Assembly (NCBI GenBank): GCA_022432975.1
Contig: CM039509.1
Coordinates: 8,881,575 to 8,945,574, forward strand
Length of the DNA stretch: 64,000 nt
Reading direction: 5' to 3'
DNA from: Begonia masoniana
Lineage: Eukaryota > Streptophyta > Magnoliopsida > Cucurbitales > Begoniaceae
A program made the position numbers and the translations under genes. This document shows, in pieces, positions 1-64,000 of this stretch; within the stretch, counting starts at the first letter, position 1; every line of letters starts with the position of its first letter. The notes under the pieces are model-generated. The model was given only the letters and a program-made list of their open reading frames with translations, had not been told where the DNA came from and made no database searches.

Positions 1-337
1 AGAAAATTTCAGATTCATTTGAAAAGTTTAAAATTTGCTTAAAATATTGCAATTTTAGCACTTGGTCGCTCGTTATTATACAAATGAAAACGAATGTTAA
101 GGTGGATATTAAATTAATTTTAGCAAGTAGATATTAAGACCTTGTCGTCTGCAAATTCAGGAAATATTGGACGTAATTTTGGAAGAGCGTAAATTTATAT
201 TTTCTTGGGAATGCATATATTTTGGTAAATAAATGGAGCGAAATAGTTGGGATAGAGTTAATCTGGTTTATGAAAATAAATATAATTAAAAAGAAAGATT
301 AAGAATTCTAATCCTTCAAAACTTGGGAACTCTCAAT

Positions 338-345
338 TATATAAA
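338..345 (+). promoter_or_regulatory. TATA box of B3 gene copy 1
   Basis: TATATAAA lies 48 bases before the ATG at 393, a plausible spacing for a plant core promoter with a very short leader. Copy 2 of the gene has the same surroundings but has lost two bases here (TATATAC at 43554). The upstream 340 bases are shared between the copies and hold no other gene. Confidence 0.5.
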
Positions 346-392
346 CAGTGGTGCTACAATCTGAACTACACAGATCAAAACTTTTTACAATC

Positions 393-838
393 ATGGCTGG
401 GCCATTTGATCAAGATTATCAAAATCTTAAGGTAATATTGGAAGCTGTGCTTTTCACATCCATGGATCTAATGGAAGAATTGGAGGCCGCCAAGTTGAAA
501 GCTGACGAGACAGAGGAAATAACGACGACGGTTTCCAATGCTCCGACCACTGGGACCAGTTCTGAGCATGTGACATCCAGAGAGAGCTGCGCCAAAAAAA
601 CGAAGGTTCGAGCGCGGGGAGCACCAAGAAAGTTGCAGCAAAGAAAAGAAAACAACCGGTGTGTTTTCCCACGCCTGATCTGCTGGAGAGTCACAAGCGC
701 CTCATCAATGGCGTTGGCGGGATAGACACAATGCTGGTAATGCATAAGAGACTGTTCCAAACGGACGTGGAAACCAACAACGGAAGATTGTCGATGATGT
801 TCTCCCAAGTCCGACATGAGTTCTTGACACACAAGGAG
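393..838 (+). pseudogene. B3-domain (DUF313-type) protein, copy 1, N-terminal part, broken
   Basis: Plant-specific B3 DNA-binding transcription factor family, nuclear by family. The ATG at 393 opens an MAGPFDQDY reading frame. Compared with copy 2 (43607-44206), about 32 bases are missing after position 630, which shifts the frame. The remainder (about 659-838) still reads LVMHKRLFQTDV and GRLSMMFSQVRHEFLT, the first half of the B3 fold in the DUF313-type family. Reading stops where retroelement A is inserted, and the missing half resumes at 22566. The gene therefore has both a frameshift and a 21.7-kb insertion and cannot make a normal protein. Family assignment rests on the combined halves, including the WSFRVGEELRLALV motif downstream. 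Confidence 0.8.
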
Positions 839-1140
839 AGGTAAGAGAAGGGCCTCCAAATGGGATAACGTAGCTAGGCTGCGAAGGGTAAGCGCAGCAG
901 AAGAAGCTGACACAGTCAGCCCAAGCCCGAGTCAGCTAAGAAGACGGATGACGTGGCAAACCATTAGGAAAAGCTCCATTATAACGAGTTGCTGCAAGGA
1001 ACGAAGGGTGGAGTGAATTATCTATTTTTCTTATTAGTTTTCTTTATCGTTTTCCTGTAGTTTTCTCTTTCCTTCCTTCTGTAAATGCTTGTGAGGATTA
1101 CAGACGAATATTATCTATCAAAACTAGCATTCTCACAACA
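839..1140 (+). repeat. 5' LTR of element A
   Basis: Matches 22264-22565 along its whole length, with identical ends CTCACAACA. The first bases are AGGTAA where the 3' LTR has TGTTAT, so the LTR terminus has decayed or been converted to gene sequence. Confidence 0.88.
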
Positions 1141-1141
1141 C

Positions 1142-1153
1142 TGGCATCAGAGA
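1142..1153 (+). other. Primer-binding site of element A (tRNA-iMet type)
   Basis: TGGCATCAGAGA follows the LTR end after one base. It differs at two positions from TGGTATCAGAGC, the sequence complementary to the 3' end of plant initiator tRNA-Met. Confidence 0.75.
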
Positions 1154-1167
1154 TATTACGATCGACA

Positions 1168-1418
1168 ATGGTGGAGACCCGAGCAAAAACTAACGACGAA
1201 ACACTAAAAAAACTTTCAGGCGGTTACCAGGAATTACAGAAGGCAGTCACGGAGGTGGAGCAGACCGTTCGAGAGCTTTGTGTCCAACACGATGCTTTGC
1301 AATCAGACTTGACCGTCAAACATGATGCGGTGATGTCTATGCTAACCAATCTTGCTCGAAGCATTCCGGAGATGGGGCAGAAATCAACAGCAGCAACCGA
1401 TGCGAAGCAGAAACAACC
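1168..1418 (+). pseudogene. Element A gag, N-terminal segment
   Basis: The frame opens MVETRAKTND and is predicted coiled-coil (SGGYQELQKAVTEVEQ...). It is interrupted at 1418 by element B. Excising B and one TSD (CAACC/CAATC) joins codon 1414 in frame with the frame at 12326, so this is one gag split by insertion. The related gag of element G (60715-60251) has the same plan, beginning MAATRAKSDEE with a KLTEGFQELKN coiled coil. Confidence 0.8.
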
Positions 1419-2810
1419 TGTAACACCCGACAATTTCGGCCAGGTGATTTTCTTAACCATTTTAATTGTCACCCTTTTTATTGACCTTTATGATTTTAAA
1501 TTTAATGCCAAAACTTATTTATTACAAGTTGAGTGAAACTAGGTTGGGTGGAAAATTTGTAATTAAGGTGGATTTTAATTGGTATAAATAGGTTATGGGA
1601 ATTCTTAAACCTCATTAAAACCTCACTGTAGCCGACATTTCCTCTCTCGGTGATTTCCTTCCTTCCAGGGCTCCCTCTCTGCCAGCTATTCTTTCTCCGG
1701 CGACCAGTTCTTCAGCCTCGACTTCGACAATCCACGCTCTAGGTAAGACTTAGACAATGTAATTACTGGGTAGTTACTTAGAGCTCTGTTTTCAGCTAGA
1801 ACTTGAGATTTCGGATTCTTCACTAACAGAGTAATGGTAGTGACAATCATGATCTGTGTTTAGTGAAGGCTATTTCAACTCCTGGTTACTACTTTTATCA
1901 TGTTAGTAAGGTTATGAATACTGAGGTCTATGTAGGATGTTTTCTTAAAACAATAGATACTAGAACCTGACGGACTAACTTCTGAGTTTGAGAATGATCG
2001 TGAAATGATAGAATGATCTGTTTTGTTAGAGTCTCTCGCTACACGTATTCTAAATTAGATTATGGTCCAACTGTGTGCTAGTTTATTTAGTCATGTTAAA
2101 GTTTATGAAAGTCTGAAAGTTTCCTGTCTATCGGATGAAGTCTTCCATCGGATTGTGTTTTCCATCGGATGAAGTCTTCTATCGGATGTAGTCTCCATCG
2201 GATGAAGTCTTCTATCGGATGATGTCTTCCATCGGATGAAGTCTTCCATCCGATGAAGTCTTCCATCGGATCATGTCCTCTATCGGAATGAAGTTTAATG
2301 AGTCACGTGCTGTGCGTGTGTCAATCGGTAGAAGTCGACCTTAAGTCTTGTCATCTTATGATCGGATGAAGTATAATGAATCACGTGATGCGCATGTGTC
2401 AATCGGTAGATGTAGGTTTCCCATTATCGGCATGAGTATGTATTAAGTCTTGTTGTTTTGTGATCGGAAGAAGTATAATGAGTCACGTGATGTGCATGTG
2501 TAAATCGGTAGAAGTCGATATTAAGTCTTTTCGTCTTGTGATCGGATGAAGTGTAATGAATTACGTGATGCGCATGTGTAAATCGGTAGATGTAGGTTTT
2601 TTCTATTATCAGTAGATGTCCTTGAGTTTCCAATTCTCTTCGGCTAAGTGTCTTAACGTTTTCTACTTATTAGGTTTTCCGCTGTACAGTTGAGGATTAA
2701 AGATAGAATTATAATCACTGAGAGAAAATTTAAAATTTTCCGTAATTTCTCTTAGTTCAGTCCTATGTTTTGGGTAGCTAAACCGGGTCTGAAAGACTCG
2801 GGGCGTTACA
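1419..2810 (+). repeat. 5' LTR of element B (internally deleted)
   Basis: Positions 1419-1866 match 7423-7868 and positions from about 1864 match 11338-12319. The roughly 0.93 kb between these points in the 3' LTR is absent here, removing the conserved mini-exon and both arms of the inverted repeat described for the 3' LTR. Positions 2120-2620 hold short degenerate repeats around ATCGGATGAAGTC. Confidence 0.9.
2120..2620 (+). repeat. Degenerate ATCGGATGAAGTC repeats in 5' LTR of B
   Basis: Two overlapping layers are visible. The first is 19-20-bp units reading TATCGGATGAAGTCTTC (2127-2280). The second is roughly 105-110-bp units with ATGAGTCACGTGATGTGCATG and TCAATCGGTAGAAGTCG (2281-2620). 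The same block recurs at 11600-12110 in the 3' LTR. Confidence 0.8.
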
Positions 2811-2814
2811 ATTA

Positions 2815-2826
2815 TGGTATCAAAGC
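2815..2826 (+). other. Primer-binding site of element B
   Basis: TGGTATCAAAGC, four bases after the LTR end, has one mismatch to the initiator tRNA-Met complement TGGTATCAGAGC. Confidence 0.8.
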
Positions 2827-2972
2827 GAAACCAGGTTCTAAAATCGATTCTGTAGACTACCTTTCAGCACTGACTGCCACCTGAGTACACTCCAGCAACT
2901 GTAAGTATTTACGATTTTAGTAATGTCATTATGTTAAGATGTGTTCATGATTACTTGTTTAGGAATCTCAAA

Positions 2973-4381
2973 ATGGTGAGAGGTCAACAAAGGGAGAGCA
3001 ATGAGGATAGTAACACCATCGCTCAGTTAACGAGTTGGTTATCCACCAGTCACGCCAAATTTAGCAGTGGGTGACTGCTAAGGATGAGCAAGGGAATTCT
3101 AGCTCAAATACGACTCACGACAATGGAAGCGAGCGTTTTCACCGCCTTCGACCTCCTGTATTCAATGGTCAAGTTTCGGATCCTATTTATGCTGAGGAGT
3201 GGATTCGGACAGTTGAGGACATGTTCAAGTATGCCAAGGTTGATGAAGGGGACAAGGTCACATGTGCTGTTTTTCATCTTGCATTGGGTGCAAGGCATTG
3301 GTGGGATTCAATTCAAAGCACTACAAATGCAGAAACTATGACTTGGGCGTGGTTCAAGACGGCCTTTTATGACAAGTATTTTAGCTGAGCGGTTCGGGTC
3401 AGCAAGAAGATGGAGTTTATGCAGCTGCGCCAAACCGGTTCTGTGGCTGACTACATCTGTAAGTTTGAGTCCTTGTCCAGGTTTGCACCACGTTTGGTGG
3501 ATGATGAGGAAGATAAGATCCACCAGTTTGTCCATGGACTGAAGCCGAGCCTCTTCCAGGGATTAAAGACTGCAGGGATCCATAATATACCTTATTCCGA
3601 AGTGGCTGCTAAGGCTTTGGAGTTGGAGGAAGTTGAGTTAACAGTACAAGGACAACGTGAACCACCAAGGAAGCTCATCAAAGATACTCAGCCACCACCA
3701 CGACAGAACAAAGGTTGGCAGCCACAACAGAGCAGGGGACCACAACAAAAACAGAGAGGTATGAAGAGACCTTTCAACCAGAATGATGACCAAGGAAAAG
3801 GAAAGCGACCTCAAGCTCCCCTATGCCCCACCTGTAAGAAGAACCACCCTGGCGAGTACAAGTTGCATTCTGGCCGTTGCTATAGATGTGATAAGGTTGG
3901 ACACATAGTCAGAGATTGCCCCATGCCGCCACACCCTAACCGAGCAAGAGTAGCGCCAAGAGTCTATGCTTTAATGGAGGACGAGGATGCAGTGCAGCAT
4001 ACGGTCATAACAGGTACAATTATGATCTGTGGTAATTCTGCTTATACACTTATAGATACTGGAGCCACTCACTCGTTTGTATCAACCCTGTTTGTATTTA
4101 ATCATAAATTAGAACTCTTGCCAGCCGAGAGATCATTTAGTGTCATGTTACCATCGGGGAAGTCTTTACATTTCGAACGGATAATAAAAGGTGATGTTAT
4201 GTCAGTAGGAAATAAGAAGTTATATGTAGAACTGATCGTAATTGACATGAAGGGATATGAAGTTATACTAGGAATGGATTGGCTATGCAGACATTATGCC
4301 ACGATAAGTGGTAGGTCTGGATTAGTTGAGTTCCGACCCCCAAACGGATATCGGTATTCCTTCCAAGCTATTCCAAAATAA
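2973..4381 (+). pseudogene. Element B gag and protease (degenerate)
   Basis: The start at 2973 reads MVRGQQRE, matching the start of H (MVRGRDARD). A frameshift near 3070 moves coding into the frame carrying FHRLRPPVFNGQVSDP and the capsid-type LGARHWWDSIQ segment. An in-frame TGA follows at 3386-3388, then the same frame continues with MEFMQLRQTGSVADYI. A zinc knuckle CYRCDKVGHIVRDC lies near 3880-3925 and the aspartic protease motif [12 protein letters not shown] near 4050-4080. The frame closes with TAA at 4379-4381, where intact relatives would continue into reverse transcriptase. Confidence 0.9.
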
Positions 4382-4399
4382 GTAAAATACCGGTTATAT

Positions 4400-5900
4400 C
4401 CTCACTAAAGACTCAACAGTTACTGAAAGGTGGTTGTGAGAGTTATCTAGCTAGTATAATTGATGTCTGAGTAAAGAGTAAGGTAGAACTTCAGGATATT
4501 CCTATAGTCCGGGAGTTTCCAAAAGCATTTTTGGATGACTTGCCTAGCTACCACCCGATAGGGAAATTGAGTTTGTAATCGATACATATCCCAAGGCTTT
4601 ACCTGTGTCTAAGAACCCCTACCGCATGGCACCTGTTGAGTTGAAGGAATTGAAGGTCCAACTACAGGAATTAGTAGACAAGGGATTTAGTCGCCCTAGC
4701 TGTTCTCCCTGGGGTGCACCTGTCCTATTCGTTAAGAAGAAAGATGGTTCTCTTAGAATGTGCATAGATTACCAAGAGTTAAACAAGTTGACAATCAAGA
4801 ATAGATATCCCTTGCCCCGTATCGACGATTTGTTTGACCAATTTCAAGGAGCCAAAGTGTTTTCAAAGATCGACTTACGTTCAAGTTACTACCAACTGAA
4901 GGTTAAGGAGGGTGATATACCAAAGACAGCCTTCAGAACCTGCTATGGACACTATGAATTTCTTGTGATGTCGTTTGGACTGACAAATGAACCTGCAGCC
5001 TTTATGGACTTGATGAATTGTGTGTTTCGTGAGTACTTGGGTAAGTTTGTGATTGTGTTTATTGATGATATCTTAATATATTCACGGACTAAAGCTGACC
5101 ATGAAAAACACTTAAGAATAGTTTTGATGACATTAGAACAGCAACAACTCTATGCCAAGTTGTCCAAATGTGAGTTCTGGTTAGATAATGTCAACTTTTT
5201 AGGTCATGTCATCTCTGTTGAGGGCATATCCGTAGACCCAACCAAGATTTAGGCCGTTAAGGACTGGCCACAGCCAAGGAATGCCAGCGAGGTCCGTAGT
5301 TTCCTTGGTCTGGCAGGTTATTATAGGAAGTTCATTAAGAGATTCTCTATGATAGCTAAGCCTTTAACTAGTTTGACAAAGAAAGACACCAAATACTCAT
5401 GGTCCGAAGCTTGTGAAGATAGCTTCCAAACACTAAAACTGAAGTTGACTACAACTCCTCTCTTGACACTCCCAACTGAAGAAGGAAGATTTAGTGTTTA
5501 TTAAGGCGCATCTAAAGTGGGACTAGGGTGTGTTTTGATGCAAGAAGGCAAGGTTGTAGCGTATGCCTCCAGGCAACTGAAGAGTTATGAACAGAATTAC
5601 CCCACTCATGATTTGGAATTAGCCGCAATTGTTTTTGCATTAAAGATTTGGAGACACTACTTGTATGGTCAACAGTGTGAAGTGTTTTCTGACCATAAAA
5701 GCCTGAAGTACCTCTTTACCCAAAAGGAGTTGAACATGAGACAAAGACGTTGGTTAGAGTTTGTTAAGGATTATGATTTTGGAATTAAGTATCACCCGAG
5801 TAAGGCTAATGCTGTAGCCGATGCTTTAAGCAGGATGTCGACGACAATGCAGCCCGCGGTGTCAACCATGTCTATACCTTTGAGGACAGATGTACAGAAG
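4400..5900 (+). pseudogene. Element B reverse transcriptase and RNase H (degenerate)
   Basis: RT is readable from about 4560. It has [30 protein letters not shown] and the catalytic box [12 protein letters not shown] (about 5050-5085). TAG at 5250 interrupts the end of RT, and TAA at about 5502 interrupts the start of RNase H. RNase H follows with [27 protein letters not shown] and HHPS/ADALSR-type end motifs. In intact relatives these domains form one polyprotein that copies element RNA in cytoplasmic particles. Confidence 0.9.
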
Positions 5901-7380
5901 TTCGAGTTGGAGTTGGTTTCTGAACTGTCAGCCTTACTTGCCGAGGTTTCTATTAGACCAACTATCATGGATATGATCAAGGAGACACAACAAAAGGATT
6001 CAAAGGAAAATAGTAGCATGATAAGTAAGTTGAAGGACGCCTCTTCTGAGTTCAGTCTCTCCAAGGCTGGTATTCTGAAATTTAGGAATCGTTGGTACAT
6101 TCCAAGTGATGAGGAATTACGTAAGTTGATCTTGGCCGAAGCGCACTCGTCTCCCTTTTCTATACATCCTCGCAGCACCAAGATGTATCGGGACTTGAAG
6201 TTACTCTATTGGTGGCCGTGTTTGAAGAGGGATGTTGCTAAGTATGTGGAGTCGTGTTTGATATGCCAACAAGTAAAGCAGAACATCAACGTCCAAGAAT
6301 TACCCTTCAACCCTTACCGATTCCCGAATGGAAGTGGGAAAACATTGCCATGGATTTTGTTGTAGGACTACCTATGACAACTAAAGGTCATGATAGCATT
6401 TGGGTCATAATTGACAGAATGACGAAATTAGCTCACTTTCTACCTATAAAGACGACCTATACGATGGACCAGTTTGCTAATCTGTATGTTTAGGAAATTG
6501 TCAGATTGCATGGGATTCCTATATCCATTGTCTCCGATCGTGATCCCAGGTTCACCTCGAGGTTTTAGCAAAGTCTTCAAGGCACGCTTGGTACAAAGTT
6601 ATCTTTCAGCACTGCTTTTCATCCTTAGACAGATGGCCAATCGGACAATTCAGATACTTGAGGATATGTTAAGGGCGTGTGTGCTGGATTTTCAGACATC
6701 TTGGAATCGATACCTGCCCTTAGTGGAATTCTCCTACAACAATAGTTACCAGTCCACTATCGGTATGGCACCTTACAAGACACTGTGTGGTAGGAAATGT
6801 AGATCACCCTTATACTGGGATGAGGTTGGCAAAACAAAACTTCTAGGCCCTGAAATTTTACAGCAGATGTCAGACAAGATTGCCATAATTAGAAAAAAGA
6901 TGATGACTGCACAAAGCCGACAGAAGAGTTATGCAGACCAAAGAAGGAGAGATCTTGAATTTACTGTTGGAAATGAAGTTTTCTTAAAGATTTCACCGTT
7001 TAAGGGAGTTTTAATATTTGGCAAGAAGGGAAAACTTAGTCCACGATTCATGGTCCCTTCTCTGTCTTGACAAGGATTGGTAAAACCACTTATAGGTTGC
7101 AATTGCCCCCATCGCTGGAAAAGGTCCATAATGTCTTTCATGTATCCATGCTAAGGAAATGCGTGATCCGACGTAGGTTGTTAAGCTAACAGATATTGAT
7201 ATTGAGCAAACATTGATGTATGAAGAGAAACCTATTCGAATATTGGAAACTGCAGTTAAGACTCTACGGAATAAAGAAATTCCTCTTGTAAAAGTTTTGT
7301 CGATGAATCATGGCATTGAAAAAGCCACTTGGGAGCGACAGCAGGACATGTTGGACAAATATCCAGAGCTCCTTGTTTGA
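5901..7380 (+). pseudogene. Element B integrase with C-terminal chromodomain (degenerate)
   Basis: The integrase zinc region ends CLICQQVK near 6275. The core DFVVGLP starts about 6352, and later segments include [13 protein letters not shown] and GMAPYKTLCGRKCRSP. Several frameshifts and a TAG near 6490 break it. The last 60 codons, ending at 7380, carry KPIRILETAVKTLRNKEIPLVKVL and ATWERQQDM, the chromodomain that defines chromoviruses and is thought to direct insertion toward modified histones. Confidence 0.88.
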
Positions 7381-7409
7381 TCAATTTTTTAGGACTGAAA
7401 ATTTTGTTT

Positions 7410-7422
7410 AAGGAGGGGTGGA
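7410..7422 (+). other. Polypurine tract of element B
   Basis: AAGGAGGGGTGGA directly precedes the 3' LTR start TGTAACACCCG and would prime plus-strand DNA synthesis. Confidence 0.8.
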
Positions 7423-8070
7423 TGTAACACCCGACAATTTCGGCCAGGTGATTTTCTTAACCATTTTAATTGTCACCCTTTTATTGACCTTTATGATTTT
7501 AAATTTAATGCCAAGACTTATTTATTACAAGTTGAGTGAAACTAGGTTGGGTGGCAAGTTTGTAATTAAGGTGGATTTTAATTGGTATAAATAGGTTATG
7601 GGTATTCTTAAACCTCATTAAAACCTCACTGTAGCCGACATTTCCTCTCTCGGCGATTTCCTTCCTTCTAGAGCTCCCTCTCTGCCAGCTATTCTTTCGC
7701 CGGCGACCAATTCTTCAGCCTCCACTTCGACAATCAACGCTCTAGGTAAGACTTAGACAATGTAGTTACTTGGTAGTTACTTAGAGCTCTGTCTTCAGTT
7801 AGAACTTGAGATTTCGGATTCTTCACTAACAGAGTAATGGTAGTGACAATCATGATCTGTGTTTAGTAATGGCATTTTCGATTCGATTCTGGACATTTAG
7901 ATAACAGACCATGTTTAGTTGTTAGACTTAAATCTGGTTATTTAGGTTCTGGCAGTTTAATCTGTACACACTAGACGCTCGACTAGGAAAATTAGAAATA
8001 TTTATGTTAGGTACTAGGATGACTTTTAATTAGGTTTTTGATTTAACACTATAATGTGAAATGTTTCTAG

Positions 8071-8115
8071 GTGAAGAAGTTTGAAGAGAAGTGCTCAAGT
8101 TGCTAAGGAAACCAG
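8071..8115 (+). other. Putative mini-exon in LTR of B
   Basis: A 45-nt segment from GTGAAGAAG to AACCAG, preceded by TTTCTAG and followed by GTAAGT. Similarly bounded segments of 45-51 nt occur in Q, L, O, H and K, and of 57 nt in C. Interpretation as a spliced leader exon is inference from conservation of the bounds and size. Confidence 0.5.
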
Positions 8116-9331
8116 GTAAGTGAGTGAGTAAGATTTCCGGCCATTAAGGCCCTACATCACAAGGGTACTAGGTAGAAGTTGTCTATAAGGTTTAAAGATT
8201 TTCTGTGCTATTGTCTGTTTAGTTATGGTACTCGAGTTGATGTTATGATCCTTTGATGAATGAATGGTTTGTCCAGTAGCCTGATGAACTAAGATTACTC
8301 ATGCTCATGCATCATGAATGTTTTCTCAAGCATATGAAACTGTTTTAAGTGCATGATTCTCCCATGAATAAGATATGAATATGAAACTTATGCAACAAGG
8401 ATTAAGAGAGGGTTGGGGCGGTTTGGCGTATGTCACTATCCAAAAGGAGGACCATGAATACGACCCGCAAGGGACTATGTACACTCTCACTGTCTTTAGC
8501 ACCCGGCTCTATTAAACCAAATTTAATTGCCAATTATAATGAGTTAATTTTATGGAAGAATTGAGGGAGAAAGTGATTAGGTTAGTTAATAACTATGTAA
8601 GGACAAAAGGGTAATTAGCAATTTTATAAATGGATAACGTATTTAATGGAGGGTTTAGTGAGGTTTAGCAGCCACTGTTTTCCTCATTTCCCTTCTCGGT
8701 ATTCAGCTCCAGCACAGCAGAGCTCCAGGCGATTTCCCTCTCCAATCTTCATTCCTCAAACTAGGTAAGTTTTCTCTTCGTTTTCTGAAGATTTTAGTGG
8801 CTAGATAGCAGAGAGAGTGCAATGTGTGTATTTTTGATAATGTTGTGAGTGAGTGGAGTTCGAGTTTAGTGTTGAATCGGAGAATGCACGAAGAACAGGA
8901 TTCCTAACTAGCTTCCTTAGATTTCTGAATGAATATTGGTTGGTGCTTGGAGATTTAGAATCGGACAAATGTTAGAATGATGATATTATTGAGTTTTCTG
9001 ATTTATGGCATTGGTGATAGGATTCTAGGTGTTGTTAATGTTAGGATTGAGAATCTGACATTAGTATGAGTCTGGTAGCTTTAGTACACTAATGCCATCA
9101 GGGCCGGTGAGGGTTAAGCTACGCACACTAGGTGCTTGACTATATGACTCAGAGGCTTGAACTAATATCCATGAATGATTTCTTTAGTTAGGATTTTACC
9201 AGCTTTGGTTTTAGGTTATTCTGGGTGCATTTAACATTGAATTATGAAATGTCTAGGTGAGGAAGGATTCAAGTGAAGACACGAGATTTGCAAAGGAGCC
9301 CAGGTAAGTAGAGTTTGCATGTGCCTTCGGG

Positions 9332-9885
9332 CCTACATCACAAAACAATAGGACTTGTATGTGCATGAATGTATGTTTCATTTCAGTTGACATGCATCAT
9401 ATTTTGAAAAAAAACGAAAATGAATTTACATGAAGTAGCATGGTGAGATGCGAACAGACTGTGACAGTATACTTTTAAGGGAATTAATCCGCCCCTTAAA
9501 TCGTACATACGGATTCATACCCTGGGAAAACTGATCCACCTCCCATTGTATCAGGGATCGATTCAGTTGTTAAGGGAATTAATCCACCCCTTAATGGAGT
9601 ATTTGGATTCATACCCTGGGAAAACTGATCCACCTCCCATTGTATCAAGGATCGATTCAGTTGTTAAGGGAATTAATCCACCCCTTAATTGAGTATTTGG
9701 ATTCATACCCTGGGAAAACTGATCCACCTCCCATTGTATCAGGGATCATCAGACCAGTGAACGAACGCAACTTAACTGAGGAATGAAAGTAGAAACTGCA
9801 TGTTAGGATTTACATCTTAGTACACATTTCATTTTTTGCTTTACTTACTTAGCATTAGGCTAATAGATGAGTTTTGTGATGTAGG
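9332..9885 (+). repeat. Inverted repeat in Q flanking the second putative intron
   Basis: CCTACATCACAAAAC at 9332-9346 is the exact reverse complement of GTTTTGTGATGTAGG at 9871-9885. The left arm begins 28 bases after the donor GTAAGT, and the right arm includes the acceptor AG. Confidence 0.8.
9475..9749 (+). repeat. Three tandem 94-95-bp repeats in Q
   Basis: Units start TTAAGGGAATTAATCC at 9475, 9570 and 9664 and contain GATCCACCTCCCATTGTATC. Two related units lie in M (36953-37130), and minus-strand relatives occur in K. They sit between the arms of the inverted repeat. Confidence 0.9.
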
Positions 9886-10254
9886 TGAAGAAGTGACAGC
9901 AGGTGAATCCTTTGAGTTTATTGAGGGATAGACTGGTTGGGGAGCACACTCATGCCACAGACTTGGTGAACTGATGAGGCGATTTAACTGATGTCTGGGG
10001 TGAGAAGGTTTAGTTGACAGTGTTTAAATTTAGAAATGTTAAGTTCCCATAACAGTAGTGGTTTCAGTACTTTGAACACGTTTTGAGATTTTTCTGATAA
10101 CGGTGACCTGTTGAGTTTTAATTGTTATTTTTACTGGATTTGATTAATGTAGGGGTTTGAGTTGTTTCTGAATGGTCTTGGAAAAGTAAGCAAATTCCGT
10201 TCTGTAATTAGTAATTTGTATGTATAATGAGGAGTAGATGAAATGTACTCTGTT

Positions 10255-10800
10255 TTCTACCGGTAGATGATGTCTATCGGTAAGTGTTGAGTTATGCTGT
10301 CTATCGGATGATGCTTTCAGAAAAGCCATCGGATGATGTAGGTTTAAGTCCATCGGAAGATGTCTTCAGAAAAGCCATCGGATGATGTAGGTTTAAGTCC
10401 ATCAGAAGATGTCTTCAGAAAAGCCATCGGATGATGTAGGTTTAAGTCCATCGGATGATGTATGTTTAATTCTATCAGAAGATGTAGAATAGGTTTTGTC
10501 GTTTAGTCATCGGTGGTTGTAGAGTAAAGTCGACTGGATGAAGGGAATCAACCGGCTGACGTCATCGGAAGATGTAGAAAATATTTTGTCGTCTAGCGTT
10601 CGGTGGATGAAGTGCATTCCTCCACCGGATGATGTAAATGGTGATTTGTCGTTTAGTGACCGGTGGATGTCGTGTATTTGATCCACCGGATGACTTAGAA
10701 AGTCTTTTGTCGTTTAGTCTCCGGCGGAGGTTTTGTGTTAATTCCACCGGATGACGTAGCCGAAGTGCTGTCGTTTTGGTTATCGGATGAATCTTTTGTT
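10255..10800 (+). repeat. Degenerate CATCGGATGATGT repeats in Q
   Basis: Units of about 50 bp, for example GTAGGTTTAAGTCCATCGG followed by AAGATGTCTTCAGAAAAGC, repeat at least four times around 10320-10470. They then degrade into CACCGGATGATGTAG-like units up to about 10800. The block sits downstream of the second putative intron, as in B, M and K. Confidence 0.75.
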
Positions 10801-12320
10801 TCTGCTTCATCCGTTGACTCTATTCATTGGCAGATGCATTTGACTTTTACAACTCTTAAAGTATTTTGCCATCTAAACTCTATTTTCTTTTATCCGATTA
10901 CTTTTAACATTCCAACTGACTATCCAAATATCATTTTCATGGTTTTGTTTTACTTATATCATTTTCCGCTGCAAGTTTTAAAAAAAAAATAAGGTAGAAG
11001 TTTTAGTCATGTACGAGTATGAAGTAGCGAACCGGGTTTAGATAATTCGGAACGTTACACTGTCAACCCCCTTTTCGGCACAAATCCTCCCTTAATCCAT
11101 ATGATGAAAACGATGAACATGAACAAGAACAAGAACACGAAAAGATCATGAACATGTGTTTCTATAACTTGTGCATTCATGCATACATGTTAGCATTGCA
11201 TTCCTTACTAAGCATTAGGTTTATAGTTTAAACGTTATGATGTAGGTGAAGAACTACCAGGTGAGGATTTCAAGTCTAATGAGGATGATTAAGGCTGCTT
11301 GCTGAAAGGTGCTCAGGGTGACAGATTGGTGGCTGGGAAGGCGATTTCAACTTCTGGTTACTACTTTTATCATGTTAGTAAGGTTATGAATACTGAGGTC
11401 TATGTAGGATGTTTTCTTAAAACAATGGATACTAGAACCCGACTGACTAACTTCTGAGTTTGAGAATGATCGTGAAATGATAGAATGATCTATTTTGTTA
11501 GAGTCTCTCGCTACACGTATTTTAAATGAGATTATGGTCCAACTGTGTGCTAGTTTATTAAGTCATGTTAAAGTTTATGAAAGTCTGAAAGTTTTCTGTC
11601 TATCGGATGAAGTCTTCCATCGGATTGTGTTTTCCATCGGATGAAGTCTTCTATCGGATGTAGTCTCCATCGGATGAAGTCTTCTATCGGATGATGTCTT
11701 CCATTGGATGAAGTCTTCCATCGGATGAAGTCTTCCATCGGATCATGTCCTCTATCGGAATGAAGTTTAATGAGTCACGTGCTGTGCGTGTGTCAATCGG
11801 TAGAAGTCGATATTAAGTCTTGTCGTCTTGTGATCGGATGAAGTATAATGAATCACGTGATGCACATGTGTCAATCGGTAGATGTAGGTTTCCCATTATC
11901 GACATGAGTATGTATTAAGTCTTGTCGTTTTGTGATCAGAAGAAGTATAATGAGTCACGTGATGTGCATGTGTCAATCGGTAGAAGTCGATATTAAGTAT
12001 TGTCGTCTTGTGATCGGATGAAGTGTAATGAATCACGTGATACGCATGTGTAAAACGGTAGATGTTGGTTTTTTCTATTATCGGTAAGAGCGTGCACCAT
12101 GCCTTGTCGTTTTGTGATCAGTAGATGTCCTTGAGTTTCCAATTCTCTTCGGCTAAGTGTCTTAACGTTTTCTACTTATTGGGTTTTCCGCTGTACAGTT
12201 GACGATTAAAGATAGAATTATAATCACTGAGAGAAAATTTAAAATTTCTCGTAATTTCTCTTAGTTCAGTCCAATTTTTTGGGTAGATAAACCGAGTCTG
12301 AAAGACTCGGGGCGTTACAC

Positions 12321-13293
12321 AATCGATGATTGGAGACTCATCTGTTCCTTCCACCAGCACTCCTGTGCCGCACGACCCATATATGCCCACATTTCCAAAT
12401 GAGTTTATTCCGCCACCCCAAAAACAAAGCCCCTGGAACCCGTGGCCAAACCCGCCGGCCAGATTGCCACTATACCCCCTGACCCCAGTTGCTCCCCCAC
12501 GTTTTGATCATCAACTCTTGAGATTTCCAAAACTGGAGCTGCCATATTTCAGTGGGGACAACCCTCGTGAATGGATTAGGAAAGCGGATCATTATTTTGA
12601 TTTACATCACGTTCCCGACAATCAAAAACTGGAAATGGCCGATCTGTTCCTGCACGACAAAGCGGATGTGTGGTATCAAGGTTGGGCGGTGACGAGACCT
12701 GGAGCTACCTGGGGACAGTTTACTGTGGCTCTGTGCAATCGTTTTTCGAACAACCCAGGCGAGGATATATTGGAGACGCTTAGTAAGGTGACTCAATCTG
12801 GCACCGTCACGGAATACTTGGAGAAATTTGAGGAGCTGAAAGCCCAGGCCCAACCACGCTTACCAGAAATGCCAGAATCTTTCGGGATTGCTGGATTCAC
12901 CAGTGGTCTGAAAGACGAAATTCGAGCGATGGTCAAAATCACAAGATCGACAACACTGGAGCAGGCGATAGAAGTAGCCACACTTTAGGAGACCGCCATT
13001 GGCGTACTGAGCAAAGGCTGGCGACCTGCCCGACAACTTCCTCAACCTAAGTGGGTCGAGCCACCCAAGGCGATCCAAACAAAAACTCAACACGATGACA
13101 CCAAAAATATGAAAGAGCCATTTCAAATACAGAAGATTCCACAGGAATATTTACAATTAAAACGGCATATGGGACTCTGTTTGAAATGCGACGAGAAATA
13201 CTTTGTGGGCCACGTATGCAAGAATCGATTACTCAACGTTCTCATCGTCGAGTCTGTTGAGGGCGACATTAGGGAAGATACACTCGAAGAATA
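12321..13293 (+). pseudogene. Element A gag, main part with zinc knuckle
   Basis: Continues the frame interrupted at 1418. It has a proline-rich stretch and then a retrotransposon capsid domain (FPKLELPYFSGDNPREWIRK, DVWYQGW, about 12525-12980). A TAG ends this frame at 12986-12988. A further segment around 13160-13230 carries GLCLKCDEKYFVGHVCK, the zinc knuckle typical of Reina-like gag. The protein would package element RNA if intact. Confidence 0.85.
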
Positions 13294-13339
13294 GTCAGGC
13301 ACCGACCAAGAGTCTCCTCCTCTAGAAGGATCGCAGGTT

Positions 13340-14314
13340 ATTTAGGACAACAGCTTATCTCCATTCTCATCGATAGTGGCAGTACTAACAGTTTCATCGA
13401 GGAGGGATTAGCAGCTCATTTCCGACTTCCGCTGCTCATCGGAAAATCCAGCAAAGTTATTGTGGCAAATGGGGAAAAACTGATTAGCAATGAACTAATG
13501 GAGCCGGTGACATGGAAGATGTTGAGCCTTCCTTTCACCTACCCGTTGAGAACGTTGAAGTTTGGGGGGAGTGACATTATTCTGGGCATTGATTGGATTT
13601 CTACTCATAGCCCAGTGACCTTTGATCCACCCAATAACCAACTGTTGATCCAATACGAAGGCAAGCCCTTATCCATTCCCTATGCCAGTCCAAAGGAGGC
13701 CAAAGAAATGCCTAACCCAAGATCCCTCCGGACTTGTTGGTTATCACCCAGCTTCAGATGATACGGGCGGAGACTGAGCTAACTCAACCCGAATGCATAC
13801 AGGTAATTCTTCACGAGTTCACAGATGTTTTTGCACCTCCATCGGGTTTGCCCCCGGAACGAGACTTAGATCACCGGATTCCCTTGCACACTGACACCAA
13901 ACCATTTTGGATTGTATCATACCGGTGCCCATTCTCGCAAAAATCTGAAATCGAGAAGCTGGTACAAGAAATGTTGCGAGATAGGATAATCGTATCTAGC
14001 CATAGTCCGTTTGCTTCACCAGTCCTTTTAGTCAAGAAAAAAGACAGCCAGTGGCATTTTTGCGTAAACTATCGACACCTTAACGCTCTAACCATCAAAG
14101 ACAAATTTTCGATGCCCATTATCGACGAGCTGCTGGACGAACTTCATGGGTCTTCTGTCTTTTCCAAAATTGACCTGCGTGCGGGATACCACCAAATTTG
14201 GGTTAGGGAGGAAGATTGCCACAAGACAGCTTTTAAAACTCACCATGGCCTGTATGAATTCAAGGTAATGCCCTTTGGGCTCACGAACGCGCTGGCCACT
14301 TTTCAGGCGATTAT
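13340..14314 (+). pseudogene. Element A protease and N-terminal reverse transcriptase
   Basis: The protease active-site region reads ILIDSGSTNSFI near 13365-13400, followed by LGIDWISTHSPVTFD. RT begins near 13800 and has VLLVKKKDSQWHFCVNYRHLN and FSKIDLRAGYHQI, ending VMPFGLTNALATFQA at the insertion point of C. The catalytic box lies on the other side of C at 19975. A frameshift separates protease from RT near 13735. Confidence 0.88.
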
Positions 14315-17300
14315 TGTAACACCCGAAAATTTCTATTACGAGTGTCGCCTATGATTTGACGTGTTAGGAGAGTTAATTATTAAAGATTAAGGTTGTTCTT
14401 TGAAGTGTAATAGATGAGAAGAGAAAATAAAAAGGGTTTGACAATTCAACATAAATAGAGTTGAAAAGTCAACAACCAATAGGAATTTTTGTGAAGGAAA
14501 TAATTGAATAAAATGTGGGGGAATTTAAAAGCATATCACGTTGGAGATTTGGAGAAGATAAGTGTGAAGGAGATTGGGAGAAGATAAGTGTGAAGAGAGT
14601 GGGTTTAATTGCAATTTTAAAAAGTAGGGTGGAGGTAAAGAAAAAGAGGAAAAAACTTTAGGTTAAAATTATGTTTTTCTTCATTTTTTCTTCCTCATTT
14701 TCGGTTCTCTTCTCCACGAAATTTCCAGCCCAATTTTAGGGTTCTCTCCTCCTCCATTTCATCCATTTTGACAAGGATTTAAGGTTAGTTTAAGTGGGTT
14801 TTTAATTTTATACATTTAGGTGGTGGTTTTTAAGGTTTTTAGAGGGTTTTGGGTGAATTTTCTTAGGGTTTGAAAAACCCTAAGTGTGACCTCCGAAAAT
14901 TGAGTTTCAATGTTGGTTTTCTTTCCTATTTTGATCATTTAATTGTTGGATGGATTAGTTTAGGCGGTTAGAGTGATTAGATTATGGATTGGAAGTAAGT
15001 TTGGAAAAATCAGTTTTTCACCATAGATGGCCGATTCTGTTTTTGGCTTTTTGGTTCGGCCAAGTTGGTTATTTGGTTAAATTGAATGTTTCAATAGATA
15101 GTAGACCTGTAGAGGTTTCCGAATTGGGGTGGCACGTCAAAATCCATTGAAAAACGAGAGAGTTATGACCTTTTGAAGTTTGACGGTCAAATTTGGGTAA
15201 AAAATCGGGTTTGAAGTGTTTAAGTGTGAGATTGTGTGATTATTGGTTAGTTTTAGGTTAAAAGTTAGGGTTAGTGTAAGTTGGTTGATTTTTTTTAGAA
15301 TCTCTTAGTTTGTTACTAAGTAAATCTTCCTTAATTGTTAGGTAATCGAGCGGGTAGTTCGGTGGGACGAAGTGACGAAACGTGTTTGGAGTAACCAGGT
15401 AAGTAGGGGTTATTATCCTTTCACCTTCGGGCCTACACCATAGAATGGTAAGGTTTAATGGTTATTTGTGTTGCTTCGTATTTTGTTGAGTTATTGTTTT
15501 GCTTTGTGTTGTATTGAGGCGTTGTGTGATGTTGCATTGGATTGGCAATGTGTGTGTTGTATTGAGGTGTTGTGTGCTGTTACATTTGATTGGCATTGTG
15601 TGTGTTGTATTGAGACGTTGTTGTGTTGTTGTACTGTGTTGTGTTAAGTTGTTGAGTTACGTTGTTGTGTTGGTTACATTGTTTGAACTTTGTTTGCAAA
15701 TTGTGGGAGTGGAATGTAAGATGTTAAGCAGAAGGTTCTAGGAACGCTTCGATGTTAAGCAGAAGGTTTCGTGAACGCTTCGATGTTAAGCAGAAGGTTC
15801 CGTGAACACTTCGATGTTAAGCAGAAGGTTCCGTAAACGCTTCGATGTTAAGCAGAAGGTTCAGGGAACGCTTCGATGTTAAGCAGAAGGTTCCGTGAAC
15901 GCTTCGATGTTAAGCAGAAGGTTCCGGGAATGCTTCGATGTTAAGCAGAAGGTTCTGGGAACGCTTCGATGTTAAGCAGAAGGTTCCGGGAACGCTTCGA
16001 TGTTAAGCAGAATCCGTGAACGCTTCGATGTTAGCAGAAGGTTCCGGGAACGCTTCGATGTTAAGCAAAGGTTCCGTGAACGCTTCGATGTTAAGCAGAA
16101 GGTTCCGGGAACGCTTCGATGTTAAGCAGAAGGTTCCGGGAACGCTTCGATGTTAAGCAGAAGGTTCCGGAACGCTTCGATGTTAGCAGAAGGTTCCGGG
16201 AACGCTTCGATGTTAGCAGAAGGTTCCGTGAACGCTTCGATGTTAAGCAGAAGGTTCCGTGAACGCTTCGATGTTAGCAGAAGGTTCCGTGAACGCTTCG
16301 ATGTTAAGCAGAAGGTTCCGTGAACGCTTCGATGTTAAGCAGAAGGTTCCGTGAACGCTTCGATGTTAAGCAGAAGGTTCCGGGAACGCTTCGATGTTAA
16401 GCAGAAGGTTCCGGGAACGCTTCGATGTTAAGCAGAAGGTTCCGGGAACGCTTCGATGTTAAGCAGAAGGTTCCGGGAACGCTTCGATGTTAAGCAGAAG
16501 GTTCCAGGAACGCTTCGATGTTAAGCAGAAGGTTCCGTGAACGCTTCGATGTTAAGCAGAAGGTTCCGGGAACGCTTCGATGTTAAGCAGAAGGTTCCGT
16601 GAACGCTTCGATGTTAAGCAGAAGGTTCCAGAAACTCTTCGATGTTAAGCAGAAGGTTCCGGGAACGCTTCGATGTTAAGCAGAAGGTTTCGGGAACGCT
16701 TCGATGTTAAGCAGAAGGTTCCGGGAACGCTTCGATGTTAAGCAGAAGGTTCCGGGAACGCTTCGATGTTAAGCAGAAGGTTCCGTGAACGCTTCGATGT
16801 TAAGCAGAAGGTTCCGTGAACGCTTCGATGTTAAGCAGAAGGTTCCGGGAACGCTTCGATGTTAGCAGAAGGTTCCGTGAACGCTTCGATGTTAAGCAGA
16901 AGGTTCCGTGAACGCTTCGATGTTAAGCAGAAGGTTCCGTGAACGCTTCGATGTTAAGCAGAAGGTTCCGTGAACGCTTCGATGTTAAGCAGAAGGTTCC
17001 GTGAACGCTTCGATGTTAAGCAGAAGGTTCCGGAACGCTTCGATGTTAAGCAGAAGGTTCCGGGAACGCTTCGATGTTAAGCAGAAGGTTCCGGAACGCT
17101 TCGATGTTAAGCAAAGGTTCCGTGAACGCTTCGATGTTAAGCAGAAGGTTCCGGAACGCTTCGATGTTAAGCAAAGGTTCCGTGAACGCTTCGATGTTAA
17201 GCAAAGGTTCCGTGAACGCTTCGATGTTAAGCAGAAGGTTCCGGGAACGCTTCGATGTTAAGCAGAAGGTTCCGTGAACGCTTCGATGTTAAGCAGAAGG

Positions 17301-19929
17301 TTCCGTGAACGCTTCGATGTTAAGCAAAGGTTCCGTGAACGCTTCGATGTTAAGCAGAAGGTTCCGTGAACGCTTCGATGTTAAGCAGAAGGTTCCGTGA
17401 ACGCTTCGATGTTAAGCAGAAGGTTCCGGAACGCTTCGATGTTAAGCAGAAGGTTCCGTGAACGCTTCGATGTTAAGCAGAAGGTTCCGGGAACGCTTCG
17501 ATGTTAAGCAGAAGGTTCCGGAACGCTTCGATGTTAAGCAGAAGGTTCCGTGAACGCTTCGATGTTAAGCAGAAGGTTCCGGGAACGCTTCGATGTTAAG
17601 CAGAAGGTTCCGTGAACGCTTCGATGTTAAGCAGAAGGTTCCGTGAACGCTTCGATGTTAAGCAGAAGGTTCCGTGAACGCTTCGATGTTAAGCAGAAGG
17701 TTCCGTGAACGCTTCGATGTTAAGCAGAAGGTTCCGTGAACGCTTCGATGTTAAGCAGAAGGTTCCGTGAACGCTTCGATGTTAAGCAGAAGGTTCCGTG
17801 AACGCTTCGATGTTAAGCAGAAGGTTCCGTGAACGCTTCGATGTTAAGCAGAAGGTTCCGTGAACGCTTCGATGTTAAGCAGAAGGTTCCGGGAACGCTT
17901 CGATGTTAAGCAGAAGGTTCCGTGAACGCTTCGATGTTAAGCAGAAGGTTCCGTGAACGCTTCGATGTTAAGCAGAAGGTTCCGGGAACGCTTCGATGTT
18001 AAGCAGAAGGTTCCGTGAACGCTTCGATGTTAAGCAGAAGGTTCCGTGAACGCTTCGATGTTAAGCAGAAGGTTCCGTGAACGCTTCGATGTTAAGCAGA
18101 AGGTTCCGTGAACGCTTCGATGTTAAGCAGAAGGTTCCGTGAACGCTTCGATGTTAAGCAGAAGGTTCCGTGAACGCTTCGATGTTAAGCAGAAGGTTCC
18201 GTGAACGCTTCGATGTTAAGCAGAAGGTTCCGTGAACGCTTCGATGTTAAGCAGAAGGTTCCGTGAACGCTTCGATGTTAAGCAGAAGGTTCCGTGAACG
18301 CTTCGATGTTAAGCAGAAGGTTCCGTGAACGCTTCGATGTTAAGCAGAAGGTTCCGTGAACGCTTCGATGTTAAGCAGAAGGTTCCGGGAACGCTTCGAT
18401 GTTAAGCAGAAGGTTCCGTGAACGCTTCGATGTTAAGCAGAAGGTTCCGTGAACGCTTCGATGTTAAGCAGAAGGTTCCGTGAACGCTTCGATGTTAAGC
18501 AGAAGGTTCCGTGAACGCTTCGATGTTAAGCAGAAGGTTCCGTGAACGCTTCGATGTTAAGCAGAAGGTTCCGGGAACGCTTCGATGTTAAGCAGAAGGT
18601 TCCGTGAACGCTTCGATGTTAAGCAGAAGGTTCCGTGAACGCTTCGATGTTAAGCAGAAGGTTCCGTGAACGCTTCGATGTTAAGCAGAAGGTTCCGTGA
18701 ACGCTTCGATGTTAAGCAGAAGGTTCCGTGAACGCTTCGATGTTAAGCAGAAGGTTCCGTGAACGCTTCGATGTTAAGCAGAAGGTTCCGTGAACGCTTC
18801 GATGTTAAGCAGAAGGTTCCGGGAACGCTTCGATGTTAAGCAGAAGGTTCCAGGAACGCTTCGATGTTAAGCAGAAGGTTCCGTGAACGCTTCGATGTTA
18901 AGCAGAAGGTTCCGTGAACGCTTCGATGTTAAGCAGAAGGTTCCGTGAACGCTTCGATGTTAAGCAGAAGGTTCCGTGAACGCTTCGATGTTAAGCAGAA
19001 GGTTCCGTGAACGCTTCGATGTTAAGCAGAAGGTTCCGTGAACGCTTCGATGTTAAGCAGAAGGTTCCGTGAACGCTTCGATGTTAAGCAGAAGGTTCCG
19101 TGAACGCTTCGATGTTAAGCAGAAGGTTCCGTGAACGCTTCGATGTTAAGCAGAAGGTTCCGTGAACGCTTCGATGTTAAGCAGAAGGTTCCGTGAAGTA
19201 GGCATGTTTATATTTGTTATCCCCTACTTGCTAAGCGTAAGCTTACGTATGTGTGTGTTCTGTGGTGTAGGTGACGACGTGCTAGCGAGTGAGCCAGGAC
19301 TTGGGAGCAGTCGGAGACGCACGGTGCATGCCGATGCAGGCAGTTGTTGGGGTGCCTTGACCATGGTCTTCGGGAATGTGGGGCTTTGTATGTTGGTAGT
19401 TTATTGTAAATGTCTGTTTGTAGAAATGATGGGAATGTGTGACTCTTTTTGGTTGATGTTTTGACAGTTACGGTATAGCTATTTGGATTTGTTGTATATA
19501 GTCGTAGTTAAGGGTGATGTGTCGCCCTATACTGTGGACTTTCTTCACTTAGGGATGTTCGTAATTTAGTTTTCCTCTTTACTGCTATGTGGAGATTTCG
19601 TATGCTGGATAGTTGGATAAGAGTATTCTGGATCTGGTTGGGGATTGATTCATTTGCAGGTACTTAGCATTTTGGAGGCGCCATTTTCAGGCGTTACTTT
19701 GCCGACATTTTCGGGAAGAACGCCGTGCTGCTTAACGGTTAGGATTAAGAGAAATTAGTGAGTCTAGTCAGCTAGGTATGACATAGAGAGCTTCGGGAGA
19801 CTTAGCTTTACATTCAGCTGTGTCAGTTTTATTTTATGTTGAAAATTAGTTTTTTTTTAAATTATGTTTTAACGTGGGATTGGTTAGCAAAGTAGCGCAC
19901 CGAGCCAGGGTGGGTTCGGGGGCGTTACA
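14315..19929 (+). mobile_element. Solo LTR C with giant internal minisatellite
   Basis: Perfect TSD ATTAT (14310-14314, 19930-19934). Ends TGTAACACCCGAAAA and GGGGGCGTTACA are inverted at the terminal six bases. No coding sequence or internal region is present, so it is a solo LTR despite its 5.6-kb length. Without the 31-bp array (15721-19197) it is about 2.1 kb. Landmarks: acceptor 15341/15342, mini-exon 15342-15398, donor 15399, inverted-repeat arms 15432-15445 and 19258-19271, acceptor 19270/19271. The array lies wholly between the arms. The small minus-strand solo LTR R (25509-25843) has closely similar ends. Confidence 0.9.
15721..19197 (+). repeat. 31-bp minisatellite, about 112 copies
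   Basis: The consensus unit reads GAACGCTTCGATGTTAAGCA followed by GAAGGTTCCGT, 31 bp in total. Most variation is at one site (CCGTGAAC versus CCGGGAAC), with some 28-30-bp deletion units. Units are more variable at 15721-17500 and more uniform at 17700-19150. The period is not a multiple of three and no protein is implied. The array lies inside the second putative intron of LTR C. Confidence 0.97.
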
Positions 19930-19934
19930 ATTAT

Positions 19935-20900
19935 GAACACCATCTTCAAGCCCTTCCTTCAGAAATTCTTCCTGGTTTTCTTCGACGATATTCTTATATA
20001 CAGCCCTACCCTGGAAGCTCACTGTCAGCATCTGAGAACAGTCCTGAATCAGCTGCGACAACATAAATTAGTGGCCAAGGAATCCAAATGTGCCTTCGGC
20101 CAGCAGGAGGTGAGTTATTTAGGGCACATTATATCTGGGGCAGGGGTCAAAGCCGACCCTGCCAAGATTGATACAATGGTGAATTGGCCCTCTCCTACTA
20201 CTATCAAGCACCTTCGAGGATTCTTAGGGTTGACGGGCTATTATTGGAAGTTTGTTTGCGGGTATGGTATCCTGGCCAGACCTCTCACGACTTTATTGAA
20301 GAAGAATGCTTTCGTCTGGAACCAGGAGTCTAAGGAAGCTTTCTGAATCCTTAAAACTGCCATGAGCGAGCCACTTGTATTAACACTACCAGATTTCTCT
20401 CTGTCGTTCACTATTCAGACCGACGCTTGCCAAGGGGGTACGGGAGCTGTCTTGATGTAGAATCGCCAGATTATTGCGTTTATGAGTAACCTTTCAACTT
20501 GCGCAGCCTGGGATTATCCATTTACGAGAAGGAGCTGCTGGCTTTAGTCTCTGCGGTCCAACTTTGGCGACATTACTTGGTAGGCAACCGGTTTGTGATT
20601 CAAACAGATCATCAATCCCTCAAATATCTTTTAGAGCAACGCATCACTACCCCGCTGCAGCAAAAGTGGCTGTCTAAATTATTGGGGTTGGATTACCAAA
20701 TCGAATATCGTCAGGGCAAACATAACATGGTGGCGGATGCTCTCTCTCGTGCTCCTACCCTGCCCTCACCAGACGATCCACACTGCTTGGCTTTATCCGT
20801 CACTACACCTCAATTGATACAGGAGGTTTTATCTAGCTATGAAGGAGACGAATGGGCGGCAAATTTAATCACTAAGCTATCCGTTGACAGTGCTCAGGAA
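19935..20900 (+). pseudogene. Element A reverse transcriptase (catalytic part) and RNase H
   Basis: Continues RT after C. FLVFFDDILIYS (about 19970-20005) is the catalytic box, then VSYLGHIISGAGVKADPAKI and LRGFLGLTGYY. A TGA at 20344-20346 and a TAG near 20458 interrupt the frame. RNase H follows, with ELLALVSAVQLWRHYL and IQTDHQSLKYLL, ending HNMVADALSRAP near 20755. Confidence 0.88.
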
Positions 20901-22263
20901 CCCCATTTCTCTGTTTCTCAGGGTATCATACATTTTAAAGGCAGGTTGGTTTTAGGTCGGGGAAACTCCATCAGATCCAAGGTCCTCAAAACATTACATG
21001 ACTCGGCTGAGGGCGGGCATTCCGGTGTTCAAGCCACTCTCCACCGTGCCAAGGCCTTATCCTGGTGGCCAAGGCTTTCTACGGCGGTGCGGGAATACAT
21101 CTGAGGGTGTGATACTTGTCAGCGTTGCAAGCACGAACACATCCCGTATCCAGGTCTCCTCCAGCCTCTTCCTACTCCCCAACACCCATGGACTCATATT
21201 GCCATGGACTTCATCGAAGGACTGCCCAGCTCCCTTCAATCCAACTGTATTCTGGTTGTGATCGATTGTTTCACGAAGTTTGCTCATTTCCTAGCTCTTC
21301 GACACCCATCACGGCAGTTCAGGTGGCGAACTTATTTCTGGATAATATCTTCAAGTTGCATGGTCTACCACAGTCAATCGTTTCTGATAGAGACCCGATT
21401 TTTCTTTCCACATTTTGGCAATCGGTTTTTTCTTCTCTGGGTACTACATTGGACATGTCCACTGCGTACCACCCTGAATCCGATGGCCAAACTGAGCGTT
21501 TAAATCAATGCCTGGAGATGTATTTATGTTGCATGACGTTCCGGAAACCTTTCGCTTGGCGGCAATGGCTTCCTCTGGCCGAATGGTGGTATAACACCAC
21601 GGTACAAACGGCTATTCGTCTGACGCCCTTTGAAGCTCTTTATGGTTATCCTCCTCCTAGGTTAGTTTTAAGACCTTATTTGCAGTCACAATCAGTGGCA
21701 ACCGATGGGTTCCTCCAGGACCGTCATACTATGGATACTTTGTTAAAAGAAAACATCGTCAAGCTCAGAACAGGATGAAATTATACGCCAACCGTCACCG
21801 CACTGAACGTAGTTTCCAACCGGCAGATTGGGTTTATCTTAAACTCCAACCATATCGACAGCTTTCAGTGGCTTCCCGGTCGTCTCACAAGCTTGCTCCA
21901 AAGTATTTTGGTCCCTTTGAAATTCTGTCTTGTGTCGGTCAGGTTGCTTACCGATTAGCTTTACCAGCAGGAACTCACATACATCCTGTTTTTCATGTTT
22001 CCCTTCTCAAGAAGACCATTGGCAATCATGCTCTGTCTTCTCCTCTACCTCCTCCCGATTTCTACTCCAATGACCCTACCGATACTCCCTTCCGACTCCT
22101 ACAGACCCGCGTGGTTAAACGTGGCAATTTTCCGGTTACTCAGTGGTTGATCCAGTGGCAGAATAGACCGGTTTCCGACGCTTCGTGGGTGGACTCTGAT
22201 ATTCTCTCCGCCCAGTTTCCAGAGTTCCGACCTTGGGGACAAGGTCCAGCTGAGGGGGAGGAC
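20901..22263 (+). pseudogene. Element A integrase and chromodomain
   Basis: The zinc-binding region is at 20995-21125 (GGHSGVQATLHRAK, WWPRL, CDTCQRC), with a TGA at 21102. The catalytic core has AMDFIEGLP (about 21203), VSDRDPIF (about 21380) and SDGQTERLN (about 21480), supplying the D,D,E triad across shifted frames. The C-terminal frame 21775-22260 contains KLAPKYFGPFEIL and VFHVSLLKK. It ends in a chromodomain-like stretch, LLQTRVVKRGNFPVTQWLIQ then SWVDSDIL. Confidence 0.88.
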
Positions 22264-22565
22264 TGTTATGAGAAGGGCCTCCAAATGGGATTACGTAGCT
22301 GGGCTGCGAAGGGTAAGCGCAGCAAAAGAAGCCGACACCGTCAGCCCAAGCCTAAGTCAGCTAAGAAGACGGATGACGTGGCAAACTGTTAGGAAAAGCT
22401 CCATTATAACGAGCTGCTGCAAGGAACGAAGGGTGGAGTGAACTATCTGTTTTTCTTATTAGTTTTCTTTATCGTTTTCCTGTAGTTTTCTCTTTCCTTC
22501 CTTCTGTAAATGCTTGTGAGGATTACAGACAAATATTATCTATCAAAACTAGCATTCTCACAACA
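22264..22565 (+). repeat. 3' LTR of element A
   Basis: Starts TGTTATGAGAAGGG after a polypurine tract GAGGGGGAGGAC (about 22252-22263) and ends CTCACAACA. It retains the intact TG...CA ends lost from the 5' LTR. Confidence 0.92.
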
Positions 22566-23006
22566 GACAAGGAGAGGAAGTTCTTGAACGATCAATTGGA
22601 CGAGACTATGAGGATGATCGAGCCGTCAATGAATGAGAGAAGAATCACGTTGGGGCAGTGGAACAAAAAGAAGAAGAAGAAGAAGATATCGGGGAAAGGA
22701 AGCTCTATGTTCGTGCTGAAGAGCCAGTGGAACAACGTTGTGAAAGACAACCAGTTGAGGATCAACGACGTCATTCAGATTTGGTCGTTTCGCGTCGGAG
22801 AGGAGCTTCGCCTGGCGCTGGTTTTAGTGGAAAGGGGGTGGATTATGCTAATGATGACGAAGAAGATGCTGATGATGAGGAAGAAGAAGCTGAAGATGAC
22901 CAAGAAGATGCAAAAGACTCTCGCTGAATTTCTTCCTCGATATTTTTACAATTATTATATTTCCTTTTTATTGTTTCTTTTTGTTAAAGTGCAAATTAGC
23001 CCTTAG
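22566..23006 (+). pseudogene. B3-domain protein copy 1, C-terminal part
   Basis: The frame from 22566 reads DKERKFLNDQLDETM, directly continuing the DUF313-type B3 sequence cut at 838. It proceeds through RRITLGQW, a lysine run, FVLKSQWNNVVKDNQ and DVIQIWSFRVGEELRLALV, the second half of the B3 DNA-binding fold. After about 22830 this frame becomes low-complexity basic. The overlapping frame ending at 22927 instead gives an acidic DDEEDADDEEEE tail, and a G-run at 22835-22840 is a likely site of a one-base shift between them. Acidic tails are common in this family, so the shift is probably a mutation (inference). Confidence 0.82.
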
Positions 23007-24236
23007 GGTCTTAAGTTTTTATTTTATAAGGCTTCTCGGTGGCAAAAGCAGTTAGGTTCCATTCTCTACGGTGTGGAAAAAAAATAATTAAGTTCTTGAC
23101 GTATGAACTAGTTTGCAGAGTAATTTTCAAATAGAAAAAAAAATTCAATACAATGATTTTGGCAATTTTGATAATTTTTGGAGACAAACAAATTAGAACA
23201 CTCGACGTCTAAAATCACTAAAATTGTTTTAAAGACATATATTTCTCTTGAAAATCATTCCAACATATGATTATGGTAAATCTGGTAAAATATAATAGAA
23301 AAAACTAAGAAAGGTAAAGAGGAAGAACAAGGTTCCAAAAGAGGAGTAATATCTTATTAGTGTTTTCATATGCAAACCCTATACAGGAAATAAAATCAAC
23401 CACTTTGTACACCAGTCTTACGGTTTTGGCTTATTTGCAATTGCGCATCTACTTCAACTTTTCCTATACCTGTTAGTACGATCTCTACTTATTGCTTCTT
23501 TACATGTTCAGGCTCTTCAGTTTTTACAAATCTTCCCCGAATTCTCGGTTGGCTATCTGCCAAAGCCTTCCTGCAAACATACTGAACCTAACGAAGTTCT
23601 GAGCTTTTGCCGACAATGAAATCAAAATTGTATGACAAAAGGAGAGTTAATTATTGACCTTGATTTTTCTTCCAAAGTTCCTCTTTGTTTTCTTGTTCCT
23701 GTATCGGGTGAGCTTTTCCTTGCGTTCCTCGCTGCTGCAGATGGCTGCCATTAATGTCTGCTCGTGAGGGTAATGAATCGGACTTGCTTTTCCATTATTA
23801 CCAAGTGTCTGTCATAAAATCTGAGTGTGTCAATGAGGCAGCCCCATCTTGTGGAAATTGCAATAAACATCTAAACATTTCTCAGTCCTTACACTTTGCT
23901 ATACAACAACTAATAAAATGCTTACTCGTTACTAATCAAATGCTTACTTGATCGGTTGACTGCTAAGCTTTGATTTGTTATATTTCATATAATTTAAAGT
24001 TTGACTTATTAGGTATTTTAGTTTAAGGGGTAACATTATAAAAAACCGATTATTATCATTAATAAGCTTTTAATTAATTATTAATTAAAAGCTTAATCAC
24101 TACATTCGCATAATAGCACTCTCAAATCGCTGTATAATAAATTAACTCTAACACATTCGAATTGAAATGTAATGTTTTTAATCATGTGTCGTTGTCGTAG
24201 CTTATCATGTACAATTTAAATTTACCAATTGTCAGT
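23007..24236 (+). other. Non-coding flank between B3 copy 1 and copia element N
   Basis: AT-rich sequence with no convincing gene, transposon end or RNA. A perfect AT-rich palindrome lies at 24063-24095. This is one of only three non-transposon stretches in the window. Confidence 0.6.
24063..24095. repeat. AT-rich perfect hairpin
   Basis: Arms TAAGCTTTTAATTAA (24063-24077) and TTAATTAAAAGCTTA (24081-24095) are exact reverse complements around a 3-base loop. No gene or element end is assigned to it. Confidence 0.8.
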
Positions 24237-24411
24237 TGAGAAAATGAAAGGAAGCAAGGGAGACAAAGGAAGAACGCTGTGAAATATTTCTCTATTTCTA
24301 TATTCTGTAGAACAACTCTAAAAAGTGTGTACAGTGAAGACTTGTATATAAATACAATAAAACCTAATAAAATGACACTATAATAAAGGAAAAAGACAAA
24401 ACAGGTTGACA
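24237..24411 (-). repeat. 3' LTR of copia element N
   Basis: Plus-strand ends TGAGAAAATG and CAGGTTGACA. Matches 42996-43189, including CTATAATAAAG and ACAATAAAACCTAATAAAA. The polypurine tract (minus strand GAGGAGGGA) adjoins at 24412. Confidence 0.85.
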
Positions 24412-24429
24412 TCCCTCCTCAAGGGCAAG

Positions 24430-25360
24430 GCCGGTGGCCGAAGATCTTGGAAATAAAAGTAGAGAAGGCTAAAGGTGGCAGAGGCTTCGTAAGAGAATCG
24501 ACAAGCTGATTTACGGAAGGAGTAAATTCAACCAGTAATGATTTTTGTCACACCTTTTCTCGTACGAAATGATAATCGATTTCCACGTGTTTAGGTTTTG
24601 AGTGCAAGGCTGGTTTGGAGGCCAAATACGTCGCACTCAAATTATCACAAAATATTATAGGGGTAGTAGTGTTGACCATTCCAACTTCAGTAAGGAGAGA
24701 TTGAAGCCAAATAAGTTCCACTGCGCCATTGGCTACACTTCTGTATTTGGATTCAGTGCTTAAGTGAGAGACAGACTTCTGTTTAGTGGAGGACCAAGAG
24801 ATAAGATTTGGACCTAAAAATATGCAATAGCCTTGGAGACAAAGTATGGTGAAGGAGCAAAAGAAATGCCCAATCAAAACAAGAGGCCCAATCAGCATAT
24901 GTAAAGCAAGTGAGATCAAAGTATGGTGAAGGAGCAAAAGAAATGCCCAATGATAACGTGCCTTGAAGGTAGCAAATAATTTGTTTAACACACTGCCAAT
25001 GAACATCAGAAGGGGCATGCATAAACTGATAGACTTTGTTGACGGCAAAGACAATAACTGGATGAGTAAGACAACAATATTGAAGACCACTGACAATACT
25101 ACGATATAGCGAGCCATCAAGTAAAAGAATACTAGAATTGATTGACATGATGGGACCAGAGACCATGGGAGTGGGCACGGGCTTGCAGGAAGTCATCTTA
25201 GCCCTGTGGAGTAATTCAGAAATATACCAAAACTTAGAGAAATGCATACCAGTGGAAGTCCGAGTGACAGAAATGCCGAGGAAATATGATAGGGGCCCGA
25301 GATCACGTACCACAAACTGACTATGTAGATATCGGAGGAATTGCTCCAATAAAGTAGAGG
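24430..25360 (-). pseudogene. Copia N: C-terminal reverse transcriptase and RNase H
   Basis: Read on the minus strand from 25360: TLLEQFLRYLHSQFVVRDLG, LSYFLGISVTR and KPVPTPMVSG, then RNase H with SWSSTKQKSVSHLSTESKYR, VELIWLQSLL, CDNLSATYLA and HVEIDYHFVRE. A short direct duplication (24843-24876 and 24916-24950) corrupts the DADW region of RNase H. The upstream half of RT lies at 33498-33890, separated by element P. Confidence 0.9.
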
Positions 25361-25365
25361 AGTTA

Positions 25366-26930
25366 TGATATGCCCTAAGTTCGAGTTTATCAACACCTAT
25401 AAGCATTAACACAAAAACACACATGTGCTCCTCGGATTTACACCAATAATCCTTGGTCGATGGAGACTCCAACAAGTACAGAATATTTTCTTCAAACAAA
25501 GTCCAATTTGTAACGCCCTCGAACCCGCCCAGGCTTTCTTTTTCCTTCTTTCTAAATTCCTCCACCAAAATTCTTAAAATTGAAAAACCAACCCTCTCTT
25601 TTCTTCTCCCACTTTCTCCAACGTGATTGCTTCTTCTTACACTCTTTTAATTTAAATTTTCTTCTTTCCTATTGGTTGTTAAGTCTTTTGACTTTTCAAC
25701 ATATTTGGTTTTGAATTGTCAAACCCCTTTGTTTTGACAATTCACATCCATCACTCTTCTATGCATATCATCACCCCCTTCAATCTCTCATACATGACCT
25801 AAACTAGGGTTACATATGTTTTGGGAAAATTTCAGGTGTTACACAATTAATCTGAAATTTTAACAAAAACTAACCAACAATATGCATGAAATATCCTCAA
25901 AATTTCAGCTCCAAAAACGATCAGACCAAAAAGTTACGCAACAAACAAAACAGAAAAATCTGCTCCTCGGTAAGCAGTTTTTTTGGGCAGAATAACGTCT
26001 CACTTGTAAAATCTATAACTCCAGATTGGATGAACCAAATTGGGTGAAATTTTAACACAATGTACCTGGGGTGTGAAGAGTGGACTCTGAAAATGTCAGA
26101 GCAAAAATCGATGGGAAAAAAGAACAGTGGACACACAACCAATGCTGCTTTGAGAATAAGGTGTTTTGTACCTTTGATGATAGTTTACTCCACAAATGTA
26201 GATTGGCTTCACCAAATGGCACGATTTTCCCACCTTTTCTTCAGCTTCCAATCTCTGGTAACACTGAGGAAAAAGGGGTGGATGATGGTTACCAAGTAGT
26301 CACAACTTGGTGATGAAGATAGCCTCCATTGCTCGGGTAAGCTTGCCGAGAATGTAGAACTAAGGATGCCCTAGGCCATGGTTTTTGCATCAGCAAAAGC
26401 ACGAAATTTCATTCAATAATAATGTCTATTACAATGAGAAAAATATGTTTAAATATGTTCCAAAAGATGGGCTAGGGTTTGTGCATGAAAGAGATGAAGA
26501 ACCCTCTAGAATGTGGTGAGGTGCTTGGCCACCATTGGTTGGATACAAGGTGTATATGCACCTTCTCTCTCCCATGATCAAGCTTCCAATTTTACCCTTC
26601 AAATGAAGCCTTAATCCTACTTAAAAATTTAGCCATGCATGCATGCAAAGAAAATAAATCTAAGTGTCTTGTGCAAGAAATTAAAAAAAAATTAGTCTCT
26701 CGGATTACATAATTTGTCAAAGGAGGACAAACTCCTTCTTCACTTCAAATTTCCGAGGCATGCTCCAAGCTTTGTATGGTGGAGGCTCTTCCTTACCTTG
26801 GGGCTTAGTTCCTCCTTTAAATACCTTGTAAATAGTACCACCTATAAGAAGAACAAACATATTAGTCTAAAAAAGGCTAGGAAATTTTCTCACGGTTTGA
26901 TATTGTTCAAAGGGGTTCCATAGCACATCA
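25366..26930 (-). repeat. P LTR 1 (3' LTR), containing solo LTR R
   Basis: Starts TGATATGCCCTAAG and ends CATAGCACATCA. Without R and one TSD copy it is about 1,225 bp, close to LTR 2 and LTR 3. It is the most divergent of the three. Confidence 0.88.
25509..25843 (-). mobile_element. Small solo LTR R inside P LTR 1
   Basis: A 335-bp insertion with ends TGTAACGCCCTCGAACCC and TTCAGGTGTTACA and perfect TSD CAATT (25504-25508, 25844-25848). The sister LTRs carry the uninterrupted target GTCCAATTAATCTG at about 29124 and 32403. On the minus strand its ends resemble those of LTR C (TGTAACACC...GAAAATTTC; GGGTTCGGGGGCGTTACA). It is therefore a short, internally deleted member of that family. Confidence 0.92.
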
Positions 26931-28985
26931 TCCCCTCCGGGTTTGAGAGGATTTGTCCACAAATCCAGAATTGATCTAGTAAATCCATGGCCTCTCCTTG
27001 GTTGTAAGAGTATTAGTTGCCAAACCATAGTGGTAGTATGCTTATAGTGATCTAAAGGCTTGAATTTCGGATATCCTTTGTGAGCCGGCCAAGGATTTGA
27101 GATGTCATAAACCCCCTTACTCATGAAGCACCCTAAAGAGTCAAACCTTATGTAAGGAGTCCTCGAATGGAAAGGTAAGAAGCTTTGGCCCTTTACCAAT
27201 CCGATTTGATTTCTCCCATTGGCTTCCTTAACATAATTAACATCTCCTTGCTTTCCTTATTCTTATCTTTGGTGGAGCTACTAGAGATTTGGCTCGGCTT
27301 AAGGGGTACCAATTTAATGGTCTTGTTTCTGAACTTGAAAGAGTAGGAGTTTGTGTACCCCTCGTGAATTGCTCCCTTATCAAATTGCCAAGGTCTCCTC
27401 AATAGGAGATGACTAGCATTCATAGACACTACTTCACAAAGAACCTTATCTTCATAACCGCCAATAGAGAACTCGATGCTTACTTACTTGGAGACTTGGA
27501 TGTCTTTCCCGTCATTGATCCAACTCAATCAGTATGGCTTTGGGTGACTAATGGTCTCTAATCCAAGCTTGTTCACCAACTCAAGAGAGGCCACGTTGAT
27601 GTAAGTTCCTCCGTCAATGATTAAGGAGCACACTTTGCCTTTAATCAAACACCTATTGTGAAAAAGATTTTCCCTTTGGTTTCCTTCCTTCTCGACTTGA
27701 GTGGTGAGATGTCTTCGAAGAACCATTAGCATAGGTCCCTCCTGAGCATAACAGACTACGTCTTCATCCTCAACAACCCTTTTGGAGGGCTCCTCGAGTT
27801 CATCTCCACTAATCAACTCCCTGGTGTCCTCCTTAAGTATCATCACCCTTTTATTGGGACATAGTGAGGCATAGTGTCCCATCCCCAAGCACTTGTAACA
27901 CTTGATTTCCCTTGTCCTCGAGTGAGTTGTTCCTTCCACTGTTTTCTTTTCAAATATCTCCTTCGATTGCCAATTCTTCACACTCGGCTTCTTATCATCA
28001 AAAGTGGCTTGTGGTTGGTTGGAAGCCTCAGATTTTGAAGGGGGCCGATCCATCACTCCTTTTCCTTTTCTCTTTATTTGTCTTTCCACTTTCAAGGAGA
28101 GTTGGACTACATTATCCATTGTCTCCAAGGTTTGAAGTTCCACAGTATCTCCGATTTCCTGCTTCAATCCTCTTATGAACCTAACGATGATTTGCTCCTC
28201 GGGCTCCTCCAAGCCACACCTAATCCGTAGGTTTCAAATTCAGTTAAGTACTCCTCAACCAATTGAATTCTTTGATTCAATCCTTGCATTTGTAAAAACA
28301 ACTCTTGTCTATAATCACTAGGCACAAATCTCCTCTGCATTAAGGTCTTCAATACCCTCCAAGTAGATATAGGCTCATCCCCCTTTCTCCTCCTTTGGAC
28401 CTTCAAATTCTCCAGCCACAAGCTCGCATAACCAGTTAATTCCAATGTCACCAATTGTAGCTTAACCTTCTCGGAATAGTTGTAGTATTCAAAAATCATC
28501 TCCACCTTGTCCACCCAATCCAAGAAGGCATCACCGTTACTTGCTCCATTAAAGAGAGGAATTATCAACTTAATGTGCCTCAAGTCCCCATTAGGGCTGC
28601 GCCTCTCATCACCGAATTCATCATTCTCGTGTGGCCACTCTTCCACAAACTCTTGTCAGTTTCTTCTCCTTGGATTTTTTGCCCTTTTCCTTGGTGAGGG
28701 ACTTTGAGGAACTCATGGCCGATCATCCCTCATCTCCAAAAGGATTTGTCTCAAGCTATCAAACTTGTTATTCATTACATCAAACTTGTTATTTAAATCA
28801 TCAATCTGACCTTGGTAGCTAGATTCACCTAGGCTCGAACTTGAAGTCATGGGAGGAAGTGCATTGGTGAGTTGAGGGCTTCGGTTTTGGCTAGTATTCA
28901 TACCACTCCTTGTCTTCATTTTACCACATCAAAAACCAGTAATATCAAAGCAAAATCCAAGTGAGAAACAAGCTCTAATACCACT
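26931..28985 (-). pseudogene. P internal region 1: gag-protease, frameshifted
   Basis: Minus-strand gag starts at 28919 (MKTRSGMNTS). A second frame from 28646 holds the capsid domain (IIPLFNGASNGDAFLDWVDK) and breaks at about 28231, where one G present in the sister copy is missing. The rest (28212-27529) carries the zinc knuckle CYKCLGMGHYASLC and protease CSLIIDGGTYINVAS. A later frame (27429-27193) reads HLLLRRPWQFDKGAIHEGY, the gypsy protease C-terminus. The remainder up to the LTR keeps only a short linker with DLWTNPLKPGGDD, then the polypurine tract. Confidence 0.85.
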
Positions 28986-30213
28986 TGATATGCCCTAAGT
29001 CCGAGTTTATCAACACCTAAGAGCAGCAACACAAAAACACACAAGTGCCCCTCGGATTTACACCAAGAATCCTTGGCCGATGGAGACTCCAACAAGTATA
29101 GAATATTTTCTTCAAACAAAGTCCAATTAATCTGAAATTTTAATGCAAACTAACCAAAAATATGCATGAAATATCCTCAAAATTTCAGCTCCAAAAACGA
29201 CCAGACCAAAAAGTTACGCAACAAACAAAACAGAAAAATCTGCTCCTCGGTAAGCAGTTTTTCTGCGCAGAATAACGTCTCACTTGTAAAATCTATAACT
29301 CCCGATTGGATGAATCAAATTGGGTTCCATTTTACCACAATGTACCTAGGGGTGTGAAGAGTGGACTCTGAAAATTTCAGAGCAAAAATCAATGGGAAGA
29401 AAGAACAGTGGCCACACAACCAATGCTGCTTCGAGAATAAGGTGTTTTGTACCTTTGATGATAGTTTACTCCACAAATGTAGATTGGCTTTACCAAATGG
29501 CACGATTTTCCCACCTTTTCTTCAGCTTCCAATCTTTGGTAATGCTGAGGAAAAAGGGTTGATGATGGTTACCAAGTAGTCACAACTTGGTGATGAAGAT
29601 AGCCTCCATTGCTCGGGTAAGCTCGCTGAGAATGTAGAACTAAGGATGCCCTAGGGCCATGGTTTTTGCATCAGCAAAAGCACGAAATTTCATTCAATAA
29701 TAATGTCCATTACAATGAGAAAAATATGTTTAAATATGTTCCAAAAGATGGGCTAGAGTTTGTGCATGAAAGAGATGAAGAACTCTCTAGAATGTGGTGA
29801 GGTGCTTGGCCACCATTGGTTGGATACAAGGTGTATATGCACCTTCTCTCTCCCATGATCAAGCTTCCAATTTTACCCTTCAAATGAAGCCTTAATCCTA
29901 CTTAAACATTTAGCCATAGCATGCATGCAAAGAAAATAAATCTAAGTGTCTTAGTGCAAGAAATTAAAAAAAAATTAGTCTCTCGGATTACATAATTTGT
30001 CAAAGGAGGACAAACTCCTTCTTCACTTCAAATTTCCGAGGCATGCTCCAAGATTTGTATGGTGGAGGCTCTTCCTTCCCTTGGGGCTTAGTTCCTCCTT
30101 TAAATACCTTGTAAATAGTACCACCTATAAGAAGAACAAACATATTAGTCTAAAAAAGGCTAGGAAATTTTCTCACGGTTTGATATTGTTCAAAGGGGTT
30201 CCATAGCACATCA
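28986..30213 (-). repeat. P LTR 2 (shared central LTR)
   Basis: 1,228 bp, near-identical to LTR 3, and serves both internal regions. It contains the empty target site of R. Confidence 0.9.
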
Positions 30214-30475
30214 TCCCCTCCGGGTTTGAGAGGATTTGTCCACAAATCCAGAATTGATCTAGTAAATCCATGGCCTCTCCTTGGTTGTAAGAGTATTAGT
30301 TGCCAAACCATAGTGGTAGTATGCTTATAGTGATCTAAAGGCTTGAATTTCGGATATCCTTTGTGAGCCGGCCAAGGATTTGAGATGTCATAAACCCCCT
30401 TACTCATGAAGCACCCTAAAGAGTCAAACCTTATGTAAGGAGTCCTCGAATGGAAAGGTAAGAAGCTTTGGCCCT

Positions 30476-30712
30476 TTACCAATCCGATTTGATTTCTCCC
30501 ATTGGCTTCCTTAACATAATTAACATCTCCTTGCTTTCCTTATTCTTATCTTTGGTGGAGCTACTAGAGATTTGGCTCGGCTTAAGGGGTACCAATTTAA
30601 TGGTCTTGTTTCTGAACTTGAAAGAGTAGGAGTTTGTGTACCCCTCGTGAATTGCTCCCTTATCAAATTGCCAAGGTCTCCTCAATAGGAGATGACTAGC
30701 ATTCATAGACAC
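30476..30712 (-). pseudogene. P internal region 2: protease C-terminal remnant
   Basis: Reads HLLLRRPWQFDKGAIHEGYT then KTIKLVPLKPSQ, the region that follows the protease active site in many gypsy polyproteins. It is separated from the main frame by the stop at 30811 and lacks any RT after it. Confidence 0.7.
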
Positions 30713-30810
30713 TACTTCACAAAGAACCTTATCTTCATAACGCCAATAGAGAACTCGATGCTTACTTACTTGGAGACTTGGATGTCTTTCCCGTCATTGA
30801 TCCAACTCAA

Positions 30811-31929
30811 TCAGTATGGCTTTGGGTGACTAATGGTCTCTAATCCAAGCTTGTTCACCAACTCAAGAGAGGCCACGTTGATGTAAGTTCCTCCGTCAAT
30901 GATTAAGGAGCACACTTTGCCTTTAATCAAACACCTATTGTGAAAAAGATTTTCCCTTTGGTTTCCTTCCTTCTCGACTTGAGTGGTGAGATGTCTTCGA
31001 AGAACCATTAGCATAGGTCCCTCCTGAGCATAACAGACTACGTCTTCATCCTCAACAACCCTTTTGGAGGGCTCCTCGAGTTCATCTCCACTAATCAACT
31101 CCCTGGTGTCCTCCTTAAGTATCATCACCCTTTTATTGGGACATAGTGAGGCATAGTGTCCCATCCCCAAGCACTTGTAACACTTGATTTCCCTTGTCCT
31201 CGAGTGAGTTGTTCCTTCCACTGTTTTCTTTTCAAATATCTCCTTCGATTGCCAATTCTTCACACTCGGCTTCTTATCATCAAAAGTGGCTTGTGGTTGG
31301 TTGGAAGCCTCAGATTTTGAAGGGGGCCGATCCATCACTCCTTTTCCTTTTCTCTTTATTTGTCTTTCCACTTTCAAGGAGAGTTGGACTACATTATCCA
31401 TTGTCTCCAAGGTTTGAAGTTCCACAGTATCTCCGATTTCCTGCTTCAATCCTCTTATGAACCTAACGATGATTTGCTCCTCGGGCTCCTCCAAGCCACA
31501 CCTAATCCGTAGGGTTTCAAATTCAGTTAAGTACTCCTCAACCAATTGAATTCTTTGATTCAATCCTTGCATTTGTAAAAACAACTCTTGTCTATAATCA
31601 CTAGGCACAAATCTCCTCTGCATTAAGGTCTTCAATACCCTCCAAGTAGATATAGGCTCATCCCCCTTTCTCCTCCTTTGGACCTTCAAATTCTCCAGCC
31701 ACAAGCTCGCATAACCAGTTAATTCCAATGTCACCAATTGTAGCTTAACCTTCTCGGAATAGTTGTAGTATTCAAAAATCATCTCCACCTTGTCCACCCA
31801 ATCCAAGAAGGCATCACCGTTACTTGCTCCATTAAAGAGAGGAATTATCAACTTAATGTGCCTCAAGTCCCCATTAGGGCTGCGCCTCTCATCACCGAAT
31901 TCATCATTCTCGTGTGGCCACTCTTCCAC
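30811..31929 (-). CDS. P internal region 2: intact gag-protease frame (372 aa)
   Basis: An uninterrupted minus-strand frame. It has an N-terminal retrotransposon capsid domain (residues about 20-145), a basic linker, a CCHC zinc knuckle CYKCLGMGHYASLC (about 250-263) and a protease active-site segment LIIDGGTYINVAS (about 342-354). The frame ends HPKPY-stop where autonomous relatives continue toward RT. The same stop is present in copy 1, so it predates the duplication. An upstream frame 32202-31996 (MKTRSGMNTS, with a DDLNNKFDVMNNKFD coiled coil) supplies the gag N-terminus and is separated by a stop. Function could only be structural, helped by another element. Confidence 0.82.
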   Translation of the reverse strand: MEEWPHENDEFGDERRSPNGDLRHIKLIIPLFNGASNGDAFLDWVDKVEMIFEYYNYSEKVKLQLVTLELTGYASLWLENLKVQRRRKGDEPISTWRVLKTLMQRRFVPSDYRQELFLQMQGLNQRIQLVEEYLTEFETLRIRCGLEEPEEQIIVRFIRGLKQEIGDTVELQTLETMDNVVQLSLKVERQIKRKGKGVMDRPPSKSEASNQPQATFDDKKPSVKNWQSKEIFEKKTVEGTTHSRTREIKCYKCLGMGHYASLCPNKRVMILKEDTRELISGDELEEPSKRVVEDEDVVCYAQEGPMLMVLRRHLTTQVEKEGNQRENLFHNRCLIKGKVCSLIIDGGTYINVASLELVNKLGLETISHPKPY

Positions 31930-32277
31930 AAACTCTTGTCAGTTTCTTCTCCTTGGATTTTTTGCCCTTTTCCTTGGTGAGGGACTTTGAGGAACTCATG
32001 GCCGATCATCCCTCATCTCCAAAAGGATTTGTCTCAAGCTATCAAACTTGTTATTCATTACATCAAACTTGTTATTTAAATCATCAATCTGACCTTGGTA
32101 GCTAGATTCACCTAGGCTCGAACTTGAAGTCATGGGAGGAAGTGCATTGGTGAGTTGAGGGCTTCGGTTTTGGCTAGTATTCATACCACTCCTTGTCTTC
32201 ATTTTACCACATCAAAACCAGTAATATCAAAGCAAAATCCAAGTGAGAAACAAGCTCTAATACCACTTGATATGCCC

Positions 32278-33492
32278 TAAGTCCGAGTTTATCAACACCT
32301 AAGAGCAGCAACACAAAAACACACAAGTGCCCCTCGGATTTACACCAAGAATCCTTGGCCGATGGAGACTCCAACAAGTATAGAATATTTTCTTCAAACA
32401 AAGTCCAATTAATCTGAAATTTTAATGCAAACTAACCAAAAATATGCATGAAATATCCTCAAATTTCAGCTCCAAAAACGACCAGACCAAAAAGTTACGC
32501 AACAAACAAAACAGAAAAATCTGCTCCTCGGTAAGCAGTTTTTCTGCGCAGAATAACGTCTCACTTGTAAAATCTATAACTCCCGATTGGATGAATCAAA
32601 TTGGGTTCCATTTTACCACAATGTACCTAGGGGTGTGAAGAGTGGACTCTGAAAATTTCAGAGCAAAAATCAATGGGAAGAAAGAACAGTGGCCACACAA
32701 CCAATGCTGCTTCGAGAATAAGGTGTTTTGTACCTTTGATGATAGTTTACTCCACAAATGTAGATTGGCTTTACCAAATGGCACGATTTTCCCACCTTTT
32801 CTTCAGCTTCCAATCTTTGGTAATGCTGAGGAAAAAGGGTTGATGATGGTTACCAAGTAGTCACAACTTGGTGATGAAGATAGCCTCCATTGCTCGGGTA
32901 AGCTCGCTGAGAATGTAGAACTAAGGATGCCCTAGGGCCATGGTTTTTGCATCAGCAAAAGCACGAAATTTCATTCAATAATAATGTCCATTACAATGAG
33001 AAAAATATGTTTAAATATGTTCCAAAAGATGGGCTAGAGTTTGTGCATGAAAGAGATGAAGAACTCTCTAGAATGTGGTGAGGTGCTTGGCCACCATTGG
33101 TTGGATACAAGGTGTATATGCACCTTCTCTCTCCCATGATCAAGCTTCCAATTTTACCCTTCAAATGAAGCCATAATCCTACTTAAACATTTAGCCATAC
33201 ATGCATGCAAAGAAAATAAATCTAAGTGTCTTATGCAAGAAATTAAAAAAAAATTAGTCTCTCGGATTACATAATTTGTCAAAGGAGGACAAACTCCTTC
33301 TTCACTTCAAATTTCCAAGGCATGCTCCAAGATTTGTATGGTGGACGCTCTTCCTTCCCTTGGGGCTTAGTTCCTCCTTTAAATACCTTGTGAAGAGTAC
33401 CACCTATAAGAAGAACAAACATATTAGTCTCAAAAAGGCTAGGAAATTTTCTCACGGTTTGATATTGTTCAAAGGGGTTCCATGGCATATCA
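32278..33492 (-). repeat. P LTR 3 (5' LTR)
   Basis: 1,215 bp, ending GTTCCATGGCATATCA. It keeps the terminal inverted repeat with the left end of the whole element, whereas LTR 1 and LTR 2 end CATAGCACATCA. Confidence 0.88.
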
Positions 33493-33497
33493 AGTTA

Positions 33498-34479
33498 TTT
33501 GTGAGAATAATATCATCGACATACACTAACATAAGGAGAACGGAAGAGGCCTTCCGACAAATAAATAAAGAATTGTAAGATTTGGAAGCGAAGAAACCCC
33601 AAGAGAGAAAAGCAGTGTATAATTTGTTGTACCAAGCTCGAGGGGACTGCTTTATCCCATATAATGCTTTTTGTAATAAGTATACTGCCGAAGGAGTGGA
33701 GGAGTCAACGAACCCAGTAGGTTGTTACACATAAACTCGTTCGGTGAGATAACCATACCGAAAGGCATTGTTGATATCAAGTTGTGTGATGTTCCAACCC
33801 AGAGAATAGGCTAAAGATAAAACAGTAGGTATCGTCGTAGGTTTGACTACTGGACTAAACGTCTCATCATAGTCGACACCCTCAGTCTGATCATAAAACA
33901 GAAAATGATGGGTGGCCGAGCCGAAGATGCCACACATTTGAAGACAAAACAGCAGAGGTGAAGGCAGGATCGGTGGAGGATGCAGTCACAGACAGGGCTT
34001 GAGGACCAGTGGGTGTTTGATAGAGACCATTATTGAGTGATCCCCGAAGAATTGTCTGGTGGGAAATCCAGTCCTTAATTAGAAAATGAGTGAAATGAAA
34101 TTCAACAAAAACCAGATGTTCACGGCATAATTGAGGAATACTAAGTGAGTTATGAAATAGAAACGGAGCATGAAAGACAGTACTTAGAAGAAGAGGATCT
34201 TTATCAGTAGGAAGTAAAGCAGAACAAGAGTGGGTGATAGAGTGAGACTTACCGTCAGCCATCGACACGTTTGAAGAGCCACTGGAAGGTGTAGAGTTGA
34301 GTAGCATGGATGGATGTGGGGTGAATTGGTGAGTGGCACCCGAGTCTAGCAGTCACTGTGAAGGATGCACAGACGTCGGCGAAGATGGAATCGACAGGAT
34401 GCCAACAGAGTTGCTCTGAGCTCGAGAAGAGAATGCGTGCTAGGTCGAGGCTGGGAAGCTCAGAGGATTGGTAAACTGG
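33498..34479 (-). pseudogene. Copia N: protease, pre-integrase and N-terminal RT, integrase deleted
   Basis: On the minus strand, LLDSGATHQFTPHPS (about 34350-34310) is the copia protease site. The GAG-pre-integrase domain ends WHLRLGHPS (33932-33906). Directly after it comes RT sequence DQTEGVDYDETFSPVVKPTT and LGWNITQLDINNAF (about 33890-33750), then YVDDIILTNN at about 33525-33500. The roughly 300-residue integrase core expected between pre-integrase and RT is absent, so N had suffered an internal deletion. Stops at several points. Confidence 0.88.
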
Positions 34480-36244
34480 TGTAACACCCGGTTTTACAAG
34501 TTTTTGGATTTCTCGTCATATAAGGGTATTTTCATAAATATAGTAAATTAAACCAGTTTTGTGAACGTGAAGTTTTATTAGAACCCTATGAATAAATTGA
34601 AATATTTGGAGGAATAAGGGAATTTTGGCGATTTAAGGCCCAGTTTTATGTGTTTTTGGATTTTTCGTTATAAAGGGGTATTTTTGTAAATATAGTGAAT
34701 TAAACCCGTTTTGAGAACGGAAAGTTTTATTAGAACCCTAGTAATAAATTGAAATATTTGGAGGAATAAGGAATTTTGGAGAAACAAAATTGATAGACTA
34801 AATAACAAAATAAGTAAAAGATTAAGTAAAAAGGGCAAAAGAGTAATTTAACAAGTTAAATTTTATAATAAAACACTTAACTCCTCCTTTCCCTCCTCAT
34901 TCCACGGTTTCTTCTCCTAAAATCCCTTCCAGGCGATTTTCTACTCTCATTCACGGCGATCCTTCACACGGCCACGATCCGCTCCTCCGATCAATGATTT
35001 TCTTCTCGTTTTCTTCCTCAATCGACATCCTAGGTAAGATTCTATGGTTTTGGACGGTTGGTTTTCAGTTTTTAGGGTTTAAATTGGTTAGGATTTCGAT
35101 TAGAGTTTTGTATAAATTGTCGGGTTATGTTAGAAACGGTTAGGTTTACCATATTTACGACTCTAATGGACGTATTTGTGATTATTGGTGAAGCTTAAGT
35201 GAATTAATGTGTGTTGTTGAGTTTTGGTGGTTGAAATGTGTAAAAACACCATTAATAGAGGCTTAGAGAATTTGTGAGCGCGAATTGCTCGATGAAATGC
35301 CCGAATGACGTAGATTGAAGTTTTAGAAAATTTCCCTTAGCTAAGAGTTTCGTTTGGCCTTCAGAACGGTTTATTTGAATTTAGCTTTATTGACTCAATT
35401 GTGGAATGACTTAGGTAACGAAGTTCAAAATGAGGTGTTCAGTTTGCTAAGGACGCGAGGTAAGTTCTTGTGACTTACTGTGGCCGATAGATCTACACCA
35501 TACGTCGATTTTGATGGTTGAGGATACTTGGTGCAATGAATGTTTATATGCTTTTGAATGGGTAGCCTAGGGTTAATTGTTTTATAGGTTATGTTTATGC
35601 ATTGTTTTGATGGTATTCACGTTATCTATGCTTTACGTTATGCATTTAATTGTCCATGCATTATGGTTCTTTGAAATGACATGAAAATGAGTTTATGCAT
35701 CGATTTCATGAAAAAAGAAATGTAAGGAATGAAATGAAAGTATTATGTAAACAATGCATGATGGTTATCGGGGACAGGTTCAGACCTGGCATTCCAAGGC
35801 TCGCTTCAGATGGTGTGGGCTATCTAACCGCTTGATGTGCCCTATCCATCTGCTAAGCGATGTCCCGATAACCAAAGACTATCACGTACTGAAAAAGGAA
35901 TGAATTGACTAAATTCATAAAATTGCATATACATGTTCATGCATTGTCATTTACGTAGAACTTACTGATTTTTATCTCATAGGCATCTCTATGGTGTAGG
36001 TGAACCCGAAGAAGGTGAGGAAGACGTTCCTCCTCAAGATGAACGCACAAATTGAAGAAGGGTGCCTGTGGGAGTGTGCTGAGCAGTCTGTGCGATTTTG
36101 ACCCGTGGGACGATGTGTAGGTATTTTGGGTATGTTAGATAGAATTGATATGGAAAATGTATAGAAAGCTCATTTTAGGGTGATTGGCAACTAGACTGAG
36201 GATATTGTTGTTTTTTATGTTTTCTAGATAGTTTTATATAGATG

Positions 36245-38445
36245 TGTAGCAACCGGTAATTGTCAGCCTTGATTTTTAATAGTATCATTTTGTGACTTTT
36301 ATTTTTATATAATTAAGTAAATTTGATTGGTTGCTTAAATAGGTTAAAGTTGGTTAGTCAAGGGCATAAGTGTAATTGTGGAGCAAGTGTTATAAATGGA
36401 GGATTTAATGAAGGTTTAGCCGCCACTGTTTCTCATTTTCTCATTCGGCATTCAGCTCAACTCAGCAGAGCAGATTCCTCTCAACAATTTCCCCTCCAAT
36501 TTCTTCAACCTGACCTTTATTTCAATTTTCTTGCTGTTTAGTGATTATAGATGATAGGGGAGCTTGTAGAAGCGTGTTTTGGGAATGCGGTGAGTAAGAG
36601 TGAGTTCGGGTCTTTGCGATGAATCGGGAATGCCCGAAGAACAGAGCTCCTGAATAGCCTCCTTAGACTTCTGAATAGTTTAGAATGAGATTTAGTGAAG
36701 ATATAATCGATACTCTGTCTATGGTTTTAGGTTTGAGTAGTAAACTTCCGAAGTAGCCTTCCACCAAACATTTCTAGGAAGCCAGGTAAGTAGAGTATGT
36801 GTGTGTCTTCGGGCCTACATCACAAAACAGTAGGATTTATGCTTGTTTTGTATGTTTTCAGTATGTCATGCATCATGTTTATGAAAGAACACGAAAAAGA
36901 ATTTACATGTAATGGTATGGTAAGGCATGAGTAGTTTGAATCAGACAAACTATTAAGGGAACTAATTTGCCCCTTAATCGAGTGAAGGATGTAGACTTTG
37001 GGAAATTTGATTCACTTACCATCGAAGGAGGGATCAGATCAGCTATTAAGGGAATTAATCCGCCCCTTAATCGAGTAGAGGATGTAGACCTTGGGAAAAT
37101 TGATCCACCTCCCATTGTACAGAGGGATCAACATAAAACGAATAAAACTGAGTTGTGAAAGTAGAAACTACATGATTAAGTTTTATGTTTGAGTACTTCA
37201 TTTCATTTTACTCTACTTATTTAGTATTAGGCTAATAGATGAGTTTTGTGATGTAGGTGCTGAGGTTTCAACAGGTGAGTTCTCTGAGTTTACAGAAGGA
37301 TAGACGAACTTGATGGAGCACATCTATGCCACAGTTTGGTGCACTGATGAGGTGGTTTAACTAATGTTAGTATGTGAAGTCTTAGTGGACAAGTGTTTTG
37401 TTGATGTGTGCTGATAATTTTTATGACAGTGATAGTTTTAATATTTCTGTCATGTTTTTTAAGTTACTTTGATAAGGAAACATTGTTAGTTTTAACTGTA
37501 GTTCTTTTACTGGATTTTGGCATTTTATGGAGTCAAGTTATTTTGAATGGTAACTGTGAAAATTTGTAAGTTCTTTCAATAGTCAGAGTTGTTCACTGCT
37601 TAGAGTGTAATCAGTCAAGTTGTTGTCATAGAGTCGTGGACGAGAATGTCGTCCAAAATCGTGGACGAGCATATCGTCCAGAGTCGAAGGTGGAAACAGT
37701 TGCTTATTCTGTGGACAAGTGTTCGTCTTAGGTTAGGAATAGGAACATCGTTCAAAGTCACGTGACTCGTGGATGATAAAGTCACGTGGTCCGTGGACGA
37801 TGAGTTTAAGTAAGTCTATGGATTTTAGTCCGTGGACAATTAGTCTTTGTAAACCATGAGTAAATAAGTCACGTGGCCCGTGGACGATAAAGTCACGTGG
37901 CCTGTGGACAATAAAACTTAAGTAAGTCTGTGGACAAAAATCCATAGACGTTAAACCTATGTAGCCGTGGACGAGGGGAACAGTAGTCCAAAGTTGTCTT
38001 CTAGAGTATTGTTATCCAAAACGTTGTCGTTTAAATTAATGTTGTTTGTAGCGATATCGTCCACAGTCACTTGTTCAGAGCTAGTCGTCCAAAGTTGCTT
38101 GTCCAGAGTTCGTCGTCCAAAGCCGTAGACGGGCGTGTTGTCCAAGGTCAGAGTCGACAAACTCTGTAGGCGCTAGATTGACAATAATGTCGAGCTGGCT
38201 GCAGATGTCTCCAAGAAGTTTTGAACGTTTTCCTCATGGTCTTGTTTAAACAGTAAGAATTTTCTAGTCTGTTTTCGTAAAGACTCTGTTTTACACAAAT
38301 ATTTTTCCGCTGCAAGTTTTTGATGTTTTTAAATAAATTTCAAATTTTAGCCGTTTAGTAGAAATTTTAAATTTTCCTGGAATTTTCTTAATAACAGTCA
38401 AAGTATGTGATTAACAAACCGGGTTTATTAATTCGGGATGTTACA
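36245..38445 (+). mobile_element. Solo LTR M (Q/K family) inside L
   Basis: Perfect TSD AGATG (36240-36244, 38446-38450). Ends TGTAGCAACCGG and CGGGATGTTACA, 2.2 kb. It carries donor CCAG/GTAAGTAG (36785/36786), arm CCTACATCACAAAAC (36814-36828), two 93-bp repeats (36953-37130), arm GTTTTGTGATGTAGG (37243-37257) with the acceptor, and a block of degenerate GTGGACGATAAAGTCACGTG repeats (37620-38170). It lacks coding sequence. Confidence 0.92.
37620..38170 (+). repeat. Degenerate CCGTGGACGA repeats in M
   Basis: Imperfect 20-35-bp units around GTCACGTGGCCCGTGGACGA, later turning into TCGTCCAGAGT-like units, which are close to reverse complements of GGACGA. They occupy the same place in the LTR as the ATCGGATGAAGTC repeats of B and Q but with a different core sequence. 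Confidence 0.75.
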
Positions 38446-38807
38446 AGATGTATGTCTATTTTGGATGAATTATAGATAGCTTGGAGACAATATCTATTTT
38501 GGATAAGTTTTTATCGCTTTTGAGATGTCTTTATGGATTTTCACTGCGTGTGTTCGTTATGGATGATATAGCTTAGAATTTGGTCGGATTTGATGATTTG
38601 AGTCAGGTTTAATGATTTGAGTCGAGTTTAACGATTTTAGGATGAGATTTTGAAGTATATTAGGTGGAGATAGATATTTATGAATTGAGAAATTTATGTT
38701 GATGTGTTTTAGGTGAAAAGATGGAAAAATTGGCAAAGGAAAGAAAATGGAGGGAATTGGTGCGTTGGGCACGTAGGTGGGGCCAGCAGGGCGCGCGAGA
38801 GCGCGCT

Positions 38808-39080
38808 ACCCTGCATCAGCCAATCGATTGGTGCATGATGGCCGATCGATCGGCGAAGTTGCTGGAAAACAGGCGCAAACAGAGCATTTGCCGATCGATC
38901 GGCGCCCTTAGCCGATCAATCGGCTAACAGTGCGCGCTCTGGTGAAAATCCAGAGCAATCGTCGATCGATCGGACCGCCAGCCAATCGATTGGCCATCGC
39001 TGGGCGCTGGCGATGGGCGCAGTGAGGCACGAGGTGCGCGCGCGGTGCTCGCGCGGCATGCGTGCATGGGCGCGCGCGCC
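38808..39080 (+). repeat. CGATCGATCGGC palindromic cluster in L
   Basis: Multiple GCCGATCGATCGGC or CAATCGATTGG palindromes, followed by a GCGCGCGC-rich segment (39000-39080). Comparable hairpin-rich clusters lie near the same end of LTRs O and H and in the LTR of J. Confidence 0.8.
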
Positions 39081-39353
39081 GGATGCTGGGCGTGCCCCAT
39101 GCATGCCATCTCTTATGATTTGATGTCCTAAGCCTCTATTGACATTTTCTGATCTTAGACGAGTCGTTTTGGGTACGTTTTAAGTTAGACCTCAAGTGTC
39201 GATAAAAGTGGATTAAATGTCTAAGCTCGTTCTTTAATGTATGATGAAGAAAAAGGAAACGAAATGAAAAATTTTATGTGAACGGGCGAGGGTAAAATGA
39301 ATGTATGTCACGGTCTAGGTCGTGACAGCCCTGGCGGGGTCGGGGTCACCACA

Positions 39354-39785
39354 ACTGGTTCGGGCCAGTATAAGGAGGAGAGGCGTAATATTGGGTCGGA
39401 CCAGAATATTGAGTTGGATGGTTATATTGGTTGGGTTGGGAGCTTGGTAAGAACCGTTTAAATGGTGGTAACAGACCACTGTTGAGTGGCCCATTTTATT
39501 ATAGATTTGGCATCTGGGCTTGGATGAACCGAGCCGAGGAGATCGCCAGCCAGAGGGGAGCCCATATGCTGATCCACGACCTTGCTGATAGGTCGAAGAA
39601 GGAGGTGGCGACATAAGGTTGTATTACGTAGGAGGAGGAAACGGCCGAGGAGGGCGGATTGGTCTCTGAGCGGTGGTGACATTGGCTTGAAGGGAGCTCG
39701 AAATCGGCACTTGAATATTTGAGTTCTGTTACTCCAGACGAAACTCGTAACTCAATAAAAGGCTGTGTAGTTCTTCCAGAGATCG
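39354..39785 (-). pseudogene. Copia N: gag C-terminus with zinc knuckle
   Basis: Minus-strand sequence includes KPRCQIYNKMGHSTVVCYHH, a CCHC knuckle in which one cysteine has become tyrosine (about 39530-39480). NGSYQAPNPT follows, usual in copia gag. Bounded by insertions L and O. Confidence 0.85.
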
Positions 39786-42384
39786 TGTAACACCCAAGTT
39801 TTTCTAGTTTCCGCTCCAGGGGTATTTTCGTAAATAAGTAAATTATGTCCGTTTTGTGAGCGGGAGGTTTTATTAGGACCCTAGGAATTTATGGGGATTT
39901 TTAGAAGAATAAGTAAATTTTATAAATCCAAATCGATAGTGTAACATCGAGTTACGGTTTTCCACCTATAGTGTTTTAAGTCGTAAAAATAGTAAATTAA
40001 GTCTGTTTTACAAACGGAGAGTTTCGTTAGAACCCTAGAAATAAGTTGGAATATTTTGAGGAATAAGCGAATTTTGAAGAAACTAAATCGATAGACGAAA
40101 TAATAAATTAAGTGAGAAATTGAGGGGAGGGGCAATTAAGTAATTTGCAAGGTTAAAAATTTAATAAAACACAAACTCCTCTCCTCCCTCCCTTCATTCA
40201 CGTTCTTCCATTTCCAGAGAAGAAAAATCCTCTCCTTTTGGCGACGCTCCTCCTTCCCTCTCCATTTCTTCAAGTCGTCCGACGATAGCTCCTTTTTCCA
40301 ACGACTTTTCTTCTAGTTTTCCTTCAACAATCGTACCCTAGATAAGATTCTAAGTATCCTATGTGTTTAGTTGTTGTTTTAGAATTGATTTAGATTTAGG
40401 GTTTAGTGAGTAAATTCCAGATTTCGTTAGGAACCGTTAGTTTAACGATATTAATGTCCATTGATGTTACATTTGTTGTTATTTTGAGGGTTGGAGTGAA
40501 TTTATAAGAATTGGGTGATTGTTAGGTTAATTTTCGGGTTGTTGGAGTTTAAGAAAATCCATCCATGAAGCTTAAAAGATGGTGAGCACAACGTGCTCGA
40601 TAAAATGCCCGAATGGGAATATTGAAGTTTTAGGAAAAATAGCCTTAGCTAGGAGCTTAGTTTAAGTTGGAATTCGTTTATTTAGGATCGGTTTTAATAC
40701 CTTTATTTGTGAAACGCTTTAGGTGGAGACGACTTTTCAGACGGTGCACGGCTTACTACGGACGCCAGGTAAGTGGGTGCTAGGTTTCCTGCCCATAAGG
40801 CCCTACATCGTGTCAACGTTAGGCTTTTGTATTTTGATGATTATTTTTTGATTGTGGGGTTTACTGAGTCGGGTATTCTAGGATGTTAGTTATTAGTTGT
40901 TGTGAAGTTCGTTAAGAATAATGTATGTCCATGTACATTGTAAATTGTTTGGTGATATGTTTTGATGATATGTAATACGTAGATTCTTCATGCATCATGT
41001 TTTCTCAAATGTCATAAGAAACGTTCCATGCATGATGTATGTAAAAGAAAGGTAACGATTAAGTGTGGGTTGGGACAGTATGACCAGAACAACAAAACTA
41101 ATGTCACTTCCATGTGATGGACCATGAATACGGTCGAAAGGACTATGTACACGCACTTGGCCTACTCCCTGGCACATCCCCACCTTAATCCATGTCAACC
41201 AAAAGAAAAAGAATAAGAACAAGTAAATGAACATGTTTTATGAAAAGAATCATGCATTCATGCATATGTAAAGTATAGTGCATCCCCTTACTAAGCATTA
41301 AGCTTAATGTTTATGTTGCATGATGTAGGTGACAGGTGTGAAGGTGAGAGTTCTCCCGATGTCAAGGAATAGGTGGTCGACGGATGATGCTCGTGGCGAC
41401 GGGGTGTGTTTTGGTTTGGCTTGATGGTCCGATGGTGAGCCCCGAACTGTTTTGCGGCGAAGTGATGTGAGTTAGTTTTGTTGGTTAAAAAGATTATGGA
41501 TTTTAGGGTGTATAGTTAGGTTTATTATTTAGGAAATCTTATAGTGGATGTAGGTTTGAAGTAGTGCTATTTTGAATGATTTGTTAATGTATGTCTTTGG
41601 TGATGTATTAGTAAATTCCGTGGTTATGTTCGATGTTTGTTTTGAGGATTTGATTGGGTTTTATTTGATGATTTTAGGTGATTTATGACTGTATGGATAC
41701 GCACGGTTTTAGAGCGATCTATGCAGTCAGTTTTCGTGAAATTTGGAAGTGTATATTGTAAGTTGTAAGTAAGGATGGTGTGAAGGAGAGCGAGAAGGGA
41801 GATGAGGTTATTGTGTGTTTTGCGTTGTGAATGTGAAATGCAGGGTGTGAGGAAACGAAGGAAGAAAGAAAAGGGGGAGGAAAAAGCTGTTCTCTCCGGA
41901 GAAATCCCAGAGAGCATGGCGATTGATCGCCTCTTGGAGGTGATCAATCGCCTCTCCCTGCCTGGAAATTGCTGGAGAGGCGATTGCTGGTCGCCGCTCT
42001 CTGGAGAAATCCAGAGAGCGTGGCGACTTATTGCCACAAACTGTGGCGATCAGTCGCCACAGGCGATTTGCAACAGGCGACTGGTCGCCTGTTGCAATCG
42101 CCGAAGGGCGATCAGTCGCCCCCTTTTTTTTTGGGCGGCTGATCGCCATAACATGATAGTTTCTTTTATTTTAAGTTTTACTTTAATTAGTTAATAGTTT
42201 TAATTGATTTAATTGTTTTAAGTTTTAAGTTATAATTGTATTAGTATTTGTTTTAAACGATTTACTAAACGAACTTCGATTTCAATTTCGATTGAGATTT
42301 CGCCTTAAGTACAGTTAAAGTTAAAAGTGCAAAAGAAAAAAAATGATAGTACGGAAAATCGGGTACAGTACTAGGGTCGTGACA
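39786..42384 (+). mobile_element. Solo LTR O (same family as L)
   Basis: Perfect TSD GATCG (39781-39785, 42385-42389). Ends TGTAACACCCAAG and AGGGTCGTGACA, 2.6 kb, no coding sequence. A second fragment resembling the LTR start lies within it (about 39940-40100), suggesting an internal duplication of the U3 start. Landmarks: decayed donor (AG/ATAAG, 40341), acceptor 40722/40723, mini-exon 40723-40768, donor 40769, arms CCTACATC (40802-40809) and GATGTAGG (41322-41329). Confidence 0.92.
41890..42150 (+). repeat. GGCGATCAGTCGCC hairpin cluster in O
   Basis: A chain of palindromes such as GGCGATTGATCGCC, GGCGATCAGTCGCC and a hairpin with 14-base arms at 42068-42081 and 42084-42097, two-base loop. 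Open reading frames here are by-products of the repeats. Confidence 0.82.
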
Positions 42385-42980
42385 GATCGTTGATCAGGCC
42401 GATTGGTGATGGAAGTTACAAACGGGTTGTAGTTGCTACCGAGACCATTGAGAAAATAGATCGCATGATCTTGATAGGAAGCAGGTTGTCCGACGGTCGA
42501 TAAGGCATTGCAGATGGATGTAAGTTGCTGAATATATGTGGCTACCGAGAGACCACCTTTGGACAAATTGTGGAGTTGATTGCGGAGGTCGTTAATGCGG
42601 GCTAAGGAGGAGCTGGAAAATAATCGGCCAAGGCAAGCTAGATAGCGTTAGCAGTTTTGAATCTAACGATTTGGGGAAGAAAAGTTTCAGAGACGAAAGA
42701 GAAAATCCAACTCATAACTAAGCGATTGTATCGTTGCCAAAGAGTAAAATCAGGGTTTAGTGGATTGGAAAGGGAATCAAGAAATTGAGGGGGAGAAGGG
42801 AAATAACCATCGAGGATATTATCAATTCCATTGTCAATTATAATGTTTAGAAGCTGGGCTTTCCAAACGATATAATTCGTGGAATCTAGTTTGATAGTAA
42901 GAGTTTGATTCAGAGAAGGGAAGAGAGGAGGGAAGAAACGAGAGAAGAGGAGAGAATTGTCGTTGATGATGACGTCATTG
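42385..42980 (-). pseudogene. Copia N: gag
   Basis: Minus strand: LTIKLDSTNYIVWKAQLLNI then DGYFPSPP (about 42900-42790), and KGGLSVATYIQQLTSICNAL then YFLNGLGSNYNPFVTSI (42560-42400), the typical UBN2-type copia gag. A stop lies near 42638. It continues past insertion O at 39785. Confidence 0.9.
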
Positions 42981-42992
42981 GCTCTGATACCA
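42981..42992 (-). other. Primer-binding site of copia N
   Basis: Reads TGGTATCAGAGC on the minus strand, a perfect initiator tRNA-Met complement, three bases from the LTR. Confidence 0.9.
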
Positions 42993-42995
42993 AGT

Positions 42996-43189
42996 TGAGA
43001 AAACGAAAGGAAGCAGGGGAGAAGAAGGAAGAAGGTTGAATATTTCTCTATTTTTGTATTATGTAGAACAACTCTAAAAAGCATGTACAGTGAAGAGTTG
43101 TATATAAATACAATAAAACCTAATAAAAGGGTAAAAAGAGAAAACACTATAATAAAGAAAAAATACAAAACAGGAATGATATGTTGACA
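42996..43189 (-). repeat. 5' LTR of copia N
   Basis: Matches 24237-24411 with small length differences. Plus-strand ends TGAGAAAACG and ATATGTTGACA. Confidence 0.85.
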
Positions 43190-43606
43190 TTGACGTTTAT
43201 CAAAAGAAGTCTTCAAATAATATTGGTAAAAGATTAAGAAAATTTCAGATTCATTTGAAAAGTTTAAAATTTGCTTAAAATATTGCAATTTTAGCACTTG
43301 GTCGCTTGTTATTATACAAATGAAAACGAATGTTAAGGCGGATATTAAATTAAGACCATGTAGTCTGCAAATTCAGGAAATATTGGACGTAATTTTGGAA
43401 GAGCGTAAATTTATATTTTCTTGGGAATGCATATATTTTGGTAAATAAATGGAGCGAAATAGTTGGGATAGAATTAATCTGGTTTATGAAAATAAATATA
43501 ATTAAAAAGAAAGATTAAGAATTCTAATCCTTCAAAACTTGGGAACTCTCAATTATATACAGTGGTTCTACAATCTGAACTACACAGATCAAAACTTTTT
43601 ACGATC
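43190..43606 (+). other. Promoter-side flank of B3 copy 2
   Basis: From 43238 the sequence matches 1-392 upstream of copy 1, apart from a short deletion near 43350. The two genes are therefore tandem duplicates including their promoters. The TATA region at 43554 reads TATATAC instead of TATATAAA. Confidence 0.85.
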
Positions 43607-44206
43607 ATGGCTGGGCCATTTAATCAAGATTATGAAAATCTTAAGGTATTATTGGAAGCTGCGCTTTTCACGTCCATGGATCTAATGGAAGAATTGGAGG
43701 CCGCCAGGTTGAAAGCTGACGAGACCGAGGAAATAACGACGACGGTTTCCAATGCTCCGACCACTGGGACCAGCTCTGAGCATGTGACATCCAGAGAGAG
43801 CTGCTCCAAAAAAAGAAGATTCGAGCGCGGGGAATGCAGCAGGATGCACCGGGTTTCCAAGAAGAGCACCAAGAAAGTTGCAGCGAAGAAAAGAAAACAA
43901 CCGGTGTGTTTTCCCACGCCTGATCTGTCGGAGAGTCACAAGCGCCTCATCAATGGCGTCGGCGGGACAGACACAATGCTGGTAATGCATAAGAGACTGT
44001 TCCAAACGGACGTGGAAACCAACAACGGAAGATTGTCGATGATGTTCTCCCAAGTCCGACATGAGTTCTTGACGGACAAGGAGAGGAAGTTCTTGAACGA
44101 TCAATTGGACGAGACTGTGAGGATGATCGAGCCGTCAATGAACGAGAGAAGAATCACGTTGGGGCAGTGGAACATGAAGAAGAAGAAGAAGATATCGGGG
44201 AGAGGA
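43607..44206 (+). pseudogene. B3-domain (DUF313-type) protein copy 2, truncated by element G
   Basis: An open frame of 200 codons from MAGPFNQDYENL through a basic region (SKKSTKKVAAKKRKQ, possible nuclear localisation signal), LVMHKRLFQTDVETNNGRLS, RHEFLTDKERKFL and RRITLGQWNM to ISGRG. There the LTR of G begins at 44207 and replaces the second half of the B3 fold. Unlike copy 1 there is no earlier frameshift. Its natural continuation is lost or lies beyond the right edge of the window. Confidence 0.82.
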
Positions 44207-44490
44207 TGTTGTGTAACCCATGGTTCACAACGGAGAATCGGAAAACTCCACTGTATTGCCGGCGAACGTTTACAACGAAAAGAAGAAAACGAAAAGAAAA
44301 TAGCAAAAACAAATAACAGTCATATTCATCCACACCCTCTCACGCCTCTCGCTCGCTGATTTTATCCGCCTCTTTCTCTAACGGCCAGGACACGTCATTG
44401 CATCTCTTGGGCCTGGGCTCGCCTGTGTTTGCTGCGTCACTTCCTGGTAGCTCAACTGTGAAGCCCATCGTGGAAGCCCTATCTATAACA
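44207..44490 (-). repeat. 3' LTR of element G
   Basis: Plus-strand ends TGTTGTGTAACCC and TATCTATAACA, 284 bp. The first 50 bases match 60737-60789. On the minus strand the polypurine run AAGGGGGAGGAC adjoins its start at 44491. Confidence 0.85.
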
Positions 44491-44636
44491 GTCCTCCCCC
44501 TTAAATTATCCTTGTCCTCAAGGATAAAAATTTGGACAGCGACAGAATAATATTCTCTTCGACTCTCGGCTTCCGCAACATTAGAATCTGAATCACAGTC
44601 AATCTCTACTTCCAAAACCTGCATCGTTTCCAAGTG
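44491..44636 (-). pseudogene. Element G 3' coding tail and polypurine tract
   Basis: The minus-strand frame reads HLETMQVLEVEIDCDSDSN then FILEDKDNLRGRTV directly before the polypurine tract. LEDK...L.G is the usual end of Reina-type polyproteins, so this is probably the only pol-end remnant left. Confidence 0.5.
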
Positions 44637-45495
44637 CTCAAATTCAAGAATCTGGTCTTTGAGTTTGACAGAGACAACTGGGTATCCTTGTTGCTTGGTC
44701 CACGAATTCATAAGCTTATTCACAGGTTCACCTGATCCTACCTCAAGAGCAGCCCATAGATCTTTCGTCTTGCATTGGAGCAAGCATACCTTTTGATATA
44801 TGAGGCAAGTGACCTCTGAAAACATTCAGCACCAAGATAACTCTGAAGCATTTGAATAACAGAAGCACCTTTCCTGTAACTTATTGCATCAAATATTTCA
44901 TCAATCTCCCTGGTATGATTTATATCCAACTCTATTGGGTGTGACTCTGCAAGCCCATCCAATCTAAGACCCTCGGTTGTTTCGCCAAGAAATTGAATTC
45001 ATATTTTCTACTCTGGAAACAATCCATCAGTGGCTAAATAACTCACCCATGTTGCGAAACCCTCATTTAACCATAAATGCGTCCACCATTCCATAATTAC
45101 AAGATTCCCAAACCACTGATGTGCCAGCTCATGGGCGACAACAATTGCAACCCTCTGCTTGTTGGCTGCTGCTGAATGTTGATCGTCATAAAGCAAAGCA
45201 GTTTCGCGGAGCCATAATTTTCCATGGCCCCAGCAGCAAAATCAGGAATGGCAATCATGACTAATTTTGGCAGAGAGTGTGGCACAGCAAAATATTCTTT
45301 GTACAATTCCAGAGTCTTCACAGCTACATCTAATGCAAATTTCCCTTGATTTGTCTTCCCAACTTGACAGTAGACTCGAACTTTCACTCCATCAGATGTA
45401 TGTTCTTCCACATAATCAAACAAACCAACTACAATTGCCACTAAATATGTTGACATAATCGGTGATTCTTGAAATGAAACTGTCTTGAAATCGCC
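44637..45495 (-). pseudogene. APM1-type aminopeptidase fragment captured by G
   Basis: Minus strand: FKTVSFQESPIMSTYLVAIV, VYCQVGKTNQGKFAL, the GAMEN substrate motif (45231-45217), the zinc site HELAH (45133-45119) with WLNEGF downstream, AISYRKGASVIQMLQSYLG and EPVNKLMNSWTKQ. This is the catalytic half of the M1 zinc aminopeptidase called APM1 in plants. Frameshifts occur after GAMENYG and near 44775, and two tryptophan codons after FPE have become stops. No intron is apparent over about 860 bases, which suggests capture from a spliced transcript (inference). Not functional. Confidence 0.92.
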
Positions 45496-45580
45496 ATTCA
45501 ACGCCCAGCCAGTATAAAATGCGGCATATAGAATGGCTATATCGATTACTGTCATACCAACAACCATAAACTGCATAAAT

Positions 45581-45778
45581 AGCATAATCTGCATCCATCA
45601 ATGGAATAATAAATCCAATCGCCTTAAGGAACGCAGCCCAGACCTTGTGGACATCTGGTCGAACTAACTCGTCCAAATATAAAACAACCTGTCAATGACT
45701 AACCGATACCTCTCTTGATCCTCCAAATGTGGGTTGCATAAGTAATGGTAAATTGCGATTAATCAATGGACCGCAAAA
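45581..45778 (-). pseudogene. SF3B1 (splicing factor 3b subunit 1) fragment captured by G
   Basis: Minus strand: LPLLMQPT then LEDQER, and DELVRPDVHK joined to VWAAFLKAIGFIIPLMDADY. In SF3B1 family proteins these two blocks lie far apart in the HEAT-repeat region, so an internal deletion has joined them here. Positions 45496-45580 between this and APM1 have no recognised source. Confidence 0.75.
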
Positions 45779-45861
45779 TATACCCCGTCATCTTCCGCAT
45801 CAACTACCACTTCATCCGACAAACTCTTTAGCTGAAATTTGATTTTCTCATAAGTAGCCAT

Positions 45862-46080
45862 TTTGATCATTCTGAGGATGCTAGGCAGAAGGCACGTACA
45901 CCTAGTATCAACAGAAACTTCTGGGAGAATGTTGGAAGGACCAATGTCTCAGGCAATCACAATATAGATATTAAGTCCATATTTGAAATTGAGGAATCCT
46001 TTGACAAAGATCTGGAAGAAGCACAAGAGCGCAGGCATAGATGTGAAATCGAAGAAAGAAATGCCACAAAACGATTCTAA
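45862..46080 (+). pseudogene. Plus-strand host-gene fragment resembling zinc-finger C3H1 protein
   Basis: Plus-strand frame: HSEDARQKARTPSINRNFWE, then SIFEIEESFDKDLEEAQERR and CEIEERNA, ending in a stop at 46078. The charged EIEES...KDLEEAQE..R..CEIEERNALK pattern resembles the coiled-coil region of plant ZFC3H1-like proteins. It is oriented opposite to the other fragments. Positions 45779-45861 hold an unassigned minus-strand frame starting MATYEKIKFQ. Confidence 0.5.
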
Positions 46081-46105
46081 TATGCAGTTCGCTAATTTTC
46101 TTGAA

Positions 46106-46305
46106 GCAAAATGAAGGTCAAAACTATTTCAGAAGCTGGACTGGTTACCACCGTCAGATGTGGCTTGTGTCTCATCTTCCTCCTCCAGAAATCTCCATAT
46201 CCTTCCTTAATTTATCCATGTTCTCCTTTCTTCTTCCAAACGCTGCTTCTCTGCTCGTCGCTTGTCAAGAGCAGCCTTGTAGCTTGTTAAAAGAAGGCAT
46301 CCATT
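46106..46305 (-). pseudogene. Unassigned charged coiled-coil fragment in G
   Basis: Minus strand reads YKAALDKRRAEKQRLEEERR and, after a stop, IWRFLEEEDETQATSDGG. Highly charged with coiled-coil character; I do not recognise the parent gene. Confidence 0.4.
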
Positions 46306-46314
46306 CCACACCAG

Positions 46315-46440
46315 AAACAGTCAAACTGGATTGATAGTTCAGAACAGAAAATTCCACAGAGAAAAAGTCCATCGGCCGGAACCTGATCTCCAATGGCAAG
46401 ATGAACAATATCGCCAGGAAGTAGATCATATATCGACATT
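46315..46440 (-). pseudogene. Autoinhibited Ca-ATPase (P-type, ACA-like) fragment in G
   Basis: Minus strand reads SIYDLLPGDIVHLAIGDQVP then ADGLFL, the actuator-domain start of P2B Ca-ATPases. FSVLNYQSSLT follows in a shifted frame, corresponding to the ESSLTGE region. A 50-base A/T-rich stretch separates it from the glycine-rich frame. Confidence 0.78.
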
Positions 46441-46529
46441 TTTTTTTTTTGGTTGATTTATAATTCTGAATCTTAAAAATGAAAACGTAAGAACTCACAA
46501 TAAAATCTGCTGGACTCTCATAAACCATT

Positions 46530-46840
46530 TTACCTTCTAGAATTTGTTCTCCACGTATGGTTCTATCTCCTTTCTCAACTTGGGCATATCCTCCAGACCC
46601 ATCCTTGCCACCGACAGAGTTTTCAGGGCCACCAATTCCACCTACAACCTTGTAGTTTCCGTCCATACTGTTTGTGTTTCCACTACCAGCGCCTGAGATG
46701 AATTGATTGCTGCCAGAGTCACCATAGGTGGCTCCACTTCCATAGCTGTTACCGCCATAATTTCCTCCACCAGACTGGTTGTCACTGCTGCCATAATTTC
46801 TGGTATACTTACCTCCAGAACTAGAACCATAACCAGTCCC
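46530..46840 (-). pseudogene. Glycine-rich fragment fused into the G chimeric frame
   Basis: Minus strand: repeated GGGNYGGNSYGSGATYG-type sequence, then VGGIGGPENSVGGKDGSGGY and KGDRTIRGEQILEGKMVY. It is in frame with the preceding MscS-like segment. It resembles glycine-rich RNA-binding proteins in composition only; parent gene not identified. Confidence 0.5.
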
Positions 46841-46844
46841 TAAA

Positions 46845-46919
46845 TGTTCTTCCTGGTCCGACAAGTCTCTGCACCGCCTTTGAACCATGTCTTTGTTATT
46901 AGCCTCGTTATTAGGCTGG
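46845..46919 (-). pseudogene. MscS-like channel fragment, distal part (left of H)
   Basis: Continues, across the H insertion and after removing one GCTGG, the frame at 60250-59899 with PNNEANNKDMVQRR and DLSDQEE. This fits the acidic linker that follows the conserved SREIKVSFQ stretch in plant MscS-like proteins. Confidence 0.6.
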
Positions 46920-47158
46920 TGTAACGACCCTTACCCGTACCCTAATTTTTACCGTACAAATTTTTTTTTTTTTTTTTATACGTACAAACTTTAAATCTGG
47001 CCTTTGTGCGGAAATAAAACTTTTTAAAATCGAATCGGAATTGAAATCAATTCAAATCTATGTTTACAACTATTTAAATAATTTAAAACAATTAAATTAA
47101 AACTTAAACAATTAATTAAAACAATTATTAAACAATTAAATTAAATCTATTATTATTT

Positions 47159-47235
<77 letters not shown>

Positions 47236-49314
47236 TAATAAAGAGGGCAATCGCCCCTTTTGTGGGCGATTATTCGCCCCCTTTGGGGGCAAATAATTGC
47301 ATGTGGCGATTGCTCGCCACAGTTGTGGCGAGCAATCGCCACTCCCTCTGGATTTCTCCAGAGGGAGGCAATTCATTCGCCACGCCTGGCGACCCTTCGC
47401 CAGGCGTTCTGCCTCCCTCCCTCATTCTCACTCTTTTTCTCTTTTCTCAATCCATTCACCCCCTGCACACACCCTTACACAAAACTCACACAACACAAAC
47501 GAAACCCAAAATCTTCAACTCCCTCATTCCTTCATCATATTACATTTCATACCTTTCCCATAAACACACATTTCTACACAACGACACTACCGTTCAATCA
47601 CCGACCCAAAACACAATTAAAACGAAATCAATTCCATAAAAACGAACCGTGTGGTTCCATTTAAAAATTCAACATATCCTCCTGTTTTCAAAATCAATAA
47701 AACATTACAAAATACATCCAATTTCTCAAAACATCTTCTATTAACTATCCAGATTCTAACATCCTATAATATCTTATCAAATTCTATCAACTAACCCAAA
47801 ATACCGATAAACGTCCCCACGGGTCAAAATAACGCTCCGACTGCCAGCGCACTCCCACGGGCCTCCTCCTTCAACGTGCTCATACGTCAGGCGGAGGGAC
47901 GTCTTCCTCACCTGTCTCGAAATCACCTCCACCATAAAGACACCTATGAGATAAAAATCTCAGTAAGCCCTACGTAAATGCTAATACATGATCATGTATG
48001 CAATGAAAACCGTCCATATCATTTCTTTTCAGTGCGTGTCAGTCTAGGTTAACGGGCCCTAAATGCATTCAGATGGATAGGGCACATCAAGCGGGTAGAC
48101 AACCCACACCATCTGAAAGGAGGAAGACCCGCTCACCACGGAACGCCAAGTCTGAACCTCACCCGAATAACCTCCTTGCGTTGTTTATCATGATACTTTA
48201 CTTGCCACATGCATGCAATTCTTTCTCTTGAAATTAATGCGTAAATTCATTTTTCATGACATTTTGAAGACTATGATGCATGAACAATTCAAAGTAAATG
48301 TAAAGTAAACAATCAACATATATACCATCAAGACAATAAATAAACATCATATAAAAACAACTAACCCTAACTACCCAAACCCAAAGCAGTTTAAACAATC
48401 AATCCTCAAAGTTCCTCGAGACGACTTGACATATGGTGTAGACCGATTGGCCAAAGTAAGTCACGAGAACTTACCTCGCGTCCGTTGTACACCGAGCTTC
48501 GTCCAAATTCGTTTGTTCACCTATAACATTTCACAACATACGTATTAAATCGAGTCTAAAACCGTCAAACTCCGAAATTGCTAACTCCTAACTAAAGAAA
48601 ATTCTCCTAAACTCTATTTTTGGTTCATTGAGGCATTTCATCGAGCAATTCACGCTCGAGAATCATCAAACTCCATTAATGGAGGTTTTTAAGCTCCAAG
48701 TTACCCAATACTTCAACACACCTCAACAAATCGATGAACTAAGCTCCAATAATAGCCAATACGTCTATTAGAAGCATAGATGAGCTCAACCTATCGATTT
48801 CAAACATCGATTCACGTTTTTTTTTACGAAAACTCTAATGAACCCTAATCGTTTTAAACTTTAGAAATCGCTATTTAACGTTCCAAAAGTGTAGAGCCTT
48901 ACCTAGAGAGAGATGACGGAGTAGAAACGTGATGGATTGAGTCGTCGAAAGAAGAGAATCGTCGCTGAAAATGAAGAATCGCCGTTGAAAGGAGACAAGT
49001 CTCGTGGAGGGAAAGGAAGAAATGGGTTTGCGTTGAAGTGTTGGAGAAGAAATGAAAAAGTGTAATATTTAGTAAAAATTCAATTTGGCAATTACCAAAT
49101 CGCCCCTCCATTTAACTTAATTTCTTCATCCAATTGCCTCGTTATTTAGCTAACGATCCGATTTTCCAAATTTCTCATATTTCACCATAAATTCCAATTT
49201 ATCATTACGGCTTCGTTAAAACTTTCTGTTCGCAAAACGGACAAAATCTGATATATTTACAAAATTGCCGCATATTGGAATAAAAATTTAAAGCCCATAA
49301 AGTCGGGCGTTACA
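46920..49314 (-). repeat. 3' LTR of element H
   Basis: 2,395 bp. Minus-strand landmarks: mini-exon 48520-48475 (46 nt, GTGAAC...GCGAG/GTAAGT) and arm ATATGGTGTAG on plus at 48431-48441. The other arm has decayed to CCTCCACCATAA (about 47926). It also carries an (AT)n run at 47160-47230 and a GGCGATTATTCGCC hairpin cluster at 47245-47405. A polypurine tract (minus AATTAAGGTGGATGGAT) adjoins at 49315. Confidence 0.92.
47160..47230. repeat. (AT)n microsatellite, left LTR of H
   Basis: About 34 AT units. The matching run in the other LTR (54186-54265) is longer. Open reading frames through it are artefacts. Confidence 0.95.
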
Positions 49315-49354
49315 ATCCATCCACCTTAATTGAAATTTTGTCCTCAAGATTTGA

Positions 49355-52300
49355 TTATTCAAATAACTCGGGATATTTCAACATCATGTCTTGCTGTCTC
49401 TCCCAGGTAGCCTCCTCTACGTCGTGGTTCCTCCACAAAACCTTTACTAGAGGAATCTCCTTATTTCGCAGCACCTTGATAGAAGACTCTAGGATTCGCA
49501 CTGGCCTTTCCTCGTAGGTCAGCGTTGGTTGTACCTCAATCTCCCTTGTTTCAACGACGTGTGATGGATCTCGCACGCATTTTTTGAGCATAGACACGTG
49601 GAACACATCGTGAATACCTTTCATAGATGCCGGGAGTTGTAACTTGTATGCCATAGTCCCGACCCTCTTCAGAATAGGAAAAGGGCCGACAAAACGAGGA
49701 TTCAACTTTCCTCGCCTTCCAAATCGCATAATGCCTTTGAACGGAGAAATCTTCAAATACACCTCGTCACCCTCCTTAAACTGTAGTTCTCTCCGTCTGG
49801 TGTCAGCATAACTCTTTTGGCGGCTTTGTGCAATCTCTATGCGTTGTCTAATAACAGCGATCTTCTCCGCCGTTTGTTGCAAAATATCTGGGCCAACAAT
49901 GCTAGCTTCGCCTACCTCATCCCAATATAGTGGAGACCTGCATTTTCGACCATACAGCGCCTCATACGGAGCCATGCCAATAGTAGCCTGGAAGCTGTTA
50001 TTGTACGAAAACTCAATCAACGGCAGATATCGGCTCCACGAGCCCTGAAACTCTAGCACGCAAGCTCTAAGCATGTCCTCAAGAATCTGGTTTGTTCTTT
50101 CTGTCTGCCCGTCAGTCTGAGGATGAAATGCCGTGCTAAAATTCAACTGAGTTCCCATTGCCTTATGTAAACTCTTCCAGAACTTTGATGTAAATCTGGC
50201 ATCCCTATCAGAAACAATAGAGATAGGCACTCCGTGTAGTCTAACAATCTCCTGTACATACAGCTCAGCTAGCTGGTCCATAGAGTAGGTCATCTTCACT
50301 GGTAGGAAATGGGCCGTCTTCTTCAAACGGTCCACGATCACCCAAATACCATCATGCCCCTTTGTTGTTCTCGGGAGTCCAACTATAAAATCTGTGGATA
50401 TCTGTTCCCACTTCCACTCTGGAATAGGCAACGGCTGTAGGGTCCCAGCTGGCCTTTGATGTTCTGCCTTTACCTGTTGGCAAATCAGGCAGGTTTCTAC
50501 ATACTTGGCAATTTCTCTCTTCATATTAGGCCACCAAAAATGTTGTCTCAAGTCTCTGTACATTTTTGTGCTCCCCGGATGTACTGAATACGCCGAGGAA
50601 TGTGCCTCATTCAAAATCTCTCCTTTCAGCTCATCATCATTAGGCACGTACCACCTGTGCCTAAATTTCAGTACTCCATCATCTGTCAGGTTAAAATCAG
50701 ATGAACCTTCAGATATCATGCTCGTTTGATGCTTTTCACACTCCAAATCGTTCTGTTGAGCCACCCGTATTCTATCCAAAATCGTCGGTCTAAGAGAAAT
50801 GTTTGTAAGCATGTTGGACAATTCTGCCACTATCTCCACGTCAAACTTCTCAATCTCATACCTCAACATTACCGACATTGACGCAAATGAGGGCTGGCTC
50901 GTTGTAGGCATTCGACTCAAGGCATCAGCTACTTTATTCGCTTTTCATGGGTGGTATTTAATTTCAAAATCGTAGTCCTTAACGAACTCCAACCACCGTC
51001 TTTGTCGCATGTTCAACTCCTTTTGTGTAAATAGATACTTTAAACTCTTGTGGTCTGAGAACACTTCACACTGTTGCCCATACAGGTAATGTCTCCAGAT
51101 TTTTAAAGCAAAAACGACCGCTGCAAGCTCAAGGTCGTGTGTCGGATAGTTTTGCTCATATGGCTTCAATTGTCTAGAAGCATAAGCGATGACCTTGCCT
51201 TCCTGCATTAACACGCATCCCAGTCCAATTCCCGAGGCATCACAATAAATACTGAACTTATCGCCCTCAACTGGTAGTGTCAGAACTGGAGCCGTAGTCA
51301 ATCTCTGTTTCAACTCCACAAAACTTTTCTCACATGCAGGAGACCATAGAAATCTTTCATTCTTTCTCGTCAACCGAGATAGAGGGACAGCTATCTTTGA
51401 AAACCCCTCGATGAATTTCCTGTAATATCCAGCTAAACCAAGAAATCCTCATACCTCTCGTACATTCTTAGGCCGTGGCCATTGCTTAACAACCTCAATT
51501 TTAGCTGGATCTACAGAGATTCCCTCCTGAGAGATGATATGACCAAGAAAACTTACTTGATCAAGCCAGAATTCACACTTAGAAAATTTCGGATACAGTT
51601 GATGTTGACACAAGGTCCTTAGTACAATCCGTAAATGCTCCTCGTGCTCCTCCTTTGTCTTAGAATAAACCAGGATGTCATCTATAAAAACAACGACAAA
51701 CCTGTCCAAATACTCTTTGAAGACGCGATTCATCATATCCATAAATGCTGCAGGTGCATTGGTAAGTCCAAAGGACATCACAAGAAATTCGTAATGCCCA
51801 TACCTCGTTCGAAACGCTGTCTTTTCAATATCTTATTTTCGGACCTTCAACTGATAGTAACCCGAGCGTAGGTCGATTCTTGAAAACACTCGGGCACCCT
51901 GCAATTGGTCGAATAGATCGTCAATTCGGGGCAGTGGATACTTATTCTTCACGGTCAATTTATTCAACTCTCGATAATCAACGCACATCCTGAGAGTTCC
52001 ATCCTTTTTCTTCACAAATAGGACCGGTGCGCCCCAAGGAGAAAAGCTGGGTCGTATAAACCCCTTGTCTAGTAGCTCCTCCAACTGAGACTTCAGTTCT
52101 TTCAATTCTGCAGGCGCCAATCTATACGCATTCTTGGATACAGGCGCTGAACTCGGATAGACATCAATTACAAACTCGATCTCCCGATCAGGCGGTAGCC
52201 CTGGAAGATCGTCTAGAAAAATCTCTGAGAACTCCTTAACAACTGGAAGGTCATCCGGTTTCAATTTATCAAGTAGCCGAGTATCAATCACTGTGGCCAC

Positions 52301-53779
52301 AAAAATCGAGCATCCATCTTTAAATCGTTCTCTGGCTAACATCGAATAAGTAGTAGGCGGTCCACTTAACTTATTCCTCGCTTGAAAAGTGAATTCAACC
52401 TTGTTCGGGGGGCGAAAAGTCACCATCCTGGACCCGCAATCAATGGTAGCGCAATGGCGTGCAACCCAATCCATTCCCAAAATAAGATCATACACCTCTA
52501 TTCCCATAACTATCAACCGGGCATAGAGGGTGTTGTTTCCCACAGAGACGACGTTGCCCTGGAAAACCTGATCAGACTGCATACTTGCTCCCGAAGGCAG
52601 CATTACTCTATACTCGCATTCAGCCAACTCAGATACTAGCCCCAATCTACCCATGCAAGCAGTTGAAATAAAAGAGTGCGTAGCTCCTGTATCTATCAAA
52701 GAAAATACCGGTACACCCATGATTAGAATAGTACCTGCTATGATAGATGGCTGTGCCTCATCATCAACATCTCCGGGCTCGATAAATGCGAAGATTCTCG
52801 GCATAACTGTTCTCTGATCGGTGGCCGCTCTAGGACAGTTCTGAGCAAAATAACCGATCTCTCCACATCTAAAACAACTGTTCGTGCCCAACCGACAAGC
52901 GCCATAGTGCTCCTTCTGGCACTTCAGACAAATAGGTTTCTGTGTAGCCCCTTGAACTTGTTTCCCCTTGCCTTTATCGTTTCCTCCTTCATGAGGCCTT
53001 TTGACGCCTCGTTGTTGTTGTCCTTTGGGTTGCCAACCCCTATTCCGTATCTGTGGCTGAATCTCCCGAAAGAAGCTCTTAGAAGGCTCTCTCGGCTTAA
53101 CACAAGTCAACTCTGCAGCTTCGAACTCCAGAGCTCTCGCTGCAATCTCCTCATAAGGCACATCCAGGATACCAGACACTATAATATTTTTCCGAACTTC
53201 TCTATTCAGTCCATCCATGAATTGCTGCACCTTGTCCTCATTATCACTGACTAGGCGCGGTGCAAACTTAGATAAAGCTTCAAACTTTCTTATATACTCA
53301 GCCACCGTGCTAGTCTGTTTCAATTGTGTAAACTCAGCTCTCTTTGCCGCCCTCACCGTACGGCTGAAATACTTATCGAAGAACACGGTTTTAAACCGTT
53401 CCCACCTCATCAACGCCACGTCCGTTGTAACTTTAATAGAATCCCACCAAGACCGGGCGTCCAGTGCTAGGTGGAATGTGACGCACTCTACCTTCTCGGC
53501 ATTGTCCACCTTGGAATACGCCAACATATCTTCCATTTTGCGAATCCACTCTTCAGCAATAGAGGGGTCCGTAGATTGCCCGTCGAACGTCGGAGGCCTT
53601 AACTTTTGAAATCTCTCCATGCTTGGACCATTAGGAATAACTATATCCTGGGCTCTCCGATTCTCCCGAACCAAGTCCGCAATTTGTTGGGCTTGTCGAT
53701 CCATATGTTGTGATTGGCGATCGAGCAAGTCCGTTAGCCTATCCATAGCATTGTCTCGGGCGTCTCTACCTCGAACCAT
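49355..53779 (-). pseudogene. Element H gag-pol polyprotein, three stops
   Basis: Minus strand from [10 protein letters not shown] at 53779. It holds capsid domain, zinc knuckle [14 protein letters not shown], protease [14 protein letters not shown] ([32 protein letters not shown]), RNase H ([20 protein letters not shown]), integrase (FIVGLPRTTKGHD, VSDRDARF, TDGQTERTNQILEDM) and a C-terminal chromodomain ending [18 protein letters not shown]. About 1,474 codons. Stops at 51833 (RT), 51449 (RT end) and 50945 (after RNase H) look like point mutations, because the frame otherwise continues without shifts. The intact relative would be the autonomous Tekay-like source. Confidence 0.95.
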
Positions 53780-53927
53780 TTTTCTAAAACTCCTATAAAA
53801 TTAAAACAAGAAATCCTAAGAAATCAAATTAAAATAAAACAATTAAACATACTTACAGTTGATGAAGGATGTCCGCGTAGTGGCTGAGCAGTCGTGCAGT
53901 CTACAGAACCGTTTTTAAAACCTGGGG

Positions 53928-53939
53928 GCTCTGATACCA
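53928..53939 (-). other. Primer-binding site of element H
   Basis: TGGTATCAGAGC on the minus strand, a perfect initiator tRNA-Met complement next to the LTR end at 53944. Confidence 0.92.
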
Positions 53940-54185
53940 TAACTGTAACGACCCTTACCCGTACCCTAATTTTTACCGTACAATTTTTTTTTTTTTTTTA
54001 TACGTACAAACTTTAAATCTGGCCTTTGTGCGGAAATAAAACTTTTTAAAATCGAATCGGAATTGAAATCAATTCAAATCTATGTTTACAACTATTTAAA
54101 TAATTTAAAACAATTAAATTAAAACTTAAACAATTAATTAAAACAATTATTAAACAATTAAATTAAATCTATTATTATTTTATAT

Positions 54186-54265
<80 letters not shown>
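54186..54265. repeat. (AT)n microsatellite, right LTR of H
   Basis: About 38-40 AT units, slightly longer than the run in the left LTR, showing slippage since insertion. Confidence 0.95.
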
Positions 54266-54270
<5 letters not shown>

Positions 54271-55239
54271 TAATAAAGAGGGCAATCGCCCCTTTTGTGG
54301 GCGATTATTCGCCCCCTTTGGGGGCAAATAATTGCATGTGGTGATTGCTCGCCACAGTTGTGGCGAGCAATCGCCACTCCCTCTGGATTTCTCCAGAGGG
54401 AGGCAATTCATTCGCCACGCCTGGCGACCCTTCGCCAGGCGTTCTGCCTCCCTCCCTCATTCTCACTCTTTTTCTCTTTTCTCAATCCATTCACGCCCTG
54501 CACACACCCTTACACAAAACTCACACAACACAAACGAAACCCAAAATCTTCAACTCCCTCATTCCTTCATCATATTACATTTCATACCTTTCCCATAAAC
54601 ACACATTTCTACACAACGACACTACCGTTCAATCACCGACCCAAAACACAATTAAAACGAAATCAATTCCATAAAAATGAACCGCGTGGTTCCATTTAAA
54701 AATTCAACATATCCTCCTGTTTTCAAAATCAATAAAACATTACAAAATACATCCAATTTCTCAAAACATCTTCTATTAACTATCCAGATTCTAACATCCT
54801 ATAATATCTTATCAAATTCCATCAACTAACCCAAAATACCGATAAACGTCCCCACGGGTCAAAATAACGCTCCGACTGCCAGCGCACTCCCACGGGCCTC
54901 CTCCTTCAACGTGCTCATACGTCAGGCGGAGGGACGTCTTCCTCACCTGTCTCGAAATCACCTACACCATAAAGACACCTATGAGATAAAAATCTCAGTA
55001 AGCCCTACGTAAATGCTAATGCATGATCATGTATGCAATGAAAACCGTCCATATCATTTCTTTTCAGTGCGTGTCAGTCTAGGTTAACGGGCCCTAAATG
55101 CATTCAGATGGATAGGGCACATCAAGCGGGTAGACAGCCCACACCATCTGAAAGGAGGAAGACCCGCTCACCACGGAACGCCAAGTCTGAACCTCACCCG
55201 AATAACCTCCTTGCGTTGTTTATCATGATACTTTACTTG

Positions 55240-58200
55240 TGTAACGCCCCGAATTATCTAAACCCGGTTCGCTACATTTCACTCTATCATGACTAAGAAA
55301 TTTCGAATAAATTTTTAAAACTTCATTCGAAATTCAAAATTTGACATTTTCTAAACATTCAAAACATTTGAAAACTTTGCAGCGGAAAATCATTTAAAAC
55401 AACAATGAAGTTAGACAAACTGTAGAAAATATTGTTGGGGTGTTTAACGGAAATGTTGAAGTCATCTGCCGACGACAAGGTCAACGAAAGAAGCAGAAAT
55501 AGAAAACCGAAGACTTCTGCCGATGACGTCAGCCGGAAGGAATGAAAGCAAAAGACATCACTCGGTAGGCTTCATATACCGATGACGTGTACAACAACGC
55601 AACACCTTCTGCCGATAATGTCTACACAGCTTCCCTCTCGACTTCATCTGCCGATGAAGTCATCATAACTCCATACACCACTACATCTGCCGATGAAGTC
55701 AACATGACTTCATCTGCCGATAAAGTCAGCACAATTTCATCTCCCAACAGACAAGCGCACGACATCTACCGATAACGACAATATGACCCTTTCCGATAGA
55801 ATTAATATACACACTACATCTTCCGATTCTCTAAACGACAAAATCACTTAACTCTCTCGGACTGCACCTGCCGATCACTAAACAACAAACTTAATACTCT
55901 ACATCTTCCGATCGAATAAACTACATCTGCCGACACGTGCTACCCACGTGACCCCTTAAGACATCTACCGATAGACATCAACACAACTTCCTTCAACAGA
56001 ACGCAATAAACCTCTACGCATATCCACTGATACAAAATTATTCGACTCCTACCAATGGACTAAACAACATATATATAAACCAAGAAAACTTCGACTATCA
56101 ACCGGACTTAAAACATTTTACCAAAAATCCATTCATAACACTCCAAGTCATTGTATTGATAAAAATCAGTAAGAACATGAAAATCAGAAATTCTCAAAAA
56201 AAAATACGAAATCAAACAGCTGAGCTGTAGCCTCGTTACTAAAAACTCAATGTACTCAGATTAAATCATTAATCACTAAACCGCCTCATCTGTAGACAAA
56301 CATGCTAACCCCTCCTACTTAATTAAGGGGCAGATGAATTCCCTTACACTTGATCTGATCCCATGGTTCCCTTGGAGTGGATCAATTCTCCCAATGTCTA
56401 CATCCTTCCTACTTATTAGGGGCAGATGAATTCCCTTAACCTTGATCTGTCGCATACAGTTCATACCTTACCAGTTCCTTACATGAAAAGTCATTTTCGT
56501 AGTTTTAATAAAAGCATATGCATGGATAACAAAACATACAATCACGCACAAACCTACTGTTTTGTGATGTAGGGCCCGAAGGCACAAGCATACTTATACT
56601 TACCTGGATTCCTAGCAAATGCTCGGTTAGAGCTACTTCGGGGTTCGTCACCTATATTCATAACAAAATGTTAAACTTAATGCTAAACCGCCTCATCTGT
56701 AGACAACATGCTAAACCGCCTCATCTGTAGACAACATGCTAAACCGCCTCATCTGTAGACAACATGCTAAACCGCCTCATCTGTAGACAACATGCTAAAC
56801 CGCCTCATCTGTAGACAACATGCTAAACCGCCTCATCTGTAGACAACATGCTAAACCGCCTCATCTGTAGACAACATGCTAAACCGCCTCATCTGTAGAC
56901 AACATGCTAAACCGCCTCATCTGTAGACAACATGCTAAACCGCCTCATCTGTAGACAACATGCTAAACCGCCTCATCTGTAGACAACATGCTAAACCGCC
57001 TCATCTGTAGACAACATGCTAAACCGCCTCATCTGTAGACAACATGCTAAACCGCCTCATCTGTAGACAACATGCTAAACCGCCTCATCTGTAGACAACA
57101 TGCTAAACCGCCTCATCTGTAGACAACATGCTAAACCGCCTCATCTGTAGACAACATGCTAAACCGCCTCATCTGTAGACAACATGCTAAACCGCCTCAT
57201 CTGTAGACAACATGCTAAACCGCCTCATCTGTAGACAACATGCTAAACCGCCTCATCTGTAGACAACATGCTAAACCGCCTCATCTGTAGACAACATGCT
57301 AAACCGCCTCATCTGTAGACAACATGCTAAACCGCCTCATCTGTAGACAACATGCTAAACCGCCTCATCTGTAGACAACATGCTAAACCGCCTCATCTGT
57401 AGACAACATGCTAAACCGCCTCATCTGTAGACAACATGCTAAACCGCCTCATCTGTAGACAACATGCTAAACCGCCTCATCTGTAGACAACATGCTAAAC
57501 CGCCTCATCTGTAGACAACATGCTAAACCGCCTCATCTGTAGACAACATGCTAAACCGCCTCATCTGTAGACAACATGCTAAACCGCCTCATCTGTAGAC
57601 AACATGCTAAACCGCCTCATCTGTAGACAACATGCTAAACCGCCTCATCTGTAGACAACATGCTAAACCGCCTCATCTGTAAAACATGCTAAACCGCCCT
57701 CATCAGTTACCAAGTGAAGCCTGAATGCACTCCTTCAACATCCCTCTACTCCTCAACATGGTCAGGGGACACACCTGCTAACTCTTCTTTCGCCTACATC
57801 ACAAAACTCATCTATTAGCCTAATGCTAAGCAAGTAAAGCAATATATTTATATATGTAAAGTAATGCTGAACTTAAACTCCTAAACATGCAGTTTCTACT
57901 TTCTCATCTCTCAGTGGCATACACGTTCATTCACAACTTGATCTGATCCCATGGTTCCCTTGGGAGTGGGATCAATTCTCCCAATGTCTACATCCTCCTA
58001 CTTAATAAGGGGCAGATGAATTCCCTTAACACTTGATCTGATCCCATGGTTCCCTTGGGAGTGGGATCAATTCTCCCAATGTCTACATCCTCCTACTTAA
58101 TTAAGGGGCAGATGAATTCCCTTAACACTTGATCTGTCGCATACAGTTCATACCTTACCATTCCTTACATGAAAATTCATTTTCGTAGTTTTAATAAATC

Positions 58201-58809
58201 ATGATGCATGGATAACAGAAACATACAATCACGCACAAACCTACTGTTTTGTGATGTAGGCCCGAAGGCACAAGCAATACTTACTTACCTGGATTCCTAG
58301 CAAATGCTCGGTTAAGAGCTACTTCGGGGGTTCGTTCACCTATATTCATAAACAAAATGTTAAACCTTAATTTAAGCTATTCAGAAATCTAAGGAGTTGG
58401 TTTGACATTTCTATTTATCTAACATTCCCGATTCTGCTCTAACCCTCAAGCAGAATCTCTCACTCGCAACATTATCAAAATGCATACATTGGGATCCTTA
58501 AGCTACCTAGGTACCAAAATCAGCAATTAATCGAATCTAAACTCACCTTGGTTGGAGGAATCGGTGAGGAAATCGCCTAAAGAGTTCTGCTGGGTTGAGC
58601 TGAAAACCGAGAGTGAAATGAGTATGACGGCTATACCTCATTCAATCTTTCCTTAAATATGTTATCCATAACATAAATTGACAATTACCCTTATGCCCTC
58701 ACTTAGTTACTTATTAACCTAATTGATTTTTTACCCCGAATTTTATTCTATAAAATTCACACTTAGAAGATTAATAGGTTATTTTAATTCTAATAAACCG
58801 GGTGTTACA
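55240..58809 (-). repeat. 3' LTR of element K with internal duplication and array
   Basis: 3.57 kb. Minus-strand landmarks: mini-exon 58339-58289 (51 nt), arms on plus GTTTTGTGATGTAGG (58246-58260) and CCTACATCACAAAAC (57793-57807). A second copy of the mini-exon, donor and first arm lies at about 56640-56559. The segment has therefore been duplicated, with the 28-bp array between the copies. Roughly 95-bp repeats containing CTTGATCTGATCCCATGG lie at 56345-56455 and 57935-58140. Degenerate CATCTGCCGATGAAGTC repeats cover 55445-56050. Confidence 0.88.
56681..57705. repeat. 28-bp minisatellite, about 36-37 copies
   Basis: Unit AAACCGCCTCATCTGTAGAC plus AACATGCT, 28 bp, almost identical in every copy except the last (CTGTAAAACATGCT and GCCCTCATC). 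The near-absence of variants implies very recent expansion. A single related unit sits at about 56279-56310. In Q the homologous non-repeated segment follows the second putative acceptor (CTGATGAGGCGATTTAAC near 9970). Confidence 0.97.
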
Positions 58810-58844
58810 ATCTACCTTCCTTAAAAGAATTTTGTCCTCAAAAT

Positions 58845-59733
58845 TCAGTACCTGAACAATCTTGGATGCTGGTCCATCATGTCTTGCTGGCGTTCCCAAG
58901 TTGTCTCCTCTATATTCTGATGATGCCATAAGACTTTCACTAGCGGAACTTCCTTGTTGCGTAATACTTTCACTGCATAATCCAAGATTCTTACTGGTCT
59001 CTCCTCATAGGTCAGTGTAGGTTGAATTTCAATGTTCTGCTGTTCCACAATCTGAGATGGATCCCTCAAGCACTTCTTAAGCATAGAAATATGGAACACA
59101 TTGTGGATTCCTTCCATAGAGTCTTGCAATTGCAGCTCATATGCTGATTTTCCAATCCTCTTCAAGATTGAGAAAGGTCCAACGTATCTTGGGTTAAGCT
59201 TCCCTCTCTTCCCAAATCTCACAACTCCTTTGAATGGTGATACCTTAAGAAAAACCTCACTACCAACTTCAAACTCTAACTCTCTGCGTCTTCTGTCAGC
59301 ATAGCTTTTCTGTCGACTTTGAGCTGTTAAGATCCTCTGACGGATGAGAGCAACCTTCTCAACAGTTTGCTGCACAATATCAGGACCAAGTAACTGTGCT
59401 TCACCAACTTCATCCCAGTACAAGGGTGATCTGCATTTTCGTCCATACAATGCTTCATACGGTGCCATTCTTATTGTTGCCTGAAAGCTGTTATTGTAAG
59501 AGAACTCTACCAGAGCTAGGTACTTACTCCAAGAGCCTTGGAAATCTAAAACACATGCACGGAGCATATCTTCTAGAATCTGAATAGTTCTTTCGGATTG
59601 TCCATCAGTTTGAGGGTGAAAGGCCGTGCTAAAGTTAAGTTGTGTTCCCATAGCCTTATGCAAACTTTTCCAAAACTTAGATGTAAATCTAGAGTCTCGG
59701 TCTGAAACTATAGTGCTTGGAACTCCATGCAAT
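58845..59733 (-). pseudogene. Element K integrase C-terminal half and chromodomain
   Basis: Minus strand from [19 protein letters not shown] through [20 protein letters not shown] and [14 protein letters not shown] to the chromodomain [20 protein letters not shown] and [10 protein letters not shown]. The frame is open to its stop at 58845. The start is cut at the junction with the LTR of H, so the integrase lacks its zinc region and first catalytic aspartate. Confidence 0.92.
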
Positions 59734-59898
59734 CTAACGATCCGATTTTCCAAATTTCTCATATTTCACCATAAATTCCAATTTATCATTACGGCTTCGT
59801 TAAAACTTTCTGTTCGCAAAACGGACAAAATCTGATATATTTACAAAATTGCCGCATATTGGAATAAAAATTTAAAGCCCATAAAGTCGGGCGTTACA

Positions 59899-60250
59899 GC
59901 TGGAAAGAAACTTTGATTTCCCTAGATGTCCGAACCACCGGAGACTCCGCGACTGGGGGCAAAGTCTTATCTGAACAGAGCTCATCCATTTCTAGATCCA
60001 TGTCCAGTGATAAATCACCAGAAGCTTCCTGTTTATGTAAGAACTGTCCAATCAGCTTCGAAGGTGGATCGTCCAGAGTTGGCCATTGTCGCGCCAAATC
60101 AAAGCTAGCACCCGTTCTAGCAGTAGAACGAGTCACATTATCTCCGTCTTCAACGTCGTTCCAGAAATCATAACTACAGTTCCGGAATATGTTTCCTCGA
60201 GTGTTCTTTGAATCCATCGTTCTGGAGTCAAAAGAAGAATCGCCGTCGTC
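59899..60250 (-). pseudogene. MscS-like mechanosensitive channel N-terminal fragment fused to G gag
   Basis: Minus strand, in the gag frame: IFRNCSYDFWNDVEDGDNVT, DDPPSKLIGQFLHKQEASGD, SLDMDLEMDEL and SREIKVSFQ. These are hallmarks of the cytosolic N-terminus of plant MscS-like (MSL) plasma-membrane channels, which act as tension-gated ion channels. Only the N-terminal segment is present, with no membrane helices. The fusion point follows the gag sequence QPPPRFTKI at about 60250. Confidence 0.75.
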
Positions 60251-60715
60251 GATTTTTGTAAATCTTGGTGGCGGCTGGAAACCGACTTGTAGATGCTCCT
60301 CCGTGGCTAGAGGTGCTGAGTAGGGCACAGGTTGGATTCCCGGCGTCCTGGGTTTTTCGCCTGGGTTGGTTGCTCCGCGCGGCCCCGATCCAGAATCCAG
60401 CTTGGAGTGTGCTAGCGTGGTCAGCATTGCTAGTATCGCCTCCTGAGTCGTTTTCATCGCCTTCTGGGTCCTTTTCATCGCCTCCTAGGTCATTTTCAGG
60501 TCCTGAAAACTTTGATCGTTATTGGTCGTCTTCACTGCAACGCTAGCCAGCTCGTTTTTCAGCTCCTGAAATCCCTCAGTGAGTTTTCTCAGGCTCTCTG
60601 TTGACCCAAGTTGAACAGAACCGTATTCTTCACTCTCTTCGTCGAGCTGAAGAACAGAATCGTATTCTTCACTCTCTTCGTCTGATTTTGCTCTCGTTGC
60701 AGCCATCCCTCCCAT
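60251..60715 (-). pseudogene. Element G gag N-terminus
   Basis: Minus strand from the ATG at 60715 (or 60706): MAATRAKSDEESEEYDS, a repeated acidic DEESEEYGSV motif, the coiled coil LRKLTEGFQELKNEL, a TAG at 60487-60485, then the same frame continues with AILAMLTTLAHSKLDSG and QPPPRFTKI. Same plan as the gag of A (1168-1418). In a Reina element the capsid domain would follow; here it is replaced by MscS-like channel sequence. Confidence 0.78.
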
Positions 60716-60722
60716 CGTAGCT

Positions 60723-60734
60723 GCTCTGATACCA
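60723..60734 (-). other. Primer-binding site of element G
   Basis: TGGTATCAGAGC on the minus strand, a perfect initiator tRNA-Met complement, two bases from the LTR end at 60737. Confidence 0.9.
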
Positions 60735-60736
60735 CT

Positions 60737-60789
60737 TGTTGTGTAACCCATGGTTCACAACGGAGAATCGGAAAACTCCACTATATTGC
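60737..60789 (-). repeat. 5' LTR remnant of element G
   Basis: Fifty-three bases matching 44207-44257 (TGTTGTGTAACCC...), with few differences, then cut at 60790 by the terminus of J. The remaining LTR should reappear right of the window. Confidence 0.85.
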
Positions 60790-62478
60790 TGTTGCGAAAA
60801 ATCGTGATACGCAAGTGCACGTGTCGCAAAAGTAATAAAATGTGTGTAAGTACGAGTGTCGATCCCACGAGGAATAAATATGTTAAATATTGAATATGTA
60901 AATTTCAGTTTAATTTGAAAAGAAATAATAAGTTGATGATTTTAAGATTTTAAACTAAAATAATTCAAATAAAAGAAATTTAACAATTCAAATAATAGAA
61001 TTAAATATAAAAGAGTAAGATTATATGATGAGAAAATCCAGGGTTCCGATTTCACTTAGCTAATCCTATTTATTAGCCCTAATTCAAGTAATTAAATCCT
61101 ATTTCTATGTGTTGATGGCAATTTCACGAAAATATTTATCAATCTCTCTCGAGCAAAGACAAACTTATTCAACTAACGAATTATCACCTCTCGGTCTCTA
61201 ATCCTGAGAATTAATTGAATACATTAGGAACAAGAAATTATATTACCACTCAAACGTCCTAACTATCTCTAGCCTAGGATCCTTTTTAAGGCAAAATATT
61301 CAGTGCACGGTTAAATTCTCCGCTCTCGCATCCCGAATCAACCCTAAAGTTCTTAGTTTTGGTGATCAAGCAAACCTAAGCATTACGTCCAGAATAGATT
61401 ACTCAACACAGAACAGGAACAGGAAATTAAATACTTGAATTAAGAAAAATAAATAATCATAACTAGGCTACATCGAAACCCTAGAACAAACGTTTAGTTC
61501 ATGCTAGAAGATAAATAAACAACGGAAATATTATAGAGTTGCATAATAAAACAGTAGAAAGAAAAAGAAAAGAAAAGAAAACTAAAATAAAAATCGCCCC
61601 TCTCGCCAAGAATCGCCGTGGAAAAGCTCTCTGCCGACTCCAGGATTTTGAATGTTAAGCTGCTCAGGCGTCCCCAATTTAGGTCTGCAGTTGAGTTTTT
61701 ATTGACGTTTTTCAACTGTTCAATGATCAGGATTTAATCACGCTTCTAATCAATGGCTCATATTAAAACACGTTGTCTTTCCATATAAGATTTGGTGAGC
61801 GATCAGTCGCTGTCTTTGTAAGGCGCACGGTCGCTGCAATCTTTTGCTCCATCTTGTATAAATGTGTGGCAGCGATCGGTCTCTGTAGTTTATAGGAATT
61901 GATCGCTGCCTCTTTTCTGTGCAATATAACATAGCGATCGGTCTCTAGCAGTTGTAGAGATCGATCGCGGCATTTCTTTGTAGCATATGTGTGGCGATCG
62001 ATCTCTGCAATTCACAGAGATCGATCGCTGCTTCCTTTTTCAAGTGATCGCTGTTGTCTTATGTAAATGTATGTGGCGATCGATCTCTGTCAAGCATAGA
62101 AATCGATCGCTGCTGCTCTTGGGTAATTGCTTGGCACATGTTGTGATCAGGTGATGCATATCTTGAGAAATCGATCGCTGCATACCCATGGAGATCAATC
62201 GCTGCAAGAAGGTAATTTTATAGAAATCGATCGCTGCCTTGTTTCTCTAAATTCGTCACTTTTCAAGCGATCAATGGCTTCCAATTGATCGCTCAGCAGG
62301 TGCTCCATTCTTTTCTTCTCTTCAGCTTCCATTTTCTTTTATTCTCTTGTTCCTGTTCTAATTATAATTGCTGCAAACTTGGCACAAAATTGATCAAATT
62401 CCTTCAATCACTTGAGAGAAACTTATCAAATCAAATATGCAGAGTATAAATAAGTGTGTAAAATACACACTTATCACA
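60790..62478 (-). repeat. 3' LTR of element J
   Basis: About 1.69 kb, ending ACACTTATCACA on the plus strand, with the exact last two bases uncertain. It contains a cluster of GCGATCGATCTCTGC / AGAGATCGATCGC hairpins at 61795-62290. Confidence 0.6.
61795..62290. repeat. GATCGATCGC hairpin cluster in J
   Basis: At least eight GCGATCGRTC or GATCGATCGCTGC elements, often paired as GCGATCGATCTCTGC...AGAGATCGATCGC around 61990-62035. Similar in style, not in exact sequence, to the clusters in L, O and H. Confidence 0.8.
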
Positions 62479-64000
62479 CCCCCAAACTTGAATGAAAGCT
62501 TGTCCTCAAGCGAACAAATATAAGCATAGAATTCTAGCATAATTTATTCAGGAATTTCTAAAAATTAAAGTCCGCAAAATATTTAAAATTTTCATGGTAA
62601 AAATTATCTAAATCATAGTTCGCAATATTTCGTCTCAGCTTGATATTTGCATGCAAATAAACCATCTAAATAAACACTTTCAATAATACAACTCATGATA
62701 TCACATTGAGAGAAATTTTATCAGAAATACTTGTGTGTGTATATGCTCAAACTCATTCTCGTTTAACTGATAGATCTATAATTGTGTCTTATGAGAAGGG
62801 AAATCAAAAATACCTCTCAGGGTCACTCCATCCACTCTTATTGTTCATCAGTCTTGCCCATTATTCACTAATAACAATTATGAATAAACAGAATAAAAGT
62901 CGATAGGTCTTTAATTAAGCTTGTAATGTAAGGCCGGGTTATAAAGTAGGAAATTTTTGGATTCAAGCGAAGCTCTAGAGCACAATCCATCCTTATGTCA
63001 CCCTCACTTCTTACACTCATTTGAACTCTTTTCTAATAGTTAACTCAATAATCCCCCCAAACTTGTCTCACTCTCTATTTTTCAAAACTAACTCCTTTGT
63101 CAATGTCAAACATAAAATATAAATAATGATAAGAACAACAAATTAAATAGCACATAAAAAATTGTTCTACTAGTGAACAATTCAACTTTCTACTAACTTT
63201 GAATTTTTTTTTTTTTTTTTTTTTTTTTTTGAAAAATAAAATCTCAAAATACTACAACTTAGACAATTGACAAAAGAATTAGTTCTGATTCTCACCACTA
63301 CTTTCTCCAACTCTTCCCATAAAATGTACCCACAACCCTGTGCTCAATAAATAGGATAGTCAAAATAATTTCAGGGTAGGTTAAGTTAGGGTTGACAAAA
63401 TAGTGGTAAATAAAGGTTCAAATAGGAGACTAGGGGTGCCATTTAAATGACACAAATAGGGTATGTCAATAAAGGCTCAAACGGTCCAAAGATGGCCTAA
63501 GTCATTCTCTTATGTCTGCAAAAATCATAATTTATATTCATGAATGCAGGGCAAAACCAAGACAATTTAATCCTCACTAATCGCTCACTAAATTTAAATG
63601 GAGCTCACTCCCTTTCAGTGTTTACACTCAAGCACTCCCTTACTGTGTTTAGGCTCTCGATCTCAAGACAACAATTTATATCATTATCAGCTAAATTTAA
63701 ATAAGAATGAACATTTCCACACAAACAAGTATAACTTCCTAAGCTCCAATCAATGCTACTATCACAAATCGTACTATCTCAAAATCTATTCAGAAGTTAA
63801 AACAGGCATCAATCAAAGGTGCAATCATCGACACTTTGAACCAATGAAATAAATAATCATACCATAGAATTTCAAAATATTAAGCAGACTTACACCCCCC
63901 AAACTTGAAATAAACATTGTCCCCAATGTAAACAAGGCATACGCGAAAAATAAGAAAGGGGATAGTGTACCTCGTGTGGGGCCCGGTAGCAGTGTGGTGG
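62479..64000 (-). other. Internal non-coding region of element J
   Basis: AT-rich, with a poly-T run at 63207-63230 and two polypurine-like tracts (plus CCCCCAAACTTG at 62479 and CCCCCCAAACTTGAAATA at about 63895). Small frames here lack recognisable domains. Confidence 0.5.

Follow-up and report, generated by a model that had tools for sequence, protein, structure and literature searches.

Introduction

Pack-MULEs, Helitrons and Pack-CACTA elements are DNA transposons; the genomic DNA that they copy retains its introns. Among LTR retroelements, maize Bs1 carries pieces of three donor genes and a chimaeric reading frame, and in one review multi-gene transduction by one plant LTR element rested on this case (PMC13317346). 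The same review attributes new LTR-element structures in Veju and BARE-2 to abnormal template switching (PMC13317346). According to a maize survey, 425 LTR elements contain host fragments, derived from at least 189 captures, and under the conditions of that survey no element combined fragments from two or more standard nuclear genes (PMC2774510). Retand and other elements carry additional ORFs that are mostly of unknown origin and sometimes antisense, and transduced genes are usually in sense orientation and occur as single or few copies (PMC7264820). Among the papers listed in a literature search, none described a plant LTR family like the one reported here.

Here we analyzed a window of 64,000 nt from Begonia masoniana (CM039509.1:8,881,575-8,945,574), which is the whole stretch of DNA under study; positions refer to the window unless they carry a C prefix. 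Element G, on its minus strand, joins pieces of more than one host gene, with four confirmed donors (MSL, ACA, SF3B1 and APM1) and an additional inverted piece.

Structure and insertion site of element G

The structural features of G, its empty site and its nested insertion H are as follows.

44202..44206, no strand: left target-site duplication (TSD) GAGGA; the second copy lies beyond insertion J, adjoining C8:8949494
44207..44490, minus strand: 3' LTR, 284 bp, from the sequence and an LTR search
44491..44502, minus strand: polypurine tract AAGGGGGAGGAC, adjoining the 3' LTR
60257..60706, minus strand: gag N-terminal region, with one internal stop codon
60723..60734, minus strand: initiator tRNA-Met primer site, 12 nt, TGGTATCAGAGC, from the sequence
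60737..60789, minus strand: partial 5' LTR (its 3' 53 bp), truncated by insertion J
22588..22802, plus strand: empty-site paralogue for the G insertion, 94.4% identity
46915..46919, no strand: target duplication GCTGG of H; second copy at 59899-59903
46920..59898, no strand: insertion H, a later LTR element outside G proper, as judged from sister copies without H

An earlier note, made from the sequence alone, had placed LTR ends, a tRNA-Met primer site, a polypurine tract and a gag start on the minus strand, and these positions were confirmed. Read on that strand, the 3' LTR runs TGTTATAG...CACAACA, and gag starts at the ATG at 60706 or, alternatively, at an in-frame ATG at 60715. The 5' LTR is interrupted by insertion J, which has the TSD GCAAT. 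The note expected the right LTR and a second GAGGA beyond J, and both were recovered: the rest of the LTR lies at C8:8949258-8949494 (window equivalent about 67684-67920) and is flanked at C8:8949494 by TCCTC, the complement of GAGGA. The two LTRs showed 2 differences in 288 compared bases, about 4 of which are counted twice owing to the target duplication of J. When the flanks of G were joined over a single GAGGA, they aligned to 22588-22802 (215 columns, with a single gap of 3 bases), so this stretch represents an empty-site paralogue. TG...CA LTR ends, GAGGA on both sides and the empty-site paralogue thus identify G as an LTR retrotransposon. H carries pol matches and was the only large insertion found within G; it does not bring the host pieces, and in L013, L016 and L025, relatives that lack H, the two halves of G directly adjoin each other.

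Host-gene pieces in element G

Between the polypurine tract and gag, G consists of the following segments.

44507..44634, minus strand: 3' tail, common to other elements, with matches at several other places
44635..45500, minus strand: APM1 (M1 aminopeptidase) piece, seven host exons with six introns missing; indels break the frame
45501..45574, minus strand: segment between the SF3B1 and APM1 pieces, no donor found
45575..45772, minus strand: SF3B1 piece, matching the host gene with a 501-bp internal skip
45773..45842, minus strand: segment between the SF3B1 and inverted pieces, no donor found
45843..46137, plus strand: inverted host piece, earlier named ZFC3H1-like, matching C3:2234839-2236165
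46138..46317, minus strand: coiled-coil-like segment, from the sequence
46318..46444, minus strand: ACA-type Ca2+-ATPase actuator-domain piece, matching a host exon, with an A-run at the join
46442..46847, minus strand: glycine-rich segment, found beside MSL in family copies
46836..46914, minus strand: end of the MSL piece left of H, matching the host gene
59899..60256, minus strand: MSL6-like mechanosensitive-channel piece, 93.9% against the host gene stretch C12:40544700-40545400

Host-gene matches confirmed the APM1, SF3B1, ACA-type Ca-ATPase and MSL6-like channel pieces that had been recognized from the sequence, and four of the five located host pieces are in sense orientation. The 501-bp skip in the SF3B1 piece falls within a donor that is an open gene stretch, and sits at a 3-nt microhomology (AAG). 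The fifth located piece does match a host locus, which has a 342-codon ORF, and is indeed inverted, but the name ZFC3H1 got no support from a Pfam search. Exact splicing of this piece was rejected: in comparison with the matching locus, a 483-bp skip does not coincide with GT-AG sites, and the open exon of that locus is interrupted by two more gaps. The glycine-rich segment is present as described; no host donor was found for it, and its matches adjoin MSL in family copies, which gives no support for a host origin. The stretch following it was rejected as a retained intron, being contiguous in relatives. No donor was found for the 3' tail or the short segments, and a Pfam search with part of the coiled-coil-like segment gave no match.

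In the APM1 piece, seven exons of one host gene are contiguous and all six introns are precisely missing at GT-AG sites (five checked by script, one by eye). Likewise, both introns are precisely missing from the YSL pieces of sister elements. This exact intron absence fits mRNA copies and not DNA capture; APM1 in G and YSL in its sisters are host pieces without introns lying between LTRs, as in a Bs1-like transducing retroelement.

Relatives of element G

We fetched 20 related stretches, 15 of which contained delimitable elements; these were chosen by likeness to G, so that an event inherited from a common ancestor enters the counts more than once. Each of the 15 holds, between its LTRs, pieces from two or more host genes; at least 13 donor families are represented across the sample, and the gene sets vary by element. 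The primer site TGGTATCAGAGC is exact in 13 of the 15, and a purine-rich tract precedes the 3' LTR in 14, the exception being L025 (read by eye). Perfect 5-bp TSDs (11/15) and identical LTRs (3/15) accompany a family that is recently mobile. The search for other copies with the same fragment junctions, which the note had proposed, found them at other genomic places. The note had also envisaged that other copies might all have a normal pol and never contain the fragments; instead, pol-bearing and fragment-bearing copies coexist, and different copies show the fragments joined at identical junctions. G is not a singleton: compared with the 15 relatives, it lacks any stretch of at least 26 bp that is unique to it, and its pieces were therefore most likely captured in ancestors and inherited.

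The junctions are shared to different depths. The founding gag|MSL junction is common to 13 of the 15 elements, which differ in their 3' contents; it falls at the same MSL base in 12 and four bases later in L012. The MSL 3' ends lie at 349, 384, 481, 505 or 512, or beyond the fetched stretch. Similarly, L020, L021, L022 and L024 share the left HSP70 junction and differ in their right ends. The HSP70 and YSL patches of L022 resemble those of L010 or L020 at 92-97%, the LTRs of these elements being about 50% alike. In L024, an inverted block of a sister element lies within a single mobile unit. Hence the inverted piece of G, which had been taken to imply several captures or template switches, need not be a separate invasion.

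Microhomology of at least 3 nt was found at 10 of 19 distinct template jumps, compared with about 1 expected (chance about 0.05 per jump with equal base use, taking the largest value among copies). Seven of the 19 were unscorable and entered as misses; two of these used the rejected donor L043, without which the count is 10/17, and one further jump, that of the inverted piece in L026, probably duplicates the event listed next to it. Microhomology also marks DNA end joining. L043 (C7:44956900-44957600) was rejected as a PPR donor gene because a stop and a second, different piece follow the PPR part, and it looks like another patchwork copy.

Using the peptides of L039 and L036 as tblastn queries (E 0.001), we detected neither RT nor RNase H nor an integrase core in either half of G, which bears out the absence noted before, and the 15 elements gave no match to these cores either. 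By contrast, the gag N-terminus of these probable helpers matched in all 15 elements and in G (45-73% in the best stretches), and L010, L020 and L021 retain a pol C-terminal tail. L039 and L036 are pol-bearing relatives with a related gag N-terminus; the primer site of L039 is the same as that of G and that of L036 differs by one base. L038 and L017 also gave gag and RT matches. Helper LTRs are 41-71% identical to those of the derivatives, with the best values for L010 and L020, and we infer the helper from the shared gag, primer site and tract. The shared gag and weak Chromo matches (E 0.004 and 0.009, below Pfam's cut-off) support a parent family that would be Ty3/gypsy and chromovirus-like at most; the Reina-type label given in the note would be putative. 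One further pol-bearing element lies in the window itself.

12743..22341, plus strand: gag-pol match span of element A, a relative of the probable helpers of G

With about 53-71% amino-acid identity to the L039 peptides, element A is, by sequence comparison, a more distant relative of L039, L036, L038 and L017. The view of G as a non-autonomous, multi-gene-transducing element is thus supported by several host genes and no detected pol; its suggested movement by pol-bearing relatives gains likely agents, with A itself standing further off.

Reading frames of the chimaeras

Six of the 15 elements have an open frame that spans 669-1,090 codons and extends to the 3' end; the frame of G is broken, and the other nine elements have no frame of this kind. 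It is quite possible that the very long frames are accidental, arising from recent in-frame captures of host exons by luck and without selection. The copies are related, which leaves few independent events, and dN/dS between copies was 0.54-0.85 in 11 comparisons, so that amino acids are hardly conserved and strong purifying selection on the chimaeric proteins is rejected. The raw indel tally likewise does not speak for frame keeping: lengths divisible by three made up 6 of 34 indels in the long-frame group and 44 of 138 in the group of G, many of the 34 lying in the gag part or being the paired 20- and 22-bp gaps of L021. The case for frame keeping rests instead on stop counts and gap contrasts. 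L027 has 2 stops in 1,296 codons of one frame, its two remaining forward frames having 74 and 83, and L020 has 1 in 1,027 codons, its HSP70 piece containing a stop. The YSL pieces, 91-95% identical to their donor, lack frame-breaking gaps in six of seven copies, whereas the APM1 pieces, 95-97% identical to theirs, have them in eight of eight, leaving stops uncounted since a one-base difference between donor and copies shifts the first exon, and counting the other indels alone; several of these gaps are common by descent (a 10-bp one in four copies, 149- and 35-bp ones in two). Seven in-frame junctions would arise by chance at about 3 to the power -7, the junction number of L027 being an estimate. 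In a protein search with the Mpp10-YSL chimaera, no such fusion appeared among the best 120 of 866 matches (7,990 candidates scored), and the best identities were 52-81% among the matches listed.

Tentatively, the lineage may act as a continuing exon-shuffling machine that goes on re-sampling spliced mRNAs where it grows, on its 3' side, exchanges patches across LTR families and is under selection solely for an open frame. If this is true, a frame open to the pol tail would be kept for translation as such (escape from RNA decay, packaging), whatever it encodes.

Proposed mechanism of capture

Very probably, judging from sequence comparison, G arose by serial capture of host mRNAs through template switching and was mobilized in trans, as a non-autonomous derivative of a Ty3/gypsy, chromovirus-like element. 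G has kept its cis signals (LTRs, primer site and polypurine tract) and a gag N-terminal leader, and copies of host mRNAs would have taken the place of the remaining gag-pol. Element RNA would be packaged together with host mRNAs in particles supplied by pol-bearing relatives, where reverse transcriptase may switch templates at matches of a few bases, gaining pieces or skipping within one mRNA. The chimaera would then integrate, be transcribed and enter further rounds, in which the 5' leader and first captured gene persist while new material takes over the 3' part. When sister RNAs packaged together recombine, patches could be exchanged between LTR lineages, and strand switches in the process could create inverted blocks; in one branch the patchwork remains in a single frame as far as the pol tail.

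The pieces might instead have been assembled at the DNA level, retrocopies or fragments being joined by microhomology-mediated repair in a resident element that later spread. The 3-6 nt microhomologies suit end joining equally, and some jumps are deletions within one donor. We nevertheless consider this improbable, given that APM1 and YSL are joined like spliced mRNA and that sense orientation predominates among the located pieces of G; moreover, the junctions appear to build up over time, the 5' founder being shared and the 3' contents differing, and patches are common to different LTR lineages, as expected with co-packaged RNAs. That a later Pack-MULE, Helitron or CACTA insertion brought the gene pieces into G is scarcely conceivable, even though such elements are the commoner gene catchers in maize according to PMC2774510, and a nested DNA transposon is ruled out for the pieces common to relatives: at other sites, relatives have identical pieces and junctions, again flanked by the primer site and the 3' LTR, APM1 and YSL are exactly intron-free as mRNA copies, and H is an LTR element without the pieces.

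Comparison with known systems

The G family combines recent insertions with founding junctions that its copies share and with downstream differences that are graded, so its copies reveal in what order, and how, capture took place. With this family it can be tested whether microhomology is where reverse transcriptase jumps, whether switches of orientation come about by the same route, whether captured patches pass between sister RNAs, and whether selection on non-autonomous elements favours an open frame irrespective of its content.

Like Pack-MULEs, Helitrons and Pack-CACTA elements, the G family shuffles gene pieces; unlike them, it lacks introns in the copies tested, which lie between LTRs. 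Retand-type elements also hold extra sequence within an LTR element, sometimes antisense, but their additional ORFs are mostly of unknown origin. Veju and BARE-2 involve unknown or retroelement sequence rather than serial host mRNAs. The gene captures by LTR elements of maize, rice and sorghum resemble G in having host fragments inside LTR elements; the maize survey, under its conditions, reported never more than one standard nuclear gene per element, whereas in the G family several per element are the rule. Bs1, as described in the review, comes closest, being an LTR retroelement with several host-gene pieces and a chimaeric frame; it joins three donor genes, whereas the G family has at least two in every delimited element, at least 13 donor families, varied gene sets and recent insertions.

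Insertion and age of G

G, a non-autonomous LTR retroelement with host-gene pieces in place of pol, is interrupted by a second LTR element, H, and its 5′ LTR is cut by a further insertion, J. Its parts in the window are:

44207-44490, minus strand, 3′ LTR of G
46920-59898, insertion H, target duplication GCTGG, inserted after G
60256-59899, resuming at 46914 on the other side of H, minus strand, MSL6-like channel piece
60706-60257, minus strand, gag N-terminus
inner end at 60737, cut by J at 60789, minus strand, 5′ LTR of G

We searched the genome (795 Mb in 308 contigs, including the window) for the lost part of this LTR and for relatives of G. The right LTR and GAGGA duplication that the earlier note had expected beyond J were both recovered: the missing LTR part lies at C8:8949258-8949494 (C numbers denote contigs of the same genome) and is bordered on its outside by TCCTC, which is complementary to the GAGGA on the left. 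The flanks of G, once joined, align to window positions 22588-22802 (94.4%, a single gap of 3 bases), indicating that the insertion of G and its 5-bp duplication are real. J, with the target duplication GCAAT, also postdates G. The two LTRs of G show 2 differences in 288 compared bases, which, at the often used plant substitution rate of 1.3e-8 per site and year, would place its insertion roughly 0.3 million years ago. H itself contains a perfect 28-bp tandem repeat array (56512-57704) and, near its right end, a partial second pol (58875-59742).

Host-gene pieces in G

From 5′ to 3′, G consists of the gag N-terminus, the MSL6-like piece, a glycine-rich segment, an ACA Ca-ATPase piece, a further segment and an inverted piece, followed by a further segment, SF3B1, another segment, APM1, a 3′ tail and the polypurine tract. 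The MSL, Ca-ATPase, SF3B1 and APM1 pieces, already named from the sequence, each match a host locus or exon of the same genome. The APM1 piece matches C1:78969819-78972184 exon by exon (six blocks at 95-98% and a gap-holding block at 90%); five introns are absent from G at GT-AG positions by a scripted check, and the sixth boundary is exact by eye (AAAGA/GTATG...CTACAG/ATATT). Near position 320 of the fetched host stretch L029 (C1:78969600-78972500), the APM1 exon differs by one base from the element copies covering it; this host copy may be a paralogue that is broken in its turn, or the true donor may be another copy. In the MSL donor stretch (C12:40544700-40545400), which is 93.9% identical to the piece, an open frame runs from a start codon; when the ORF of a sister element was searched against a protein database, all 39 matches aligned to the MSL part, two of them starting up to 22 residues earlier. 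For SF3B1 the match is a stretch of 533 codons without interruption (C10:32657700-32659300); G joins its bases 625 and 1127 at a common AAG, and the ACA piece matches one contiguous open exon. The four places that match the glycine-rich segment best, apart from the delimited elements, all have MSL directly upstream of it; these places are therefore relatives and give no host donor for the segment. For the inverted piece, previously called ZFC3H1-like, a host locus with a 342-codon open exon was found (C3:2234839-2236165), but a Pfam search gave no family and so did not back the name.

Several elements have, ahead of differing captured pieces, a short segment with an A-run at its end (frame ...NYKSTKKK; window positions 46442-46510 in G), suggestive of a favoured jumping site or of what is left of a poly(A) tail.

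A family of patchwork elements

A leader-gag query of the genome gave at least 71 matches in at least 38 places (matches no more than 5 kb apart counted as one place; best 40 of 175 candidates scored). From 20 fetched stretches we delimited 15 elements, leaving out L015, L016, L017, L018 and L023 as partial or too complex; the 15 were chosen by likeness to G's leader and are kin, not a random sample. A perfect 5-bp target duplication flanks 11 of them (L013 has one mismatch, L014 has 4 bp, none was seen for L021 and the ends of L028 are unclear). Thirteen have an exact primer site, all except L025 (14/15) show by eye a purine-rich tract in front of the 3′ LTR, and the identity of LTR pairs ranges from 95.2% to 100%, the latter in L022, L024 and L026. 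Every one of the 15 contains pieces from two or more host genes. HSP70, HSP90, PPR, OPT/YSL, UCH, Sec7-like HUS, Mpp10, RRM and PUB-ARM, as well as Peptidase M1 in G, scored above the curated Pfam cut-off; counting MSL, ACA and SF3B1 beside the Pfam families, G and its relatives drew on at least 13 donor families. In the comparison with the delimited relatives, no stretch of 26 bp or more was private to G.

Further patchwork was seen in other stretches. In a partial relative (L034, C15:10630700-10639400, at 6840-7806), pieces of Vac14 and AAA ATPase are grouped around the A-rich KSTKK joint, which recurs. In the family member L028 (C1:6019600-6029500), a simple repeat of great length reads EAEAEA... 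in one of its frames, and tandem duplications of 1,051 bp contain HSP70 and further patchwork. In L043 (C7:44956900-44957600) a PPR piece is followed in frame by a different piece, and this stretch is probably not a donor gene but one more patchwork copy.

Junctions and exchange of patches

The search for other copies with the same fragment junctions was successful: 12 of the 15 elements join gag to MSL at base 291 of the MSL stretch, L012 does so at base 295, and L027 and L028 lack the junction. Downstream of this founding junction the 3′ ends of the MSL piece vary (349, 384, 481, 505, 512 or the end of the fetched stretch, 699), different sequence then following, and in L020 MSL occurs a second time, from base 184 onwards. 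Similarly, L020, L021, L022 and L024 have the HSP70 left junction 648/867 in common, with right ends ranging from 1279 to 1718. At the protein level, gag and MSL meet at a common K-I-D, MSL and HSP90 at I-G-Q-F, and two HSP70 segments at V-L-I. Identity of at least 3 nt to both sides was found at 10 of the 19 distinct jumps with a donor in hand, seven unscorable jumps being counted as misses (chance per jump, 0.051). The HSP70 and YSL patches of L010 or L020 are 92-97% identical to those of L022 despite LTR identity of about 50%, indicating that patches moved between LTR lineages.

L024 (C3:2573300-2583200), 8 kb long, has LTRs that are 100% identical and is flanked by GAATT at either end. Inside it, two forward copies of a 339-bp segment enclose, in inverted orientation, a block of a G-like sister element, LTR sequence included. 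Judged by this arrangement, the inversion lies within a single mobile unit, and L024 is a strand-switch chimaera that moved as a whole. Such an inversion within one element would provide a model for the inverted piece of G.

Long open frames

In 6 of the 15 elements a stop-free forward frame reaches the 3′ end of the internal region.

Length of the open forward frame (codons)
L010, 891
L020, 695
L021, 1,090
L022, 669
L024, 912
L027, 731

L027 has 1,296 codons in one frame from gag to the 3′ end, with two stops. The longest reverse frames are 117-192 codons, except in L024 (333, in the inverted block) and the low-complexity L028 (646). Between copies, dN/dS was 0.54-0.85 (11 comparisons). Indels break all eight APM1 copies, partly by descent, one of seven YSL copies and, paired one-base alignment gaps being discounted, no HSP70 copy, the HSP70 of L020 having a stop; the copies are not independent, and a simple indel tally did not show this contrast. 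These patterns hint, weakly to moderately, that openness of the frame was kept, not the protein.

Candidate helpers

Pol-bearing relatives were also found. By Pfam, L039 encodes protease, RT, RNase H, integrase zinc-binding and, weakly, integrase core and chromodomain, and L036 encodes protease, integrase and, again weakly, a chromodomain, while tblastn detects an RT and an RNase H in it; L038 has gag and RT, and L017 has matches to gag, protease and RT. The primer site of G recurs unchanged in L039 and with one base altered in L036, and in both the boundary between tract and 3′ LTR is similar to that of G. Both have interrupted frames, L039 through an insertion (3004-5570, counted on the reversed stretch). 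A genome search with the RNase H stretch of L039 gave at least 40 matches (best 40 of 137 candidates scored), at least 10 of them within 5 kb of leader-gag places by manual count. The pol tail of L036 also ends L010, L020 and L021. Element A, a gag-pol element elsewhere in the window, is akin to these candidates (about 53-71%); between its RT and RNase H matches lie about 3.5 kb of ~31-bp tandem repeats (15711-19197). At C1:29098800-29119351, which includes L016 and L017, about 20 kb hold two patchwork elements that face opposite ways, together with two or more pol-bearing relatives.

Comparison with known elements

A 2026 review (PMC13317346) gives Bs1 as an LTR case with three genes, a maize survey (PMC2774510) reports 425 elements with gene fragments, none of which, under its conditions, had more than one standard nuclear gene, and a paper on additional ORFs (PMC7264820) describes transduced genes in one or few copies, usually in sense. 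Compared with these accounts, the G family works like Bs1 and has its structural features, but its scale, the recombination among its members and its long frames set it apart.
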